DNA from: Bradyrhizobium sp. 1(2017)
GTDB taxonomy: Bacteria > Pseudomonadota > Alphaproteobacteria > Rhizobiales > Xanthobacteraceae
Length of the DNA: 64,000 bases
Direction: 5' to 3'
Assembly (NCBI RefSeq): GCF_011602485.2
Contig: NZ_CP050022.2
Coordinates: forward strand, 6,778,001 to 6,842,000
Position 1 is the first letter of the stretch; the number at the start of each line of letters is the position of its first letter. Under the pieces are notes generated by a model, which had not been told where the DNA came from, did no database searches, and saw only the letters and a list, made by a program, of their open reading frames with translations. Positions 1 to 64,000 of this stretch are shown piece by piece. The position numbers and the translations under genes are program-made.

Positions 1-989
1 GTATTGAAGTGCGGGCCATTGTCGGTCGAGTAGAATACGATGGTGTCGTTGGCGATGCCGAGATCGTCGATCAGCTTGAGAAGTTGGCCGACATTATTGT
101 CATGCTCGACCATGCCGTCCATGTACTCGCTGCTGTTCGGACCGGCGATATTCTTGTTCGCCTCACGCACATGGGTGCGGAAATGCATGCGGGTGGCGTT
201 CCACCAACAGAAGAACGGCCGGTTGGCGCGCTTCTGCCGATTGATGAAATCGGTCGCCGCCGCAACCGTCTCGTCATCGATCGTTTCCATGCGCTTTTTC
301 GACAGCGGGCCGGTGTCCTCGATCTTGCCATCAGCCGACGCCTTGATGACGCCGCGAGGGCCATACTTCTTTCGGAACTCCGCGTCCTTCGGATAGTCGC
401 GGTTCTCCGGCTCCTCCTCGGCGTTGAGATGATACAGATTGCCGAAGAACTCGTCGAAGCCATGTTGCGTCGGCAGATGCTCGTCGCGGTCGCCCTGGTG
501 GTTCTTGCCGAACTGCCCGGTAGCATAGCCCCGGCTCTTCATGACCGTGGCCATGGTGACATCGGTTTTCTGCCAGCCTTCCTTGGCGCCGGGCAGGCCC
601 ACCTTGGTCATGCCCGTTCGCACCGGCACGTTCCCCCCAATGAAGGCGGCGCGGCCGGCCGTGCAGCTTTGCTGGCCGTAATAGTCGGTGAACGAAACGC
701 CCTCTTTCGCGATCCGATCGATGTTCGGCGTCATGTAGCCCATCATGCCACGGTTGTTATGGCTGATATTCCAGGTTCCGATATCGTCGCCCCAGATGAC
801 GAGGATGTTAGGCTGACGGCCCGATGGAGCCGCTGCCGCGGGTGCAGCCGGCCCTTGCTGCGCTTGGGCCATTTGCACGGGCGAGCCCGAGATAAGTGCC
901 GACGCGGCCAATGACGTACTCCCGAGCAGGATATTGCGCCGATCAACAGTTCCAGTGCTCGCCTTGGCGCGCTTTCCATCGTTGTTCAT
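1..989 (-). CDS. Arylsulfatase (formylglycine type), 3' end outside window
   Basis: Sulfate-ester hydrolase; the open frame runs off the left edge after 329 codons, so the C-terminal half is not visible. The N-terminus has a twin-arginine-like signal (VDRRNILLG, residues 15-23, then an AQAQ region near 41-44), which suggests Tat export of a folded enzyme. The metal-binding start PNILVIWGDD lies near residues 60-69. The sulfatase signature CTAGR at 109-113 (C-x-A-x-R) supplies the Cys that FGE converts to formylglycine. FGKNH follows in the conserved K/H position. It is closely similar throughout to the sulfatase at 17404-19074 and more distant from the one at 2137-3846. It starts 55 bases after the HAD-type gene, so it is probably the last known gene of the FGE cluster. 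The natural substrate cannot be told from sequence. Confidence 0.93.
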   Translation of the reverse strand, partial: MNNDGKRAKASTGTVDRRNILLGSTSLAASALISGSPVQMAQAQQGPAAPAAAAPSGRQPNILVIWGDDIGTWNISHNNRGMMGYMTPNIDRIAKEGVSFTDYYGQQSCTAGRAAFIGGNVPVRTGMTKVGLPGAKEGWQKTDVTMATVMKSRGYATGQFGKNHQGDRDEHLPTQHGFDEFFGNLYHLNAEEEPENRDYPKDAEFRKKYGPRGVIKASADGKIEDTGPLSKKRMETIDDETVAAATDFINRQKRANRPFFCWWNATRMHFRTHVREANKNIAGPNSSEYMDGMVEHDNNVGQLLKLIDDLGIANDTIVFYSTDNGPHFN

Positions 990-1044
990 GTCTCTCTCCG
1001 TTTGGAACGATAGTTGAGGTCGAGTTTCAGTTCGCGTGTGCCTT

Positions 1045-2058
1045 CTATTGGAAGCCAAACACCCGCTTCCAGTCGTCCTTCATGCTGACGACGACCCAGC
1101 CATTGGCGCTCGCCGCGTCGAGGCCCTTGTCGAGCTTGCCGAAGGGCGACTTGCGGTCGTAGGCGTATTCGCGCTCCGCATCCGTATGGTGCACGATCAG
1201 GCCCAAGCGGCGGCCGCGCGCGCCGGTGGTCCATTGCAGCATCTGGAAGTCGCCGTCTGAATTGCCGAAGGCGGCAATCGGTCGGCGGCCGATATGCGAA
1301 TTGATGCCGACAGGCTTGCCGGGGCCGTCATCGACGAGATCGATCGTCGGCAGGCGGATCAGAACCGGCCCATCCTTGTCGACCTTGAACTGCGTCTTGA
1401 TGCTCGAGCCCACGACCTGCTCGGGAGGAATGCCGTAGACACGTTCGCTCCACGGACGCATGAATTCGATGCCGCCGCCCGAGACAATGAAGGTCTTGAA
1501 GCCGTTGGTCCTGAGGTAGCCGAGCAACTCTAGCATCGGCTGGTAGACGAGCTCGGTATAAGGCCGGTCGAACTTCGGATGGCGCGCGGTCTTGATCCAG
1601 TCGGAGGCAATCTGCTCGAACTCTGCGGTCGTCATTCCGGCATGCGTCGCCATGACGAGCTCGACCAGGCCCTTCTCGCCCGCCTTTGCGAGCGCGGCGA
1701 TGTCCTTGTCAAGAACGGCCTTGAAGGGTTGCTTCTGCTTCCACTCCGGATGCCTGGGAGCCAGCGCCTTCACGCGGTCGAGCGCGAATGCGAGCTGCAC
1801 GTACATCGGCTGCTCGCACCAGAGCGTGCCGTCGTTGTCGAATGTCGCGACGCGCTCAGCCGCCGGCACGAAGTCCGGGCTCCCTTCCCGGGTCACCCCG
1901 GAGACGAAGTCGACGATCGATTTCTTGGCCGGGCCTTCGTTCCAGGACTGTAGCGGGTCGGACTGCGCGAGCGCAGAGCCACCGGAGACAGACAATGAGG
2001 CTGCCGACGCCAGAAGACCGGCCACGATCAAACGACGGTCGATCAGGAGTTCCGTCAT
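1045..2058 (-). CDS. Secreted HAD-superfamily hydrolase/phosphatase
   Basis: A 337-residue haloacid-dehalogenase-like phosphohydrolase. The N-terminus (residues 1-31, ending ALAQ) is a signal peptide, so the enzyme is probably periplasmic. HAD motif I is FDNDGTLW near residues 73-80, with both Asp residues of DxDGT. Motif II is VSGGG near 194, and motif IV is GNSDGDF near 266. The phosphoserine-phosphatase-like subgroup often has this arrangement, but the substrate is unknown. It lies between two sulfatase genes on the same strand. The hairpin at 2097-2125 separates it from the upstream sulfatase, so transcription may be attenuated here or restart. A role in releasing phosphate or sulfate from the same external polymers is only a guess from context. 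Confidence 0.88.
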   Translation of the reverse strand: MTELLIDRRLIVAGLLASAASLSVSGGSALAQSDPLQSWNEGPAKKSIVDFVSGVTREGSPDFVPAAERVATFDNDGTLWCEQPMYVQLAFALDRVKALAPRHPEWKQKQPFKAVLDKDIAALAKAGEKGLVELVMATHAGMTTAEFEQIASDWIKTARHPKFDRPYTELVYQPMLELLGYLRTNGFKTFIVSGGGIEFMRPWSERVYGIPPEQVVGSSIKTQFKVDKDGPVLIRLPTIDLVDDGPGKPVGINSHIGRRPIAAFGNSDGDFQMLQWTTGARGRRLGLIVHHTDAEREYAYDRKSPFGKLDKGLDAASANGWVVVSMKDDWKRVFGFQ

Positions 2059-2096
2059 GGATTCCAGCCTCGTTCAAATCGGTATGCCGCAAGAGT

Positions 2097-2125
2097 GGAA
2101 CGGCCCCGCAATCCGGGGCCGTTCC
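2097..2125 (-). terminator. Hairpin between sulfatase and HAD-type gene
   Basis: Perfect 11-bp stem (GGAACGGCCCC, 2097-2107, with its complement 2115-2125) and a 7-base loop, 12 bases past the stop codon of the 2137-3846 sulfatase. No long T-run follows on the minus strand, so it may be an attenuator or an mRNA-stabilising hairpin rather than a full terminator. Confidence 0.6.
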
Positions 2126-2136
2126 GTCGATCGCAT

Positions 2137-3846
2137 CTAGTTGCCGGTAGGCAGTCCGATCGCGAAGCCTTCCTTCGCAAGCGCATCCCTGAAGAACTGG
2201 AAGCGCTGGTACTGGGTGAGCGTGATGGGCCCTGTATAGGTCTCACTCTGCAACTTGCGCGGAGGATATTTCACGTAAGTCTGCATGAGCTCCTTGATTG
2301 CGGCATTGATCGAAACCAGAGACCAGGTGTGCTCCGTATAGTTGTTCATGAAAACGTCGTAGCGCTCCTGTGGGTCCTGCCAGAGGTCAAAGACCTGAGG
2401 AACGGTCGCCACATAGGACTCCGGTCCCTTCCAGCCGAGATTGCTGTCAACCGCCAGGCCGCCGGTCTTTGCGCCATTGTCACCACGCAGATTGAATACG
2501 GCCTTGTAGTTGCCAACACGCGCGGCACCAGGCGTGAGCTCGGACTCGGTGAAATAGAACCAGCTCTTGCGCTCCGATTTCCCGTTACCGAACAGGATCG
2601 GGGACATATCGATGCTGTCGAAGATGATGGGCTTACCTTCGCGATCGTTCTCCGGCAGCTTCACGCCGGCGAGTTTCGCGAACGTCGCCATGTAATCGAG
2701 GCCGCCGACGATGTCGGAGTTCTTCGCGCCGGCCTTGATGCCCGGCCCCCATGCGAGGGACGGGACGCGGTTGCCGCCCTCGCGGACCGTGCCCTTGGTG
2801 CCGCGGAATGGCGTATAGCCGGCATCCGGATAGACGTCCTGCCAGGCGCCGTTGTCGGTGGTCCAGAACACATAAGTGTTTTTGTCGAGGCCGAGCGACC
2901 GCACCTTGTCCATGATGCGACCGATCCGCGTGTCGTTCTCAACGACCGAGTCGGCGTACTTGCTCTTCGACATCGACTTGCCCTGGAATTCGGGCGCCGG
3001 CATGTTGGGCTGGTGCACCTTCATGAAGTTGATGCTCATGAAGAATGGGCCCGAGGACCTGTTGCGATCGAGATATTCGAGCGAGGCCTTCTCGACATAG
3101 TCGTCGAAGAAGGGGATGCCGACGACGCCCTTATCCGGCGTGTTGACGTACTGGCCGTTGATCCTGAAATCCTCCTTCGCCTTCTCGCCTGCGTTTCCGG
3201 ACAATGCGCCTTTCGTCACCCTCGTGAACATCGCCCTGAGCTCGGGGTCCATGTCAGGAAACCAGGTCGGGTCGGCATAGGTGTAAGCATTGAGATGATA
3301 GAGCCCGCAATACTTCATCTCGTCATAGCCCTGGGCGTTCGGGATCGCGTAATCATCCTCGCCGAGATGCCATTTGCCGGTGAAAAAGGTCTTGTAGCCG
3401 GCAGTCTTCAGAACCGAGGCAAGTGTCCATTCTGCTGCAGGAAGACCGCCGCCCTGCCCCTGGAATGCCACGGTGGTCATGCCGCTGCGATTTGGAATGC
3501 GACCAGTCTGCACCGCGGCACGACCGGGCGTGCAGCTTGGCTGCGCATAGAAGGACATGAACTGCATGCCTTCAGCCGCGAGGCGATCGATGTTGGGCGT
3601 CGGCATGCCGCGATTTTCGCCACCACCGTACGGCCCGGAATCACCGTAACCGAAGTCGTCCGACAGGATCAGGATGATGTTCGGCCTTGCTCCCCCGGCA
3701 GAGGATGACGGCTGCGGGGTGGTCGCCTGCGCTTGCGCAGTCTGGACGGGTGCCATCGCCGAGAAAGCGGCAATGGTGGCCAGCGAGCTGGAGGCCGCGA
3801 GCAGCTTGCGGCGGCTGAAGTCTTCCGTCGTCTTCTTGTCAGTCAT
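2137..3846 (-). CDS. Arylsulfatase (formylglycine type), Tat-exported
   Basis: A 569-residue sulfatase. The start chosen is the ATG at 3846-3844, which overlaps the FGE stop in TGATG. A longer in-frame ORF reaches 3960 but lies inside the FGE gene. Residues 11-16 (SRRKLL) followed by a hydrophobic stretch and AQAQ near 37-40 form a good Tat signal. PNIILILSDD begins the catalytic domain, CTPGR at 105-109 is the classic C-x-P-x-R maturation motif, and GKWHLGE carries the conserved Lys/His. The TGATG coupling to FGE suggests that modifier and substrate are co-translated. FGE has no signal peptide, so modification should happen in the cytoplasm before export. It is the most divergent of the three sulfatases here. 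Confidence 0.95.
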   Translation of the reverse strand: MTDKKTTEDFSRRKLLAASSSLATIAAFSAMAPVQTAQAQATTPQPSSSAGGARPNIILILSDDFGYGDSGPYGGGENRGMPTPNIDRLAAEGMQFMSFYAQPSCTPGRAAVQTGRIPNRSGMTTVAFQGQGGGLPAAEWTLASVLKTAGYKTFFTGKWHLGEDDYAIPNAQGYDEMKYCGLYHLNAYTYADPTWFPDMDPELRAMFTRVTKGALSGNAGEKAKEDFRINGQYVNTPDKGVVGIPFFDDYVEKASLEYLDRNRSSGPFFMSINFMKVHQPNMPAPEFQGKSMSKSKYADSVVENDTRIGRIMDKVRSLGLDKNTYVFWTTDNGAWQDVYPDAGYTPFRGTKGTVREGGNRVPSLAWGPGIKAGAKNSDIVGGLDYMATFAKLAGVKLPENDREGKPIIFDSIDMSPILFGNGKSERKSWFYFTESELTPGAARVGNYKAVFNLRGDNGAKTGGLAVDSNLGWKGPESYVATVPQVFDLWQDPQERYDVFMNNYTEHTWSLVSINAAIKELMQTYVKYPPRKLQSETYTGPITLTQYQRFQFFRDALAKEGFAIGLPTGN

Positions 3847-4820
3847 CACTCTCTCCCTGGACGTGTCACGCAACGGAACCCGAGATGGCTGGTCGACGTG
3901 TCGATCGGCTCGGCATGACGCGCAGCCGGCCTGTAGCGCCGGCAATAGTTCGGCGCGCAAAGGTGCGAGCCGCCCTTGATCACCTTGCGCGGTATGCGGC
4001 TGAGCGGCAGTGACGGATCGTGGCTGTCATGCTCGGAGCCGCCCCGCGGATTCTGGGGAATGCAGCAGGCTTTCTTCGCATCGGCCTGGTGCTTCGGAGC
4101 CCACCAGTCGCTGGTCCACTCCCAAACGTTTCCGATCATGTCGAACACGCCATAGCCGTTCGGCGGATAGCTCATCACGGGAGAGGTCCGCGGGTAGCCG
4201 TCCTCACAGCGGTTCTCAAACGGGAAGTGACCTTGCCAGGTATTGGCCTGATGCACGCCGCCCGGGGCGAGCTCATCCCCCCAGGCATACTCGGCTCCCT
4301 CGAGGCCACCGCGCGCTGCAAATTCCCATTCCGCTTCCGTCGGCAAATCCTTGCCGGCCCATCGCGCATAGGCGAGCGCGTCGGCATGGGCGACATGCAC
4401 AACCGGATGGTCGTCGAGCGACTTAATATTGCTTTTCGGGCCGTAGGGACGGCGCCAATTCGCGCCCTTGAGCAGCGTCCACCATCGGCTGTAGTCGCGA
4501 AGATCCACAGGATGATCCGGAGGCGTGAAGACGAGCGAGCCCGCGTAGATCATGTGCGGCAAGGCATCCGGATAGTCCTTTGGATCCGGAGGGACCTCGG
4601 CGAACGTGACATGGCCGGTAGCTCGCACGAACTCCTTGAACTGGCGGTTCGTCACCGGCGTGCGATCGATCCAGAAGCCGTCGACGCTCACCATGTGAGA
4701 TGGCGCCTCCTCGGGATAATGCCGATCCGACCCCATCCGGAAGGTCCCCCCCGGAATGAAGATCGCGTTCGGGGGGCCGCCTTCGCCGACATCTGCGATC
4801 CGTGTCTGCGCAATGTTCAC
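3846..4820 (-). CDS. Formylglycine-generating enzyme (sulfatase-modifying factor)
   Basis: A 324-residue FGE-sulfatase family protein that oxidises the active-site Cys of sulfatases to formylglycine. It opens with FIPGGTFRMGSD (residues 21-32) and carries DLPTEAEWEFAARGG (158-172) and NVWEWTSDWW (231-240). Near the C-terminus is GGSHLCAPNYCRRYRPAARH, in which Cys288 and Cys293 match the paired cysteines of true FGE that bind copper(I) and handle oxygen. This separates it from the many redox-inactive family members. No signal peptide is seen, so it is cytoplasmic. It is the first gene of the minus-strand sulfatase cluster and overlaps the next start by one base. A palindrome lies about 100 bases upstream at 4921-4934. 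With three sulfatases nearby it is probably the modifier for all of them. Confidence 0.95.
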   Translation of the reverse strand: MNIAQTRIADVGEGGPPNAIFIPGGTFRMGSDRHYPEEAPSHMVSVDGFWIDRTPVTNRQFKEFVRATGHVTFAEVPPDPKDYPDALPHMIYAGSLVFTPPDHPVDLRDYSRWWTLLKGANWRRPYGPKSNIKSLDDHPVVHVAHADALAYARWAGKDLPTEAEWEFAARGGLEGAEYAWGDELAPGGVHQANTWQGHFPFENRCEDGYPRTSPVMSYPPNGYGVFDMIGNVWEWTSDWWAPKHQADAKKACCIPQNPRGGSEHDSHDPSLPLSRIPRKVIKGGSHLCAPNYCRRYRPAARHAEPIDTSTSHLGFRCVTRPGRE

Positions 4821-4920
4821 GTCGGATCCTCCGCGCTATCAAGGCGTCCGGCAGCAGTTCGCCTGATGACCGCCGGCTAGAGAGGCCAAAACTCTAAGGC
4901 GCGGCATTTATTGGCCTAGT

Positions 4921-4934
4921 TGGACCTTGGTCCA
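4921..4934. promoter_or_regulatory. Palindrome TGGACC-TT-GGTCCA upstream of FGE operon
   Basis: Perfect 6-bp arms with a 2-base spacer, about 100 bases upstream of the FGE start. A 22-base block (4915-4936) is repeated exactly at 6791-6812, and a close variant occurs at 10607-10622. It is probably an operator or activator site; the LuxR-type regulator at 9499 is the obvious candidate to bind it. Confidence 0.75.
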
Positions 4935-5009
4935 TCATGTTTCGTGCGAGCTAACACGATGCTCATCTTCACCGAATCCCGAGCCTTGGCGGGAACCCGC
5001 CCCCCGAAG

Positions 5010-5621
5010 TCAGGTCGGCGAGCTCCGCAGATCCTGTCCTCGAAGCGCGGCCGCCGAACCGATCCCGATGTTCTTCACGATCGTCCTCGCCTGCAGCATG
5101 GTGATGTCGAGCGGCCTCACATGCTCGCCCGGGTAGTACCTCACGTTGCCGACCAGTGGCGTCGGTGCCTGCGGCACGAAGACGACCATCCAGTTGTTCT
5201 CCAGCGCTTCCAGCAGGTATCCGATCTGCCAGCCTCCTTCGGCGCTGACCAGCACCGGCTTGAACTCATCGCTCGCGGTTTCGGCCTGGGCAAGGCCTTG
5301 GGCCATGCTCTTGACCATCTGGTATTGCGGCATGCCGCCGAGAAACGAATTTTCGAACCACGCGCTGGCGTTTGCCCCAACCCTCGTCCGCGCCACGACG
5401 CCGGCCAGGAAAGAAACCAGAACAAGAAGAATCGCCGCCAGAATCGTCACGATGCCGACGCCGGCGATCTTCCCGACCTCGTCGAAATGCAGCCAATGCG
5501 ACACGGGCAGCGCCGCCTGGACTGCGATCCGCATGGCGTGGCCGAGGATCACCAGGACGAGAGCCAGGGGCAGCAGGAACAACGCGCCCCCGATGACCGT
5601 GGTCTTCAAGAACTGCTTCAT
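5010..5621 (-). CDS. DUF502 family membrane protein
   Basis: A 203-residue protein matching the DUF502 pattern. It has two hydrophobic segments (about residues 8-32 and 50-75) and a soluble C-terminal part with the family-typical FVPQAPTPLVGNVRYY stretch and a following PLDIT motif. The biochemical function of the family is unknown. It lies 56 bases after the outer-membrane-type gene on the same strand and is probably its operon partner. The 3' end abuts the regulatory region of the FGE operon. Confidence 0.85.
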   Translation of the reverse strand: MKQFLKTTVIGGALFLLPLALVLVILGHAMRIAVQAALPVSHWLHFDEVGKIAGVGIVTILAAILLVLVSFLAGVVARTRVGANASAWFENSFLGGMPQYQMVKSMAQGLAQAETASDEFKPVLVSAEGGWQIGYLLEALENNWMVVFVPQAPTPLVGNVRYYPGEHVRPLDITMLQARTIVKNIGIGSAAALRGQDLRSSPT

Positions 5622-5677
5622 CGCGCCTCCCCATCATCCGGCGTTGCGCAAGTTAGGCCCGCAACATTCCGGGCGAG

Positions 5678-6583
5678 CTACCATGTGATGTTCAGCCGGA
5701 ACTGGCTCTTGAAATTGTAGACCGGATAATCCTTGATGATGGGGACGCCGACTTCCAGCGAGGCCGCGACGTTGTCGGACAGCTTCTTTCCCGCGCGTAC
5801 GTCCAGCGGCAGAAACAGGCGGCCGGTCTGTCCGGTGATTGGATCGCCGAGATTTATCCGGATGTCCTGGCTGGGATAAAAGGTGACGAACCAGCGATCG
5901 GGCAGACCGATGTTCAGGGTCGGACCAAACTGCAGGTTGCTGATATTCCGCCTCGTCGGGTCTCCGGCAACACTGACGTCATACCGGAAGATTGGCTCGA
6001 AGTAGCTCGACTTGCTGATTTCCGGCAGCGCAACACGAAAGCCGACGATCGGCATGACGCGCCACTTGCCCGATCCCAGCGGATCTTCACCGGTCGGGGT
6101 GATCAAACGGGCGCCGAAGCCCACTGCCCAGCGCTTGTCGAGATCATGAATGACGGCAGCCTGGATGTCGGCATCGCCAATGCCGTACAGGTAGTCCCCG
6201 TTCGGGTTGCTCGAATTGATCGTGTTCCTGGCCAGCAGCGGCAGATCCGTTCGTGTCACCACCGTCCACGTCGGGGTCAAATAGAACGCATGGTCATAGC
6301 GCAGATTCAGCGTCTGCGTGGTGACGTCCCGCGTGCTTCCCGGCGCCGTACGGTACTCGTACTGGAACTGAAACAGGTTCGGAGGCGGCCGGAAGAAATC
6401 CAGGCCGGACAGGTCGTATGTTTCGGCCGACTGCGCAGCGGCGGAGGTCGACCACAACAGACCGAGCGTGATGAGGAACGCGGCCCGACGCCTGCCTGTG
6501 GCTGCACTCCAGGCACACGAGCCGATGCGACCGGGGCAAGTTCTCGCATGGGCCTCCACGCCGGACGTCTTGTTGCGCATCAT
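5678..6583 (-). CDS. Outer-membrane beta-barrel-like protein (MetA-type transporter family)
   Basis: About 301 residues. The ATG at 6583 was chosen because GGAG sits five bases upstream; a TTG at 6607 in the same frame has a poorly placed site. A signal sequence is seen (RRRAAFLITLGLLWS, then SAAAQ). The mature part has alternating polar/aromatic strands (for example FQFQYEYR, TLNLRYDHAFY) and ends FRLNITW, an aromatic C-terminus typical of outer-membrane barrels. It resembles proteins labelled 'transporter' of the phenol MetA-degradation type, but that label is loose. The palindrome at 6797-6810 is upstream, linking it to the sulfatase regulon. Uptake of a sulfated or aromatic compound is possible but unproven. 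Confidence 0.75.
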   Translation of the reverse strand: MMRNKTSGVEAHARTCPGRIGSCAWSAATGRRRAAFLITLGLLWSTSAAAQSAETYDLSGLDFFRPPPNLFQFQYEYRTAPGSTRDVTTQTLNLRYDHAFYLTPTWTVVTRTDLPLLARNTINSSNPNGDYLYGIGDADIQAAVIHDLDKRWAVGFGARLITPTGEDPLGSGKWRVMPIVGFRVALPEISKSSYFEPIFRYDVSVAGDPTRRNISNLQFGPTLNIGLPDRWFVTFYPSQDIRINLGDPITGQTGRLFLPLDVRAGKKLSDNVAASLEVGVPIIKDYPVYNFKSQFRLNITW

Positions 6584-6796
6584 GCGCGCTCCGGAACTCA
6601 GCTTCAAACTCCTATCGCATGGCCTCGCTCATAGAACGTCAGGACGTCACGATATTGAACCAGAACTCGAAGGCATCAAGAGCGGAAACGACATCGCGCT
6701 ACTTTGCCTGATCGCCGTATCGGTCATACGCGGCTCGTGTGACGGCGGCCGGTTGGAGGGCTGAAAGCTAAAATGCAGCCGACACACAGACCTAGT

Positions 6797-6810
6797 TGGA
6801 CCTTGGTCCA
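6797..6810. promoter_or_regulatory. Palindrome TGGACC-TT-GGTCCA, second copy
   Basis: Identical to the 4921-4934 site, including flanking bases over 6791-6812. It lies in a 620-base gene-free region, about 215 bases upstream of the 6583 start (minus strand) and 395 bases upstream of the sensor kinase (plus strand), so it could serve either direction. Nothing else in 6584-7204 looks coding. Confidence 0.75.
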
Positions 6811-7023
6811 TCCGTATTGCATGCGCTCGTTGCGAAGACCCTAGGCCTGGCCGTTGACTGATACGCCCCTGCGGTCGCTCGCGACCATGTGCCGCGCCGC
6901 GCGGTTCCCGCAAGCCAGATTTGAAACGCCACAAAAACGAAGCGCCACAAAGTGCTGACCTAGCCTGGATGGCCAGGGAAAATTGGCCTTAGATTGCAGG
7001 CCATTTCGTCCCTCTCGCCCCAT

Positions 7024-7078
7024 GGCACAAACTGCATAGTGCTTCCGAATTATAGTGTTCCGAATGAAAGGCACAAAC
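7024..7078. repeat. Nested direct repeats upstream of sensor kinase
   Basis: GGCACAAAC occurs at 7024-7032 and 7070-7078. Between them AGTGCTTCCGAAT (7038-7050) is followed by AGTGTTCCGAAT (7054-7065), identical apart from one deleted base. The block lies about 125 bases before the kinase start and may hold binding sites. Confidence 0.5.
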
Positions 7079-7204
7079 CTGCTTGGCCGAGCTTGTTTGG
7101 TAAGAGCTGCGGATCCATCCCGTCAGCATTCCAGACCGCTCAACTCGACATAGATCGACCATAGGTTTTAGCGTACCTTTGTACCCCGAAGCGGGTCGAA
7201 ATTT

Positions 7205-9502
7205 GTGAAAATTGTCGGTCGAGCTATAGGACAAACAACAAGAACGAATTGCAGCGGCATCCTGCCCGGTGTCGTTCAGTTGATCGTTATTGTGTTTTTC
7301 TTGTCGGGTGGTCAATCGCGCGCAGATGACTCGCCGCGGCACATCCTCATCTTAAGCGCCTATAATTACACGATGCCCGCCGCGACCCAGGTCATAGACG
7401 GCATTCAGGATCGTCTTCGCGAGCAAAGCAAAAAGAAGCTGGAGATCGACGCCGAATTTCTCGATCTCGTCCGCGTCACCGACCCCCAGCACGAGCTGCG
7501 CACGGCGAATTTCGTGCGTGAAAAATATGCGGCGAGGCCGCCGGACCTCGTCGTCGCGGTAGGCGGCACCGCACTCCAGTACATCATGAAGTATCGCGAC
7601 ATCGTGGCTCCACACGTTCCCGTGGTGTTCGCGGGAGTCTCGCAAGCAACCTATTCTACACTGCGCCCGCCCACGAACGTCACCGGCGTACTGATCGGAC
7701 TCGATTTCGAGAAAACCCTTCGCCTCGCCGAACAGCTTCAGCCTTCCGCTCGGCGGCTCTTCGTCATCGCCAGCAATATCACTCTCGAAGACCGTCGATG
7801 GCAGGACATTGTTCGCCGCACCATCGAGCAACATGACCGAAAGTTTGAAACAACTTATCTCTTCGGGCTTCCGTTCGATACCGTCGCTGACGAGGTCTCG
7901 CGAATACCCAGGGACGCGATTGTCATCCTCTTGAGCTTCTTCGGCGACGGTACGGGAAAAGCCTTTGTCGCGAGGGACGTAGCCCGCAACCTCGCCCGCA
8001 TCTCCCCTGCCCCGGTCTACGGGCCTTACAGCACCTATCTCGACACCGGCGTCGTGGGCGGGTTTTTCGAGACATTCGAATCGCATGGCGCGGCGGCAGC
8101 CGATCTGATCCTGGCGATCGAGGCCGGGGCAGATCCCGTCTCGCTCCCGCCGAAAGTCAACCCAACCCAGGCCTTCCAAGTGGACGCGAGAGCGATGGCG
8201 CGGTGGGGCTTGAAGCAGAGCGATCTCCCGCCCGGCACGACCGTGTTGTTCAAGCAGCCGAGTCTTTGGGAGGAGCATCATTATCTAATTTCGGCGGTGG
8301 CCTTGGTCATTGCGTTGCAAACGATAATCGTCGCCGCGCTGCTGATTCAACGACGACGGCGCCGGCAGGCCGAAAGCTCGCTCAAGGAGAGCGAGGACCG
8401 CATGACCTTTACCGCCGCATCCGCCAATATCGGATTGTGGCAGTTCGACCGCACCACGGACGAGTTGTGGGCGACGGATCACTGCCGGACCATGTTCGGC
8501 CTTGCCAGCGACACCCCCCTCACGCGCGAGGCATTCGTCGCGGCGGTGCATCCCGAGGATCGGCGCATCGCAGTAGGCACATTGCGGGGCATATTGCGGG
8601 GGCGCGCCGCCGTGACAGACATCCGCATTGTCCGTCCCGACGGCGCGATCCGCTGGTTCAGAGTTCGCGCCCGCGCTCCCCTCGACAGCAACAGCTCGCC
8701 GGATCAACTCAGCGGAATCTTCGTCGATCTCACCGACCAGAAGGCAGCGGAGTCCGAAGCGGAGCTGCAACGCCAGGAAATCGCGCATCTGATGCGCGTC
8801 TCCACGCTCGGCGAGCTATCGGGCGCGATTGCCCACGAAGTCAATCAGCCGCTCACGGCCATACTTTCGAATGCGCAGGCCGCGCTCTATCTCCTCGAGC
8901 AAGACGAGCCCAATCTGGCCGAAGTGCGGGATGCCCTCCAGGACATCGTCAAGGAGGACAGTCGCGCTGGCAATGTTGTTCGACGTTTGCGCGGGCTGCT
9001 CAAGAAGGATCAGACACGCTCCGAGTTCATCGACCTCAATGAGATGGTCGATTCAGCCAAGTCGCTGCTCCGCAGTGAATTGATCAGCCGGCGCGTGACG
9101 ATAGAAACAGACCTGGCAAAGAGCAGACCGACCGTGTACGGCGACTCCGTACAACTGCAGCAGGTCCTTCTCAATCTCATCATCAACTCCATGGACGCGA
9201 TGGTTTCGACACCCGTGAACCAACGGCGCGTCCGCATCCACACCCGGGATGCTCCAAAGGGAAACGGCGCGATCGAGCTGTTGGTGAGTGACAACGGATG
9301 CGGCGTCCGACATGTTGACGGCAAGAAACTGTTTTCGCCGTTCTATACGACCAAGGACCACGGCCTCGGTCTTGGCCTGACCATCTGTTCCGGTATCATC
9401 CGAAGGCACGGCGGCACGATCGATCTCCAGGACAACGAGGCGGGCGGCGCGACAGCAAAGATCACTCTACCCGCTCCGCCAATGCTCATGGCTGCTCAAT
9501 GA
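7205..9502 (+). CDS. Sensor histidine kinase with periplasmic ABC-binding-protein-like sensor and PAS domain
   Basis: A 765-residue membrane histidine kinase with a GTG start. Order of parts: N-terminal membrane/signal segment (about 21-40); periplasmic domain like ABC_sub_bind (about 45-335; LVVAVGGTALQYI, VPVVFAGV); transmembrane helix (about 361-383) followed by RRRRR; PAS domain with PAC-like WFRVRARA (about 395-515); HisKA with GAIAHEVNQPL (His544); and an ATPase domain with LLNLIINSMDAM (N box), DNGCGV (G1) and GLGLGLTICSGI (G2). It is probably sensing a periplasmic small molecule. Its stop overlaps the regulator start by four bases (ATGA), so the two form a cognate pair. The location among sulfatase operons carrying a shared palindrome suggests that it controls them. 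Confidence 0.93.
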   Translation: MKIVGRAIGQTTRTNCSGILPGVVQLIVIVFFLSGGQSRADDSPRHILILSAYNYTMPAATQVIDGIQDRLREQSKKKLEIDAEFLDLVRVTDPQHELRTANFVREKYAARPPDLVVAVGGTALQYIMKYRDIVAPHVPVVFAGVSQATYSTLRPPTNVTGVLIGLDFEKTLRLAEQLQPSARRLFVIASNITLEDRRWQDIVRRTIEQHDRKFETTYLFGLPFDTVADEVSRIPRDAIVILLSFFGDGTGKAFVARDVARNLARISPAPVYGPYSTYLDTGVVGGFFETFESHGAAAADLILAIEAGADPVSLPPKVNPTQAFQVDARAMARWGLKQSDLPPGTTVLFKQPSLWEEHHYLISAVALVIALQTIIVAALLIQRRRRRQAESSLKESEDRMTFTAASANIGLWQFDRTTDELWATDHCRTMFGLASDTPLTREAFVAAVHPEDRRIAVGTLRGILRGRAAVTDIRIVRPDGAIRWFRVRARAPLDSNSSPDQLSGIFVDLTDQKAAESEAELQRQEIAHLMRVSTLGELSGAIAHEVNQPLTAILSNAQAALYLLEQDEPNLAEVRDALQDIVKEDSRAGNVVRRLRGLLKKDQTRSEFIDLNEMVDSAKSLLRSELISRRVTIETDLAKSRPTVYGDSVQLQQVLLNLIINSMDAMVSTPVNQRRVRIHTRDAPKGNGAIELLVSDNGCGVRHVDGKKLFSPFYTTKDHGLGLGLTICSGIIRRHGGTIDLQDNEAGGATAKITLPAPPMLMAAQ

Positions 9503-10125
9503 CGGACCGTGAATTCACAGTCTTTCTGGTCGATGACGACGAGAGCGTGCTGAAGGCAATCGCCCGGCTGCTGCTGGTGCGAGGGTATCGCGTTCAACCA
9601 TTCGCCTCACCAAGCGAATTTCTCGCAAATCACGACGCGTCGATTGCTGGATGCGCCATCCTGGACGTGGCGATGCCGGACCTTGACGGGCTCGCGCTGC
9701 AACAAGCGCTCGGCGCGAGCGGATCCTGCCGCCCGGTCATTTTCCTGACCGGGCGAGGCGACATTCCCACCACCGTCCGCGCCATGCGGGCCGGTGCCGT
9801 CGATTTTCTGACCAAGCCAGTTAGCGATACTGACCTATTGATGGCCATCGAACGGGCCGAGCGGAGGGATGGCGAAACTCGCGCTGCCGAGGCGGGCCGG
9901 ATCTCGTTCAACACCAGGCTCGCCATGCTCACGCCACGGGAGCGCGAGGTCATGCAGCACGTCGTCGCCGGCCGCCTCAACAAGCAGATTGCTGGCGTTC
10001 TGGGAACCGCCGAGAAAACTGTGAAGGTTCATCGCGGTCGGGTCATGGCGAAGCTTGGCGTTCGCTCCGTCGCAGACCTCGTACGCCTGGCAGAAAGATC
10101 CGGAATCGCGGGCAGCGAGACGTGA
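9499..10125 (+). CDS. Two-component response regulator, FixJ/LuxR type
   Basis: A 208-residue regulator. The receiver domain (1-120) has the acidic pocket VDDDE (11-15), phosphoacceptor Asp56 in ILDVAMP, Thr84 in FLTGRGD and Lys106 in TKP. The C-terminal LuxR helix-turn-helix begins LTPREREVMQHV near residue 144 and includes NKQIAGVLGTAEKTVKVHRGRVM. It overlaps the kinase gene by four bases. Regulators of this class bind dyad-symmetric sites, and the TGGACC-N2-GGTCCA palindromes at 4921, 6797 and 10607 are the only repeated dyads seen around it. It is therefore the best candidate to bind them. Confidence 0.93.
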   Translation: MTDREFTVFLVDDDESVLKAIARLLLVRGYRVQPFASPSEFLANHDASIAGCAILDVAMPDLDGLALQQALGASGSCRPVIFLTGRGDIPTTVRAMRAGAVDFLTKPVSDTDLLMAIERAERRDGETRAAEAGRISFNTRLAMLTPREREVMQHVVAGRLNKQIAGVLGTAEKTVKVHRGRVMAKLGVRSVADLVRLAERSGIAGSET

Positions 10126-10189
10126 CGGACACCGTGTGGGCCTTTGGGCCAACTCGACAACGCCCCGTTGCAGCGCCGATAGTGGGTGC

Positions 10190-10588
10190 ATGGCACAACC
10201 TCCCCGGTGGATAGCAATCGTCGATGACGATCCGTCGGTCCTCAGGGCGCTATCGCGATTGCTGAGGACACGGGGCATCGACTTGAGAACGTACGAGTCC
10301 GCCAGGGACTTCCTCAGCTCGCTGCCGGACGAGGCAACAGGCGCGTGGCCCGACTGTCTGATCCTGGACCTCCAAATGCCCGAAATGAACGGCCTCGACC
10401 TTCAACGACACCTGAAGCGGTCAGGGATCCAGATCCCAACCATTGTCATCACCGCGCATTCCGAAGACGACATGCGCGAGCTCTGCATGGCGGCAGGTGC
10501 TCACGCCTATCTCCTCAAGCCCCTCGATGATCTGACTCTGATCGCGGCGATCAACGACGTTCGAGCGAGAGGCGCGCGACCCGCATGA
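10190..10588 (+). CDS. Single-domain response regulator (receiver only)
   Basis: A 132-residue receiver domain without an output domain. The ATG at 10190 (MAQPPRW) was chosen because the receiver fold begins right after it; an in-frame extension to 10055 would overlap the preceding gene. Motifs are VDDDP (11-15), Asp60 in LILDLQMPEMNG, TAHS (88-91) and Lys110 in LLKP. It follows the LuxR-type regulator by 64 bases. Such proteins often act as phosphate sinks or phosphorelay intermediates, so it may tune signalling by the kinase at 7205. A terminator was not seen before the palindrome at 10607. Confidence 0.9.
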   Translation: MAQPPRWIAIVDDDPSVLRALSRLLRTRGIDLRTYESARDFLSSLPDEATGAWPDCLILDLQMPEMNGLDLQRHLKRSGIQIPTIVITAHSEDDMRELCMAAGAHAYLLKPLDDLTLIAAINDVRARGARPA

Positions 10589-10606
10589 TACGCGGTCTGG
10601 TGCCTA

Positions 10607-10622
10607 TTGGACCTAGGTCCAA
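10607..10622. promoter_or_regulatory. Palindrome TTGGACCTAGGTCCAA upstream of MoxR operon
   Basis: Perfect 16-bp palindrome, a variant of the sites at 4921 and 6797, also preceded by CCTA. It lies 18 bases past the receiver-gene stop and about 305 bases before moxR, in a 339-base stretch with no convincing gene. It is probably the control site for the MoxR/sulfatase operon. Confidence 0.75.
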
Positions 10623-10927
10623 TGTTGCTATCGCAAGTTCGTATGGGATGCTGTCCCACGATGAAGGTCTTCAACGCTTGGAAGAATCCCTTTACGGGCG
10701 CTGAGCCGTTGCGGATCCGAATTGCGATTGGGGCGCTTGGCGCTTCGCTCCGGTCCACCGAACCTTTTCGATGAATATGCGCCGGGCGTTTGGTCGGCAG
10801 ATCTCAGCATCGATCCGAATGCTGGTGCTGTGACATGCTGGACAAGGCGGCGACCACACAGGGGTAGCGATCACAAGGCCCCGCCGTCACGCGCGGCGGC
10901 CGGCAATCGTTTCATGTTGGGAGAGCT

Positions 10928-11935
10928 GTGCTGACGGAGCTGGAAAATTCAAAGAAGGTATCCGCAGCCCGTGACGCTATACTTGAACTGAAGTCGCGGA
11001 TCGGAAAATCTGTGCTCGGCCAGGATCACCTGGTCGAGAGCATGCTGATTGCGCTGATCGCCAACGGAAACCTCCTGATCGAAAGTCTTCCGGGTCTCGC
11101 CAAGACGCGGGCGGTCAAGACATTAGCTAAACATCTCGCGGCGGATCTGTCGCGTGTGCAGTTCACCCCGGATCTGCTGCCTTCGGATGTGACCGGCGCA
11201 GAGATCTACGTCCAGACCGCGAACGGAGGCCAGTTTCAGTTCCAGAAGGGACCGATCTTCGCGAACCTCGTACTTGCCGACGAGATCAACCGCGCGCCGG
11301 CCAAGGTGCAGTCCGCGCTGCTCGAGGCCATGGAAGAACGTCAGGTCACGGCCGCGGGCAAGACCTACAAGATGCCAGACCTGTTCATGGTGCTCGCCAC
11401 CGAGAACCCGATCGAGCAGGAGGGAACCTATCAGCTACCCGAGGCGCAGCTCGACCGCTTCCTGATGCATGTCGTCATCACCTATCCCGATGAAGCGATC
11501 GAGGGAGAGATCATCAAGCTCAATCGTGCCGAGAGCGCACAGAAAGCGAAGGATCATACTGCGGAGCCGGAAGCCATCCCGCAGCAGGCGATCTTCGATG
11601 CACGCGGGGAGATCGACGGCATCTTCGTGTCCGATCTCGCTCAGAAATACATGGTCGACGTGATCACTGCGACGCGCTTTCCGGACCGCTACGGCGAGCC
11701 ACTGGGCAAATGGATCCAAGTCGGCGCCAGTCCGCGCGGCAGCCTGGCGCTCGATCGCTGCGCGCGTGCGCGCGCCTGGCTGGACGAATACGAGTTTGTG
11801 ACGCCGGATCATATACGCGCGGTCATGCATGACTGCCTACGGCACCGGCTGATCCTGAGCTACGAAGCCGTATCCCAAGGCATCACCGCCGATCAGGTGA
11901 TCGACAAGATTGCGGCACTCGTCGTATCGGCGTGA
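10928..11935 (+). CDS. MoxR-family AAA+ ATPase
   Basis: A 335-residue AAA+ chaperone ATPase with a GTG start. The Walker A region is ESLPGLAKT (about 52-60, PGLAKT being usual for MoxR proteins), the Walker B is LVLADEINRAPAKVQ, and sensor-type ATENPIEQEGTYQLPEAQLDRF follows in pieces. MoxR ATPases work with VWA-domain partners to remodel proteins or insert cofactors. Here the partners are the DUF58 and VWA proteins encoded directly downstream. As the first gene of the operon that leads to a sulfatase, and preceded by the palindrome at 10607, it may assist sulfatase or FGE maturation. That role is inference from context only. Confidence 0.93.
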   Translation: MLTELENSKKVSAARDAILELKSRIGKSVLGQDHLVESMLIALIANGNLLIESLPGLAKTRAVKTLAKHLAADLSRVQFTPDLLPSDVTGAEIYVQTANGGQFQFQKGPIFANLVLADEINRAPAKVQSALLEAMEERQVTAAGKTYKMPDLFMVLATENPIEQEGTYQLPEAQLDRFLMHVVITYPDEAIEGEIIKLNRAESAQKAKDHTAEPEAIPQQAIFDARGEIDGIFVSDLAQKYMVDVITATRFPDRYGEPLGKWIQVGASPRGSLALDRCARARAWLDEYEFVTPDHIRAVMHDCLRHRLILSYEAVSQGITADQVIDKIAALVVSA

Positions 11936-11943
11936 GGTAGGCC

Positions 11944-12930
11944 ATGGCGGACGTCACCCACAGTGTGCCCGGCGTCTATGTCGATCTCGAAGATCTGATC
12001 GCACTCGAACATCGCGACCGCAGGGTGTCGTTCCTGCCGCGCCAGCCCGTGCACAGCCTGTTGTCCGGACGGTTCGCCTCACGGATGCGGGGCCGCGGGC
12101 TCAATTTTGAGGAAATCAGGGATTATCGTGCTGGTGACGACGTGCGCTCGATCGACTGGAAGGTCACCGCACGGCTGCGCAAGCCGCATGTCCGCGTCTT
12201 CAATGAGGAGCGTGACCGGCAGACGATCCTGATCGTCGACCAGCGCCTGTCGATGTTCTTTGGCAGCAGACTTGCAATGAAGTCGGTAGCGGGGGCACAG
12301 GCGGCCGCAATCGGCGCCTGGCGCGTCCTCAGCGTCGGCGACAGGGTCGGCGCCATCGTCTTCAACGACCGCGATCTCGTCGAGGTGGCGCCAAGGCGCA
12401 GCCGAGCGACCGTCCTTCAGATCCTCTGCGCGATCGTCGCACAGAACCAGGCACTCGGTGTCGGCCGCGATATCGTTTCGGCGCCGGACAGACTCAATGC
12501 CGCACTCGCGCGTGCAGAGCGCCGCGCGCTCCATGACGCCGTCGTGGTCATCGTCAGTGACTTCGATGGTGCCGACGATGCGACGCGCAAGCTGGTCGGC
12601 GCGATGAGCCAACACAACGACGTCGTCGCGGCGCTCGTGCATGATCCCCTGCAAAGCGACCTGCCGCCATCGGCCAGCATGACGGTGACGGATGGCGAGC
12701 TCCAGATCAGGCTCGAGGTTGGGCGCGACAGCGTGCGCAAGCGCATATTGCAGGCAACCGAGGAGCGGCTGAGGAGCGTCTTCGCATGGACCCCCGAACT
12801 CGGCATTCCCGTACTGCCGCTCAGCGCCGCGGAGGACATCGCAATGCAGCTGCGCCACCTCCTGGGCGGCCCGCCCCAGCACCATGGGCGCGGCGGCGGT
12901 CATAGCCGGACGGAGGCCTCGCTTGGCTGA
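11944..12930 (+). CDS. DUF58 domain protein (MoxR partner)
   Basis: A 328-residue protein starting eight bases after the moxR stop. The DUF58 signature is clear: GRGLNFEEIRDYRAGDD, then VRSIDWKVTARLRKP near residues 60-80. A degenerate VWA-like fold follows (ILIVDQRLSMFF, with the MIDAS Ser/Thr pattern not fully kept). Family members commonly sit between MoxR and Bat proteins and are thought to be ATPase adaptors. No signal peptide or membrane segment is visible, so it is probably cytoplasmic. Its end overlaps the DUF4381 gene. Confidence 0.9.
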   Translation: MADVTHSVPGVYVDLEDLIALEHRDRRVSFLPRQPVHSLLSGRFASRMRGRGLNFEEIRDYRAGDDVRSIDWKVTARLRKPHVRVFNEERDRQTILIVDQRLSMFFGSRLAMKSVAGAQAAAIGAWRVLSVGDRVGAIVFNDRDLVEVAPRRSRATVLQILCAIVAQNQALGVGRDIVSAPDRLNAALARAERRALHDAVVVIVSDFDGADDATRKLVGAMSQHNDVVAALVHDPLQSDLPPSASMTVTDGELQIRLEVGRDSVRKRILQATEERLRSVFAWTPELGIPVLPLSAAEDIAMQLRHLLGGPPQHHGRGGGHSRTEASLG

Positions 12931-13414
12931 AGCCCAACCCGCCAACGACGATCCGGTCGCCGGACTGATCGACATCCCGTTACCGCGCGAGGTCAGCCTG
13001 TGGCCGCAGACCTGGGAGGCGAGGATTGCGATCATCCTGGTCCTGGGATTCGCGATCGCCCTGGTGTGGCGTGTCGTGCATGTGCGGCGTGCCAACCGGT
13101 ATCGCCGCGCGGCACTTGCCGAACTCGAAGCGATCGGACGCACGAGCTCGCCGGCTCCGACGGAGCTCCTCGCCCGGTTGTCCCTGCTCGTCAGGCGAAC
13201 GGCGCTCGCGGCGTTTCCGCGGCAGCAGGTGGCGCCGCTGGTCGGTCCGGCCTGGCTCTCCTTCCTCGATCATTCCTATGGCGGGCGCGAATTTTCCGAG
13301 GGCGTGGGCCGGCTGCTCGTCACGGGGCCTTATCGGAATGGTGCGCCGGAGGACGCGGAACTGGCGACACTCGTCGCACTGGTCCGTCGATGGATCAAGG
13401 TGCACCATGCTTGA
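12923..13414 (+). CDS. DUF4381 domain membrane protein
   Basis: A 163-residue protein from the TTG at 12923, which has GGAGG seven bases upstream and overlaps the DUF58 stop by eight bases. A longer in-frame start exists at 12884. One transmembrane helix (IAIILVLGFAIALVW) follows the short N-terminal IDIPLPREVSLWP stretch that is typical of the family. The C-terminal part (LARLSLLVRRTALAAFPR, then GPAWLSFLD) matches DUF4381 proteins found in MoxR/Bat operons. The molecular role is unknown, probably a membrane anchor or assembly part of the VWA complex. It overlaps the next gene by eight bases. Confidence 0.85.
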   Translation: MAEAQPANDDPVAGLIDIPLPREVSLWPQTWEARIAIILVLGFAIALVWRVVHVRRANRYRRAALAELEAIGRTSSPAPTELLARLSLLVRRTALAAFPRQQVAPLVGPAWLSFLDHSYGGREFSEGVGRLLVTGPYRNGAPEDAELATLVALVRRWIKVHHA

Positions 13415-14405
13415 GTTCGCCTGGCCATGGCTGCTGTTGGCGCTGCCGCTACCGATCCTGGTGTGGTGGTGGCTGCCCCCCTACCGCGCGCGTCAGGCTT
13501 CGGTCCATGTGCCGTTCTTCGAGCGCCTTGCGGCGGCGACCGGCGAGACGCCGCAGCGTGGTGCGGTCGTCATGGAGCGCCGTGCGGTTCAGATGATCGT
13601 GGCGATCGCGATCTGGGTGCTACTGGTTATTGCCCTGGCACGGCCGCAATGGGTCGGCGATGCCGTGACTCACGAGGTGTCCGCCCGTGACCTGATTCTG
13701 GCCATCGACATCTCGGGATCGATGGACCAGCGCGATTTCAAGACGCCGGATGACGAGACCTTGACACGGCTTGACGGCGTCAAGCGCGTCATCAGCGACT
13801 TCATCGCGCGCCGCAAGGGCGACCGTGTCGCGCTCATTCTGTTCGGCACGAGGGCCTATGTGCAGGTGCCGTTCACGCAGGATTTGCAGACCGCTCGACA
13901 ACTGCTCGGCCAGATCGAAGTGGGCATGGCCGGCGAGCAGACGGCTATCGGCGACACGATCGGCCTCGCCATCAAGAGCTTTGCAGCGAGCACGGCGAAA
14001 GAGAAGCTCCTGATCTTGCTCACCGACGGCAACGATACGGCAAGCCGCGTTCCGCCGGAACACGCCGCCGACATTGCACGCCAGAACGGCGTCGTCGTCT
14101 ATACGATCGGTGTCGGCGATCCCGCGGCTTCGGGCGAGAACCGTGTCGACCTCGGTGTCTTGAAGGCCGTGGCGAGCACGACGGAAGGACGCTTCTTCCG
14201 CGCCGAGGACGGCGCTCAGTTGCAGGCGATCTACGTCGACATCGACCGGCTCTCGCCGGCGAAGCTACAGACGTTGTCATGGCGGCCGAAGCTGCCCCTG
14301 TTCCAGTGGCCGCTGGGCGCGGCCGTGATCCTCGGGCTGGTGTTGTGGCTTGCGCTCCTGATCGCCAGCGAATGGCGTCGGGGAAAGGCGGTCGGTCATG
14401 CATGA
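13407..14405 (+). CDS. VWA domain membrane protein, BatA-like
   Basis: A 332-residue protein. The start at 13407 (MLEFAWPW) was chosen because the region before it encodes DUF4381 in another frame. It has two N-terminal membrane helices (about 5-24 and 62-79), a VWA domain with an intact MIDAS motif D101-I-S-G-S105, LLTDGND in the usual position, and a C-terminal helix (GAAVILGLVLWLALLIA). This is the BatA layout, with the VWA domain held between membrane segments. An intact MIDAS implies metal-dependent ligand binding, possibly to the sulfatase or to an MoxR complex. It is embedded in overlapping genes. Confidence 0.9.
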   Translation: MLEFAWPWLLLALPLPILVWWWLPPYRARQASVHVPFFERLAAATGETPQRGAVVMERRAVQMIVAIAIWVLLVIALARPQWVGDAVTHEVSARDLILAIDISGSMDQRDFKTPDDETLTRLDGVKRVISDFIARRKGDRVALILFGTRAYVQVPFTQDLQTARQLLGQIEVGMAGEQTAIGDTIGLAIKSFAASTAKEKLLILLTDGNDTASRVPPEHAADIARQNGVVVYTIGVGDPAASGENRVDLGVLKAVASTTEGRFFRAEDGAQLQAIYVDIDRLSPAKLQTLSWRPKLPLFQWPLGAAVILGLVLWLALLIASEWRRGKAVGHA

Positions 14406-15918
14406 CGCCGTCGCCCTTCCCTTCCATCTCCTGCGGCCATGGTGGCTGCTCGGATTGATCCCGGTCGTGGCGATATTCGCCGTGCTGCTCTGGCGGCAGA
14501 ATGTGCGGGCGCAATGGGGCGCCGTGATCGCACCGCACCTGCTCGATCACCTGATCGTGCAGCCCGGGCGCGGACGCAGCGTCAACCCACTCTACCTCGT
14601 CGCGGCCGGCATGGTGCTCGGCATCGTCGGCATGTCGGGGCCTGCATGGCGACGCGAATTGCCGCCCTTCGTCGAGGACAAGGCGCCGCTGATGGTCGTG
14701 CTGGCTGTCGGATCGTCGATGAACGGGACCGATGTCGCTCCATCGCGGCTCGAGCGCGCCAAGCAGAAGATTGGCGATCTCCTCGGCGCACGCGCAGGCG
14801 CGCGGACTGGACTGATCGCCTATGCCGGCACCGCCCATCTCGTCATGCCGCTCACCGACGACCGCGCCGTGATCGAGCCCTTCCTGGCGGCGCTTGCGCC
14901 CGGATTGATGCCGACGGACGGCAAGAACGTCGCCGATGCAATCGCGCTCGCTGCAGCATCGCTCGCGACCGAGGCCGTCGCAGGCACGATTCTGCTGGTC
15001 GCTGACGACCTCGGCTCCACCGATCCTGGGGCGCTCGGGCCGGTCGCGGGGCGGAACAATCTGGTGATGCTCGCCGTGAGCGCGCAGAAATCCGCCACAT
15101 CGCTCGGCGCGGGCACCGTGGAGGTCAGCATCGACGGATCGGACATCGTGCGGCTGGAGCGGCGGATCGAGAGCCGCTTCCAGGCGGCGGAAGGCGATGC
15201 GTTCGGGACGCAATGGCGGGACGAAGGTTTCTGGCTGCTGCCGCCGATGGCGCTGCTCAGCCTGCTCTGGTTCCGGCGCGGCACGACGGTGGCTTGGGCC
15301 ATCGCTCTTGCTCTTGTGATGCAGGCGGGACAGGCAAGGGCCGAGGACGCATCCCGCTTTACGAGCCTGTGGTTGACGCCGGACCAGCAAGGGCGGCTTG
15401 CCTTCGATCGCGGCGACTACAAAAGCGCTGCCAGGCTGTTCGCCGACCCGATGTGGCGCGGGATCGCGGCCTATCGCGCCTACGACTTCATCGCCGCCGC
15501 CGAAGAGTTTTCGCGCGTCGAGACGATCGAGGGCAAGTTCGCGCTCGGCAATGCCCAGGCTCAGAACCACGCCTTTGAGAAGGCGATCAGCATCTATGAC
15601 GAGATTCTGAAGGTTGAGCCCGGCAACGGCGCGGCCAAGACCAACCGCGCGATCGTGCAGGCCGCGCTCGACGCGCGCGAGGCGAAGCGCCGCAAGCAGG
15701 AGCAGAGCGACGCCCCTCCCCCCGATCTGAAGCCCGACGAAATGCGGGTCGATCCCAAGCAGAAGGGCGGCAAGACCATCAAGGTCTCGCCGCAGGACAT
15801 CACCACCGCGGGGGCTGCGGAAGCGTGGATGCGGCAAGTACAGACCACGCCTGCAGACTTCCTCAAGCTGAAATTCGCGATCCAGGCCGCCGCGACGCCG
15901 GCAGGAACGAAACGATGA
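14398..15918 (+). CDS. VWA-TPR protein, BatB/BatC-like fusion with degenerate MIDAS
   Basis: A 506-residue protein with two N-terminal helices (about 14-31 and 64-80), a VWA-like domain and, after a helix near 300, a TPR region (about 335-420; LAFDRGDYKSAARLF, FEKAISIYDEILKVEPG). The tail is charged. The VWA domain keeps the BatB-like SRLERAKQKI stretch, but the MIDAS reads A103-V-G-S-S107 where D-x-S-x-S is expected. The metal-binding Asp and first Ser are therefore lost, and it probably does not bind metal in the usual way. The TPR part likely mediates protein contacts. It overlaps both neighbours. Confidence 0.87.
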   Translation: MHDAVALPFHLLRPWWLLGLIPVVAIFAVLLWRQNVRAQWGAVIAPHLLDHLIVQPGRGRSVNPLYLVAAGMVLGIVGMSGPAWRRELPPFVEDKAPLMVVLAVGSSMNGTDVAPSRLERAKQKIGDLLGARAGARTGLIAYAGTAHLVMPLTDDRAVIEPFLAALAPGLMPTDGKNVADAIALAAASLATEAVAGTILLVADDLGSTDPGALGPVAGRNNLVMLAVSAQKSATSLGAGTVEVSIDGSDIVRLERRIESRFQAAEGDAFGTQWRDEGFWLLPPMALLSLLWFRRGTTVAWAIALALVMQAGQARAEDASRFTSLWLTPDQQGRLAFDRGDYKSAARLFADPMWRGIAAYRAYDFIAAAEEFSRVETIEGKFALGNAQAQNHAFEKAISIYDEILKVEPGNGAAKTNRAIVQAALDAREAKRRKQEQSDAPPPDLKPDEMRVDPKQKGGKTIKVSPQDITTAGAAEAWMRQVQTTPADFLKLKFAIQAAATPAGTKR

Positions 15919-17315
15919 GACCGCTGCTCGCCGCGATTGCGCTGATCATCGCCGCGGCCTTGCTGCCATCGCGGGTCGCGCAGGCACAGGGCAGCCCGCC
16001 CATGCCGATCGTGCGAGTGAGTATCGATCCGCAGCGCGTCGTGGTCGGGCAGCAGGCGACGCTGCATGTCACCGTGCTGGCTCCGAACTACATGACATCT
16101 CCGCCAGAGGTCCCGAGCTTCCAGCTTCGCAACGCTGTGACCCGGCAGTTGCAGAGCGTGAACACCAATGACAACCAGAACGGTGTGCCTTACGCTGGCG
16201 TAAGCCTGGAGTTTGCCATCTACCCGATGGAAGCGGGCAATTTCGCCGTCTCGGATCAGAAGGTTCACGTCAAATATGCCGCCGAACCGCCGGCTACGCG
16301 TGAGGTTGACCTCGCACTGCCGGGCGTGTCCTTCGAGGCGTTCGTGCCTGACGCGGCATCCGGGCTAGAGCCGTTCGTCGCGGCCAGTCATCTCGTTGCC
16401 GAGCAATCGATAAAGCGGTCATCGGATCAGCTCAGGGCGGGTGATGCCGTCACGCGGACCATCACGATCAACGCCGAGGGGACGCCCGCGATGCTGCTGC
16501 CGGCGCGGCGGTTCGCGGAGGTGAATGGTCTCAGGCTTTATCCGGCTCAGCCGGCAATCCGGGACAAGACCGAGGGGCGAACGGGCCTCCTGACCGCCAC
16601 GCGGGTCGATGCCGCCACCTACATGCTGGAGCAACCCGGCGACTATGTGCTGCCTGCGATCGACGTTGGATGGTGGAACATCGGTAGCGGTAAAGTCGAG
16701 ACGATCCACCTCGATGCCGTGCCGCTGAAGGTCGCAGCCAATCCGGCGGCCGGAAGCACCGCGAGCATCGATCGCGCGGCCCCCGACTGGACCTGGAGCG
16801 GGATCATCGACGCAATCGCGGACCATTGGTTGTCTGCCCTCCTCACCGCCGTCGTCATCGCCGGGCTCGCTTGGGCCGCACCCGCATTGGTTCGCCGTGT
16901 TGCCGGAGCTTATCGCCGCCATCGGCAGGCCTACCTGCAATCCGAGGCGTTCGCTTTTCGCCGATTCCGCCGTGCAGCGCGCCGGCACGATGCACGGGGA
17001 GCCTATTTTTTGCTGCTCGACTGGCTGGCGCATGTTGGAGAAGCCGCATCTAGCCGTTCACTGGACGCTTTCAGGGCAGCCGCAAGCGATGCCGCACTCG
17101 ACCGCGAGATCGACGCTGTCGAGAACGAGCTGTTCGCTGGTCGGCAAGACCAGAGCCGCTGGTCGCCACGCCGGCTGCTGCACCATGTCGGGGTTGCTCG
17201 TGGCAGATTGCGGCCGCGCGAGCAATCTCGCGAGGCCTCGCGGCTCCCGCGGCACTTGAATCCGACCGGAGTTGCGATCGCACCAGCACATGCAGGCCGG
17301 AAGCCCGCCAGATGA
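15915..17315 (+). CDS. BatD-like secreted/membrane protein
   Basis: A 466-residue protein. The start chosen is the ATG in ATGA at 15915, overlapping the previous stop; a longer frame to 15825 lies inside the VWA-TPR gene. It has a signal peptide (LLAAIALIIAAALLP, then AQAQG), Ig-like beta repeats such as IDPQRVVVGQQATLHVTV, and one membrane helix near residues 305-325 (ALLTAVVIAGLAWA). A basic cytoplasmic tail of about 130 residues follows. This is the BatD layout of Bacteroides-type aerotolerance operons, also seen in proteobacterial MoxR operons. The exact function is unknown. The sulfatase follows after 88 bases. Confidence 0.85.
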   Translation: MRPLLAAIALIIAAALLPSRVAQAQGSPPMPIVRVSIDPQRVVVGQQATLHVTVLAPNYMTSPPEVPSFQLRNAVTRQLQSVNTNDNQNGVPYAGVSLEFAIYPMEAGNFAVSDQKVHVKYAAEPPATREVDLALPGVSFEAFVPDAASGLEPFVAASHLVAEQSIKRSSDQLRAGDAVTRTITINAEGTPAMLLPARRFAEVNGLRLYPAQPAIRDKTEGRTGLLTATRVDAATYMLEQPGDYVLPAIDVGWWNIGSGKVETIHLDAVPLKVAANPAAGSTASIDRAAPDWTWSGIIDAIADHWLSALLTAVVIAGLAWAAPALVRRVAGAYRRHRQAYLQSEAFAFRRFRRAARRHDARGAYFLLLDWLAHVGEAASSRSLDAFRAAASDAALDREIDAVENELFAGRQDQSRWSPRRLLHHVGVARGRLRPREQSREASRLPRHLNPTGVAIAPAHAGRKPAR

Positions 17316-17403
17316 AGGGAGCAACCCGAAACTGAAACGGCCGAACTGACGACTCTCGAAGTTCAATCGAACGACCAAACCCGACAGTTCCAAGGAGCGT
17401 CTA

Positions 17404-19074
17404 ATGACCAACGGGACGAAGATTCAGGATCAAGCCGCCGTCGATTCGACGTGCAAGAAGAACTCAGCCATCGATCGTCGGGCCGTACTTCTTGGCTCGT
17501 CATCGCTGGTCGCCGCCGCAACGCTGACGTCGCAAGCCCTCGCGCAGGCCCAGAAGGCCGCACCAGCTGCGGCACCGGCCGCCGGCCGCAAGCCGAACAT
17601 CCTCGTCATCTTCGGCGATGACATCGGCATTCCCCAGATCAGCGCCTACACCATGGGCATGATGGGCTATCGCACGCCCAACATCGACCGTATCGCGCGC
17701 GAAGGCGCGATCTTCACCGACTCATACGGCCAGCAAAGCTGCACCGCCGGCCGCGCCTCGTTCATCCTGGGCCAGGAGCCATTCCGGACCGGCCTTCTCA
17801 CCATCGGCATGCCTGGCGATCCCCATGGGATCCAGGACTGGATGCCGACAATCGCCGATGTCATGAAGGCGCAGGGCTATGCCACCGGCCAGTTCGGCAA
17901 AAACCATCTCGGAGACCGCGACGAGCACCTGCCGACCAAGCACGGTTTCGACGAATTCTTCGGCAACCTCTATCACCTCAATGCGGAAGAAGAGCCGGAG
18001 GGCTACTTCTATCCCAAGGATCCCAATTTCCGGAAGCAGTTCGGGCCACGGGGCGTCATCAAATCAAGCGCCGATGGAAAGATCGAAGACACCGGACCTC
18101 TGAACACTGCGCGCATGCCGACCGTCGACGAGGAGTTTCTGGGTGCAGCCAAGGACTTCATCGGTCGGCAAGCGAGGGCGGACAAGCCATTCTTCGTCTG
18201 GTTCAACTCGACTCGAATACACGTCTTCACGCACCTGAAGAAGGACTCGCTGGGCAAGACCGGCAAGGGTATCCACGCCGACGGCATGGTTGAGCACGAC
18301 GGGATGGTGGGAGAGCTGCTCAAACAGCTCGACGACCTCGGCATCGCCGACAACACGATCGTTCTCTACACGACGGACAACGGCGCTGAAATCGCACTTT
18401 GGCCCGACGGAGCCATGACGCCGTTCCACGGCGAGAAGGGCACTACGTGGGAAGGCGGCATGCGCATTCCGATGATGGTGCGGTGGCCCGGCGTGGTGAA
18501 GCCCGGAACGCAATACAACGAGATCATTTCGCTGATCGACTGGTTTCCCACCCTCTGCGCAGCGGCGGGGTTGCCTGACATCAAGGAGAAGATGAAGACG
18601 GGATTCACCGCGAACGGCAAGAACTTCAAGGTTCATCTCGACGGTTACAACTTCATGCCGTTCTTCAAGGGCGAGACCAGCACGCCGCCGCGCGATGCGA
18701 TCTACTATTTCGATCAGAGCGGCAATCTGAACGCCATCCGCTGGAACGACTGGAAGCTAAGTTTTGCATCGTCGAAGGGAAACATCGCAACGGGAACGCG
18801 AGAGGTGACAGCCTGGTCGCTCATCGCCAACCTGCGCATGGATCCCTATGAGCGCGGCCTCGAGGAAGGCGGGGGAGCAATCCAGTTCCTTGCCCAGAAC
18901 ATGTGGCTGATCGTTCCGGTGCAGGGAAAGATCAAGGAGTTCTTCTCCGACTTCAGCGACTTCCCGTACCAGGAAGGAAGCTCGCTGAATGCAAGTGGCA
19001 TCAATTACGGACTGCTCCGTCAGCAAGCGGCGCTCAAACGGCTCAACGACCTAGAGCGGCTTAAGCCACAATAG
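17404..19074 (+). CDS. Arylsulfatase (formylglycine type), MoxR-operon linked
   Basis: A 556-residue sulfatase. AAGGAG stands about six bases before the ATG. The N-terminus has DRRAVLLGSS (24-33) and ALAQAQ, a Tat-like signal. PNILVIFGDD (64-73) starts the catalytic domain, Cys113 in CTAGR (113-117) is the maturation site, and FGKNHLGD gives the conserved Lys/His. It is a close paralogue of the partial sulfatase at 1-989, sharing GFDEFFGNLYHLNAEEEPE. It lies 88 bases after the BatD-like gene on the same strand, so it may be the client of that complex. It has no own FGE, so maturation should depend on the gene at 3846. A strong hairpin follows. Confidence 0.95.
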   Translation: MTNGTKIQDQAAVDSTCKKNSAIDRRAVLLGSSSLVAAATLTSQALAQAQKAAPAAAPAAGRKPNILVIFGDDIGIPQISAYTMGMMGYRTPNIDRIAREGAIFTDSYGQQSCTAGRASFILGQEPFRTGLLTIGMPGDPHGIQDWMPTIADVMKAQGYATGQFGKNHLGDRDEHLPTKHGFDEFFGNLYHLNAEEEPEGYFYPKDPNFRKQFGPRGVIKSSADGKIEDTGPLNTARMPTVDEEFLGAAKDFIGRQARADKPFFVWFNSTRIHVFTHLKKDSLGKTGKGIHADGMVEHDGMVGELLKQLDDLGIADNTIVLYTTDNGAEIALWPDGAMTPFHGEKGTTWEGGMRIPMMVRWPGVVKPGTQYNEIISLIDWFPTLCAAAGLPDIKEKMKTGFTANGKNFKVHLDGYNFMPFFKGETSTPPRDAIYYFDQSGNLNAIRWNDWKLSFASSKGNIATGTREVTAWSLIANLRMDPYERGLEEGGGAIQFLAQNMWLIVPVQGKIKEFFSDFSDFPYQEGSSLNASGINYGLLRQQAALKRLNDLERLKPQ

Positions 19075-19104
19075 TGGCAATAGGTACGCCTAGGAAAGCC
19101 ACGC

Positions 19105-19141
19105 GCGAGACGAAGTCCCCGATCCGTGGACTTCGTCTCGC
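19105..19141 (+). terminator. Strong hairpin after sulfatase
   Basis: Perfect 14-bp stem (19105-19118 with 19128-19141; core GAGACGAAGTCC) and a 9-base loop, 31 bases after the stop codon. The downstream AAATTTCCTT is only weakly T-rich. It probably ends the MoxR/sulfatase transcript. Confidence 0.7.
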
Positions 19142-19269
19142 AAATTTCCTTCCGCACGTGACCCGCGCACTCGAGAGGGTGAGCCGCCCTATCGGCTACA
19201 GGCAGCCATGCCGAATGCGGTTTTCGTCCCACGCATCCGCCGAGCAGGAAGACGCAAATCGAAGAGTCG

Positions 19270-19563
19270 ATGGAGCCGAACGGGCGATCTCAGGACAATG
19301 GCAAGCGCGCGGCACCCGAGCCGCCATTGGTACACGGGGCTCCGGCGAAAGATGTGGACGTGCAGCAAAACACTGCGAGGGTGGAAGCCTGGTCGATCGA
19401 GGCGTTCAAGCGCAATTTCGGCCTGAAATACGTTCAGGAGGCGCGCTCGCCGGACGGACGGATCGGCACATTCGAAACCTTCCATGCGCGCGAAGGAAAT
19501 CCGTTCAGCCTGCTTGAGGACGATGAGCAGGACGCCATCTGCGAGCTACTCGAAAGGCTGTGA
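19270..19563 (+). CDS. Hypothetical protein
   Basis: A possible 97-residue protein that I do not recognise. It has a polar, low-complexity first third and a more ordered acidic C-terminal part (VEAWSIEAFKRNFG, then DDEQDAICELLERL). Its stop overlaps a GTG at 19560 in the frame of the next small gene. Codon use is compatible with the neighbours, but length and lack of recognised domains leave real doubt. It follows the sulfatase terminator, so it would need its own promoter. Confidence 0.45.
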   Translation: MEPNGRSQDNGKRAAPEPPLVHGAPAKDVDVQQNTARVEAWSIEAFKRNFGLKYVQEARSPDGRIGTFETFHAREGNPFSLLEDDEQDAICELLERL

Positions 19564-19583
19564 TTGCCAGAGGGGTTGGATGC

Positions 19584-19784
19584 GTGTCCGAGGTGACATA
19601 CTACGTGGCATTGCCTTTCGTCATGGCCGACGACGGCGTCGCGCCCGGCGAGGCGATGGAGTGCCTCAGCGCCAACGCGTCCGTGATGCGCGCGGAGGCG
19701 CTCTCGCGGAAGCCACGCTGCGCCGGCGCGGTCGCCTTTTCGCGGACGGGAGACCCGTCCAGCGGCGACTTCGATCGATGCTGA
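19584..19784 (+). CDS. Small hypothetical protein
   Basis: A possible 66-residue protein from the GTG at 19584, with GAGGGG upstream. The sequence (EVTYYVALPFVMADDGV, then CAGAVAFSRTGDPSSGDF) looks like a small conserved hypothetical family that I recall from Bradyrhizobium-type genomes. Those proteins usually continue past GDF for another 10-20 residues; here the frame stops at once, so the 3' end may be frameshifted. No function can be proposed. Confidence 0.5.
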   Translation: MSEVTYYVALPFVMADDGVAPGEAMECLSANASVMRAEALSRKPRCAGAVAFSRTGDPSSGDFDRC

Positions 19785-20475
19785 TGAGAACCTGAAGCCA
19801 CGATCGATCCATATATCGTGGGGGCACTCTGAACGTGCGCAGGCTTCGTCTAGCATGGTGACGAAGTCCCCAGGGTTTCGGAATAGCTCCATCTTTCCAA
19901 TGTGGTTTCGCAAAGCAGATTTGGAGTCAGATTCAAGTCAATTGCGAGTCCCGGACATCTAAGACAACCGAAATCCGAGTCCCATCGGTAAGCCAGACGG
20001 CTTTCAGGCGCTAATTCCTTGAACCGGGCCGTCGACAGGGTCATGACCAGGAGGAAGGTTTGGCATGGCAACTGTCCATCCGACGGCCAGTACAGCCTCC
20101 ATGTATGGCTACGGCGTGGCCGGCGGGTGCAGGCGAGGATCGCGGCGAACGACTCCTGCAACTTCACCTTGTAGGAGAGCCGGCCGCGTTTGACGCGACA
20201 AACATCAGATTCCAGCTCGCGGTCGACACGACACTCGGAATCAGAACGCCCCTATGTCTGCCGAGAAGATCGTCGCCGAATGCTTGCCGTCCAGTGCTGG
20301 GGATACCAGGTCGATGCCAGCTCTCGAAGCAACTCAGGGAGTCCGCTCCGGCCGGTCCTCAGGCGCACAAGAAACGGAACCAGCCCAGCAGGCGCAATGA
20401 GTGCCCAATGAAGACCATTCCTCGCACCCTCCTGCACCCAATGGCCGACCCATCGATCGAAAAAGTGAAGCTTGG
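19785..20475. other. Gene-poor region
   Basis: No convincing coding frame. CTTCGTC (19844-19850) pairs with GACGAAG (19860-19866) in a small hairpin, and GACGAAGTCCCC (19860-19871) repeats 12 bases of the hairpin at 19109-19120. Otherwise I see nothing. Confidence 0.5.
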
Positions 20476-21357
20476 CTAGGGCTCCTTCCACCAAGGATAC
20501 TGACTAGGCATATCCGTAGATACCTTGCCCGGAAATGACGGCGATCGCTTTTCCAGGAATGAGGCGATACCCTCGCGGACATCTGCGTGACTGCCACGCT
20601 CCCGCGAGATCGGACCATCGATCGTCAAGAGCTCGAATGGATCCGGTGCGCCTGCGAAACGCCACAGCATTTGTCGGGTGAGCGCAACCGACACTACCGA
20701 GGTCTCGGAGGTTAGCTCCAGCGCTATTTGCTTGGCGCGATACAACAGATCCGCGGGCTCAGTCGTTTCGCTGACAAGGCCGCCGCTCAACGCCTCATCG
20801 ACGCCGAAGGTACGGCCCGAAATCGCCCAACGCAGCGCCTGTGGCAGCCCGACCAGCTTGGGAAGAAACCACGCGCTGCCCGCCTCCGGTACCAGGCCGC
20901 GCCGCGCGAAGATGAAGCCAATTTTCGCACCCTTCGAGGCAATGCGCACGTCCATCGGCAGCGTCATGGTGATACCGATACCGACCGCAGGGCCGTTGAT
21001 GGCGGCGATCGACGGCTTGCGGCAGCGGAAGATCGCATCGACGAAGCCGCTGCCCGAGCGCGGACTGCCGCCGGTCGGGCGATTGCCGAACACGCCGGCG
21101 CCATGTGCACCCGATGTGTCGAAGCTCGACGCCCCGCCCGATACGTCGGCGCCGGCGCAGAAAGCCCGGCCCGCGCCGGTAACGATGATGGCGCGAATGG
21201 CATCGTCGCCGTCCGCCTTGCGGAAGGCATGCTCGATCTCGGAGCCCATCGCGCCGGTATAGGCGTTAAGCTTGTCCGGGCGGTTGAGCGTGATCACCAG
21301 GATCGCACCATCGATTTCGCAGCTGATGAAGCTGTAGGCATCATATGACTTGACCAC
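20476..21357 (-). CDS. Crotonase-fold acyl-CoA enzyme (isomerase-like)
   Basis: A 293-residue enoyl-CoA hydratase/isomerase family protein with a GTG start preceded by GAGGGAGA. The oxyanion-hole segments GRAFCAGADV and INGPAVGIGITMTL are clear. The two catalytic Glu positions of standard enoyl-CoA hydratase read Thr and Phe here (GIGITMTL, GFIFARRGL). An acidic residue appears instead in LVPEAGSAW. This pattern is seen in isomerase-like members rather than simple hydratases. It lies 15 bases after the acyl-CoA ligase gene and so acts in the same pathway, on an unknown acyl-CoA. Confidence 0.9.
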   Translation of the reverse strand: MVKSYDAYSFISCEIDGAILVITLNRPDKLNAYTGAMGSEIEHAFRKADGDDAIRAIIVTGAGRAFCAGADVSGGASSFDTSGAHGAGVFGNRPTGGSPRSGSGFVDAIFRCRKPSIAAINGPAVGIGITMTLPMDVRIASKGAKIGFIFARRGLVPEAGSAWFLPKLVGLPQALRWAISGRTFGVDEALSGGLVSETTEPADLLYRAKQIALELTSETSVVSVALTRQMLWRFAGAPDPFELLTIDGPISRERGSHADVREGIASFLEKRSPSFPGKVSTDMPSQYPWWKEP

Positions 21358-21372
21358 GAAACTCTCCCTCGC

Positions 21373-22920
21373 TCAGATCGAGCGGCCGGTGCCCTGCCAG
21401 AACGGCTCTTTCAGCTTCCGCTTGAAGATCTTTCCGGTATCCTCGCGCGGCAGCGTGCTGGAAAACTCGATCCGCCGCGGAATCTTGTAGCCGGCGAGCC
21501 TGGGCTTCAAGTCCGACCGGATCGCCTCCTCATCCAGCACCGCGCCCGCACGCGGCTCAATGAAGGCACAGACCTTCTCGCCGAATTCGTCGTCGGGGAT
21601 GCCAAATACTGCGCAGTCGGCGACGCCTGGGACCTTCATCAGTTCCGACTCGATCTCCGCGGGATAGATGTTGGTGCCGCCGAAGATGATCATGTCACTG
21701 GCGCGGCCCGACAGGTAGAGAAAGCCGTCGGCGTCGAAGAAGCCGACGTCGCCGGTGGCGACGAGACGGCCCCGCGCCGACTTCGCCCGCTTGGCCGGAT
21801 CGCCGTGATAGGTGAATTCCGGATAGAGATCCCGCCCGCAGACGATCTCGCCGGACTGTCCGAGCGGCATCTCCCTGCCCTCCTCGTCCATGACGACGAC
21901 GGCGCAGCCGGGCAGCCTCCGCCCGACGGTGCCGGGATGCGCCAGCCATTCGTCCGCGGTGCAATGGGTGACGGCGCCGACCTCGGTCGAACCGTAATGC
22001 TCGGTTATGACAGGCCCCCACCAATCGATCATGCCGCGCTTGACGTGCGGCGGACAGGGCGCGCCGACATGCATCGCGTAAGTCAGGCTCGACAGGTCGT
22101 AGCGCGCCCTCGTCTCGGCCGGCAGCGCAAGCATGCGCACGAACATGGTCGGCACGACCAGCGCGTGGGTGACGCGATGCTGAGCGATCGTCGCGAGCAT
22201 CCGTTCGGGCTCGAAGCGGGGCTCGACGATGATGTTGGCGCCCATGTTGTAGAACGAGAACATCCAGCCGTTCGGGCTGGAGTGATAGGCCGGTCCCGGA
22301 ATCAGCAAAACGACATCACCGAGACGATCAGCCCAGTCGGCGAGGCCACCGACCATGCGCATCATCTGCTGGCTGGCCGCTGCCTGCTCCGGCGTTGGCG
22401 GCTGCCGGCGTACCCCCTTGGGATGGCCGGTGGTGCCTGACGTGTAGATCATCGATCCCGGCGAGGTCGGGAACGGCGGCACGGCGGGCTCGAAGCCCAC
22501 AAGCCAGCTCTCCCAATCATTCATCTCGGCCGGCACCCCTGCGGCCTCGTCGGAGACACGATACGGGCCGCGCAGGTCCCGCGGCGTCTCAGCAACGATC
22601 ACTGCGACCGACGCAGGAACGGCGTGGCCGATGCTACGCCAGAGATCGGCGTGGATGACCAGCACCTTGGCGCCGCAATTCTCGATGACGTAGCGGGTCT
22701 CCTCCGGCGTGTTGTGCCAGTTGACCGGCACGACATAGGCGCCGCACAGGCCCGCGGCGAGCGAAGCCTCCATGAAGGTGAAATCGTTGCGCATGTAGAC
22801 CGCGACGACGTCGCCCGAGCCGACACCGAGGCTGGCATAGCCCCGTGCGGCGCGCTGAGCGCGCGCGTCCATCTCCGCCTTGGTCTTGACGCGATCACCA
22901 ATCCTGACCCACGAACCCAT
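21373..22920 (-). CDS. Acyl-CoA synthetase (AMP-forming)
   Basis: A 515-residue acid:CoA ligase of the ANL family. ATP-binding motif YTSGTTGHPKG is near residues 173-183, YGSTEVGAV near 315, GDVGFFDADGFLYLSGR near 390-406, and the catalytic Lys is in REDTGKIFKRKL near the C-terminus. A ribosome site (GGGAGG) precedes the ATG. It probably activates the acid brought in by the nearby binding protein (23842-25083). The crotonase genes on both sides suggest beta-oxidation-like breakdown of the product. Substrate is not predictable from motifs alone. Confidence 0.93.
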   Translation of the reverse strand: MGSWVRIGDRVKTKAEMDARAQRAARGYASLGVGSGDVVAVYMRNDFTFMEASLAAGLCGAYVVPVNWHNTPEETRYVIENCGAKVLVIHADLWRSIGHAVPASVAVIVAETPRDLRGPYRVSDEAAGVPAEMNDWESWLVGFEPAVPPFPTSPGSMIYTSGTTGHPKGVRRQPPTPEQAAASQQMMRMVGGLADWADRLGDVVLLIPGPAYHSSPNGWMFSFYNMGANIIVEPRFEPERMLATIAQHRVTHALVVPTMFVRMLALPAETRARYDLSSLTYAMHVGAPCPPHVKRGMIDWWGPVITEHYGSTEVGAVTHCTADEWLAHPGTVGRRLPGCAVVVMDEEGREMPLGQSGEIVCGRDLYPEFTYHGDPAKRAKSARGRLVATGDVGFFDADGFLYLSGRASDMIIFGGTNIYPAEIESELMKVPGVADCAVFGIPDDEFGEKVCAFIEPRAGAVLDEEAIRSDLKPRLAGYKIPRRIEFSSTLPREDTGKIFKRKLKEPFWQGTGRSI

Positions 22921-23010
22921 CGCGCGCCTCCCGGGCTTATTGCTGTCCCCGCTTGTCGCGGTGTTCCTGCGTTGGCGAGGACGATGATCCGTCCCCGCAA
23001 TTCTCTGGTA

Positions 23011-23820
23011 TCAGCGGCCCGTGAACACCGGTTCGCGCTTCTCGAGGAAGCTGCGCACGCCCTCACGATGATCCTCGGTGTCGAACAGCTTGTAGATAAC
23101 CTCGATGGCCCAGCTTCCGGTCTCCCTGGGATCGCCATGGGTAGCACGGCGCAAACCCTCTTTCATGAAACGCAGCGCCAGCGGCGAATTGCGCGCGATG
23201 CGCGCAGCAAGGTTCATCGCCTTTGGCATCAGGTCGGCATGCGCCGTGACCTCGCCTACGAGCCCAATACGAGCGGCCTCATGCGCGTCGATAACGTCGC
23301 CGGTATAGAGCAGCTCGGCCGCCTTGGCCGGGCCGACGATTGCCGGCAGGTGCAAGAGCCCGCCGACGTCGCAGATCAAGCCACGGCGGATGAACAGCTC
23401 GGCGAAGTTCGCCTTCTCGGACGCCAGGCGAATGTCGGCATAGAGCACAAGCTCCATGCCCCAGCCGACCGCCGACCCATTCACGGCTGCGATCACAGGC
23501 ACCTGGCATTCGAGCGCCGCCATCGCGGCCGGCGTCGGTGGACGACGCACCACCGGCGTGGTAGCCCGCTTCTCGCCGGTCATCATCTCCTTGACGTCTT
23601 CACCGGCGCAGAAGGCTGGGTCGGCACCGGTCACCACGACGCAGCGGACCTCGCTGTCTATCGACGCGGCGTGGAAGGCGGATTCGACCTCGTCATAGGC
23701 GCGGCGGTTGAGCGCATTGCGCCGCTCCGGCCGGTTGAGAGTGACAACGGCGACATGATTGGCTAGGTCGTATTTCAGGCACTCAAAATCGGACGGAGAG
23801 ATCTTTGGCTGCACAGTCAT
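23011..23820 (-). CDS. Enoyl-CoA hydratase/isomerase family protein
   Basis: A 269-residue crotonase-fold enzyme with oxyanion motifs DPAFCAGEDVKEM and VNGSAVGWGMELVL. The first hydratase Glu is kept (GMELVLYAD), but the second is replaced by Phe (FAELFIRRGL), with an Asp in GLICDVGG. It may therefore not be a simple hydratase. It lies 90 bases upstream of the ligase gene and 21 bases downstream of the binding-protein gene, all on the minus strand, making a likely four-gene operon. It carries the usual C-terminal FLEKREPVFTGR tail. Confidence 0.9.
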   Translation of the reverse strand: MTVQPKISPSDFECLKYDLANHVAVVTLNRPERRNALNRRAYDEVESAFHAASIDSEVRCVVVTGADPAFCAGEDVKEMMTGEKRATTPVVRRPPTPAAMAALECQVPVIAAVNGSAVGWGMELVLYADIRLASEKANFAELFIRRGLICDVGGLLHLPAIVGPAKAAELLYTGDVIDAHEAARIGLVGEVTAHADLMPKAMNLAARIARNSPLALRFMKEGLRRATHGDPRETGSWAIEVIYKLFDTEDHREGVRSFLEKREPVFTGR

Positions 23821-23841
23821 CGCAAGACACCTTTCCGGCCT

Positions 23842-25083
23842 TCAATCGCGTACTTCGGGCTGCATCACCGTCTCCGACATGATCGGCCCGACCCTGTCGT
23901 AGCTGGTGCCGTTGAAACGCAGCATCTGCATCTGGGTGATCGGGAAGTAGTTGGTTGGGCTGGTGTTGACGGTGATGCCGTCGAACAGCAGACCGAACTT
24001 CAACGCCTTCAGATTGGCGGCCTGCTTCATGATGTTGTCGCGGGACAGGTCGTCGCCACACTGTTCGAGAACCTTTTGCAACACTTGCGCGGCAAGAAAT
24101 CCGTAGGCATTCTGGCCATTGGCGATGTCGCCTTCCGGATTGTAGCGCTTCATGAACTCGAGATACTCCCTGACGCCGGGGTCGTCGGCATAACGAGGAT
24201 CGTTCGCCTCCTTCATCGACGTCGCGGTGAACAGTCCGATCGCATTCTCGAGCCCGGCCGGCTTGAAGTTCGAAATCGCCGCGGCAGTTGTATTGATGAA
24301 ATGGACCGGCTTCCAGCCGAGCTCGGCCACCTTTCGGATCGCCAGCGCGCCAAACCGCGGCGTCGAAAAATTGACGAAGATATCGGCCCCCGACGCCTTC
24401 AGCTTGCCGATCTGTGAATCGATCGTCGGCTCAGTGCTGTCATAGGACACCTCCGCCACGATCGTCGTCTTTGCCCTGGCGCCGAGCGCATCCTTGAAGC
24501 CGCCATAGATATCGCGGCCATAATCGTCGTTCGGAAATAGGACGGCGACCTTCCCTTCCGGGTAATTCGCCAGAATGTACTTCGCGTAGATCGCGCTCTC
24601 GATCCGGTAGACCGAGGTCGAAAAGCCCATCGTCCAGGGAAAGTTCTTGGGATCACCAAACTTGGTCGCGCCGGTGGCGGAGAACAGCTGCGGCACCTTC
24701 CTCGCGTTCATGTACTTCATCATGGCCGCGTTCGATGGCGTGCCGACCGCCTGGAAGATCGCAAGGACTTCGTCCTGCTCGACCAGCCTGCGCGCCTGCT
24801 CGACCGCTTTCGGCGGGCTGTAGGCATCGTCATAAGAGATGAACTGGATCTTGCGCCCGTTGATGCCGCCCTTGTCGTTGAGCATCTTCATGTAGGCAGC
24901 CTCGGTTTTCGCAAACGCGCTGTACGCCGAGGCCGGGCCGCTGTAGGGCGCGATATTGCCGATCTTGATGTCGCCCTTCGCGGCGTCCGCGCGCGCCGGG
25001 ATCGGCGACTGGACTGCGAGCGCGATCCCGGCAAGCAGGATGCAGGCGTGCGGCGTCAGCCGCGACCCATTGCAGGTTCGCAT
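23842..25083 (-). CDS. Branched-chain amino acid-type ABC transporter substrate-binding protein
   Basis: A 413-residue periplasmic binding protein (Peripla_BP_6 type). The ATG at 25083 was chosen because GGGAG lies eight bases upstream; an in-frame extension to 25128 lacks this. A signal peptide (ACILLAGIALAV, then ARADA) is followed by IKIGNIAPYSGPASAY and GGINGRKIQFISYDDAYSPPKAVEQ (quoted here in one run of family-typical pieces such as DDAYSPPKAVEQ). No permease or ATPase gene is adjacent, so it is an orphan that must share a transporter. It heads an operon with two crotonases and an acyl-CoA ligase, which suggests an aromatic or fatty-acid-like ligand. Confidence 0.92.
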   Translation of the reverse strand: MRTCNGSRLTPHACILLAGIALAVQSPIPARADAAKGDIKIGNIAPYSGPASAYSAFAKTEAAYMKMLNDKGGINGRKIQFISYDDAYSPPKAVEQARRLVEQDEVLAIFQAVGTPSNAAMMKYMNARKVPQLFSATGATKFGDPKNFPWTMGFSTSVYRIESAIYAKYILANYPEGKVAVLFPNDDYGRDIYGGFKDALGARAKTTIVAEVSYDSTEPTIDSQIGKLKASGADIFVNFSTPRFGALAIRKVAELGWKPVHFINTTAAAISNFKPAGLENAIGLFTATSMKEANDPRYADDPGVREYLEFMKRYNPEGDIANGQNAYGFLAAQVLQKVLEQCGDDLSRDNIMKQAANLKALKFGLLFDGITVNTSPTNYFPITQMQMLRFNGTSYDRVGPIMSETVMQPEVRD

Positions 25084-25152
25084 GGCGTTTCTCCCGTCGC
25101 GGCGATTTCGAAGGGAATGCGATGACACCCCGCCCGTCCGCCGAAATATTTT

Positions 25153-25169
25153 TATAACGCGTTCTTATA
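25153..25169. promoter_or_regulatory. Possible TetR operator in divergent intergenic region
   Basis: TATAA-N7-TTATA dyad; TTATAACG also occurs twice as a direct repeat (25152-25159, 25165-25172). It lies between the divergent binding-protein gene (25083) and tetR gene, the usual place for an autoregulated operator. Confidence 0.45.
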
Positions 25170-25241
25170 ACGTGATATAGATTTGCCAGGGTGTCAACCA
25201 GTGCTTATCGCCCGCACAAGAAAGCACCGCAGGCAGGTGGA

Positions 25242-25937
25242 ATGGAAAACCGACGCGACACGGCAAAGGCGGAGCGGCGCTCTCGCATCGTCAAGGCGGC
25301 GCGCGATCTGATCCGCGAGACCGGTGATGCCGGACTGTCGATGCGCGCCCTCGCGGCGAAGGCCGGCGTCAGTCTCGCCACACCCTACAATCTGTTCGGC
25401 TCCAAGCGCGCCGTGCTCGTCGCCGTGCTCGAGGACATCAAGGGATTCGGCGCGCGCTTCGCGCGATTCAAGTCGCTCGACCCGCTTGAAAGGATCCTGC
25501 GGGCCGCGAAGCTCGCCGTGAGCTATTACGAAGACGATCCGATCTTCTACCGTGCGCTTTGGACCAGCATCCTGGCCGCGTCCGCATCCGAAGAGCGCAG
25601 CGCGATCTTCAACCAGAAGCGCGATGGCTTCTGGATGAAGCTGCTCGACGACGCCGTCGACGCGGGCCTGCTGCTACCCGACATCGACACCGCCGTGCTG
25701 TTGCGCAATCTCGACTACACGTTTCGCTCCATCATGTTGCACTGGGTGATCGCCGAGATCGAGATCGAGGACATCCAGCCGGCGGTCGGCTACGGCTACG
25801 CCCTCGCCTTGCGCGGCGCGGCGACGACGAAGGGACAGCAGTCGATGCTCAAGCGCCTGAAGGCGCTTCAAGCGCAGTGTCCGGCGCCCGGCACAAAAAG
25901 CCGCCGCCGGCTGGCCGACGCGGAGACAACGGTCTGA
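25242..25937 (+). CDS. TetR/AcrR family transcriptional regulator
   Basis: A 231-residue regulator from the ATG at 25242 (AGGCAGGTGG upstream). The frame also allows a GTG at 25191, giving 17 more residues. The N-terminal helix-turn-helix is ARDLIRETGDAGLSMRALA, continuing with KAGVSLATPYNLFGSKRAV, a standard TetR DNA-binding domain. The C-terminal ligand domain is unassigned. It is transcribed divergently from the binding-protein/acyl-CoA ligase operon and probably represses it, releasing on binding an acyl-CoA or acid. Dyads lie just upstream at 25153-25169. Confidence 0.9.
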   Translation: MENRRDTAKAERRSRIVKAARDLIRETGDAGLSMRALAAKAGVSLATPYNLFGSKRAVLVAVLEDIKGFGARFARFKSLDPLERILRAAKLAVSYYEDDPIFYRALWTSILAASASEERSAIFNQKRDGFWMKLLDDAVDAGLLLPDIDTAVLLRNLDYTFRSIMLHWVIAEIEIEDIQPAVGYGYALALRGAATTKGQQSMLKRLKALQAQCPAPGTKSRRRLADAETTV

Positions 25938-25979
25938 TGATTGCGGGGTGATGAGGTGAACGACCACAAGACGCAAGTT

Positions 25980-25999
25980 TGACACTGACATCAGTGTCA
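25980..25999. promoter_or_regulatory. 20-bp palindromic operator, TGACACTGA-CA-TCAGTGTCA
   Basis: Perfect 9-bp arms separated by two bases, about 86 bases before the chosen start of the second tetR gene. The left arm overlaps a TTGACA hexamer (25979-25984) that could be a -35 box, so binding would block transcription. It is very likely the target of the TetR protein encoded directly downstream. Confidence 0.75.
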
Positions 26000-26084
26000 G
26001 TTTAGCGTCACGTTTGATCGACGACGTGCATCAATGCGCGCCGCGACGTGCACAAAGCACGCGCGGGAACGACAGGGAAGAGAC

Positions 26085-26843
26085 GTGGCAGGGAAACGAC
26101 GCATCATGCGTTCGGCCGCCGTGCGCCGTGGCGCGCCTGCGGGAGATTCGCGACGCACCCGCAACTCGGCCGAGGCCACCGAGCAGATCCTGCTCGATGC
26201 GGCGAAGCGCGTGTTCGCCGACAAGGGCTACATCCGCGCCACCGTGCAGGACATCATCGAGTCCACCGGGCTGAGCCGCGGCACCTTCTACCTCTACTTC
26301 CGCAGCACCGACGACATCTTCGTCCGCACCATCACGAAGGTCGTCGACGACATCGTCGCCTCATCGCGGGTGCGCTCCGGCCACACGCTGCGCCAGCGCG
26401 TCTACGACAACAATCTGCGTTACTTCGAGATCTTCGGCGCCAATCGCGGATTGCTGCGGGCCTTCTTCGAGGCAAGCTACGTCGATCCAGAGATCGGCCG
26501 GAAGCGAGCCGAGATGCGCAGCGCTTATATCATTCGGGTGCGCGACCATCTCGAACGCCAGCGCCAGCTCGGTCGCTGTTTGCCGATCGATCCGGACGCC
26601 GCCGCGCTTTCACTCGCAATGATGGTCGAGGGCACCGCGCAATCCTTTGCCGTATTGAAGATGGAGCCGTTCGAGCAACCGCTGGAGTTGAAGAAACTCT
26701 GCCTGGCCGTCACCGAGATCTGGTGCCGCGCGGTCTATACCGATCCCGATCGGCCGCTCACGCCCACCGCCGCAAAGGCGCCGGCCGTGGCGGCTGGCGG
26801 CAAGCGCAGGAAACAGCCAGCGATGTCGGCGCGAGACAGATGA
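26085..26843 (+). CDS. TetR/AcrR family transcriptional regulator
   Basis: About 252 residues from a GTG at 26085 (AGGGAAG four bases upstream); an ATG at 26106 is an alternative and a longer frame reaches 26034. The HTH reads AAKRVFADKGYIRATVQDI then IESTGLSRGTFYLYF, a textbook TetR domain. The C-terminal region is followed by a basic tail. The stop overlaps the start of the phosphotransferase gene (ATGA), so the regulator heads and probably controls the operon 26085-29535 through the palindrome at 25980. Confidence 0.92.
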   Translation: MAGKRRIMRSAAVRRGAPAGDSRRTRNSAEATEQILLDAAKRVFADKGYIRATVQDIIESTGLSRGTFYLYFRSTDDIFVRTITKVVDDIVASSRVRSGHTLRQRVYDNNLRYFEIFGANRGLLRAFFEASYVDPEIGRKRAEMRSAYIIRVRDHLERQRQLGRCLPIDPDAAALSLAMMVEGTAQSFAVLKMEPFEQPLELKKLCLAVTEIWCRAVYTDPDRPLTPTAAKAPAVAAGGKRRKQPAMSARDR

Positions 26844-27841
26844 ACGCGATGGACAACAGCTTCAGCCACGCGCTCGAAACCATGACCGCCCGCATCGTAC
26901 CAGGCGCGCGCGGCATCGCCAATCTGCGACGGTTGTCGGCTGGCGCGACGCTCGAGACCTGGTCGTTCGACGCCGTTGACGGCGAGCGGGTGTTGCATCC
27001 GCTGATCCTGCGCCGCTCGCCCGGCGGGCTGCGCAGCGCGGAATCGCTCTCGCTCGAGGCCGAAGCCGAGCTGATCCGCGTGCTCGACGGCAGCGGGGTG
27101 CCGGTGCCAGCGGTGGTGCATACGCTGATCCCCGCGGATAGCCTCGGCGACGGCTTCATGATGACGCGGATCGAGGGTGAGACGATTGCGCGCAAGGTGC
27201 TGCGCGACCAGCAATTCGCAAACATACGCCCTCACCTCGCGGCGCAGTTCGGCGCGATCCGCGGCACAATGACAAAGGTCGATGCCGCGCGCCTGCCACG
27301 GCTCCCGTTCAAGCCGGCCGAGGTCATCGTCGCGCGGCTCGCGCGTCGCTATGAGGCCCTCGGCGTGGCGCGGCCGGTATTCGATCTCACATTTCGCTGG
27401 CTGGAGCAGAATGCCCCCGCCCCGCTCGACAAATACAGCCTGGTGCATGGCGACTATCGCAACGGCAACATCATCTTCGGAGCCGAGGGCGTGCGCGCAG
27501 TGCTCGACTGGGAGGTCGCCCATATCGGCGATCCCGCCGAGGACCTCGCCTGGATCTCGACGCCGCCATGGCGCTTCGGCGAGCTCGACCGTCCGGTCGG
27601 CGGCCTCGGCTCGCGCGCGCAATTGTTCGACGCCTATGAAGCCGCGAGTGGCGAGCGCATCGATCCCGCCCGCGTGCACTATTGGGAAGTCCTCGGCAGC
27701 CTGCGCTGGGGCGTAAGCTGCGCCAGCATGCTGGAATGGTTCACCAGCGGACGCGACCCAAGCGTGGAACGCGCGATGATCGCGCGGCGCGTCTCCGAGA
27801 ACGAGCTCGACCTGATGCGCATCCTGACCGGGACGGACTGA
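26840..27841 (+). CDS. Phosphotransferase family protein (APH-like, LvaA/ACAD11-kinase type)
   Basis: A 333-residue kinase-fold protein. The catalytic loop is LVHGDYRNGNIIF (H-x-D-x4-N) and the metal-binding LDWEVAHIGDPAEDLAW follows. Despite the aminoglycoside-phosphotransferase name, homologues beside acyl-CoA dehydrogenases phosphorylate hydroxyacyl-CoA (LvaA of the Pseudomonas levulinate pathway; kinase domains of ACAD10/11). The genes on either side, TetR upstream and DUF6285 plus acyl-CoA dehydrogenase downstream, fit that role. It starts within the tetR stop and ends one base before the next gene. Confidence 0.9.
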   Translation: MNAMDNSFSHALETMTARIVPGARGIANLRRLSAGATLETWSFDAVDGERVLHPLILRRSPGGLRSAESLSLEAEAELIRVLDGSGVPVPAVVHTLIPADSLGDGFMMTRIEGETIARKVLRDQQFANIRPHLAAQFGAIRGTMTKVDAARLPRLPFKPAEVIVARLARRYEALGVARPVFDLTFRWLEQNAPAPLDKYSLVHGDYRNGNIIFGAEGVRAVLDWEVAHIGDPAEDLAWISTPPWRFGELDRPVGGLGSRAQLFDAYEAASGERIDPARVHYWEVLGSLRWGVSCASMLEWFTSGRDPSVERAMIARRVSENELDLMRILTGTD

Positions 27842-27842
27842 C

Positions 27843-28286
27843 ATGCTGGATCATCCTCGTGGCGCCGACATCCTTGCAGCAATCTCAAAGCTCCTGCGCG
27901 AGACACTGATGCCGCAACTTCCGGCCAATGCCGCATTCCAGGCGCGGGTCGCGGCCAATGCGATCGACCTCGTCGCTCGCGAGATCAATTATGGCCACGC
28001 CGTCGAAAGCGAGGCGCTCGGTCGGTTGCGTGCGCTCCTCAGCCGCGACGGCTCGCTGCAGGAGCTGGAAACCGACCTGTCCGGCCGCATTCGCCGCGGC
28101 GAGCTCGACCTCCAAAGCGCGGGGCTCGCCGAGCATCTCTGGCTGACCACCCTCGACAAGATGAAGATCGACCAGCCCGCTTACGCCAGCTATCGCCGCA
28201 CAATCGAGGTGCGCGCCGGGCCAGCAACAACCCCGGAAAGAGGATTGAGCAGCCATGGATTTCAGCATCCCCAAGGATCTCGTTGA
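27843..28286 (+). CDS. DUF6285 domain protein (possible LvaB-like partner)
   Basis: A 147-residue protein starting one base after the phosphotransferase stop. The pattern ADILAAISKLLRETLMPQLP, AFQARVAANAIDLVAREI and DLQSAGLAEHLWLTTLDKM matches DUF6285, a helical family found between APH-like kinases and acyl-CoA dehydrogenases. The small LvaB protein is needed for LvaA kinase activity; a similar partner role here is inferred from position. The last 32 bases overlap the dehydrogenase gene in another frame. Confidence 0.85.
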   Translation: MLDHPRGADILAAISKLLRETLMPQLPANAAFQARVAANAIDLVAREINYGHAVESEALGRLRALLSRDGSLQELETDLSGRIRRGELDLQSAGLAEHLWLTTLDKMKIDQPAYASYRRTIEVRAGPATTPERGLSSHGFQHPQGSR

Positions 28287-29535
28287 CTATCTCGCTAGGA
28301 TCGACGCCTTCGTGCAGGCCGAGATCAAGCCGCTGCAGGCGCAGGACGACAACGAACGTTTCTTCGATCATCGCCGTGAATGGGCGCGGACCGATTTCGA
28401 CAAGGGCGGCCTGCCCCGACCCGAGTGGGAGGCGCTGCTCGAAAAGGCCAAGGCGCTGGCCGACAAGGCCGGCTTCTTCCGCTTCTCGCTGCCCAAGGAA
28501 TTCGGTGGGCAAGGCGGCGGCAATCTCTGGATGGCGGTGATCCGCGAGCATCTGGCGACGCAGGGACTCGGCCTGCACAACGACCTCCAGAACGAACATT
28601 CCGTGGTCGGGAATTTTCCCTTCATCGTGATGCTGCGCGATTTCGGCACACCGGAGCAGAAGGAGACGTTCATCCGCGGCTCACTCGAGCGCAAGATTCG
28701 CGTCACCTTTGGCCTCACTGAACCGCACCACGGTTCGGACGCCACCCACATGGAAACGCGCGCGGTCCGCGAGACACGCGATGGAGTGGCTGGCTGGCTG
28801 ATCAACGGCGAGAAGATGTGGACCACCGGCATGCACACTGCATCGCATTGCTGCCTGTTCGCCCGCACCAGCGGCGAGGACGGCGATGCCAAAGGCATCA
28901 CCGCGTTCCTGGTGCCGGCCAATTCGCCGGGCGTGAAGGTCGAGGAGTACATGTGGACCTTCAACATGCCGACGGACCACCCGCGCGTCAGCTTCACTAA
29001 TGTGTGGGTGCCCGAGAGCGCGATGTTCGGACAGATCGACCGCGGCCTCGCGCTGGCGCAAGCTTTCGTGCACGAGAACCGCATCCGCCAGGCGGCAAGT
29101 TCGCTCGGCGCGGCCGCGTATTGCGTCAACGAGAGTGTCAAATACGCTAATCAACGTAAGCCTTTCGGCAAGCCGCTATCGGTCAACCAGGGCATCCAGT
29201 TCCCGCTGGTCGAGCTGGCCACGCAGATCGAGATGCTCCGCCTTCTCATACGCAAGACAGCCTGGGAGATGGACAGCATGCCCCATCCGGAAGTCGAGAA
29301 GCGGCTCTCCGACAAGGTCTCGATGTGTAACTACTGGGCCAACCGGCTCTGCTGCGAGGCCGCCGACCGTGCCATGCAGGTGCATGGCGGCATCGGCTAT
29401 TCACGCCACAAGGCTTTCGAGCACATCTATCGCCATCACCGGCGCTATCGGATCACTGAAGGTTCCGAGGAGATCCAGATGCGCAAGGTGGCTGGCTATC
29501 TGTTTGGTTTCATGGGTCCCAACAAGAGGGCCTAG
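28255..29535 (+). CDS. Acyl-CoA dehydrogenase family protein
   Basis: A 426-residue FAD-dependent acyl-CoA dehydrogenase. FAD/substrate motifs are VTFGLTEPHHGSDATH and INGEKMWTTGMHTA; C-terminal elements are QVHGGIGYSRHKAFEHIYRH (residues about 375-394) and the ITEGSEEIQMRKVAGYL end. It overlaps the DUF6285 gene by 32 bases and completes the kinase/DUF6285/dehydrogenase set. In the levulinate-type pathway the phosphorylated 4-hydroxyacyl-CoA is converted towards an enoyl-CoA by such an enzyme. The true substrate here is unknown. Confidence 0.93.
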   Translation: MDFSIPKDLVDYLARIDAFVQAEIKPLQAQDDNERFFDHRREWARTDFDKGGLPRPEWEALLEKAKALADKAGFFRFSLPKEFGGQGGGNLWMAVIREHLATQGLGLHNDLQNEHSVVGNFPFIVMLRDFGTPEQKETFIRGSLERKIRVTFGLTEPHHGSDATHMETRAVRETRDGVAGWLINGEKMWTTGMHTASHCCLFARTSGEDGDAKGITAFLVPANSPGVKVEEYMWTFNMPTDHPRVSFTNVWVPESAMFGQIDRGLALAQAFVHENRIRQAASSLGAAAYCVNESVKYANQRKPFGKPLSVNQGIQFPLVELATQIEMLRLLIRKTAWEMDSMPHPEVEKRLSDKVSMCNYWANRLCCEAADRAMQVHGGIGYSRHKAFEHIYRHHRRYRITEGSEEIQMRKVAGYLFGFMGPNKRA

Positions 29536-29595
29536 AACCAGATCCGTCCCTGCGAAGCACGCGCGGACGACATAGGGAAGCACAAGGAGGGTACA

Positions 29596-30799
29596 ATGCC
29601 GGACGTCTCACGGCGAACGATCACGCTCGCCTCGCTTGCTACACTTGCCACCACGCTCGCTCCGAAACGCGCCCGGGCCGAAAAGAAGTACGGCCCCGGC
29701 GTCAGCGATACCGAGATCAAGGTCGGCCAGACCATCGCGTATAGCGGACCAGCCTCCGCCTACGGCCAGCTCGGCCAGGCCGAAGCCGCCTATTTCAAGG
29801 CGATCAACGATCGCGGCGGTATCAACGGTCGCAAAATCAACTTCATTTCGGTCGACGACGGCTACAGTCCGCCTAAGGCTGTCGAGCAGACGCCGTCTGG
29901 TCGAGCAGGAGGAGGTCGCCGTCATGTTCGGCATGCTTGGCACGCCGTTGAACCTCGCAACCCGGACCTACCTCAACTCCAACAAGGTGCCGCAGCTGTT
30001 CGTCGCGGCCGGCTCCGAACAGTTTGCCAATCCGGAGAAATATCCCTGGACCATCGGCTTCCAGCCGACCTTGCGCTCCGAGGGCACGTTCTTCGGCAAG
30101 CAGATCCTGGCCGTCAACGCCAATCCGAAGATCGGCGTGCTGTACCAATATGACGACTTCGGCAAGGAGATGCTGTCGGGCCTTTCCGACGGTCTCGGCG
30201 CCAAGGCCTCCGCCGTCATCGCGGCCGAGAGCTTCACTCCGACCGATCCGACCGTAGACTCGCAGATCGTCAAGCTGAAGTCGGCCGGCGTCGACACCGT
30301 CCTGTTGTTTGCCTACGCCAAGCAGGCGGCGCAGGCGATCCGCAAGATCTACGAGCTGAACTGGCAACCTGACACCTACCTGCATTCGGGCTCGGCCTCG
30401 ATGAGCGCGACCCTGATCCCCGCCGGGCTCGAGCGATGCGTCGGCATCAAGACAGCCCGCTACATGAAGGACCCATCGGATCCGCGCTGGCGCGACGACG
30501 CCGAGCTGAAGCCGTTCTATGAATGGCTCAAGGAGTACATGCCGAACGCGAATTCGAACGACACCTTCTTCCTTTCGGGCTGGACGTTCAGTCAGATGCT
30601 GGTGCAGGTGCTGCGTCAGTGCGGCGACGATTTGACCCGCGAGAACATCATGCGGCAGGCAGCCAATTTGAAGGATTTCCTCAATCCCGGACTATTGGCG
30701 GGCAGCCTCATCAACACCAGCCCGACTGACTATCGCGTCGTGAAATTCATGACGCTCGAACGCTTCAACGGCAAGAACTGGGAAAGCGTTGGGACCTGA
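29596..30799 (+). pseudogene. ABC transporter substrate-binding protein, frameshifted
   Basis: A Peripla_BP_6-type binding protein broken by an apparent 2-base deletion near 29889-29895. The first frame gives a Tat/signal-like start and reads KAVEQT, then turns to nonsense; the second frame (phase +1) resumes at RRLVEQEEVAVMFG and runs to 30799. Restoring two bases (CGC for C) would give KAVEQTRRLVEQEE as in the paralogue at 23842. Everything else is well kept, for example IKVGQTIAYSGPASAY and ENIMRQAANLKDFLNP, so the damage looks recent or is a sequencing error. It lies 60 bases after the dehydrogenase gene, in the same direction. Confidence 0.88.
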
Positions 30800-30811
30800 G
30801 CTGATCATGTC

Positions 30812-30842
30812 CGGCGGAGCAACGACGAATGCTGCTCCGCCG
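30812..30842 (+). terminator. Possible hairpin terminator
   Basis: 10-bp stem (CGGCGGAGCA, 30812-30821, with 30833-30842) and an 11-base loop, 12 bases after the frameshifted binding-protein gene. No T-run follows, so function is uncertain. Confidence 0.4.
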
Positions 30843-30984
30843 AGGCGGCACCGTGTGCTTTTCTGCCCTTTCGACTTGCCAGCAGACTAACGCAAGCCGC
30901 GCTCAACGATATCGCTATAGAGATTTCTTGCGTTGCGCGTTCGAATTGCGCTTCGCCAAGAACACGCCGCAACGAGACCAGAAA

Positions 30985-32734
30985 ATGACGTATGAGCGAC
31001 GCAACTGGCCAGCAGTCTCGCTCGACGAAACCTACCGCCTCCTCACAGCTCCTGGCGCTCCTTTCGAGATGGAGACGATCGACGTCGCCGGGCGCCCTTA
31101 CCGGCTCTACAAGAAGGCCCATCGCGATCTCCGGGGGATCTTCGAGGCCAGCAAGGCGTGGGGCGACCGCACCTTCCTCGTGTTTGAAAATGAGCGACTT
31201 ACATTTGCCGAACATTATCGCGCGACATCCGCACTGGCGTGGCGGTTGGTCGATAGCTACGGCGTCAAGAAAGGCGACCGCGTTGCCATCGCCATGCGGA
31301 ATTATCCAGAATGGCCGATCGCATTCTGGGCCGCAACAACCATCGGCGCTATCGCGGTCCCGCTCAATGCCTGGGGAACCGGAGATGATCTCGCTTACGG
31401 CTTGCGCGATTCGGACGCCTCTGTCGCCATCGTCGACGGTGAACGCCTCGCGCGGCTCAAATCGCTCGCCCCAGGAAGTCACTCCGCCAAGCTCATCGCG
31501 GTCCGCACCGCATCGGACATCCGGAACGGAACGGACACGCTGGAAGATCTGATCGGTCCGGCGTCGAACTACCGCGCATTGCCGGACCGGGCACCACCCG
31601 ACCGCAACATCCATCCCGACGACGACGCGACCATCCTCTACACGTCGGGGCACGACCGGCCGCCCCAAGGGAGCGCTGGGCACCCATCGAAACATCATGT
31701 GTAACCTCGTGAACATCACGTTCTCGAGCGCCCGCGCCGCGATCCGACGCGGTGATCCCCTGCCATCGCCGCCAGAGGCGCAGAAAGCGGTGCTGCTTCC
31801 GGTGCCGTTCTTCCATGTCACGGGGTGCCACTCGATCATGATCCCCGCCATGGCGAACGGCTCGAAGATCGTGCAGATGTACAAATGGAACGCGGAAGCA
31901 GCGCTCGAACTGATCGAGCGCGAGCGCATCAACGCTATGTCCGGCGTGCCGTCGATGACATGGCAATTGCTAGAGTCGCCGGATTTCGAACGGCGCGACG
32001 TTTCGAGCCTCGAGGGCCTCTCCTACGGCGGCGCCGCCGCGTCACCTGAGTTGACCCGGAAAGTCGCTGCGCTCTTCCCGGGCAAGTTCGGCGGCACGGG
32101 CTATGGCGCCACCGAGACGTCCTCGGTCTCGACTTCGAACGGTGCCGAGGACTATCTCGCACGGCCGGATTCCGTCGGGCCCGCCGTACCCGGATGCGAC
32201 TTGCGTGTCATAGATGAGGCCGGAAACGTACTGCCCGCTGGGGCGATCGGCGAGCTCGAAATCTACGGTGGCAACGTCGTGAAGGGTTACTGGAACAACC
32301 CGCAGGCGACTGCGGCAGCGTTCCGCGATGGCTGGTACCGCACCGGCGACATCGTCCGGATGGACGCGGAGGGTTTCGTCTACCTGCTTGACCGCGCCAA
32401 GGACATGCTGATACGCGGCGGCGAGAACGTCTATTGCGTCGAGATCGAGGACGCCCTCCTCGCGCATCCGGACATCTTCGAAGCGGCCATCGTTGGCATT
32501 CCCGACCGCCTGCTCGGCGAACTCGTCGGCGCCGTCGTTCGCACACGAGCCGGATCGCGCCTGACCGCGGACTAGGTGATCGAGCATCTGCGCCCAAGCC
32601 TTGCCGCATTCAAACTGCCCACGCATATCGATATTCGAACCGAGGAGCTGCCCCGCACCGCAAGCGGCAAGATCGTCAAGCGGCAACTCCGCGAAGAACT
32701 CGCCGCAAAGGCAAGTGCACCTGGATCAGGGTGA
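30985..32734 (+). pseudogene. Acyl-CoA synthetase (AMP-forming), frameshift plus in-frame stop
   Basis: An ANL-family ligase starting MTYERRNWPAV at 30985. The first frame runs to the ATP motif, where YTSG is followed by HDRPPQG. One extra G in a G-run near 31650 explains this, since removing it restores TSGTTGRPKGALG. The second frame continues (YGATETSS, YRTGDIVRMDAEGFVYLLDRAKD) until a TAG at 32573-32575. After that the same frame encodes VIEHLRPSLAAFKLP and RTASGKIVKRQLREEL, the catalytic Lys region, ending at 32734. With two independent lesions it is almost surely inactive. It probably belonged to the pathway of 26085-29535. Confidence 0.9.
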
Positions 32735-32762
32735 ATAACAAAAACAGAATCGGGAGGATAAA

Positions 32763-33971
32763 ATGAAGAGATTTTTGTCGGGCGTGGCCGTTCTGTCGGC
32801 CGGGCTCCTCTTCGCGACCAGTGTCACTGCCGCCGATAAGAAATATGACGAAGGCGCCTCAGACACCGAAATCAAACTTGGCCAGACCATGCCCTATAGC
32901 GGCCCCCTGTCGATACACGGCATCCAGGGCCGCACTGAGGTCGCTTACTTCAAGATGCTCAACGAAGCGAAAGGTGGCATCAACGGCCGCAAGATCAACC
33001 TGATTTCGCTCGACGACGCGTTCTCGCCTCCCAAGACCGTCGAGCAGACTCGCAAGCTGGTTGAGGGTGACGGCGTGCTCGCGATGTTCGGCTCGTCCGG
33101 AACGGCCGCGCAATCGGCGGTGCAGAAATATCTAAACGGCAAGGGTGTGCCGCAACTTCTGGTCTCGACGGGCGCCAATAAGTGGAACCAGCCGAAGGCT
33201 TTCAAATGGTCGACGCCTGCGTTTCACCTCTACGGCACAGAAGGCGAGATCCTCGCAAAGTACCTTCTGTCCGTGAAGCCGGACGCGTAGGTTGCGATCC
33301 TCATGCAGAACGACGATTTCGGGCGCGACTACGTCTCCGGGTTCAAGAAGGGACTCGGTGACAAGGCGTCCAGCATGATCGTCAAGGAGGTCACGTACGA
33401 GCTCACCGATCCCACAATGGATTCCCAGGTCGCGCAGCTCAAATCATCGGGCGCCGACGTGTTCTTCAACGTCTCGCTCGGCAAGGCGGCTTCGCAGTCG
33501 ATGAAGAAAGCGTATGAGCTCGACTGGAAGCCGCTGCAGCTCGTTGTCAGCCCCTCGGTCGGGCGACAGTTCCTGGAGGCGGCGGGCTTCGATTCCGTCA
33601 CCGGCATCATTGCGGCGACGCCCTACAAGCAGGTGTCGAGCCCGAAATGGGCCGAGGATCCTGATGTCGTCGCCTATCAGGCGTTCATGAAGAAGTATCT
33701 CCCAAACGAGGACCCCAAGAACGAGATCGGCTTTGCCGTCTATTCCTTTGCCTACATCATGGGGAAGATCATCGAGGCCTGCGGGGACAATCTGACCCGC
33801 GAGAACCTACTATATCACGCGACGCATCTGAACAACGTGCCGGCACCCTCGCTGCTGCCCGGCACCACCTACAATACGACGCCGGACAACTACGTTCCAT
33901 TCAAGCGTCTGGTGGTGCAACAATTCGACGGGCAGGATTGGGTCCAAGTGACGGCGATCACGGTCGATTAG
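32763..33971 (+). pseudogene. ABC transporter substrate-binding protein with in-frame TAG
   Basis: A binding protein similar to that at 29596, with a good ribosome site (GGGAGGA) and a signal peptide (FLSGVAVLSAGLLFA). The frame is open from 32763 except for a TAG at 33288-33290, which interrupts LSVKPDA and VAILMQNDDFGRDYVSG. The paralogue has K/A-like residues here, so a single substitution (for example AAG to TAG) would explain it. After the stop the frame stays open to 33971 with normal family sequence. If not suppressed, the product is a truncated 175-residue protein. Confidence 0.88.
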
Positions 33972-34043
33972 TTCTCCGAGCAGTTGGGACCGATGGGGCG
34001 ACCGGATTTGATGTCCAGTCGCCTCATTTATTCGAGAATGCTC

Positions 34044-34350
34044 CTAGCGCGGGGCCATGCGGATGGCGCCGTCAAGGCGGACGTCTTCACCGTTGAAGTA
34101 GCCGTTGGTGATCATTGTCAGCGCAAGCTGCGCAAATTCCTCCGGCATTCCGAGACGCTTCGGGAAGGACACCGACGCGCTGAGGGCGGCCTTGACGTTT
34201 TCCGGGGCTCCCTGCAGCAACGGCGTATTGAAGATGCCCGGCAGGATCGTGTTGACGCGAATGCCCTCATTCATCAGGTCGCGCGCGATTGGCAGAGTCA
34301 TGCCGACGACACCACCTTTCGAGGCCGAATAAGCCGCCTGCCCCATCTGG
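34044..34350 (-). pseudogene. SDR oxidoreductase, 5'-truncated remnant
   Basis: About 100 C-terminal residues of a short-chain dehydrogenase of the 3-hydroxyacyl-CoA dehydrogenase type 2 kind. It holds the catalytic YSASKGG (Tyr and Lys) and [17 protein letters not shown]. The N-terminal NAD-binding half (GxxxGIG) is missing, and similarity ends abruptly at about 34350. It faces the opposite direction to the preceding pseudogenes. The truncation suggests a rearrangement border in the 34350-34700 region. Confidence 0.8.
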
Positions 34351-34708
34351 CATCGAGACTCCTCTGATGATAACCACGCCGTTCAACATCATCCCGGATC
34401 TGATCACTCACGACCCGAACCCGGCGCTTCTTGATACGCCAGCCTCTGCCGACCTGAGCCGGAAGTTCCTTAACGTCGTTCTGTTCGCATAACTTGCGTC
34501 GCGTCCAACGTCGAGACGGCAACCCATCGAGCTCCCACGGAAGGTTGAATAGGAGCTTGCTTCGGGTGACCTCTCACGGCGGCAGCGTGTGGTCCGGTAC
34601 TGGCCGGGTAGCTCGCGACTGAGTCATTTCTCAAACTCACAGATCAGGGGAAGAGCTTGGGATTTCGTCTCCTCACGGCAACTGAAACTTGGTCTTGGAT
34701 TGGAAACT
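34351..34708. other. Gene-free stretch next to truncated SDR
   Basis: No convincing gene and no recognised insertion-sequence ends. A short plus-strand frame ([17 protein letters not shown]) near 34367-34492 is not one I recognise. The stretch probably marks an old deletion or insertion junction. Confidence 0.4.
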
Positions 34709-36442
34709 TCATCCCTTCGCAAGCGGCGAGACAAGATCACTGAATGCCGTGTCGAGAGAGGTCTGAACGTCAATGACGGTCGGGACACGGCTCTTGAATG
34801 CCTCCGCGAAAGCAGACGCGAGTTCATCCGGCCGCTCCACCCTAATCCCGGCGCATCCCATGGCCCTGGCCATCGCTGCATGGTCAAAGTCGGCAAATTC
34901 AGTGGCAAAAGGCCCGCGCGAATGCTTTGACCAACCAAGCGCATGGTTATTGAAGATGACAACCGTGATCGCAACATCGTTCTCGAGCGCCGTCAGCAAC
35001 CCATTCATCGTCATCGCAAAGCCACCGTCACCGCACACGGCGACGACCGTTCGCTCGGGCTGGACCAGCTTGGCTGAGATTGCCGCAGGGATTGCGAAGC
35101 CCATCGGCCCGGCCCCCGCCGCCTGCAGGAAGGTACCGGCGCTCTTGGTCTGGAAAAAATGGGTCATGAAAATGCGGTTCTCGCCGGCATCGCACGTCAC
35201 GACGCCAGTCTCTGGCAGGGCGCGCTGCAGTTCTGCGATGATCCGCTGAGGCGCCACCGGCGACGCATCCGACCGGGAAGCATCGACCACGAAGTAGCCA
35301 TGCTGCTTGCGGTAGGCCGCGACCCGACGTTCGCCGGCTTCACGCGACATTGACGGAAGCGCATTGCGCAACTGATCAAGGATGATTCCGGCCTCGCCCA
35401 GCAAGGCGTGCTCGACCGGGAACGTCCAGGACAAATTGCGCGGCTCGACATCGATCTGGACGAATGTCTGCCGCTCGGGATCGAGAAGTGCCGGATTCTC
35501 GCGCGCGGTGTCGGACGCCGTCATTTTAGAGCCGACAACGATTACAAGATCGGCTTCGGCCACGCAGGCATTCGCCGCGGGCGTGCCGAACGTCCCGAAG
35601 ACGCCAAGCGCAAGCGGATGCGTTTCGGGCAAGCATCCCTTGCCGGACGGTGTCGAGACCACGGGAATGCCGGCCGCCTCGACCAACGCGCGAAGTTCTT
35701 CGAAGGCGCGCCCGATCCGTACGCCGTTGCCCGCGACCAGCACGGGACGCTGGGCGCGACCGATTGCGGATGCGGCGGCTTCGATCCGGCCGGCGGCTTC
35801 CGGCGGAAGTCGCGGAGGAAGATAGGGGCCGGTCTCATAGAGACGTGGCACGCTGTCGGGACCGACCCGTCCGGCAAGTGCAGCAATACTGTAAAGGACG
35901 GCGACGGGACCGCGCTGGCCAGCCAGTGCATGCTTGATGGCGAGTTGCGTTCCGTGAACGGCACTCGCAGGATCGAGCGCCGGAACGACTTCCTTCGTCA
36001 CGCCGGAAAAGCTCCTTCGCGCATCCCAGCTGCCGTATTCGCCAGTCCCAGACTGGTAGGGCGCGTGCAAGGACAGCGCCGGCGTGTCGCTGAAATCAGT
36101 CAGCAGCAGCATCGGTGAACTCGACAGCAGAGCCTCGATCGTACCGATGAGCCCGTTGCCGAGCACCCATGGCCCCTGCCCCAGCACCACGCCGGGCTTT
36201 CCAGTCAGCCGCCCATAGACTTCCGCCATGACACCCGCGAGCGATTCCTCGCGCACGAGCACCGTGCGAATCCGGTTCTGCACTTTCGACAACGCCGAGA
36301 AGATGTGTCCGGTATGACCGCCCGAAATGCCGAATACCATGTCGATCCCCGCCTGCTCCAGGACAAGCGCGATGGCGTCCCCTGTCGGGACTTCCTCTTG
36401 AAGCAAACGCCGGACCGAGGTCGGATTCTTGACTGACTGCAT
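34709..36442 (-). CDS. Thiamine diphosphate-dependent enzyme (acetolactate synthase-like)
   Basis: A 577-residue ThDP enzyme; the ATG at 36442 is preferred (AGGATAG upstream) over a GTG at 36460. Catalytic Glu lies in VLVREESLAGVMAEVYGR. The ThDP motif is GDGGFAMTMNGL ... NNHAL. Family members include acetolactate synthases, benzoylformate-type decarboxylases and glyoxylate carboligases; this one lacks features that would name its substrate. It is the last gene of the 47741-34709 minus-strand operon and 37 bases after the SDR gene. A second such enzyme starts the same operon. Confidence 0.88.
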   Translation of the reverse strand: MQSVKNPTSVRRLLQEEVPTGDAIALVLEQAGIDMVFGISGGHTGHIFSALSKVQNRIRTVLVREESLAGVMAEVYGRLTGKPGVVLGQGPWVLGNGLIGTIEALLSSSPMLLLTDFSDTPALSLHAPYQSGTGEYGSWDARRSFSGVTKEVVPALDPASAVHGTQLAIKHALAGQRGPVAVLYSIAALAGRVGPDSVPRLYETGPYLPPRLPPEAAGRIEAAASAIGRAQRPVLVAGNGVRIGRAFEELRALVEAAGIPVVSTPSGKGCLPETHPLALGVFGTFGTPAANACVAEADLVIVVGSKMTASDTARENPALLDPERQTFVQIDVEPRNLSWTFPVEHALLGEAGIILDQLRNALPSMSREAGERRVAAYRKQHGYFVVDASRSDASPVAPQRIIAELQRALPETGVVTCDAGENRIFMTHFFQTKSAGTFLQAAGAGPMGFAIPAAISAKLVQPERTVVAVCGDGGFAMTMNGLLTALENDVAITVVIFNNHALGWSKHSRGPFATEFADFDHAAMARAMGCAGIRVERPDELASAFAEAFKSRVPTVIDVQTSLDTAFSDLVSPLAKG

Positions 36443-36479
36443 TTTAACTATCCTGAACACACCAGAAATCGGGCTATCA

Positions 36480-37241
36480 TCAGCCCATGAAGAAGCCGCC
36501 GGTCACATCCAGCGTCGCTCCTGTAATGAAACCGGCTTCGTCGGAAGTGAGGAAGGCGACCGTCGCGGCGATGTCGGCGGCGACACCGATGCGGCCAACC
36601 GGGATACGGCTGACATATTCGCGGGTCGCCTCCGCACCCGCGACGGCCTGCATCGGGCTCTCGATACGGCCGGGCGCGATGCAGTTGACGGTGACGCCGG
36701 ATCGCCCGACCTCGGATGCGAGCACGCGCGAAAATCCGATCATCGCGGATTTCGAGGCCGCGTACGCGGAGCCCGCAATGTCGGCGCGGGTGCGGGCGGA
36801 CTGCGAAGAGATATTCACGACACGGCCCCAGCCCTTCTCCTGCATCGCAGGCGTCGCTTCGCGACACAACAGGAACGCACCGGTGATGTTCACGGCGAAG
36901 ACCTTGTTCCAGCTGTCGAGGTCGGTGTCTCGAATGAGGATCTTGCGACCATCCTTCTTCGGCGAAATTCCGGCATTGTTGACGAGAATGTCGAGGGCCC
37001 CGAGCTCTCGCTGCACCCGCGCGACGGTTTCGACGCACCATGCCTCATCGGCTACGTCGCCGATGATAGCAGTCACGGAATGGCCCTTGGCGGAAAGCGC
37101 CTTCGCGCTGGCCTCGACTTCGGGGATCACATCCGTGATCACGACGTGAGCGCCGTCGCGGGCAAGCCGTTCGGCGATCCCGAGCCCGATACCTCGGGCC
37201 GCGCCGGTCACGAGGGCGATGCGTGGAGATGCTGTGCTCAT
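36480..37241 (-). CDS. SDR family NAD(P)-dependent oxidoreductase
   Basis: A 253-residue short-chain dehydrogenase. The cofactor motif is TGAARGIGLGIA (near 12-23), NNAG follows near 89, and the catalytic YAASKSAMIGF gives Tyr and Lys. It ends with the usual GATLDVTGGFFMG. It overlaps the zinc dehydrogenase gene by four bases and precedes the ThDP enzyme. It probably oxidises or reduces a hydroxy/keto intermediate of the operon's substrate. Confidence 0.92.
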   Translation of the reverse strand: MSTASPRIALVTGAARGIGLGIAERLARDGAHVVITDVIPEVEASAKALSAKGHSVTAIIGDVADEAWCVETVARVQRELGALDILVNNAGISPKKDGRKILIRDTDLDSWNKVFAVNITGAFLLCREATPAMQEKGWGRVVNISSQSARTRADIAGSAYAASKSAMIGFSRVLASEVGRSGVTVNCIAPGRIESPMQAVAGAEATREYVSRIPVGRIGVAADIAATVAFLTSDEAGFITGATLDVTGGFFMG

Positions 37242-38299
37242 GACTTGTCCTTTGTGTTAGCGGGTGCCAGCTTCGGCATGACGACAACCTTCGAGGCTTG
37301 CTTGCGAATGGAGAGTTCAAAACCGTGAACCGTTTCCGCGAGCGAAACGCGGTGCGAGATCAGCGGCCGGAATTCTTCTCCGCATTGGGCGAGAAGCTTC
37401 AGCACGGTGACCCACGTTGCGCGCGTCGCGCCGTGAGACCCTCGAAGCTGATGCTTGTTGCGGACGAGATCGGTGAGGCCGATCTCGACCGGCTTCGAAT
37501 GAATGCCCGTGACAGTCAGGACGCCGCCGCGCCGGAGCACGGAGAGACCATCGCGAATGCTGGCGGTCACGCCCGTCGCCTCGAAGACGCGATCGACCTT
37601 GCCGCCGACAATGCGCTGAACTTCGTTCGTAAGTTCGGATACGGCCAGATCAACTGTATCGGAGAAGCCGAGGCTACGAGCCACGTCAAGCCGTACGGGA
37701 TCGTCCTTGCCGACGACGATCACGGTAGAAGCGCCAGCTCGTCGCGCCATCAAGGCGATCGCGAGACCGATCATGCCCACGCCAAGCACGACCACGGTAT
37801 GGCCGAGCTTCACTTCGCCAATTTCGACAGCGCGTGCGCCAACGCACAGAGGTTCGGTCAGAGACGCGAGCTCGAAATCGACATTGTCCGGCAACACGAA
37901 ACATTGACTGGCGGGGGTCGTCACGTGCGTCGCGAAAGCACCGTTCCGGGTGAGCCCGAGCGTCACCTTGCGCTCGCAATGCTCCGGCTGTCCCTCGCGG
38001 CAAGCCTGACAGGTGCCGCACGACATCGAGGGCCATACCGTGACGCGATCACCCTTCGAAATCGACGTTACGCCGGGCGCTGTCTCAACCACCCGGCCGG
38101 CGAACTCATGCCCGATTGTCACGGGCATCAAGGGTTTCATCCACTCATAACCGGAAGTCCATTGATAGACGTGGACGTCGCTGCCGCAGATGCCGCAGGC
38201 TTCGACTTCCACGAGGACCTCGCCCGCCCCGGGGGACGGGATGGGGACTTCGGCCAAAGTAAACCCGGTTTCAGGCGCGGCTTTCTGAACGGCAAGCAT
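37238..38299 (-). CDS. Zinc-dependent alcohol dehydrogenase (MDR family)
   Basis: A 353-residue medium-chain dehydrogenase. The catalytic zinc ligand is in CGICGSDVH, GHEF supplies the next ligands, and the structural zinc Cys set CGTCQACREGQPEHC (C-x2-C-x2-C-x7-C) is complete. The Rossmann motif is VLGVGMIGLAIAL. The closest pattern is L-threonine/sorbitol dehydrogenase-like, so it likely oxidises a polyol or hydroxy acid with NAD. It starts 11 bases after the tctA-like gene and overlaps the SDR gene. Confidence 0.92.
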   Translation of the reverse strand: MLAVQKAAPETGFTLAEVPIPSPGAGEVLVEVEACGICGSDVHVYQWTSGYEWMKPLMPVTIGHEFAGRVVETAPGVTSISKGDRVTVWPSMSCGTCQACREGQPEHCERKVTLGLTRNGAFATHVTTPASQCFVLPDNVDFELASLTEPLCVGARAVEIGEVKLGHTVVVLGVGMIGLAIALMARRAGASTVIVVGKDDPVRLDVARSLGFSDTVDLAVSELTNEVQRIVGGKVDRVFEATGVTASIRDGLSVLRRGGVLTVTGIHSKPVEIGLTDLVRNKHQLRGSHGATRATWVTVLKLLAQCGEEFRPLISHRVSLAETVHGFELSIRKQASKVVVMPKLAPANTKDKS

Positions 38300-38310
38300 C
38301 GGTAACTCCG

Positions 38311-39807
38311 TTAGTCGTCATGAGTGTAGCGGCGGCCCAGGCCGGCGATGCCGGTCCCCAGCAGAGCCAGCCCGAGCGCAACCAGCGAAAGCGCGATCGG
38401 GCGTTCCCAAAGACCGCCCAAAAAGTCGCCGTCGGTGATCAGAAGAAGTTGGCGCAACGACCGCTCGAAGGTCGGCCCGAGCACAAAGGCCAGGATTAGC
38501 GGCGACAGATCGTAATCCGCGCGGCGGAACATGTAGCCGGCGAAGCCAAACATGACGGTGAGGCCAATGTCGAAGGTCGACAGGTTGGTCGAATAGACCC
38601 CGATGACACAAACACAAAGAATCATGGTGGCGAGATAGGCGCGCGGGATATCGAGCGCGCGCACAAACAGTCCGATCAACGGCACGTTCAGCAGGACGAG
38701 AATGACGTTACCCAAATACATGCTGGCGATCACGCCCCAGAACACTTCCGGATGCTGCGTCATGATCAGCGGACCAGGAACCACCCCATGGATCAGAAAG
38801 GCACCAAGCAGCAGTGCCGTCACAGCGTTCGACGGTATGCCAAGGGTGAGCAGGGGGACGAAAGCACCGGCCGTACCGGAATTGTTGGCCGATTCCGGCC
38901 CGGCGACACCCGCAATAGCCCCCTTGCCGAATTGCTCGGGATGTTTCGAGAGCCGACGCTCCACCGCATAGGACAGGAATGAGGCGAGCACCGCGCCACC
39001 GCCCGGCAGAAGTCCGACAACGAAGCCCAGGACCGAACCGCGCGCGATCGGAGCAACGCTCGCACGCACCTCTTCCCTGTTGGGCAGAAAGGCCAGTAGA
39101 CGGCTCGGCGGCGCCATGACACTGGCAGAATCTTCTCTCGTTCGTGCGAGCATCAGGATTTCCGAGATGCCAAAGAGGCCGATGGCAAGCGGCGCGACGT
39201 TCACGCCGTCGATCAAATCCGGAAGACCGAACGTCAGGCGCGCTTCGTTGGTGATGGGGTCCAGCCCGATCGTCCCGAGCGCGAGTCCGATTGATGCCAT
39301 TAGCAACGCCTTCAATACTCCCGACTGGGCGAAGAACATGATGAGGCAGAGGCCGGCAAACATCATCGCCGCATACTCACCCGGCCCGAAAGACAGCACG
39401 ACCCGGGCGAGAAGCGGCGACAGGAAAGTGATACCGAGGATTCCGAACGTGCCGGCGATGAACGAGCCGATCGCCGCAATGCCGAGGGCAGCGCCGGCGC
39501 GTCCCTTTCGGGCCATCTCGTAACCGTCGAGACATGTCACGACCGACGACGCCTCGCCCGGTATGCGCATCAGAACCGACGTGATAGTGCCGCCGTAGGC
39601 GACGCCGTAATAAATGCCGGACAGCAGGATGATCGCGCCGGTTACGTCCATGCGGAGCGAGATCGGCAGCAGCAGCGCGATGGTCGTGGTCGGCCCCAAT
39701 CCCGGCAGCACGCCGACGATCGTGCCCAGGAACGCGCCGAGCAGGCAGAGCAGAAGATTGTCAACGGTCATCAGGACGCTGAAGCCGTGAAGAAGTCCGT
39801 CCAGCAT
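38311..39807 (-). CDS. tctA: Tripartite tricarboxylate transporter permease, large subunit
   Basis: A 498-residue membrane protein with the TctA signature GTIVGVLPGLGPTTTIALLLP near residues 28-48 and many hydrophobic helices. A second inverted copy of the pattern occurs later (GFVVGLLPGGGAVLASFLSYA). With the genes at 39812 (TctB-type) and 40297 (TctC-type) it forms a secondary importer driven by an ion gradient and fed by a periplasmic binding protein. The ligand is unknown; related systems carry citrate, tartrate or aromatic acids. Confidence 0.93.
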   Translation of the reverse strand: MLDGLLHGFSVLMTVDNLLLCLLGAFLGTIVGVLPGLGPTTTIALLLPISLRMDVTGAIILLSGIYYGVAYGGTITSVLMRIPGEASSVVTCLDGYEMARKGRAGAALGIAAIGSFIAGTFGILGITFLSPLLARVVLSFGPGEYAAMMFAGLCLIMFFAQSGVLKALLMASIGLALGTIGLDPITNEARLTFGLPDLIDGVNVAPLAIGLFGISEILMLARTREDSASVMAPPSRLLAFLPNREEVRASVAPIARGSVLGFVVGLLPGGGAVLASFLSYAVERRLSKHPEQFGKGAIAGVAGPESANNSGTAGAFVPLLTLGIPSNAVTALLLGAFLIHGVVPGPLIMTQHPEVFWGVIASMYLGNVILVLLNVPLIGLFVRALDIPRAYLATMILCVCVIGVYSTNLSTFDIGLTVMFGFAGYMFRRADYDLSPLILAFVLGPTFERSLRQLLLITDGDFLGGLWERPIALSLVALGLALLGTGIAGLGRRYTHDD

Positions 39808-39811
39808 GACT

Positions 39812-40285
39812 TCAGAGAACTCCCAGCGCCTTCAGAGCGACTTCGGCCGGCCCGGCAGGGAACTGCACCTGCAGCGCCGTTCCAAACGAAAGCACGATCG
39901 TTGCGACCAGCAGAAATGAATAGATCAGTGACGCCAGCCAGGAGCGATCTTCGGCGAAGCGCATGATGACCCCGGTGGCAATCAGTGCCGGGATCACGAA
40001 GCCGAGGAACGGCACGGCGATCGCGAACAGGATCGCCACAATGCTGTAGACGGCGAATGCGCGAGGCGTTTCGTTTCCAGTTTCCGCTGCTCCGCCCCGA
40101 GCGGGAGCGAGGCTGACGAGCACCGCCAGCACAACAACGAAGCCCAGCGCGACCTTGGGCAGCAGCCCGGAACCAGGGCCGTCGTCAGTGTAAAGGTCGA
40201 GGTGACGTGCTGCGAACCAGCCCGCCGCGCCGAGCGCGGCAAGGAATAGCGGGATCGCGCGAGCGCGAAGGGCAGACCCGGACAT
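39812..40285 (-). CDS. tctB: Tripartite tricarboxylate transporter small subunit
   Basis: A 157-residue membrane protein. The ATG at 40285 was chosen; a TTG at 40300 in frame would overlap the tctC stop. It has four predicted helices (for example IPLFLAALGAAGWFAA, SIVAILFAIAVPFLGF) in the usual TctB order. It lies four bases from the tctA-like gene and 11 from the tctC-like gene. It is poorly conserved in sequence and named mainly from position and topology. Confidence 0.88.
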   Translation of the reverse strand: MSGSALRARAIPLFLAALGAAGWFAARHLDLYTDDGPGSGLLPKVALGFVVVLAVLVSLAPARGGAAETGNETPRAFAVYSIVAILFAIAVPFLGFVIPALIATGVIMRFAEDRSWLASLIYSFLLVATIVLSFGTALQVQFPAGPAEVALKALGVL

Positions 40286-40296
40286 GCGTGTCTCTC

Positions 40297-41247
40297 TCAA
40301 CGCTTCTTCGCGAGCCCGGTCTCTGCGAGACTCTTGCTCATCTCGTCAAAGCCCTTCTTGAGAAAGCCGCGGTACTCGTCCCCGCTCATATAGGCCATCG
40401 ACATGCCGAGTTGCTCGTACGACTTCGCGACCTCTGGCGAGGCGGCGGCCTTCTCAAAGGCGGTACGCAAGGTTTTGAGCTTGTCCGGATCGATGCCCTT
40501 GGGTCCGCCGAGACCGATCCATGAATCGATCGACACGCCGTGACCGAGATCGAGCAATGTCGGCACATCGGGCAGCTCGCTCCAGCGCACCGGGCTCGCC
40601 GACGCGAGCAGCCGCAGCTTTCCAGCCTGGATCAATGGAAGCATTTCGGTCGGTGTCTGCACCACGGCATCGATGTGGCCACCGAGAACGGCAGTCACCG
40701 ACTCGGCACCCGACGGATACGGCACGAAGCGGAAGCGTGCGCCGGTCTTTTTGCCCAGCTCCAGCAATGCCAGATTGTTGGGAGGACCGGACGCACTGAA
40801 CGTCACCGGCTTCGACTTTCCGGCCTTGATCAGATCGTCGATCGAGCGGACCGGCGAGGCCTCATTGACCACGATGCCGTAACGGAAGCGGCCAAACCCG
40901 CCGACATAGTCGAAATCGTCGATCGCATATGTCACGTCGATCATATGCGGGTTGATCGCCATGGGGGCGAAGCTGGTCACGCCGATCGTGTAGCCATCGG
41001 GCTTCTGTGCGGCGATGAAGGTCGGACCCGTCGTCCCCTGCCCGCCCGGCCGGTTCACGATCTGGACCGGAACGTTGAGGATCTTCGCCGCTTCCGCCGC
41101 CAGCGCGCGGACGGTGACGTCAGTCACTCCGCCCGCACCATAATTGACGACGAGCGTGATCTCACGCTCCGGCCAGCTCTCAGCCATGGCGGGCGAGATC
41201 AACCCAACCGCTGCAAGAAGTCCTGCCACAACTAATTTCACCTGCAT
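40297..41247 (-). CDS. tctC: Tripartite tricarboxylate transporter substrate-binding protein
   Basis: A 316-residue periplasmic binding protein of the Bug/TctC family. The signal peptide is VVAGLLAAVGLISPAMA, followed by the family-typical WPEREITLVVNYGAGGVTD and NRPGGQGTTGPTFIA. It is the first gene of the tctCBA set and follows the LIV-type binding protein after 105 bases. Ligands of such proteins are usually carboxylates. Confidence 0.92.
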   Translation of the reverse strand: MQVKLVVAGLLAAVGLISPAMAESWPEREITLVVNYGAGGVTDVTVRALAAEAAKILNVPVQIVNRPGGQGTTGPTFIAAQKPDGYTIGVTSFAPMAINPHMIDVTYAIDDFDYVGGFGRFRYGIVVNEASPVRSIDDLIKAGKSKPVTFSASGPPNNLALLELGKKTGARFRFVPYPSGAESVTAVLGGHIDAVVQTPTEMLPLIQAGKLRLLASASPVRWSELPDVPTLLDLGHGVSIDSWIGLGGPKGIDPDKLKTLRTAFEKAAASPEVAKSYEQLGMSMAYMSGDEYRGFLKKGFDEMSKSLAETGLAKKR

Positions 41248-41352
41248 TCCCCACTGATCATTTTGCTTGTCCGAGACAATTCTCGTTTCGATCGATACGT
41301 TGCCAAGCCCGGCTATGCCGCCAGGCTCGACAGATCGATTGCGTCCGGCTTC

Positions 41353-42630
41353 TTACTGACCGACGTTGGCGCGCTGGCCCCAATCGGGCAGCGGCATCGT
41401 GATCTTCTTCGCGATGCCGAACGGCTCAGGTCCGATCGACTGGATCTGCTTGTTCTGCCATTGATCGTAGGTCGGGAAGGCTCGCGTGTTGTTCTGCGTC
41501 TTGGGATCGAACTTCAAACCCCAGCCGACAATCGACGACCCAATTGGCTTGTCCTGAGCGAGCGCGGCTTCGCGGATCTTCTCGGTGTCCATGCCGCCGG
41601 CCGCCGGCAGGATGTCGTTGAGCACGGTGTACATCGCATTGAAGCCCATGCCCGAATGTGCCGAAGGCTTCCGGCCCTCGAACATCTTCGGATATTCTTC
41701 ATGGAAGCGCTTGAAGAGCGCCGCGGTATCCGGCTGCAGGGCGTCCGGATTGATATAGACCGACGTACCGGTGTTGAGGATGCCGTTGACATCGTCGCCC
41801 AGCGCATCGGCGAAGTCGCCGACATTGTGACCACCGCCGTTGCCGATCATCGCCTTCAGCTTGAGCCCGGCTTCGCGGGCCTGGCGCCAGAAAAGGATGG
41901 CGTCGGGTGTGTATTGCTCGGCGATCAGAATATCGACCTCCAGCGATTTGTAGCGCTGGACCATCGACGAGAGATCGTTGGTCTTGAAATCGTAGGAGCT
42001 GTGATCGACGAGATTGATGCCCTTCTCCGTGAGGTACGCCTTTGCGCCAGCGCCGACGGCGGTGCCGTTATTTGAGTTCTCCGTGAGAATGGCCACCTTG
42101 GCGTTCGCAGCCGTGAGGCCGACGCCCGGGATCACCTTCTCGACGACGTATTCGGCGCACTTCCGCCCGAGCTCCGTCGAGGGATAGATGAAGCGGAAGA
42201 GGTATTTGAAGCCGCGGCTGGTGATGTCGTCGGCGACCGCGCCCTGCTCGAAATAGACGACCTTGTTGCGCTCGGCGACCTGGCTTGCCGCGAACGAGAT
42301 CGCACTGGCGTAGGAGCCGATAATCACCTTGACGCGATCGCTGGTGATCAGCCGCTGCGCCTGCGACGTGGCCTCGGTCGAGCCGGGAACGTCAACCTGG
42401 GCGAACTCGACCGGTGCGCCGAACACGCCGCCCTTGGCGTTGACGAAGCTCTGGGCAAGCTGGAAGCCGCGCAACACGTCGTTGCCCAATGAGGCAAGCG
42501 GCCCCGACAGCGGCAGCAGCACACCGATTTTGGCGGGCGAGGCCGCTTGAGCCGTGCGAATGGCGGGCGCGGCCAAGGTGAGTGCACCAGCGCCGGTCAG
42601 GCTGACGAAGTGGCGTCGTGAAATAGTCAT
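41353..42630 (-). CDS. LIV-type ABC transporter substrate-binding protein
   Basis: A 425-residue Peripla_BP_6 protein. The N-terminus (SRRHFVSLTGAGALTLAAPA) is a Tat-like signal. Then comes KIGVLLPLSGPLASLG. Its start overlaps the livF stop in ATGA, so it belongs to the complete LIV importer encoded from 45985 to 41353. This is the only binding protein in the window with its transporter alongside. Confidence 0.93.
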   Translation of the reverse strand: MTISRRHFVSLTGAGALTLAAPAIRTAQAASPAKIGVLLPLSGPLASLGNDVLRGFQLAQSFVNAKGGVFGAPVEFAQVDVPGSTEATSQAQRLITSDRVKVIIGSYASAISFAASQVAERNKVVYFEQGAVADDITSRGFKYLFRFIYPSTELGRKCAEYVVEKVIPGVGLTAANAKVAILTENSNNGTAVGAGAKAYLTEKGINLVDHSSYDFKTNDLSSMVQRYKSLEVDILIAEQYTPDAILFWRQAREAGLKLKAMIGNGGGHNVGDFADALGDDVNGILNTGTSVYINPDALQPDTAALFKRFHEEYPKMFEGRKPSAHSGMGFNAMYTVLNDILPAAGGMDTEKIREAALAQDKPIGSSIVGWGLKFDPKTQNNTRAFPTYDQWQNKQIQSIGPEPFGIAKKITMPLPDWGQRANVGQ

Positions 42631-43361
42631 AGGCTCGCTTCCTCCTTTTCGTGCAGGCCGATGCCGAGATAGGCTCGCCTGACATCTTCGTTATTGATGA
42701 GTTCTTGCCCTGTACCGCTGACGACGACGCGCCCGCCGGCAATGACGTAGGCGCGATCCGCAGCGCGCAGCGCCTGCGTCACGTTCTGCTCCACAATGAC
42801 CAGCGTGAGGCCGGTACCGCGAATCTGGCCGAGGGCTTCGTAGACGCGCTTGACGGCGATGGGCGCGAGGCCGAGCGAAACTTCGTCGAGCAGCAGCAGG
42901 TCCGGCATTGCCATCAGTCCGCGCCCGATCGCGCACATCTGCTGCTGGCCGCCCGACAGCGTTCCTGCAAGCTGTGCCTCGCGCTCCCTGAGGAACGGAA
43001 ACAGCTCGTAGATGGTGCCCAGATTCTCGTTCATCCGCGCCCGCGCGCGCGTGGTGTAGGCGCCGATCTCGAGATTGCGGCGTACGTTCATCCGGGGAAA
43101 CAGCCGCCGCCCCTCGGGCACCATGACAAGCCCGCTTTCGACCGCGCGGTGCGCCGGAAGGCCGCCGATCTCTTGTCCCTTGAAGGTGGCATTGCCTGCA
43201 CTCGGCTTGATCAGCCCCGCAAGGGTTCGGAGCAGCGTTGTCTTGCCGACGCCGTTGGCGCCGACAATGGCAACGACCTCGCCCTTCTCGACATCGAGAT
43301 CGACGCCATGAAGGACCTCCGAATCGCCGTACCCGGCGTGAAGATTCCGAACGCTAAGCAT
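42627..43361 (-). CDS. livF: ABC transporter ATP-binding protein (LivF)
   Basis: A 244-residue ATPase. The start at 43361 (MLSVRN) was chosen because the upstream frame lies in livG. Walker A is GANGVGKTT, the signature LSGGQQQM and Walker B LLLDEVSLGL, followed by the LIV-type VEQN sequence. It overlaps livG by eight bases and the binding-protein gene by four. It powers the importer together with the LivG subunit. Confidence 0.93.
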   Translation of the reverse strand: MLSVRNLHAGYGDSEVLHGVDLDVEKGEVVAIVGANGVGKTTLLRTLAGLIKPSAGNATFKGQEIGGLPAHRAVESGLVMVPEGRRLFPRMNVRRNLEIGAYTTRARARMNENLGTIYELFPFLREREAQLAGTLSGGQQQMCAIGRGLMAMPDLLLLDEVSLGLAPIAVKRVYEALGQIRGTGLTLVIVEQNVTQALRAADRAYVIAGGRVVVSGTGQELINNEDVRRAYLGIGLHEKEEASL

Positions 43362-44088
43362 CCACCGCCTCCGGAACGTCGTCACCGAGATAGGCGCGAA
43401 TGACCGCGGGATCGTCGACCACCGCGCGAGGCTCGCCATCCGCAATCTTGCGGCCGGCGTCGAGCACGATCAGGCGATCGGAGATGGCCATGACGGCTTC
43501 CATGTTGTGCTCGACGAGCAGGATCGTCACGCCTTCGTCGCGCACGCGTCGAATCAGGTCGAGCATGCGGCTGACTTCAGCGTGATTCAGGCCTGCCATG
43601 ACTTCGTCGAGCAAGAGCAGCTTCGGTCGCGTCCCGAGAGCCCGCCCGACTTCGAGGCGCTTCTTCTGAGCATTCGTCAGCGTTGGGATGAGAACGTGTT
43701 CCCGACCGCCAAGGCCAACACGCTCGGCGACGATATGAGCCTCGCGTTCGCTCGCTGTGACATCCGCGCCGTGAAGGAACGCAGCCGTCATGATGGTCTC
43801 GGCGACCGTCATCGTTGTGAACGGTTGCGGGATCTGGAACGTGCGTGCCAGACCACGGCGGCAGATTTCAGCCGCGCTGAGGCCAACGATGGAATGACCG
43901 TCGAAAACGACATCGCCTGCTTCCGGACGCATCGCACCGGCGATGACGTTGAAGAGCGTCGTTTTGCCGGCGCCATTAGGGCCAATCAAACCAACGATCT
44001 CGCCGGCTTCGACCCGCAAATCGACTTCGCCGACGGCGACGAGCCCGCCGAATTTCTTGGTGACGGTGCGGACGTCCAGCAAGCTCAT
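43354..44088 (-). CDS. livG: ABC transporter ATP-binding protein (LivG)
   Basis: A 244-residue ATPase starting at the ATG in ATGA overlapping livM (44088). Walker A is GPNGAGKTT, FQIPQPF marks the LivG type, Walker B is LLLLDEVMAGL and the H loop is EHNM. The signature region reads LTNAQKKRLE rather than LS-GQ, a variant that keeps the following RLEVGRAL; it may be normal in this subgroup. Confidence 0.93.
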   Translation of the reverse strand: MSLLDVRTVTKKFGGLVAVGEVDLRVEAGEIVGLIGPNGAGKTTLFNVIAGAMRPEAGDVVFDGHSIVGLSAAEICRRGLARTFQIPQPFTTMTVAETIMTAAFLHGADVTASEREAHIVAERVGLGGREHVLIPTLTNAQKKRLEVGRALGTRPKLLLLDEVMAGLNHAEVSRMLDLIRRVRDEGVTILLVEHNMEAVMAISDRLIVLDAGRKIADGEPRAVVDDPAVIRAYLGDDVPEAVDA

Positions 44089-45104
44089 GGTGCGGTCTCC
44101 CGAGCGGCACGGCCCGGCAGCCGCCTGCGTCCGGCCCATTCTTTGAGACTCGACAACCCACCCATCAGGCCGTGCGGCAACACGATCACGATGACGATCA
44201 GCAGGAATCCGTAGATCACGAGATGGGCTCCCGACAGCGCCCCGCCGAGCTGCTCAACCAGGATTTCACGAAGCGGGATCAGGATGGCCGCGCCGATGAA
44301 GGGACCAATGACGGTGCCGATGCCGCCGAGAATCGCCATCAGCGGCAGATCGACCGACAGTTCGACGCTGAACACAGTGCCGGGCTCGATGTAGAGGACG
44401 TATTGCGCCATCAGCGTTCCACCAATCGAAGTCAGGAACGCGCTGAGCAGGAACGCAATCAGCTTGTAGCGCCGGATGGGAACACCGGAGGCATCGGCCG
44501 CGTCCTCGTTGTCGCGGATCGCCTTGAGGTAAAACCCGGCATAGCTTCTGACCAGCACGAAGGTCGCTGCGACGCAGGCGAGCAGATAGCCTCCGGCGAG
44601 AAGTGCGTAGGTCGCGCGCTCCTCGAAGATCATGTTCGCCACGCCGGGCGTGAAATTGATGCTGATGCTGTACGGCAGGTCGAAGAATTTCCGCGAATAG
44701 ATCAGCAGGATGCGGATGGTCTCACCGACGGCGAGGGTCGCCATGGCGAAGAAGACGCCACGCATGCGGAAGACGGAATAGGATATCGCGACAGCGAGGA
44801 TCGTGCTGATGGCCCCTCCCACCAGCATTCCGAGCCAGGGAGAGATACCGGCGTAATTGTACAGCAGCGTCGAAGTGTAGGCGCCGATGCCGAAGAAGGC
44901 CGAATGCCCGAGCGAAAACTGGCCTGCAACGCCGCCGATCAAATTCCAGGACGAAGCGAGCCCCGCATAGATGAGGATCAGCACGAGGACGTTGGCATAG
45001 TAATCGTCGAGCCCGCAGAAGGGCAGGACGAGCGCAACGAAGAGAAGCATTGCGGCACCGGCGAGGTCGCGCGGCGAGGTCACGAGATAGCGGGAGAGGC
45101 TCAT
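44085..45104 (-). CDS. livM: ABC transporter permease (LivM)
   Basis: A 339-residue permease with about ten hydrophobic segments. The family motif FSLGHSAFFGIGAYTSTLL is near residue 65, and GGIGTVIGPFIGAAILI follows. It overlaps livH by four bases and livG by four. With LivH it forms the membrane channel. Confidence 0.93.
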   Translation of the reverse strand: MSLSRYLVTSPRDLAGAAMLLFVALVLPFCGLDDYYANVLVLILIYAGLASSWNLIGGVAGQFSLGHSAFFGIGAYTSTLLYNYAGISPWLGMLVGGAISTILAVAISYSVFRMRGVFFAMATLAVGETIRILLIYSRKFFDLPYSISINFTPGVANMIFEERATYALLAGGYLLACVAATFVLVRSYAGFYLKAIRDNEDAADASGVPIRRYKLIAFLLSAFLTSIGGTLMAQYVLYIEPGTVFSVELSVDLPLMAILGGIGTVIGPFIGAAILIPLREILVEQLGGALSGAHLVIYGFLLIVIVIVLPHGLMGGLSSLKEWAGRRRLPGRAARETAP

Positions 45105-45985
45105 TTCAGCGTCTCCTTCTCGGCACCCTTGACACCCAGGAGACCATGCGGCCGCACCGTGAGCAGACCGATGAGAAGGACGAAATGCGTCGCCTCCTTC
45201 AGGTCGGGAGCGAAATAGCCGACCGTTGTCTCAACCAGCCCAAGAACGAGACCGCCTGCGATCGTCCCGACGACGCTGCCGAGACCGCCGAGCACCACAA
45301 CGACGAAGGACGCAAGCACGAAGAAAGATCCGACCGACGGGAAGGCGTAGAAAGAAGGAACCAGGACAGCGCCCGCGACACCCGTGAGCGCAATGCCAAG
45401 TCCGAAGGTGATGAGAAACACGCGGTTCGGGTCGATTCCCATCAGCCGCGCCGACATCAGGTCCTGCGAAACCGCCTCGATCGCGCGGCCGATGAAGGTG
45501 GTCCGAAGAAATACGATCACGGCCGCAAGGATCGCGACGGAATAAGCAAAGGCGATCAGGCGATTGGTCGGGATGAAGGCACCTAGAACGTTCAGCGAGT
45601 CCCATCCGGCCGGCATCACCTGCAGGGTCCGGTAGTCGGCCGACCAGGCCATCAGCGCTGCGTTCTGCAGCAAGATTCCGAGCCCCAACGTTGCGAAGAC
45701 CTGGGTCAGCTCCGGCTTGTAGATCGTGAACCGCATCAGGCCGGCGTAGAAGAGAAGCCCGATGCCGAAGAAGATCGCCGCGATCAGCGGCGCCCCGAAA
45801 TACGGGTTGATGCCCGTCGTCGTCATCAGCCAGAAGCCGGCATACATGCCAAGCATCAGGAATTCGCCATGGGCGAAGTTCACGACCTTGGCGACGCCGA
45901 AAATCAGATTCAGGCCCAGCGCGGCGAGCGCATAAACGCCGCCGAGCAGCACCCCTGAAACGACCAATTGCACGAAAACCAGCAT
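45101..45985 (-). CDS. livH: ABC transporter permease (LivH)
   Basis: A 294-residue permease. Family pieces are LAALGLNLIFGVAKVVNFAH (residues 20-39) and GGLGSVVGTIAGGLVLGL. It begins 28 bases after the ThDP-enzyme gene at 46014 and overlaps livM by four bases, so enzyme and importer are co-transcribed. Confidence 0.93.
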   Translation of the reverse strand: MLVFVQLVVSGVLLGGVYALAALGLNLIFGVAKVVNFAHGEFLMLGMYAGFWLMTTTGINPYFGAPLIAAIFFGIGLLFYAGLMRFTIYKPELTQVFATLGLGILLQNAALMAWSADYRTLQVMPAGWDSLNVLGAFIPTNRLIAFAYSVAILAAVIVFLRTTFIGRAIEAVSQDLMSARLMGIDPNRVFLITFGLGIALTGVAGAVLVPSFYAFPSVGSFFVLASFVVVVLGGLGSVVGTIAGGLVLGLVETTVGYFAPDLKEATHFVLLIGLLTVRPHGLLGVKGAEKETLK

Positions 45986-46013
45986 GACGCAGACCCTGGA
46001 ACGCGGGTTCGGA

Positions 46014-47741
46014 CTAGAAGTGTCCCTCGTACCAGGTGATCGGCGGACGAGCCTGCGGATCGGTTATGACGTCGATCAGCGTCAGCCGGTCGGAAGCGAG
46101 AGCCTTCGCGAGCGCCGGCTGGAGATCTTCGACGCGGTCGATCCTGACGCCCTCGCATCCGCATGCACGCGCAATGGCCGCGTGGTCGACATTCTCGAAG
46201 AAGACAGCATCGGTGTGATCGCCGAATTTTACGTCTTCGGCATCCTTCTGATAACCGAGAACGCCGTTGTTGAGCACGATCAGGACGACCGGCAGCTTCA
46301 TGCGGCGGGCGGTCTCCATCTCGGCCCAGCAATGGCCGAAGCCTCCGTCACCGGTCAGACAGATCACGGGCTTGTCGGGTGACGCGACTTTCGCGCCGAG
46401 CGCCATCGGCAGGCCCCAACCGAGGCCGGCCAGACCGCGCGGCGTCAGGAAGCGTTGACCGACCTTTTGCGAGACGAGATAATTGGTGACCCAGAGCGAG
46501 GAGTAACTCGCGTCGGCCACCATGATCGTGTCAGGCGTCATGACGGCATTGAGGGCGGTCATCACCCGCTCCGGCCGGATCGGGCTGCTGTCGGAATACG
46601 TGACCGACCTTGCACCCTTTGCGAATGCCTGCTTGCCGTCTGCAATCTGCTTCTCAACGGCTCCCCGCGCCGAGCGACGCGCGCCCAGGTCCCGTTTGGA
46701 CATCGCGGCCGTCAAGGCCTCGAGCGCGAGCTTGGCGTCGCCGACGAGTCGGACTGCTTCGTAGTTGCGACCAACCTCGTTGCCGTCGACATCGATATGA
46801 ATGAAGGTCGCGCCTTTGGGATAGAGCGTCCAGGAATCGGTGCCGTTCTGATTGGTGCGCGTGCCGATCAGAAGGATGACGTCGGCGTGGTCGATCATCG
46901 GCTTGAGATGATAGGTCGAACCGAGCTTGCCCATCGCGTTGGCCGCAACACCGAGCGACAGCGGATGACGCTCATCCACCGCCCCCTTGCCCATGTTCGT
47001 GGTCGCAACAGGCAGTGACGCAGCATCCTGGAGAGCCGCAAGCGCGTCGGCCGCTCCTGACAAATGGACGCCGCCGCCGGCGACGACGAGCGGCGCCTTG
47101 GCCTTGGCCAGGAGATCAGCCACCTCTTCGATCCGGGCGGGATCCGCAGCGACGCGATCGAGCGGGAAAACGCCAAGCTTGGCCGAACGCTTCTGGGCGA
47201 TATCGGCGAACTCGTTCAGAAAATCCGCGGGACAGAGCAGCACAGCGGGACCGGGACGACCGGTCGCGGCCGCGGTGAAGGCCATATCGATATAATCCTC
47301 GGCGCGTGACGCGCGATCGACGCGACGCACCCATTTTGCGCAGCCAGAGAACAGCGCGAAATGGTCCAACTCCTGGAATGCATTCTTGTCGTAGGTGTTG
47401 CGCGCGACCTCCTGAACGAGGGCGACCACCGGGATTGAGGCCTTAAAGGCCTCGGCGAGCGGCGCGACCAGAAGCGTCGCGGCCGGCCCATTTTGAGCCG
47501 TGACGACCCCGACCTTCCTTGAAATGCGGGCATAGCCGTCGGCCATCACGCCCCCGGCATTCTCGGCCCGATACGCGATCTGACGGATCCCGAACAGGGG
47601 GTTCGCAAGCTGGATGGCGGAGGGAAGGCTCTGTCCGAAGGTCACCTCAACCCCATGCCGGTGCAGGCTTTCGGCGATCGCGACCGCAACCGAGGTGTTC
47701 GGCAGGGACGGGGCTGCCTGCTTTTTAGCCAACTCACTCAA
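46014..47741 (-). CDS. Thiamine diphosphate-dependent enzyme (acetolactate synthase-like)
   Basis: A 575-residue ThDP enzyme with a TTG start five bases after a full AGGAGG ribosome site. Catalytic Glu lies in YRAENAGGVMADGYAR; the ThDP motif is GDGGFGHCWAEMETA ... NNGVLGYQKD. It is only distantly similar to the enzyme at 34709, so the two probably catalyse different steps. It is the first gene of the long operon and faces the GntR-type regulator across a 101-base intergenic region. Confidence 0.9.
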   Translation of the reverse strand: MSELAKKQAAPSLPNTSVAVAIAESLHRHGVEVTFGQSLPSAIQLANPLFGIRQIAYRAENAGGVMADGYARISRKVGVVTAQNGPAATLLVAPLAEAFKASIPVVALVQEVARNTYDKNAFQELDHFALFSGCAKWVRRVDRASRAEDYIDMAFTAAATGRPGPAVLLCPADFLNEFADIAQKRSAKLGVFPLDRVAADPARIEEVADLLAKAKAPLVVAGGGVHLSGAADALAALQDAASLPVATTNMGKGAVDERHPLSLGVAANAMGKLGSTYHLKPMIDHADVILLIGTRTNQNGTDSWTLYPKGATFIHIDVDGNEVGRNYEAVRLVGDAKLALEALTAAMSKRDLGARRSARGAVEKQIADGKQAFAKGARSVTYSDSSPIRPERVMTALNAVMTPDTIMVADASYSSLWVTNYLVSQKVGQRFLTPRGLAGLGWGLPMALGAKVASPDKPVICLTGDGGFGHCWAEMETARRMKLPVVLIVLNNGVLGYQKDAEDVKFGDHTDAVFFENVDHAAIARACGCEGVRIDRVEDLQPALAKALASDRLTLIDVITDPQARPPITWYEGHF

Positions 47742-47780
47742 CGCTTCCTCCTGAATGTATTTTGCAGAGTGTATCTTATT

Positions 47781-47790
47781 TGATATATCA
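47781..47790. promoter_or_regulatory. Palindrome TGATATATCA, possible GntR operator
   Basis: Perfect 10-bp palindrome in the AT-rich gap between the divergent ThDP-enzyme operon (47741) and gntR (47843). Position and symmetry fit an FCD-type GntR operator, but the short length makes chance possible. Confidence 0.45.
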
Positions 47791-47842
47791 TATGACGGTG
47801 AGTCGATGCGGTGTCAACCGGGCGCCATGGAGAGGATTGCGG

Positions 47843-48535
47843 ATGAATCGGAAGGAGGCACTGGCAGTCGGCGAGGCCTTCGAGGCCGTGGAGCGGAGCT
47901 CATTGAGCCGCCAGGCCTACAACCAGCTGCGCAAGGCGCTGATGGTTGGCGAACTTCAGCCCGGACAGAAGCTGAGCGGCCGTGAGATCGCGCTGCGTCT
48001 CGGAACAAGCCTGACGCCGGTACGGGAGGCGCTGCTGCAATTGGTTGCAGAAGGCGTTCTGGAGTTACGAACAGGCCACTCGATCACGGTGCCGGTACCG
48101 ACGCGTGCGGTTTATACCGAGCTTCGCGATATCCGCGCTCAAACGGAAGGGTTGGGCGCCGAGCGGGCGGCTGCGATCATCACGCAAGCCGGAATCAAAG
48201 AGCTCGCTGATGTGCACGAAAGGCTCGTCACCGCAAAGCGCGAAGGCGACTACGCGCTCGCACTTCGTTGCAACGAGGCGTTTCACCTCGGGCTATGTCG
48301 CGAAGCGCAAATGCCCCGGCTGTTCCGGGTCGTCGAAAGCCTCTGGACTCAGATGGGGCCTTTTCTGAACTTTCTCTACAAGGGGCCAGAAGGATGGCCG
48401 CCCCCGAAGGGTGAGCATTTTCATTGCTCCGTGCTGACAGCGCTGAAACAGCGCGATGGCGCCGCGGCTCGCCAAGCCATTGTTGAAGACATCATCGGTG
48501 GCGGCGCCGGGCTTCTGGACAAGCTAGCCGACTAA
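47843..48535 (+). CDS. GntR family regulator with FCD domain
   Basis: A 230-residue regulator from the ATG at 47843 (AGAGGA six bases upstream); a longer frame to 47762 would cross the promoter. The winged helix is SRQAYNQLRKALMVG, GREIALRLGTSLTPVREAL and LVAEGVLEL. The FCD domain follows, with LRDIRAQTEGLGAERAA and metal-ligand His in AFHLGLCREA and EHFHC. It is divergent from the 13-kb operon and probably represses it until a carboxylate is bound. Confidence 0.92.
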   Translation: MNRKEALAVGEAFEAVERSSLSRQAYNQLRKALMVGELQPGQKLSGREIALRLGTSLTPVREALLQLVAEGVLELRTGHSITVPVPTRAVYTELRDIRAQTEGLGAERAAAIITQAGIKELADVHERLVTAKREGDYALALRCNEAFHLGLCREAQMPRLFRVVESLWTQMGPFLNFLYKGPEGWPPPKGEHFHCSVLTALKQRDGAAARQAIVEDIIGGGAGLLDKLAD

Positions 48536-48564
48536 ACCTCGATCAATGTGAGACTCGATCCGTA

Positions 48565-49563
48565 ATGCCATTTCCCGACAAGATGTCGTTCGTCGCCGCC
48601 ACCGCCGCGGGCGGTCCCGAAGTTCTGCACCTCGAACAAGGGCCGGTGCCTCGGCCGGCGCCCGGCGAGATCCTGCTCCGCGTCGAAGCCGCCGGCGTCA
48701 ATCGGCCGGACGTGCAGCAACGTCGCGGCGTCTATCCTCCCCCACCCGGCGCGAGCCCGATCATCGGCCTCGAAGTTGCCGGCGAGGTGATCGCCCTGGG
48801 CGAGGGCGTCGACACAGTCGTGATCGGCGATCGTCTCTGCGCACTGGCTAACGGTGGCGGCTATGCTGAATACTGCACCGTACCAGCAGGCCAGGCACTA
48901 CGTTTTCCGCGCGGCTTCGATGCGATCCGAGCAGCTGCCCTTCCCGAGACCTATTTCACGGTATGGGCCAATCTGTTCCAGATCGGTCGGTTAGCCGCCG
49001 GCGAGCGCGTCCTGATCCACGGCGGCTCTAGTGGCATCGGCGTCACGGCGATCAAACTTGCGAAAGCGATCGGCGCCACAGTCTATGCGACGGCTGGATC
49101 CGATACGAAATGCGATGCATGCCTTTCGTTCGGAGCCGATGCCGCCATCAACTATCGAACCAGTTCGTTCGAGGCGGAGATTGCCAAGCTCACCGGCAAG
49201 AACGGTGTCGATGTCATCCTAGACATGGTTGGCGCAGATTACGCAGCCGCCAATGTGCGGAGCCTGTCGCGGGGCGGCCGGCTGGTAATCATCGGCTTCA
49301 TGGGCGGTCGCATCGCCAACGAGATCGACCTCACCCAGATCGTGTCCCGGCGCTTGACTATAACTGGCTCGACAATGCGACCGCGGACTGCCGATGACAA
49401 GGCGACGATCGCCCGTGAGCTGCTCGATCGGGTCTGGCCACAACTCGATGCCGGCCAATGCGCGCCGGAAATACACCATGTCTTCTCGATGTCAGAGGCT
49501 GCCGAAGCGCATCGCCTCATGGAGTCGAGTGACCACATCGGCAAGATCATTTTGCGAGTCTAA
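48565..49563 (+). CDS. NAD(P)H-quinone oxidoreductase (zinc-free MDR family, PIG3-like)
   Basis: A 332-residue medium-chain reductase without zinc ligands. GVNRPDVQQRRGVYPPPPGAS (cited in parts as NRPDVQQR and PPPGAS) and the cofactor motif HGGSSGIGVTAIKLAK near 151-166 place it in the quinone oxidoreductase group. It ends with the usual SSDHIGKIIL. It starts 29 bases after the gntR stop and may be co-transcribed with it. The lactonase-like gene follows. Confidence 0.92.
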   Translation: MPFPDKMSFVAATAAGGPEVLHLEQGPVPRPAPGEILLRVEAAGVNRPDVQQRRGVYPPPPGASPIIGLEVAGEVIALGEGVDTVVIGDRLCALANGGGYAEYCTVPAGQALRFPRGFDAIRAAALPETYFTVWANLFQIGRLAAGERVLIHGGSSGIGVTAIKLAKAIGATVYATAGSDTKCDACLSFGADAAINYRTSSFEAEIAKLTGKNGVDVILDMVGADYAAANVRSLSRGGRLVIIGFMGGRIANEIDLTQIVSRRLTITGSTMRPRTADDKATIARELLDRVWPQLDAGQCAPEIHHVFSMSEAAEAHRLMESSDHIGKIILRV

Positions 49564-49618
49564 TCCTACAAACAAGAGCAAAAAGGCACGCAAGCAAGCG
49601 CGCTTAAGGGGGGAAACC

Positions 49619-50527
49619 TTGAAAATTATCGCTGACGGCCTGCAGTTTCCCGAGGGGCCCATCGCGATGGAGGATGGCTCCATCCTGCTCGTGGAAATCG
49701 CGCGCGAGACGCTGACGCGGATCACCGTCGACGGCCGCTCCGAGATCGTTGCATCGGTGCCTGGTGGCCCCAATGGCGCCGCGATTGGTCCCGATGGCCG
49801 TGTGTTCATCTGCAACAACGGCGGCTTCAACTGGGTCCGAGAAGGCGGAACGTTTCGTCCTCACGGCCAGGCCAAGAACTATTCGGGAGGCCGTATCGAA
49901 ATCGTTGACCCAGTGACCGGGAAGATCGACCGGCTGTACGATCATTGCGGAGCAAACCAGTTAAAGGGGCCGAACGATCTAGTGTTCGACCACCACGGAG
50001 GTTTTTGGTTCACAGATCACGGCAAACGGCGCGACCGCGAGCTCGACCGCGGCTACGTCTACTGGGCACGCGCAGACGGGTCCGAAATACGGGAGGTCAT
50101 TTCAGGCCTCTTCGGGCCGAACGGGATTGGGCTCTCTCCAGACGGCTCAGTTCTCTATGTTGCGGAGACTGATTCTGGCCGGCTCTGGGCCTGGGACGTG
50201 ACTGGCCCTGGCGAAGTCCAGCATGTCGCGTGGCCGTCGCCGAATGGCGGCCGGCTTGTCATAGGTCTCGACGGCTACAAGCGCTTCGACAGCCTGGCCG
50301 TATCTGCATCCGGACGCATTTGCGTTGCCGCACTGGACACCTGCTCTATTGCCGAAATCACGCCCGACGGACAGGTTTCTTATCACGCGGTACCGGATCT
50401 TCTCGTGACGAATATCTGCTTCGGAGGCCAGGATCGACGCAAGGCCTATGTGACGATGTCCTATGAGGGAAGATTATGCGTCATGGATTGGCACGAGCCG
50501 GGCTTAGAACTCGAACATCAGGCATGA
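49619..50527 (+). CDS. SMP-30/gluconolactonase family protein
   Basis: A 302-residue beta-propeller hydrolase from the TTG at 49619, which follows a strong AAGGGGGGA site; the longer frame upstream lies in the oxidoreductase gene. Metal-site elements are FPEGP (Glu), GPNDLVFDHHGGFWFTD and GPNGIGLSPDGSVLYVAET. Such enzymes hydrolyse sugar or other lactones. It lies 55 bases after the oxidoreductase gene and may act in the sugar-acid or hydroxy-acid route of the region 3 operon, but this is inference. Confidence 0.9.
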   Translation: MKIIADGLQFPEGPIAMEDGSILLVEIARETLTRITVDGRSEIVASVPGGPNGAAIGPDGRVFICNNGGFNWVREGGTFRPHGQAKNYSGGRIEIVDPVTGKIDRLYDHCGANQLKGPNDLVFDHHGGFWFTDHGKRRDRELDRGYVYWARADGSEIREVISGLFGPNGIGLSPDGSVLYVAETDSGRLWAWDVTGPGEVQHVAWPSPNGGRLVIGLDGYKRFDSLAVSASGRICVAALDTCSIAEITPDGQVSYHAVPDLLVTNICFGGQDRRKAYVTMSYEGRLCVMDWHEPGLELEHQA

Positions 50528-50547
50528 GAAAAGCAACCTTTCGGCCG

Positions 50548-50878
50548 TTCGGTCCAGTGAAGCAGACAACGCGCCTGCCAGGCTCGGTCTCGACCTTCCA
50601 GACGAAACCACTGACCTCGCGCGGAGCCGTGCCGAATGGGTTGGGCTGCTGGGGATCGACGACACCTGCATCGCGCCCGTGCTCGACTGGGATGGGGCGG
50701 CGAACGATCCGCACAATGTCGCACGCAACACCAACAATGTGACGCAACCGCTTCGGCGCCGCGCCTCAGTCGCACGCCGCCTACACTGCGATCCGCCCGC
50801 ATCTCCGGCGACGATACGCGTGAGGTCCTGCATCGCTGGCGATTGGCCCAGCCCACCGTCGAGCTTCTGCTGGCGTAA
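50548..50878 (+). pseudogene. CaiB/BaiF CoA-transferase C-terminal remnant
   Basis: Three partial frames recall the C-terminus of a family III CoA-transferase: RAEWVGLLGIDDTCIAPVLD, then DPHNVARNT in one phase, and APRLSRTPPTL with DDTREVLHRWRL in another. A frameshift lies near 50735, and the N-terminal 300 residues are missing. It sits between the lactonase gene and the binding protein and is too broken to be functional. Confidence 0.7.
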
Positions 50879-50984
50879 AGGCACGGCACGCGCGTCCGCA
50901 TTCACGTCACCGATTGCAGCCTGCGACAATCCATCCGACAGGTACTAAATACCGTCAAGGGTTCGGGCGGCGCATTCATGTAAA

Positions 50985-50999
50985 GATATTGACATATAT
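50985..50999. promoter_or_regulatory. GATATTGACATA motif upstream of binding protein
   Basis: GATATTGACATA (50985-50996) also occurs, on the opposite strand, at 57480-57469 by the marR gene. TTGACA inside it resembles a -35 box, so it may be both promoter and regulator site. It lies about 60 bases before the binding-protein start. Confidence 0.5.
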
Positions 51000-51056
51000 A
51001 GACCTCCGTGAAACCTTGGACCGCAACATCGGTTCAAAAACATCGGGAGGAAGAAA

Positions 51057-52268
51057 ATGACGCGGACGAGATCAACACTCGCATCAGTTGCGCTGATGGC
51101 GACCCTCTCATGCATGAGCGTTGCTTCGGCCCAAGACAAGCCCGTCAAGATCGGCATTTTGAACGACCAGGCCTCGGTCTATTCCGCCATCACCGGGCCG
51201 GGATCGGTCGCGGCAGCTCGCCTCGCCATTGAAGACATGGGCGGCACCCTGCTCGGCAAGCCGATCGAGATAGTCTCCGCGGACCACGGACACAAGCCGG
51301 ATGTCGGCTCGGTCATCGCCCGGCGCTGGTTCGACACCGAAGGCGTGGATGCGATCTTCGACATCTACAGCTCCGGCGTTGCGCTCGCCGTGCAGGGCAT
51401 CGCCGAGCAGAAGAACAAACTGCTGGTCGTTTCCATGGCGTCGAGCCGCGACATCAGCGGCAAGTCCTGCTCGCCTAACGGCATGCAGTGGGCCAATGAC
51501 GGATACGAAGTCGCCAACCTGACGATCAAGGGTGCCTCCGACGGCAAGCCGACGTCCTGGTTCTTCCTGACGGTTGACTACGCGGCCGGTCACTCGATCG
51601 AGCGCGACTCCCAGAAGATGATTGAGAAGAGTGGCGGCAAATTCGTCGGCGCGGTGCGCTTCCCGCTCAACACGCCGGATTTCAGCTCGTTCCTGCTGCA
51701 GGCGCAGAACTCGGGCGCCAAGAACATCGGCTTTATCGGCGGCGGCGCCGACATGACCAACGCGATCAAGCAGACCGCCGAGTTCGGCATCGAACGCACC
51801 GGCCAGCGCTTCGTGCCGTTCTCGCTGACGACGGTCGATATCGACGCGCTCGGCAACGAGGCGACGCAGGGCATGCCGCTGGTCCTGAGCTATTACTGGG
51901 ACGAGAACGACCAGACCAAGGCTTTCGCCGCGCGCTTCAAGAAGGCCTTCGGCAAGATGCCGAGCGATCCGCAGGCCAACGTCTACAGCGCAGTCCTGCA
52001 CTATCTGAAGTCGGTGAAGGCGGCCGGGACCACGGATACGACAGCGGTGCTGGCGAAGATGAAGGAGACGCCGGTCGAGGATCTCTTCACCTCGGGCGCC
52101 CGTATCCGCGAGGACGGACGCCTGATGCGCGACGTCTACTATGCCGAAGCGAAGAAGCCGGGAACGATGAGCGGCGCCACCGACCTGATCACGCTAGTCA
52201 AGAAGATGCCGGGATCGGAAGCCTTCATCCCGGTCAGCGAAAGCGAATGCAAGGCGTTCAAGAAGTAA
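51057..52268 (+). CDS. ABC transporter substrate-binding protein, orphan
   Basis: A 403-residue Peripla_BP_6-type binding protein with a signal peptide (LASVALMATLSCMSVASAQ) and a good GGGAGGAA ribosome site. The fold starts KIGILNDQASVYSAITG. No permease or ATPase gene is adjacent. It is followed by a bidirectional hairpin and convergent acyl-CoA ligase gene. The shared promoter motif with the marR region suggests the same control as the carboxylase operon. Confidence 0.92.
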   Translation: MTRTRSTLASVALMATLSCMSVASAQDKPVKIGILNDQASVYSAITGPGSVAAARLAIEDMGGTLLGKPIEIVSADHGHKPDVGSVIARRWFDTEGVDAIFDIYSSGVALAVQGIAEQKNKLLVVSMASSRDISGKSCSPNGMQWANDGYEVANLTIKGASDGKPTSWFFLTVDYAAGHSIERDSQKMIEKSGGKFVGAVRFPLNTPDFSSFLLQAQNSGAKNIGFIGGGADMTNAIKQTAEFGIERTGQRFVPFSLTTVDIDALGNEATQGMPLVLSYYWDENDQTKAFAARFKKAFGKMPSDPQANVYSAVLHYLKSVKAAGTTDTTAVLAKMKETPVEDLFTSGARIREDGRLMRDVYYAEAKKPGTMSGATDLITLVKKMPGSEAFIPVSESECKAFKK

Positions 52269-52294
52269 CGCCGTCAAGAAAGATCCAACCTGAC

Positions 52295-52324
52295 AACTCG
52301 CTCAGCCATAAAGCTGAGCGAGTT
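52295..52324. terminator. Bidirectional hairpin terminator
   Basis: 12-bp perfect stem (AACTCGCTCAGC, 52295-52306, with 52313-52324) and a 6-base loop between two convergent genes. It overlaps the last codons of the minus-strand ligase; CTTCCTTCTTG follows on the plus strand. It probably ends the binding-protein transcript. Confidence 0.75.
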
Positions 52325-54035
52325 CTTCCTTCTTGACCTTGCCGGTCGCCGTCATCGGCAACGTGTCGACGATCCGGATCTCCGGGATCTTGTAGACCGC
52401 AAGGCGCTCCCGGCAGAAGGCAGCAAGCACCTCGGCAGTCGTCGTACCCTTGCGCTCCGGCAGCACGGTAACGAAGGCGACCGGCACCTGCCCACGAGTT
52501 TCGTCCACCCGCCCGATCACACCGCTCCCCGTCACGTCCGGATGCTGGCCGAGCGCGGCCTCGATCTCCGACGGGAAGACGCTCATGCCCTTCACCTTCA
52601 GCATCTCCTTGCGCCGGCCGAGGAAATGGATAGTGCCTCGCTCCGAGATCATTCCGATATCGCCGGTCCGCAGCCAGCCGTTGACGAGGCCTTCGGCCGT
52701 TGCATCCGGCTTGTTCCAATAGCCCTTCAGGAGCGAGGGCGTACGTACGCACAACTCGCCCTCCTCGCCGAGCGGCAGCAGCCTGTCCGATCCGAATTCC
52801 ATAATCTTGAAATCGGTCTGCGGCACGGGAATGCCGCAGAAGATCTGACGCTGCTTGAGATCGCGATCGTCATCCTGCCAGCCGCGATTGAAGGCGTCGT
52901 AGGAATGCGTCTCCGTCATCCCCCAGGCGGCTTCCCGCAGCGTCGTGCCCGTGAGCTTGCGCCAGCCATCGCGGAAGACCGGATTGAGCTTCTTGACGAA
53001 CGAGGCCACCATCACTTCCCGCAGCGAGCTGAGGTCATAGTCGCGTGCATCGGGCCGGCTCATGATCTCGACCGCGTTGTCGACGACCATGTTCGAGACC
53101 GTCGCGCGATAGCGCTGCACGGCATACATGTAGGCCTGCGCATCCCAGCGGGCCATCAACACGCAGGTCGCGCCCGTTACCATCGGCAGGATGATGCCGA
53201 GGTCCTCGCCCGCCATCCAGAAGATCGGCCAGAAATTGATGACCACGTCTTCGGAAGTGACCGTCATGGAGACGGACCCCATGACGGCGCCCGTGAACAG
53301 CATGTCGAACTGCGAATGAACGCAGCCCTTCGGCATGCCGGTGGTGCCGCCCGTGTAATTCAGGGCCGCGATATCGTCGATGGCGACATCGACCTGCGGC
53401 GGCGCGGCGGTCTCCTTTGCGAGCGCGCCCATAAGGTCGATCGAATTGGGGATCGCAACCCGCGGCGCCGTCAGCGCGGGCGGCAGCGGCCCTTCCGGCT
53501 CGGCACCCAGCGCATCGCCAAAGCTGGTGACGACCAGATGCTCGACCCCACACTCTTGGCGGACCTCCTCGACGAGAGCGGCAAGCTGATCGTGCGCAAT
53601 CACGATGCGCGCCTGCGTATCGTTGATCTCATAGGCAAGCTCAGGCCGGGTGAACATCGGGTTCACCGGCACGTGGACACAGCCGGCCTTCAGGATGCCG
53701 AAGAAGCAGACGTAGAACTGCGGGCAGTTCGGCAGGAACACCGCCACCCGGTCGCCCTTGCGCGCGCCGAGACGGTTCAGGAGGCCGGCAAACTGGTCGC
53801 TGAGACGGTCGAGCTCGGCGTAGCTCATGGCTCGGCCGTAGAAAAGCACTGCCGCCTTGTCCGGCTGCCGCCGTGCCCATTCGCGAAGGTAGTGCGTCAA
53901 CGGCCGGCGCCCGAGCGGAAAGACCGGCTCCTTGGGAACGCCGCTCGGCCAGACCGCGGCCTGCAAGCTGCGAACGTGAGCCAGATAGGCTTCTTCGCTG
54001 CGGAGGTAGCCTGTGTCGGATTCGCTTTTTGTCAT
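52302..54035 (-). CDS. Acyl-CoA synthetase (AMP-forming)
   Basis: A 577-residue ANL-family ligase. Motifs are YTGGTTGMPKG (near 230), WGMTETHS, RTGDIGMISERGTIHFLGR and a catalytic Lys in MTATGKVKKEEL. It lies 25 bases downstream of the carboxylase gene on the same strand. It likely makes the acyl-CoA that the carboxylase uses, or a related one. The acid substrate is unknown. Confidence 0.93.
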   Translation of the reverse strand: MTKSESDTGYLRSEEAYLAHVRSLQAAVWPSGVPKEPVFPLGRRPLTHYLREWARRQPDKAAVLFYGRAMSYAELDRLSDQFAGLLNRLGARKGDRVAVFLPNCPQFYVCFFGILKAGCVHVPVNPMFTRPELAYEINDTQARIVIAHDQLAALVEEVRQECGVEHLVVTSFGDALGAEPEGPLPPALTAPRVAIPNSIDLMGALAKETAAPPQVDVAIDDIAALNYTGGTTGMPKGCVHSQFDMLFTGAVMGSVSMTVTSEDVVINFWPIFWMAGEDLGIILPMVTGATCVLMARWDAQAYMYAVQRYRATVSNMVVDNAVEIMSRPDARDYDLSSLREVMVASFVKKLNPVFRDGWRKLTGTTLREAAWGMTETHSYDAFNRGWQDDDRDLKQRQIFCGIPVPQTDFKIMEFGSDRLLPLGEEGELCVRTPSLLKGYWNKPDATAEGLVNGWLRTGDIGMISERGTIHFLGRRKEMLKVKGMSVFPSEIEAALGQHPDVTGSGVIGRVDETRGQVPVAFVTVLPERKGTTTAEVLAAFCRERLAVYKIPEIRIVDTLPMTATGKVKKEELAQLYG

Positions 54036-54060
54036 TGTTTCCTCCCTTGCTCGCCCGTGT

Positions 54061-57000
54061 TCACCACAGATCGATGCGCGTCGTTCGTCTCTCGCTGAAA
54101 CGGCCCGGCTGCATCGACGCCTTGAGCCCGCGCACTATCCAGCGCCGGGTCGCGCAGGGGTCGATGACGTCGTCGACCTCGAGGAAGGTCGCGCCGCTGA
54201 GCGCCTTGTTGTCCTCGTAGGACTTGGCGACCATCTGGTCGAACCAGGCTTTTCTTGCGGCCGGATCCTCGATCGCAGCGAGCTCCTTCCGATAGGCGAG
54301 CTTCACCGCGCCTTCGAGCCCCATGGCGCCGAACTCGGCGCTGGGCCATGCCACCATGAAGAACGACATCTGGCTCGATCCGCCGGCCATCGCCAGCGCC
54401 CCGAGCCCGTAGGCCTTGCGCAGCACGACGGTGAAATACGGCACCGTTGCCCGCGATGCTGCCACGAAGACGCGCGAGACGTGCCGCACCTGGGCGCTCT
54501 TCTCGACCTCCGGCCCCACCATCATGCCTGGCGTGTCGCAGAGCGACACGATGGGAATGCCAAACCCGTCGCAGAGCTGAATGAAGCGCGCCGCCTTGTC
54601 ACCGCCGTCGGCATCGATCGCACCGCCCAAGTGACGTGAATCGTTTGCGATCAGGCCAACCGGGTTGCCCTCGATGCGGGCGAGCGCCGTGATCATGCCG
54701 CGCCCGAAGGATGGGCGCAGCTCGAGCACGGAGTCTGCATCCGCGAGCGTCTCGATGATCGGCCGGACGTCGTAGGCGCGCAGCCGGTTCTCCGGCACGG
54801 CGTGGCGCAACAGGCGCTGGTCAGCGCATGACCAGTCACCGGTCCGCCCCTGGAAATAGCCGAGATACTTTTTGGCAGCGGCAACGCCCTCCGCCTCGTC
54901 CTCGACCAGCACGTCGATCACGCCGTTCGACGCCTGGACGTCGACGGGGCCGATGTCCTCGGGGCGAAACACACCGAGACCGCCCCCCTCGATCATCGCC
55001 GGGCCACCCATGCCGATATTCGAGGTGCGGTCGGCGATGATGACGTCGCAGCTGCCGAGCAGCGCGGCGTTGCCCGCGAAACACCGCCCCGAAACCACGC
55101 CCACCAGTGGCACCTTGCCGTTGATACCACCGAGCTTCGTGAACGTCGTGGTCTCGAGTCCCGCGGGCGTCGGCCATTCGTCGCCGGGCCGGCCGCCGCC
55201 ACCTTCCGCAAATAACACGACGGGGAGCGACCATCTGTCAGCGAGCGTCAGCAGACGATCCTTCTTCTTGTGATTGACGACGCCCTGCGTGCCCGCGAAC
55301 ACCGTGTAGTCGTAGGCCATGACCGCGCAGCGCGACTGCTCGTCACCGAAAAGCTCGCCATTGACAGCGCCGACGCCGGTGATCAAGCCGTCGGCAGGAC
55401 TCAAGCGGCGCAGCTCCTCCAGCGAGCGACGCTGGCGCTGCGCGGCGAGCGCGAAGCCGCCATATTCGATGAACGAGTCGGGATCGCAGAGGTCGGCGAT
55501 GTTCTCGCGCGCGGTGCGCTGGTTGGTCTTGCGGCGGCGTGCGACAGCATCCGGCCGTCCCTCGTCGAGCCGCTCCGCGCGTCGCGCGAGCGCTTCGGCG
55601 AGATCACCGCGAATGTGATCGAGATCGATCGCCTCGGCCGTCTCGACGCCGGCAGCGCCGTCGTCCGAGGGGGCGATGTGCAGCAATGCCTCGCCCTCGA
55701 AAATCGTGTCACCGGGCGCGGCGAGAATGTCTTCGACCACGCCCGCGGCCGGCGCCACGATGACATGCTCCATCTTCATGGACTCGATCGCGAACACCTG
55801 CTGTCCCGCGCGCACCCGGTCACCCCGCGCCACATTGCAGGCGGCGATCGTGCCCTGCAGCGGCGCCGGCACAGCGACAAGCCCCTCGGGAACATGCGCT
55901 AACTGCGGTCCGCGCGCCGCAGCCGGTTGCAATGTCGCAATGGCGACCTTCGCATCGAAGACGCTGAGCGGATCGACGTCGCGGACATCCCTCGCCCGCC
56001 TAGCCGGCTGCTCGTCCCGTCTTGCAAAGCTGGCGGCGCCCGCAAGAATGCTTTCGAGGTGCTGCTCCAGGAATCTCGTCGAGACGCGGTCGGCCAGAAA
56101 ATCCTGGTTTGCAGCGAGGGCCCTCAGCACGGAAATGTTGGTCTCGACGCCGTCGATCCGAAAATCCTCCAGCGCCCGCCGGCCGCGCCGGATGGCGTCG
56201 TCCATGCCCTCCGGCGAATAGGCAATGACCTTCGCGAGAAGGGAATCATAGCGGGGGCTGGTGCGATAGCCGACATATCCGAAGGTATCGACGCGGATTC
56301 CCGGGCCGCTCGGCAAGGTAAAGCCGGTCACGACGCCGCCGGTCGGCCGCGCGCCGCCATCGGCCGTCATCCTCTCCATGTTGACGCGGAACTGGATCGC
56401 GCCGCCGCGCGCAACAGGCGCGCTGCCGAGACCTATGTCGCGCAGCCGCAGGCCAGAGGCGACCCGGATCTGCGTCTTGACGAGGTCGATCCCGTAGATC
56501 TCCTCGGTCACCGTGTGCTCCACCTGGAGGCGCGGATTGGCCTCGATGAAGACGAAACTGCCGCCCTCCGCAGGCATCAGGAACTCGAAGGTCCCCAAGC
56601 CCCGATACGCCGCGCTGCCGGCCATGCGCACCGAGGCGTCGCAGATCGCCTCACGGACTTTGGGCGCGAGGCTCCGGCACGGCGCCATCTCGACCACTTT
56701 CTGGTGACGCCGCTGAATGGTGCAGTCGCGCTCGCCGAGGTGGACGACGCTGTGCCCGTCGCCGACGATCTGCACTTCGATATGGCGCGCGTTCGGCAAA
56801 TAGCGCTCGACATAGAGTGCATCGGCGCCAAATGCCGCCTGCGCCTCGGAGCGGCAACGCTCCCAGGCGGCGGGAAGGTCGGCAGGCGACGATACCACGC
56901 GCATGCCACGGCCCCCGCCCCCGGCGACCGCCTTGATCATGATCGCGCCTCCGCTGCCGAGCTTGTCGAGGAAGGCCGCCGCTTCGGCTTCCGAAACCGG

Positions 57001-57408
57001 TCCGGCCGATCCCTCGAGCACGGGCACGTCGGCCTTGCGCGCATGCCGACGCGCCTCCGCCTTGTTTCCGAACAGTTCGAGCGTCTCCGCGGCCGGACCA
57101 ATGAAGGTCATGCCGGCGGCCGCTACGGCGCGCGCGAAGTCCGGGTTCTCCGACAGAAATCCGTACCCGGGATGCACCGCATCGCAACCGGTCTGCCGCG
57201 CCGCCTCGACCATCGCCGCGATATCGAGATAGGCTGCGGCCCCCACGCCGGGCAATTCCCGCGTCTCGCTGCCCGCCCGCGCATGGGCGGAACCAGCATC
57301 ATCAGCAGGAAACACGGTGACGACCGGGATATCGAGCTCAAACGCCGCGCGCGCGATGCGCAGCGCGATTTCTCCGCGATTCGCGATGAGCATCTTACGA
57401 AATGGCAT
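54061..57408 (-). CDS. Single-chain acyl-CoA carboxylase (biotin carboxylase-BCCP-carboxyltransferase fusion)
   Basis: A 1115-residue fusion. Residues 1-450 are biotin carboxylase (LIANRGEIALRIARAA, HPGYGFLSENPDFA, and the GGGGRGMR ATP loop). Residues about 505-575 are the biotin carrier with ESMKMEH, the biotinylated Lys being residue 545. Residues about 620-1115 are the carboxyltransferase, with both halves present. Usually these are two or three proteins; single-chain forms are known, for example the long-chain acyl-CoA carboxylase of mycobacteria. The substrate is an acyl-CoA of unknown length. It heads an operon with the acyl-CoA ligase at 52302, divergent from marR. Confidence 0.95.
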   Translation of the reverse strand: MPFRKMLIANRGEIALRIARAAFELDIPVVTVFPADDAGSAHARAGSETRELPGVGAAAYLDIAAMVEAARQTGCDAVHPGYGFLSENPDFARAVAAAGMTFIGPAAETLELFGNKAEARRHARKADVPVLEGSAGPVSEAEAAAFLDKLGSGGAIMIKAVAGGGGRGMRVVSSPADLPAAWERCRSEAQAAFGADALYVERYLPNARHIEVQIVGDGHSVVHLGERDCTIQRRHQKVVEMAPCRSLAPKVREAICDASVRMAGSAAYRGLGTFEFLMPAEGGSFVFIEANPRLQVEHTVTEEIYGIDLVKTQIRVASGLRLRDIGLGSAPVARGGAIQFRVNMERMTADGGARPTGGVVTGFTLPSGPGIRVDTFGYVGYRTSPRYDSLLAKVIAYSPEGMDDAIRRGRRALEDFRIDGVETNISVLRALAANQDFLADRVSTRFLEQHLESILAGAASFARRDEQPARRARDVRDVDPLSVFDAKVAIATLQPAAARGPQLAHVPEGLVAVPAPLQGTIAACNVARGDRVRAGQQVFAIESMKMEHVIVAPAAGVVEDILAAPGDTIFEGEALLHIAPSDDGAAGVETAEAIDLDHIRGDLAEALARRAERLDEGRPDAVARRRKTNQRTARENIADLCDPDSFIEYGGFALAAQRQRRSLEELRRLSPADGLITGVGAVNGELFGDEQSRCAVMAYDYTVFAGTQGVVNHKKKDRLLTLADRWSLPVVLFAEGGGGRPGDEWPTPAGLETTTFTKLGGINGKVPLVGVVSGRCFAGNAALLGSCDVIIADRTSNIGMGGPAMIEGGGLGVFRPEDIGPVDVQASNGVIDVLVEDEAEGVAAAKKYLGYFQGRTGDWSCADQRLLRHAVPENRLRAYDVRPIIETLADADSVLELRPSFGRGMITALARIEGNPVGLIANDSRHLGGAIDADGGDKAARFIQLCDGFGIPIVSLCDTPGMMVGPEVEKSAQVRHVSRVFVAASRATVPYFTVVLRKAYGLGALAMAGGSSQMSFFMVAWPSAEFGAMGLEGAVKLAYRKELAAIEDPAARKAWFDQMVAKSYEDNKALSGATFLEVDDVIDPCATRRWIVRGLKASMQPGRFSERRTTRIDLW

Positions 57409-57464
57409 GTCGATCCTTCCCGGCTCCGGGGCTACACCTGGGGCCGAAGGCTATGGACAACCAA

Positions 57465-57479
57465 ATATTATGTCAATAT
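57465..57479. promoter_or_regulatory. MarR-type dyad ATATT-N5-AATAT
   Basis: Inverted repeat in the 99-base gap between the divergent carboxylase and marR genes. Read on the minus strand it contains GATATTGACATA, repeated at 50985. It probably binds the MarR protein, though TTGACA is also -35-like. Confidence 0.55.
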
Positions 57480-57507
57480 CATTACACATCTCAGGGGGAA
57501 TGCGCGA

Positions 57508-58002
57508 ATGCCGTCGGCAACCAGGACCGGGACAAAGACCAGCCGAGAGCAGCCGGCCGGCAATTCCGCGCGTGACCACCTCAACAACAAGCTCTTCTTC
57601 AGGCTGTTTCAAGCCGCCAACATCTACGAGACCCAGGCGGTGCGTGTTCTGAATTTCTCGGCCGTAACTGGTGCAACGCTGGGCGCGCTATACCGCGATC
57701 CCAACGGCATGCTGTTCTCGGAACTCTACACCTATCTCGGCGTGAGCCGCCAGAATCTCGACGCCGTGCTGAAGGGCCTGGAAAAGAAGGGCCTCGTGGA
57801 GCGCGTCGAGGCCGAGGACGATCGCCGCAAGCGGATGGTGAGCCTGACACCCGCCGGTATCGAGGCCTGGCGAGATTTGCACGAACGCTCGCTGGAATTC
57901 TTCCGGCAAGGGACCAACGGCGTATCGGCCGCGGAAATCACCGGTTGCTTCGAAACGCTGTCGCGCATCGCGCGGGGGCTGCGCGCCATCGAGCCGGACT
58001 GA
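57508..58002 (+). CDS. MarR family transcriptional regulator
   Basis: A 164-residue winged-helix regulator from the ATG at 57508 (AGGGGG nine bases upstream). The DNA-binding part is FSELYTYLGVSRQNLDAVLK, then LEKKGLVERVEAEDDRRKRM and VSLTPAG, the usual MarR wing. It is divergent from the carboxylase/ligase operon and 63 bases before another acyl-CoA ligase. It likely responds to an aromatic acid or acyl-CoA. Confidence 0.92.
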   Translation: MPSATRTGTKTSREQPAGNSARDHLNNKLFFRLFQAANIYETQAVRVLNFSAVTGATLGALYRDPNGMLFSELYTYLGVSRQNLDAVLKGLEKKGLVERVEAEDDRRKRMVSLTPAGIEAWRDLHERSLEFFRQGTNGVSAAEITGCFETLSRIARGLRAIEPD

Positions 58003-58065
58003 GATTCGGATCACCCAGCACGCCATGGGTACTGGGCCACGACAAGAATAAGCAGGGAGGTTTCA

Positions 58066-59694
58066 ATGACGAGCCACAAGGTTCCCGCCGCCGAGGATTG
58101 CGTCCTCCGGTACCTGCTCGAACGCTGGGGACGCGAGACGCCGGATCAGGTCTATGCGACCTTCGACGACGGCAGCCAGCTGAAATATCGCGATCTCCTG
58201 CATCTGGCGCGACGGACCGGCAACGCGCTGCAAGCGCTGGGCGTGAAGCAGGGAGACACCGTCCTCGTCTGGCTGCCGAATGGTCCTGATTGCCTGCGCG
58301 CCTGGTTCGGCATCAACATGATCGGCGCCGTCTACGTGCCGATCAATACCGCCTATCGCGGTGGCATACTCCAGCATGTCGTCACCAACGCGGGAGCGGC
58401 GGTCGCGATCGTCCACGCCAGCCTGCTGCCGCGGCTCGGCGACATCGACAGGCGCGAGTTGCGCAAGATCGTCATTGTCGGGGGCGAGCCTGTGCCGGTC
58501 GAGGGGATCGAGGTTCTGCCGGCGAGCGCGCTCGACTCGGTATCCGCGGATGCCCCAGTGACCGAGCGCCCAATCGCACCGTGGGACACTCAGTCGATCA
58601 TCTATACGTCCGGCACGACCGGCCCTTCGAAGGGCGTGCTGTCGTCCTATGCGCATCTCTATGCAATGGGACGGGGCATCTCGGCGGACAGGGACGGCAT
58701 TCCCTATCTCGACGCCAGCGACACCTTCATGGTGAACCTCCCCCTCTTCCACGTCGGCGGCACCGCGCCGAGCTACGCCATGCTGATCAATGGCGGCTCG
58801 ATCGCCATGGTCGATCGCTTCGACACCACTACATTCTGGTCCACGGTCGCGAATACCAACACCACGATGGTGATCCTGCTCGGCGTCATGGCAAGCTTCC
58901 TGATGAAGCGGACCGACAGCGGCGAGGAGAAGGGCAGCCCGCTCAAGAACGTCACGGTCATTCCGCTCAGCGAGGAAGGTATCGCCTTCGGCAAGCGCTA
59001 CGGCATCACGACCCACACGCTCTTCAACATGTCGGAGGTCTCCTGCCCGCTGGCAGCCGAGCCGAATCCGACCGTCGCTGCTGCCTGCGGCAAGCCGCGG
59101 GCCGGCATCGAAGTGCGCCTCGTCGATGCCCATGACTGCGAGGTTGCGCCGGGCGAAATCGGCGAATTGATCATTCGATCCGACGCGCCCTGGGCCATGA
59201 ACCACGGTTACAACAAGGCCCCCGAGGCGACCGCGCTCGCCTGGCGAAATGGCTGGTTTCACACCGGTGATGCCTTCCGTGTCGATCGCGACGGCAACTA
59301 CTTCTTCGTCGACCGGTTCAAGGACGCCATCCGCCGGCGCGGCGAGAACATTTCCTCGTTCGAGGTCGAGCTCGAAGTGGCCGCACACCCAGCGATCCGG
59401 GAGGCCGCGGTCGTATCCGTCCCGAGCGAACATGGCGAAGATGATGTCCTCGTCGCCGTCTCCCTTGCCGAGGGACAGGCGCTCGATCCAGCGGAGCTCA
59501 TCCATTTTCTCAAGCCGCGAATGGCGCATTTCATGGTTCCCCGCTACGTCCGCGTCCTAGGAGACTTGCCGAAGACGCCGACCAACAAGGTAGAAAAGTA
59601 TTTGCTGCGCAGAGACGGAGTCACGCCGGACACCTTCGACCGTGATGCAGCCGGCATTCTCATCAAGAGCGAGCCGGTACGAACGCGTGGTTGA
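58066..59694 (+). CDS. Acyl-CoA synthetase (crotonobetaine/carnitine-CoA ligase-like)
   Basis: A 542-residue ANL-family ligase with GGGAGG before the ATG. Motifs are IYTSGTTGPSKGVLSS (near 182), NMSEVSCPL, HTGDAFRVDRDGNYFFVDR and a C-terminal TPTNKVEKYLLR with the catalytic Lys. It follows marR by 63 bases on the same strand, so the two may be an operon. The acid activated is unknown. Confidence 0.93.
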   Translation: MTSHKVPAAEDCVLRYLLERWGRETPDQVYATFDDGSQLKYRDLLHLARRTGNALQALGVKQGDTVLVWLPNGPDCLRAWFGINMIGAVYVPINTAYRGGILQHVVTNAGAAVAIVHASLLPRLGDIDRRELRKIVIVGGEPVPVEGIEVLPASALDSVSADAPVTERPIAPWDTQSIIYTSGTTGPSKGVLSSYAHLYAMGRGISADRDGIPYLDASDTFMVNLPLFHVGGTAPSYAMLINGGSIAMVDRFDTTTFWSTVANTNTTMVILLGVMASFLMKRTDSGEEKGSPLKNVTVIPLSEEGIAFGKRYGITTHTLFNMSEVSCPLAAEPNPTVAAACGKPRAGIEVRLVDAHDCEVAPGEIGELIIRSDAPWAMNHGYNKAPEATALAWRNGWFHTGDAFRVDRDGNYFFVDRFKDAIRRRGENISSFEVELEVAAHPAIREAAVVSVPSEHGEDDVLVAVSLAEGQALDPAELIHFLKPRMAHFMVPRYVRVLGDLPKTPTNKVEKYLLRRDGVTPDTFDRDAAGILIKSEPVRTRG

Positions 59695-59883
59695 GGAGAA
59701 CGCGCGATGTCGCTACCATTGCCGTCTGTTGCTCTTGTCAGATCCTCTTGTCTATATGATCAAGTCCAGTCACCGTATTTGATAGCGGCAGTCGCTTTTA
59801 GCGCACTGTGATAGAGCACGGATGACTGAAAGCCCGCCCCCAACATTCCGCCCCAGCGGAAGTCGACCGGAGTATCCGTACCA

Positions 59884-61044
59884 ATGACTGACCGAGTCGA
59901 GATCCTTGCCGCGAAGATCGAGGCCTTCATCCGCGCGGATGTGATCCCTTACGAAAAAGATCCGCGAACTGGCCCTCATGGCCCAAGTGATGAACTGGTG
60001 CAGGAACTGCGTGCAAAGGCACGCGAGGCCGGCGTCCTGACGCCCCACATTCTGCCGGATGGATCACATCTCTCGCAAGTCGAGACGGCGAAGGCGCTGA
60101 TCAAAACTGGACTCTCGCCGCTTGGACCGCTTGCGTGCAACACCATGGCGCCCGATGAGGGCAACATGTACCTGCTCGGTAAGGTGGGCAGCGCTGAGCA
60201 GAAGGCGCGCTTCCTGGATCCGTTGGTGTCGGGCAAAGCGCGCTCGGCGTTCTTTATGACCGAGCCCGCTGATGCGGGCGGTGCGGGATCGGACCCGTCG
60301 ATGATGCAGACCACGTGCGGACTGGATGGCAATCACTGGGTCATCAACGGGCGGAAGAAGTTCATTACCGGAGCTGAGGGCGCCCAGGTCGGCATCGTCA
60401 TGGCAAAGTCGACCGATGGCGCATGCATGTTTCTCGTCGATCTCCCAAATCCCGCGATCCGCACCATGCGCGTGCTGGATACGATCGATAGTTCGATGCC
60501 CGGCGGACATGCCGAGATCGAGATAGAGAATCTTCGCGTATCCGCCGACCAAATGCTTGGTGCGTCCGGGGATGGCTTCAAATATGCGCAGATCCGCCTC
60601 AGCCCCGCACGTTTGTCGCATTGTATGCGTTGGCTGGGTCTGGCAATCCGCGCCAACGAGATCGCCACGGACTACGCCTGCCGCCGCCACGCGTTCGGAA
60701 AACCGCTGGTCGATCATGAAGGCGTCGGTTTCATGCTGGCGGAGAATCTCATTGACCTCAAACAATCTGAACTGATGATCGACTGGTGCGCGGCTGTGCT
60801 CGACACCGGCTCGCTCGGGACGACCGAGAGTTCCATGGCGAAGGTGGCCGTGTCAGAAGCCTTGATGCGCGTTTCCGATCGATGCGTTCAGGTTATGGGC
60901 GGTACCGGCGTTTCGACCGAAACGATCGTCGAGCAGGCTTTCCGCGAGATCCGCGCCTTCCGCATCTATGATGGTCCAACCGAAGTCCATAAATGGTCGC
61001 TGGCCAAAAAGATCAAGCGCGACTGGAAAGCCCAACAACATTGA
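59884..61044 (+). CDS. Acyl-CoA dehydrogenase family protein
   Basis: A 386-residue flavoprotein. FAD-site elements are AFFMTEPADAGGAGSD and INGRKKFITGAEGA; QVMGGTGVSTETIVEQAFRE and IYDGPTEVHKWSLAKKI form the end, as in ACAD10/11-type enzymes. It lies 189 bases after the ligase gene, with its own weak upstream region, and probably dehydrogenates the acyl-CoA it makes. Substrate unknown. Confidence 0.92.
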   Translation: MTDRVEILAAKIEAFIRADVIPYEKDPRTGPHGPSDELVQELRAKAREAGVLTPHILPDGSHLSQVETAKALIKTGLSPLGPLACNTMAPDEGNMYLLGKVGSAEQKARFLDPLVSGKARSAFFMTEPADAGGAGSDPSMMQTTCGLDGNHWVINGRKKFITGAEGAQVGIVMAKSTDGACMFLVDLPNPAIRTMRVLDTIDSSMPGGHAEIEIENLRVSADQMLGASGDGFKYAQIRLSPARLSHCMRWLGLAIRANEIATDYACRRHAFGKPLVDHEGVGFMLAENLIDLKQSELMIDWCAAVLDTGSLGTTESSMAKVAVSEALMRVSDRCVQVMGGTGVSTETIVEQAFREIRAFRIYDGPTEVHKWSLAKKIKRDWKAQQH

Positions 61045-61416
61045 GCGGCGGGTGTCATGACGCCTGAGCCGCAAGACAAATTCAATTATCTCTCTCCGCG
61101 GCGCTGCAATGAACGAAAGGCCCGACACTTGCTGGACCTTTGAATAGACCTTGGCTCAGTGGATCTTCGCCTTTAGCTTTAGCTGTATTTGTGCGGAGAG
61201 CTACGCAATTCGCTTCTATCCTGCCTTGTGAAAGATCACCGCTTGTCGGCCAACTTCAAAGACAAATGCCCCAGATCCAGGGCCGCGATCTCGCTCTGGA
61301 AACTGGACTGAAGCGAGGGCGTAAGGACCTTCCTGCGCATACGCGGTCACTCGGTCATCGAGGGCTCTTTCTGCGAATTTCCCGATCAGTGGCTGTGGCT
61401 ACACAGTCGCTTGAGG
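61045..61416. other. Gene-free stretch
   Basis: No convincing gene. TGGACCTTT near 61135 resembles only one arm of the region 1 palindrome. Nothing else was seen. Confidence 0.5.
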
Positions 61417-63015
61417 TTACACTTGACTGACTGCGGTAGCCCTTAGGGGAGGTACATCGTCCAACTCGGCAATGCGGCGGTCAATCTCGCCGATCACGCG
61501 TTCCGAGAACGGCCCGAGGTGCATGTACAACGCCATCAGCATCACGATGTAACGCAGCGCGCCTGGATTGGTCTTGGCGACTTCGACAAACGTCTTCCAG
61601 AACGGCTCACGAACTTCCGGCAGAGCCCGCATGATCTTGTGCAGGCTGTCGATGCCGCCAAGCCTCTTGCGCACATCACCATCGGGCAGATCCCGGCGCC
61701 GGTCGGATCGGTCGAGCATGGCTGCGAGACGTGACAGCCGCCCCGCATATGCCGCCGGACTGTAGACGTGTTCGAGCACGGCCTTGTAATCGGAAAGGAT
61801 GTCACGAATTGGACGCTTGGTATCGAAATTGCAACCGAGCGTGCACTGATCGCCCCCCTGCTCGACGTTCATAAGGTCATGGTCGCTGTGCAAGCGGCCT
61901 TCCGAGGCCAACCGCCGTGTGAGCTGCGTGCCAGGCAGCGCATAAAGAAGTCCAACAATGGAGACTGGAATGCCCGCCTCCTCGATGAGGTTGGCCATCG
62001 CCTGTCCTATCGAGGCCTTTTCATTGTCGAACCCGACGATGAAGCCAGCGGTGACGAACATGCCGTAGCCGTAAATCTTGTGAATGCACTCGGCGATGTT
62101 GCGCTTGGTGTTCTGTTTCTTCTTCATCTGCACGAGCGTCTCGGGATCCGGGCTCTCGATGCCGACGAAGATTGCGAAGAAGTTCGCATCCTTCATTGCC
62201 TGCAACAGCTCGCTGTCGTCCGCGATGTTGATCGAGGCTTCGGTTGAGAACTCAAATGGATAGGCGTGCTCTTCCAGCCAGGCTTTGAGCCGCGGCATCA
62301 AGGTGCGGAGGTTCTTCTTGTTGCCGATGAAATTGTCGTCAACGAAATCGACATGCCCGCGATAACCGTGATCGTAGAGCGCCTGCAGCTCGGCGAGAAT
62401 CTGATCGTTGGTCTTGGTACGCGGCACGCGACCATACAGCTCGATAATATCGCAGAACTCGCAGGTGAACGGACAGCCACGCGAATACTGCACCCCGATG
62501 TATAGATAGTGATCAAATTTAAGCAGATCGTAGCGAGGCATCGGGCTCAGCGTGACATCAATCTTGAATTTCTCGGCGATGAACACGCCCTTGCGTTCGC
62601 CGCTTTCCCAGGCGGCGATGAACTGCTCGATGACATGCTCGGCCTCGCCGATCACCTGAAAGTCCGCGTCCGCGTAACGATGCGGGCTGGAGGAGACGTC
62701 CGGCCCACCAACACATACTGGTTTGCCGCGCAGGTGAGCGAGATCAATCAGGTAGATGGCATCCGGCTGCTGGTTGAGCATGCCGCCGATCATCACAAGA
62801 TCGGCCCAATCGAGATCCGCATCTGTCAACGCCTCGGTATTGCGGTTGACGAGCCGGATGTCCCAATGCTTCGGCAACATAGCGGCGACGGTGATCAGGC
62901 CGAGTGGCGCCGTTGGATACTTCGCGCCGACGAGTTCGCAGGCCTCAGCATAGTTCCAAAACGAATTCGGAACGAACTTCGGATAGATCATCAGGACGCG
63001 GCATGCGATTGTCAT
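61417..63015 (-). CDS. B12-binding domain radical SAM protein (DUF4070-like)
   Basis: A 532-residue protein from the ATG at 63015 (GGA site upstream; the frame extends to 63045). An N-terminal B12-binding-like fold (RVLMIYPKFVPNSFW, VGGPDVSSSPHRY) is followed by a radical SAM core with C181-x3-C185-x2-C188 in SRGCPFTCEFCD. The C-terminal 200 residues resemble DUF4070. The classic B12 His motif DxHxxG is not seen. Relatives include hopanoid and other C-methylases, but the substrate is unknown. It stands alone, with no clear pathway genes beside it. Confidence 0.88.
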   Translation of the reverse strand: MTIACRVLMIYPKFVPNSFWNYAEACELVGAKYPTAPLGLITVAAMLPKHWDIRLVNRNTEALTDADLDWADLVMIGGMLNQQPDAIYLIDLAHLRGKPVCVGGPDVSSSPHRYADADFQVIGEAEHVIEQFIAAWESGERKGVFIAEKFKIDVTLSPMPRYDLLKFDHYLYIGVQYSRGCPFTCEFCDIIELYGRVPRTKTNDQILAELQALYDHGYRGHVDFVDDNFIGNKKNLRTLMPRLKAWLEEHAYPFEFSTEASINIADDSELLQAMKDANFFAIFVGIESPDPETLVQMKKKQNTKRNIAECIHKIYGYGMFVTAGFIVGFDNEKASIGQAMANLIEEAGIPVSIVGLLYALPGTQLTRRLASEGRLHSDHDLMNVEQGGDQCTLGCNFDTKRPIRDILSDYKAVLEHVYSPAAYAGRLSRLAAMLDRSDRRRDLPDGDVRKRLGGIDSLHKIMRALPEVREPFWKTFVEVAKTNPGALRYIVMLMALYMHLGPFSERVIGEIDRRIAELDDVPPLRATAVSQV

Positions 63016-63231
63016 GCTGTTCCAGCCCCGGTGTTGATGGCACAATGCCCCGCTGTATATCGGGGCTCAATGGTTCGCTTCGCTCGTCGATAAGGCGTTT
63101 GAGTGCTGGTCGTGGAGGTGAGCACTGCGGTTCAGTTCGCCCACCTCGGCGGTCGTGCATTACGAATCAATCAGGCCGGACGCGAACATCGCGGACGGTA
63201 AGGCAAGCAACAGTATCTGCAGATACGCGTT

Positions 63232-63639
63232 CTATTTGGATTTTTTTGGGGCACGCTTTTTCGGTCCGGCTCCGGCATCGTCTCCACGGCAGGGCCAAGC
63301 ATCCCTGAATGATTCAATAGCGACGGTGATCCCCGGTTCATTCACTCGATCCGGATTGTTATCAAGATACTGCAGAAAAACCTTCGCACTTTGCAGAGGG
63401 CTGCCTTGCGCGGGGGGGCATGCGCGCACGTCAGCGGGCAGATTTGGTGAAAAGAGCATCGCAGTCTCGATCATTCCCTCACATGCGCCTGCGGACCGAG
63501 CTTCGTCCTGGTTGCGAAGCGAGTTCTTGACAAGCAGCTCGCAAGACTTTTGCGCGTCGGTTCCCTTATCGACAACCGTGGCACTGGCCTTCCCGATGAT
63601 CGCTAGGATAAGGCCGGCAACAATCATATGGACCCGCAT
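63232..63639 (-). CDS. Small secreted Rap1a/Tai-like protein
   Basis: A 135-residue protein from the ATG at 63639 (GGGGGA six bases upstream). A signal peptide (VHMIVAGLILAIIGKASA) precedes a domain with Cys in AGACEGMIETA, ACPPAQGS and DAWPC, plus VFLQYLDNNPDRVNEPG. The layout fits the Rap1a/Tai family, some of which are immunity proteins for type VI effectors. No effector gene is adjacent, so the role is open. The tail is very basic (KKRAPKKSK). Confidence 0.7.
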   Translation of the reverse strand: MRVHMIVAGLILAIIGKASATVVDKGTDAQKSCELLVKNSLRNQDEARSAGACEGMIETAMLFSPNLPADVRACPPAQGSPLQSAKVFLQYLDNNPDRVNEPGITVAIESFRDAWPCRGDDAGAGPKKRAPKKSK

Positions 63640-64000
63640 CCGCGTCCCCCGAATACCGGCGCGATAGCTTGCAGGCACTGAGTATGCTGCAAGAGAGCGG
63701 CCGCCCGCGCCGTACCAGGCGGCTCAGACGGCTTAGCTCAAAACAAGCGTCTGATCCATCGCGCTCGAATACGAGCGACGTGAACTCAGCTCTTCCATTT
63801 CCACAAGGCCGAAAGATCGCTTGTCGACTTGATAACACGCAGCTTTCGCGCCGTGACCGCCACAAAGGTCGGCTACACTGCGATCATGATCGCGGATCAA
63901 CATAGGCGGAGACAAGCGTGCTGATGGTACAGATCTCGATTCGGCGCGGAGAACGCCTACTATCCCGCCGTGTACGCGATGCGCATTGATCGATCGATGT
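63640..64000. other. Window end, no convincing gene
   Basis: Only short overlapping frames; no recognised family, repeat or RNA gene. Confidence 0.5.

Follow-up and report, generated by a model that had tools for sequence, protein, structure and literature searches.

Three copies of one palindrome, lying within 5.7 kb of each other in the genome of Bradyrhizobium sp. 1(2017), very probably (we would put it at about 0.8) serve as the operators of a single local two-component regulon for organosulfate hydrolysis, which we read as undescribed and FixJ/StyR-like. The regulon is supported by comparative evidence, from which we infer both binding by the response regulator RR1 and activation rather than repression. 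The sites precede three groups of genes (Table 1): FGE-sulfatase-HAD on the minus strand, an outer-membrane protein with a DUF502-like protein, also on the minus strand, and MoxR-DUF58-DUF4381-VWA-VWA-BatD-sulfatase on the plus strand. The centre of the locus is taken up by a kinase, a FixJ-like regulator and a receiver-only protein. The preliminary description had named the same three neighbouring units and had placed a kinase and a LuxR-type regulator between them; the neighbours are as claimed, with the DUF502 match just under its cut-off, and the domain matches bear out the regulatory pair.

Table 1. Genes, palindromes and -10-like hexamers of the locus, in coordinates of the window (the whole stretch of 64,000 nucleotides that was analysed)
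Feature	Position	Strand	Remarks
HAD-type hydrolase with export signal	1045..2058	-	signal judged by eye
SULF1, sulfatase	2137..3846	-	CTPGR site
FGE, formylglycine-generating enzyme	3846..4820	-	PF03781, 277 bits; both active-site cysteines
TAGAGT, -10-like hexamer of site A	4891..4896	-	starts 32 bp from site centre
Site A, palindrome before FGE	4920..4935	-	15/16 positions of TTGGACCNNGGTCCAA; centre 107.5 bp from FGE start codon
DUF502-like membrane protein	5010..5621	-	DUF502, 23.4 bits, just below cut-off of 23.8
Phenol_MetA_deg-type outer-membrane protein	5678..6583	-	domain match
TAGCTT, -10-like hexamer of site B	6765..6770	-	starts 34 bp from site centre
Site B, palindrome before outer-membrane protein gene	6796..6811	-	15/16 positions of TTGGACCNNGGTCCAA
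Sensor kinase	7205..9502	+	ABC_sub_bind, PAS, HisKA, HATPase_c; start possibly 7280
RR1, FixJ/StyR-type response regulator, proposed palindrome binder	9499..10125	+	PF00072 and PF00196
RR2, receiver-only protein	10190..10588	+	
Site C, perfect 16-bp palindrome	10607..10622	+	centre 313.5 bp before MoxR start
MoxR-type AAA+ ATPase	10928..11935	+	
DUF58 protein	11944..12930	+	
DUF4381 protein	12923..13414	+	
VWA-domain protein (BatA-like)	13407..14405	+	
VWA/TPR protein (BatB-like)	14398..15918	+	
BatD-like protein	15915..17315	+	
SULF2, sulfatase	17404..19074	+	CTAGR site

The kinase and RR1 genes overlap by four bases and the pair is retained in orthologous loci. With its receiver joined to a LuxR/GerE DNA-binding domain (PF00072, PF00196) and a histidine kinase gene adjacent to its own, RR1 has the features of a NarL/FixJ-type regulator. 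SULF1 and SULF2 both count as type I sulfatases by the combination of a Sulfatase domain with a C-x-P/A-x-R site, and both FGE cysteines align with those of 6muj, which we take to form the active site of that enzyme.

As had been reported, the palindrome occurs at 4921 and 6797, identical over 22 bases, and a third time at 10607. TGGACCTTGGTCCA occupies 4921-4934 and 6797-6810, the 22 bases common to both being, by reading, CCTAGTTGGACCTTGGTCCATC; the third copy, at 10607-10622, is TTGGACCTAGGTCCAA. They are the genome's sole exact copies: on the whole contig of 7,858,280 bases, TGGACC-NN-GGTCCA has exactly three exact matches (starts 4921, 6797 and 10608), all intergenic, that is, outside called genes, against one for the control pattern read backwards. 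Base composition predicts about 0.9 sites for a whole genome and 0.0006 for a stretch of 5.7 kb, and three random positions would fall within 5.7 kb with p ~1.6e-6. The genome's 13 one-mismatch sites lie mostly inside genes called with a simple gene caller (11, the other 2 being in stretches without a called gene), and none of the 13 has a -10-like hexamer at the operator spacing. When two mismatches or fewer are allowed, the whole genome shows no excess (299 matches versus 365 for the control), so the signal resides in the exact sites; in the window alone, six such matches are weakly unusual, 5 of 100 shuffles reaching six. The genome has three other FGE clusters and none of them carries the palindrome, so the presence of FGE as such is ruled out as the reason for the site.

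The candidate operator is a 16-bp element in a 6-4-6 layout, TTGGACCNNGGTCCAA (TTGGACC-NN-GGTCCAA), whose half-sites are 97% identical across the sites compared while the flanks agree at only 26-38%. A TANNNT hexamer at +30 to +35 from the palindrome centre accompanies 18 of 20 FGE-class sites and 12 of 21 others, as against none of seven coding decoys; on the mirrored side the counts are 0/20 and 3/21, with a background of about 0.8 per equal window. This table comprises the 41 sites with a judged target, the one at L134 being a one-mismatch site. At the FGE-class sites the hexamer lies 31-33 bp from the centre, and over both classes together 31-34 bp. It was found in 15 of 17 flank-distinct groups. 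Among 20 further exact sites outside the table, a hexamer on either side was present at none of the 10 coding and at 5 of the 10 non-coding ones. Site C has no TANNNT at the standard spacing, and the same holds for eight more of the 21 non-FGE sites and for those before FGE in G114 and G024. A promoter scan between 4700 and 11000 found two promoter-like sites, neither of them at a palindrome, versus 1.6 expected. From the hexamer spacing the palindrome would fall near -43, a position that fits an activator.

The preliminary description had proposed conservation of the motif at orthologous promoters as a test, and it was passed. A kinase orthologue (54-82% identity) is present in 10 of the 145 other genomes of our genus sample, its alignment falling into two pieces in G123 and G001. 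All ten carry the exact 14-mer 0.16-3.0 kb from the kinase, nine before FGE or a piece of it (truncated in G123, split in two in G028) and one before a sulfatase; the 14-mer occurs anywhere in 41 of the 135 kinase-less genomes. B. liaoningense SZCCT0399 (L063) keeps an exact site at all three promoters, FGE, outer-membrane protein and MoxR, the last of these 3.4 kb past the receiver-only gene (versus 20 bp here) with an autotransporter gene in between. In G123 a site also precedes a sulfatase far from the regulator (L090), and in G001 a one-mismatch site precedes FGE on another contig. When 29 genus loci, a part of the 14-mer matches in the sample, were compared, seven had the full 16-mer, five of these beside FGE or sulfatase genes; the 14-mer of the remaining 22 was coding in 17 and stood beside a sulfatase in one (G001). 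Compared with the preliminary description, then, the element has grown to 16 bp in a 6-4-6 layout (sites A and B having 15 of the 16), its position is activator-like, the receiver-only protein belongs to the conserved gene set, and the MoxR site is limited, among the loci read, to this genome and L063.

That an undescribed regulon is controlled by the kinase-regulator pair, as first suggested, gains support from the wider family, across which the 16-mer tracks RR1: it is found in 11 of 15 RR1-bearing genomes and in 7 of 376 without RR1 (p 5.7e-14; 391 genomes). RR1 orthologues were taken at 219 bits or more, the next match, among those listed, having 191. In the family set the palindrome has 28 sites and the reversed pattern 4 (table count). 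The exceptions on the RR1 side are G464 and G474, with 15/16 sites at the locus, and G466 and G267, with only one-mismatch sites distant from RR1. On the other side, G114 has an exact site before FGE, neither RR1 nor kinase within ~10 kb and lacks an RR1 orthologue genome-wide (best match 180 bits, among those listed); the site of G183 is inside a gene; G302 and G381, both incomplete assemblies, have theirs beside FGE or sulfatase; those of G386 and G433, likewise incomplete, lie among other genes; and in G396 the kinase gene is a different one. Within the genus, G024 too has an exact site before FGE and neither RR1 nor kinase within ~10 kb. In G324 a MASE1 sensor stands in place of the ABC_sub_bind kinase, yet the genome retains RR1, and four of its contigs together carry six exact sites, five of them listed, in an assembly with 9% contamination; the sensor domain is therefore rejected as the partner of the site.

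Two genomes of another family, G518 and G557, have RR1 at 55% identity beside a sulfatase. They lack the 16-mer at up to one mismatch, and the gaps between their kinase and sulfatase genes hold no similar symmetric palindrome; the best conserved gap block, TTACGTnTGGGAAGTTRGACCTTGGGGAAACACA, contains one half-site, which is suggestive but comes from two sequences. Some sites precede genes with no obvious link, such as those for a cation ATPase and glutamate-cysteine ligase. Similar palindromes at L150/L217 (before an HlyD gene) and L148/L219, with no sulfatase, were set aside. With regard to SdsA1-type alkyl sulfatases, in G123 the first gene after a site encodes an Alkyl_sulf protein (L077:13473-15449), and in G449 a fragment of such a gene follows a site (L205).

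The nearest solved chain to RR1 is 1yio (E 1e-47), which we take to be StyR. The StyS/StyR and TodS/TodT systems of Pseudomonas likewise pair a kinase with a FixJ/NarL-type regulator, but the present system has an ABC_sub_bind sensor, sulfatase targets and an extra receiver-only protein. StyR activates from a site at about -40 (PMC2442086), which resembles the -43 suggested here. StyR-like regulators use ATAAACN4GTTTAT (PMC5874301), also a 6-4-6 palindrome and with the inner AC-N4-GT in common, but the half-site here is TTGGAC instead of ATAAAC. Of the StyR contacts K175, V176 and H179, K and V are kept and H becomes G or S. This clade is marked by K173 (20/20 RR1 orthologues, 0/15 paralogues) and R181 (20/20 and 1/15), RR1-specific residues of the recognition helix. 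The count covers 20 of 24 orthologue rows; of those kept out, G267, G385 and G440 have both residues and G444 (43% identity) neither. In NCBIfam the kinase and RR1 score best against FixL and FixJ, but the curated cut-offs are far from reached (213 of 850 bits for the kinase; for RR1, 184.8 of the 255 asked of a FixJ equivalog), and the targets here are sulfatase genes.

Could the sites be operators for a different transcription factor whose gene lies elsewhere, with the kinase, RR1 and RR2 merely travelling with the sulfatase cluster? Such a factor would account for the sites kept before FGE in G114 and G024 with no RR1 nearby, and for G466 and G267, which have RR1 and no exact site, but we consider it unlikely in view of how well RR1, the regulator examined, predicts the 16-mer, of the sites that follow it despite sensor replacement in G324 or lie at loci remote from it (L090, L204, L205), of the recognition-helix residues that its paralogues lack (R181 apart, in one of 15), and of the site-less FGE clusters of this genome. 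It is also rather unlikely that RR1 binds the palindromes and represses, or both activates and represses. A repressor could also act from the -35 region that the site would overlie, and StyR can repress once a second site is occupied (PMC2442086), but a fixed distance to the -10-like hexamer is an activator's requirement, and the promoter scan, neither hit of which is at a palindrome, gave no -35-like hexamer at any of the three promoters.

An RNA hairpin or terminator is a very improbable explanation: although one scan calls site A terminator-like, such matches are at background level in 4700-11000 (6 versus 5.5 expected) and there is no Rfam match in positions 1-22000 of the window, on which grounds we reject it; moreover, sites upstream of the inferred -10 would be outside the target-gene transcript. 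Least credible of all is chance, or neutral inheritance of sequence within one genus. The 14-mer alone is indeed common in kinase-less genomes and mostly coding where read, but this would explain neither the clustering of all three sites of the genome nor half-sites so much better conserved than their flanks across 17 flank-distinct groups.

If the palindromes are indeed operators of RR1, the kinase would use its ABC_sub_bind domain to detect a ligand in the periplasm, most probably an organic sulfate or something that occurs together with one, and would phosphorylate RR1. As a dimer, RR1-P would then occupy the palindrome, which would overlap the -35 region with its centre near -43, and would recruit RNA polymerase at promoters with a -10 element, while RR2 may act as phosphate sink or competitor. 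The outcome would be expression of FGE and sulfatases, of an outer-membrane protein through which substrate would enter, and of the MoxR-VWA module with the second sulfatase.

That module has a MoxR gene, adjacent VWA genes and the gene of a candidate client enzyme, the arrangement also described for the MoxC/L, NorQ/NorD and RavA/ViaA systems (PMC12657314). The gene module also occurs in other genera without the palindrome and is thus a system of its own; unlike in those systems, a type I sulfatase gene is its constant companion, in most cases joined by FGE and HAD. It is possible, if rather doubtful, that the regulon took in a maturation line for formylglycine sulfatases, in which FGE would oxidise the active-site cysteine and the MoxR-DUF58-DUF4381-VWA-VWA-BatD complex would load metal, probably calcium, into the CTAGR class of sulfatase or remodel it, a service that is ascribed to MoxR-type complexes in the case of methanol dehydrogenase. 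As to mechanism the parallel is weak, since what MxaR and MxaS do is described as not fully clear (PMC9728263).

Our literature search found no described two-component system controlling formylglycine sulfatases in soil alphaproteobacteria; a search on the motif letters gave, among the matches listed and by title, none on such bacterial regulation, and a published motif may exist. Sulfate esters make up a large share of soil organic sulfur. Because its operator, regulator clade and targets are defined, the proposed regulon is directly testable, and the palindrome with a -10 element at +31 to +34 provides a pattern by which other genomes can be searched for members. For one MoxR subfamily, the MoxR-VWA module linked to the regulon points to a concrete candidate client.

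The window spans positions 6,778,001-6,842,000 of one contig of 7.86 Mb. The palindrome TGGACCNNGGTCCA (the 14-mer) matches at just three positions in the genome, each of them intergenic (Table). Between these sites are encoded a kinase with ABC_sub_bind, PAS, HisKA and HATPase_c domains, the FixJ-like regulator RR1 and the receiver-only protein RR2. The preliminary description had suggested one regulon behind the sulfatase-linked units, under a kinase and a LuxR-type regulator amid the sites. The palindromes are real, the two genes are there, with RR2 in addition, and the single regulon gains support from genome comparison: the palindrome extended to a 16-mer tracks RR1, and sites are kept at orthologous promoters. 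This comparative evidence supports a regulon controlled by the kinase-RR1 pair, with the palindromes as its predicted operators.

Table. Features of the window and of the related MoxR loci
Feature	Position	Strand	Remarks
Third sulfatase gene	1-989	-	PF00884; cut by left window edge
HAD hydrolase	1045-2058	-	
SULF1, sulfatase	2137-3846	-	site CTPGR
FGE, formylglycine-generating enzyme	3846-4820	-	both active-site cysteines present
Palindrome	4921		before FGE
Palindrome	6797		before outer-membrane protein gene (OMP)
Kinase	7205-9502		
RR1	9499-10125		
RR2	10190-10588		
Palindrome	10608		before MoxR
MoxR module incl. SULF2	10928-19074		relatives L243, L244, L245, L246, L218
SULF2, sulfatase	17404-19074	+	site CTAGR
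G244 MoxR locus			FGE and HAD
G206 MoxR locus			FGE and HAD
G225 MoxR locus			FGE only
G164 MoxR locus			FGE fragment only

The 14-mer occurs somewhere in 52 of the 146 genus-sample genomes, and 11 of the 146, the window's own included, encode a kinase orthologue (54-100% identity; those of genomes G123 and G001 align in two pieces). An exact site lies 0.16-3.0 kb from the kinase in all ten others, and directly before FGE in nine (FGE is truncated in G123 and in two pieces in G028); in the tenth, G001, a site precedes a sulfatase gene. All three window sites, those at FGE, OMP and MoxR, are conserved in B. liaoningense (L063). In G123 an alkyl sulfatase gene lies between the site and OMP-DUF502, and we infer that the window's OMP promoter formerly served such a gene. 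Part of the regulator region is present once more in the same genome (L089, G123:C1:3229000-3248999); this copy comprises the end of the kinase, RR1 (87%), RR2 and a MoxR piece.

With respect to the wider family set, the 16-mer TTGGACCNNGGTCCAA was matched in 18 of 391 genomes, with 28 sites against four for the reversed pattern (counted from the table of sites). RR1 orthologues form a clear class of 15 genomes (at least 219 bits; next match 191), and 11 of these carry the 16-mer, versus 7 of the 376 others (p 5.7e-14). Four RR1 genomes have no exact 16-mer: G464 and G474 have 15/16 sites at the locus, G466 and G267 one-mismatch sites only, distant from RR1. Of the seven genomes with the 16-mer and no RR1, three have sites adjoining FGE or sulfatase genes (G114, and the incomplete assemblies G381 and G302), and that of G183 lies inside a gene of an apparent ribosomal operon. 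The G324 kinase (assembly with 9% contamination) bears a MASE1 sensor, yet RR1 is present along with six sites, five of them among the matches listed; two precede an FGE-sulfatase-HAD-MoxR operon. In G557 and G518, of another family (L222, L223), kinase-RR1 adjoins a sulfatase gene without the palindrome, and the best conserved intergenic block contains one TTGGACC-like half-site. Similar palindromes (CTTTGGACCAAGGTCCAAAG; CTTTGGACCTAGGTCCAG) occur in non-coding DNA of G070 (L150/L217), there preceding a HlyD-type gene, and of G105 (L148/L219); they probably belong to another regulator.

Across 20 FGE-class sites, pairwise identity is 97% in the half-sites versus 26-38% in the flanks. A second conserved block (TAGCGT, TAGAGT, TAGATT etc.) starts 31-33 bp from the palindrome centre and fits the -10-like hexamer TANNNT, which is present in 18/20 FGE-class sites, 12/21 other sites and 0/7 coding decoys; the FGE-class sites that lack it, those of G114 and G024, are the same two that have no regulator nearby. 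On the mirrored side it is found in 0/20 FGE-class and 3/21 other sites, and among 20 extra exact sites outside the main table, on at least one side in none of ten coding and five of ten non-coding. Taking the hexamer as a -10 element would put the palindrome centre near -43; StyR is described as activating from a site at about -40 (PMC2442086). The nearest solved relative of RR1 is 1yio, then FixJ. As given in a paper on TdiR (PMC5874301), StyR makes contact through K175, V176 and H179, and its consensus is ATAAACN4GTTTAT. Of these contact residues, K and V are conserved in RR1 and H is replaced by G or S. Two additional residues, K173 and R181, are both present in 20/20 orthologues counted, versus 0/15 and 1/15 paralogues, respectively. 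The palindrome has StyR's layout but different letters: the RR1 system would act like the StyR group, yet is no member of it.

In relatives, other genes behind sites encode alkyl sulfatases, Phenol_MetA_deg-type outer-membrane proteins, DUF1254/DUF1214 proteins and an ABC_sub_bind protein; cation ATPase and glutamate-cysteine ligase genes behind some sites have no visible link. In G324 and G474, DUF1254/DUF1214 genes adjoin, or lie close to, sites or the regulator (L212, L213, L134). SULF2 and most of its relatives share CTAGR, in which alanine replaces the proline of the usual sulfatase signature. The window's genome has three further FGE genes among the matches listed (G000:C1:769701, 4366880, 6001858; L227, L228, L229), all with HAD, two with SULF2-like genes and none with the palindrome; other regulators may control them.

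MoxR of the window's type was found at E 1e-110 or better in 5/149 family genomes, the window's included, the other four all being from other genera. In all five, MoxR-DUF58-(DUF4381)-VWA-VWA-BatD genes adjoin SULF2 relatives, mostly with FGE or HAD, and in G324 one gene run holds FGE, three SULF2-like genes, HAD and MoxR. The stretch read at the four loci found through MoxR alone has no palindrome at up to one mismatch, two-mismatch matches only. This gene order suggests a sulfatase-linked MoxR-VWA system, which might be likened to the MoxR systems described for metalloenzymes (PMC12657314), an analogy tempered by the roles of MxaR and MxaS, called not fully clear in PMC9728263. Our literature search for MoxR with sulfatase found no description of such a system; PMC7159879 treats unrelated FGE-like domains. 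The MoxR module is the bolder lead beside the regulon, which we read as serving the uptake and hydrolysis of organic sulfates, its signal being a presumed one.
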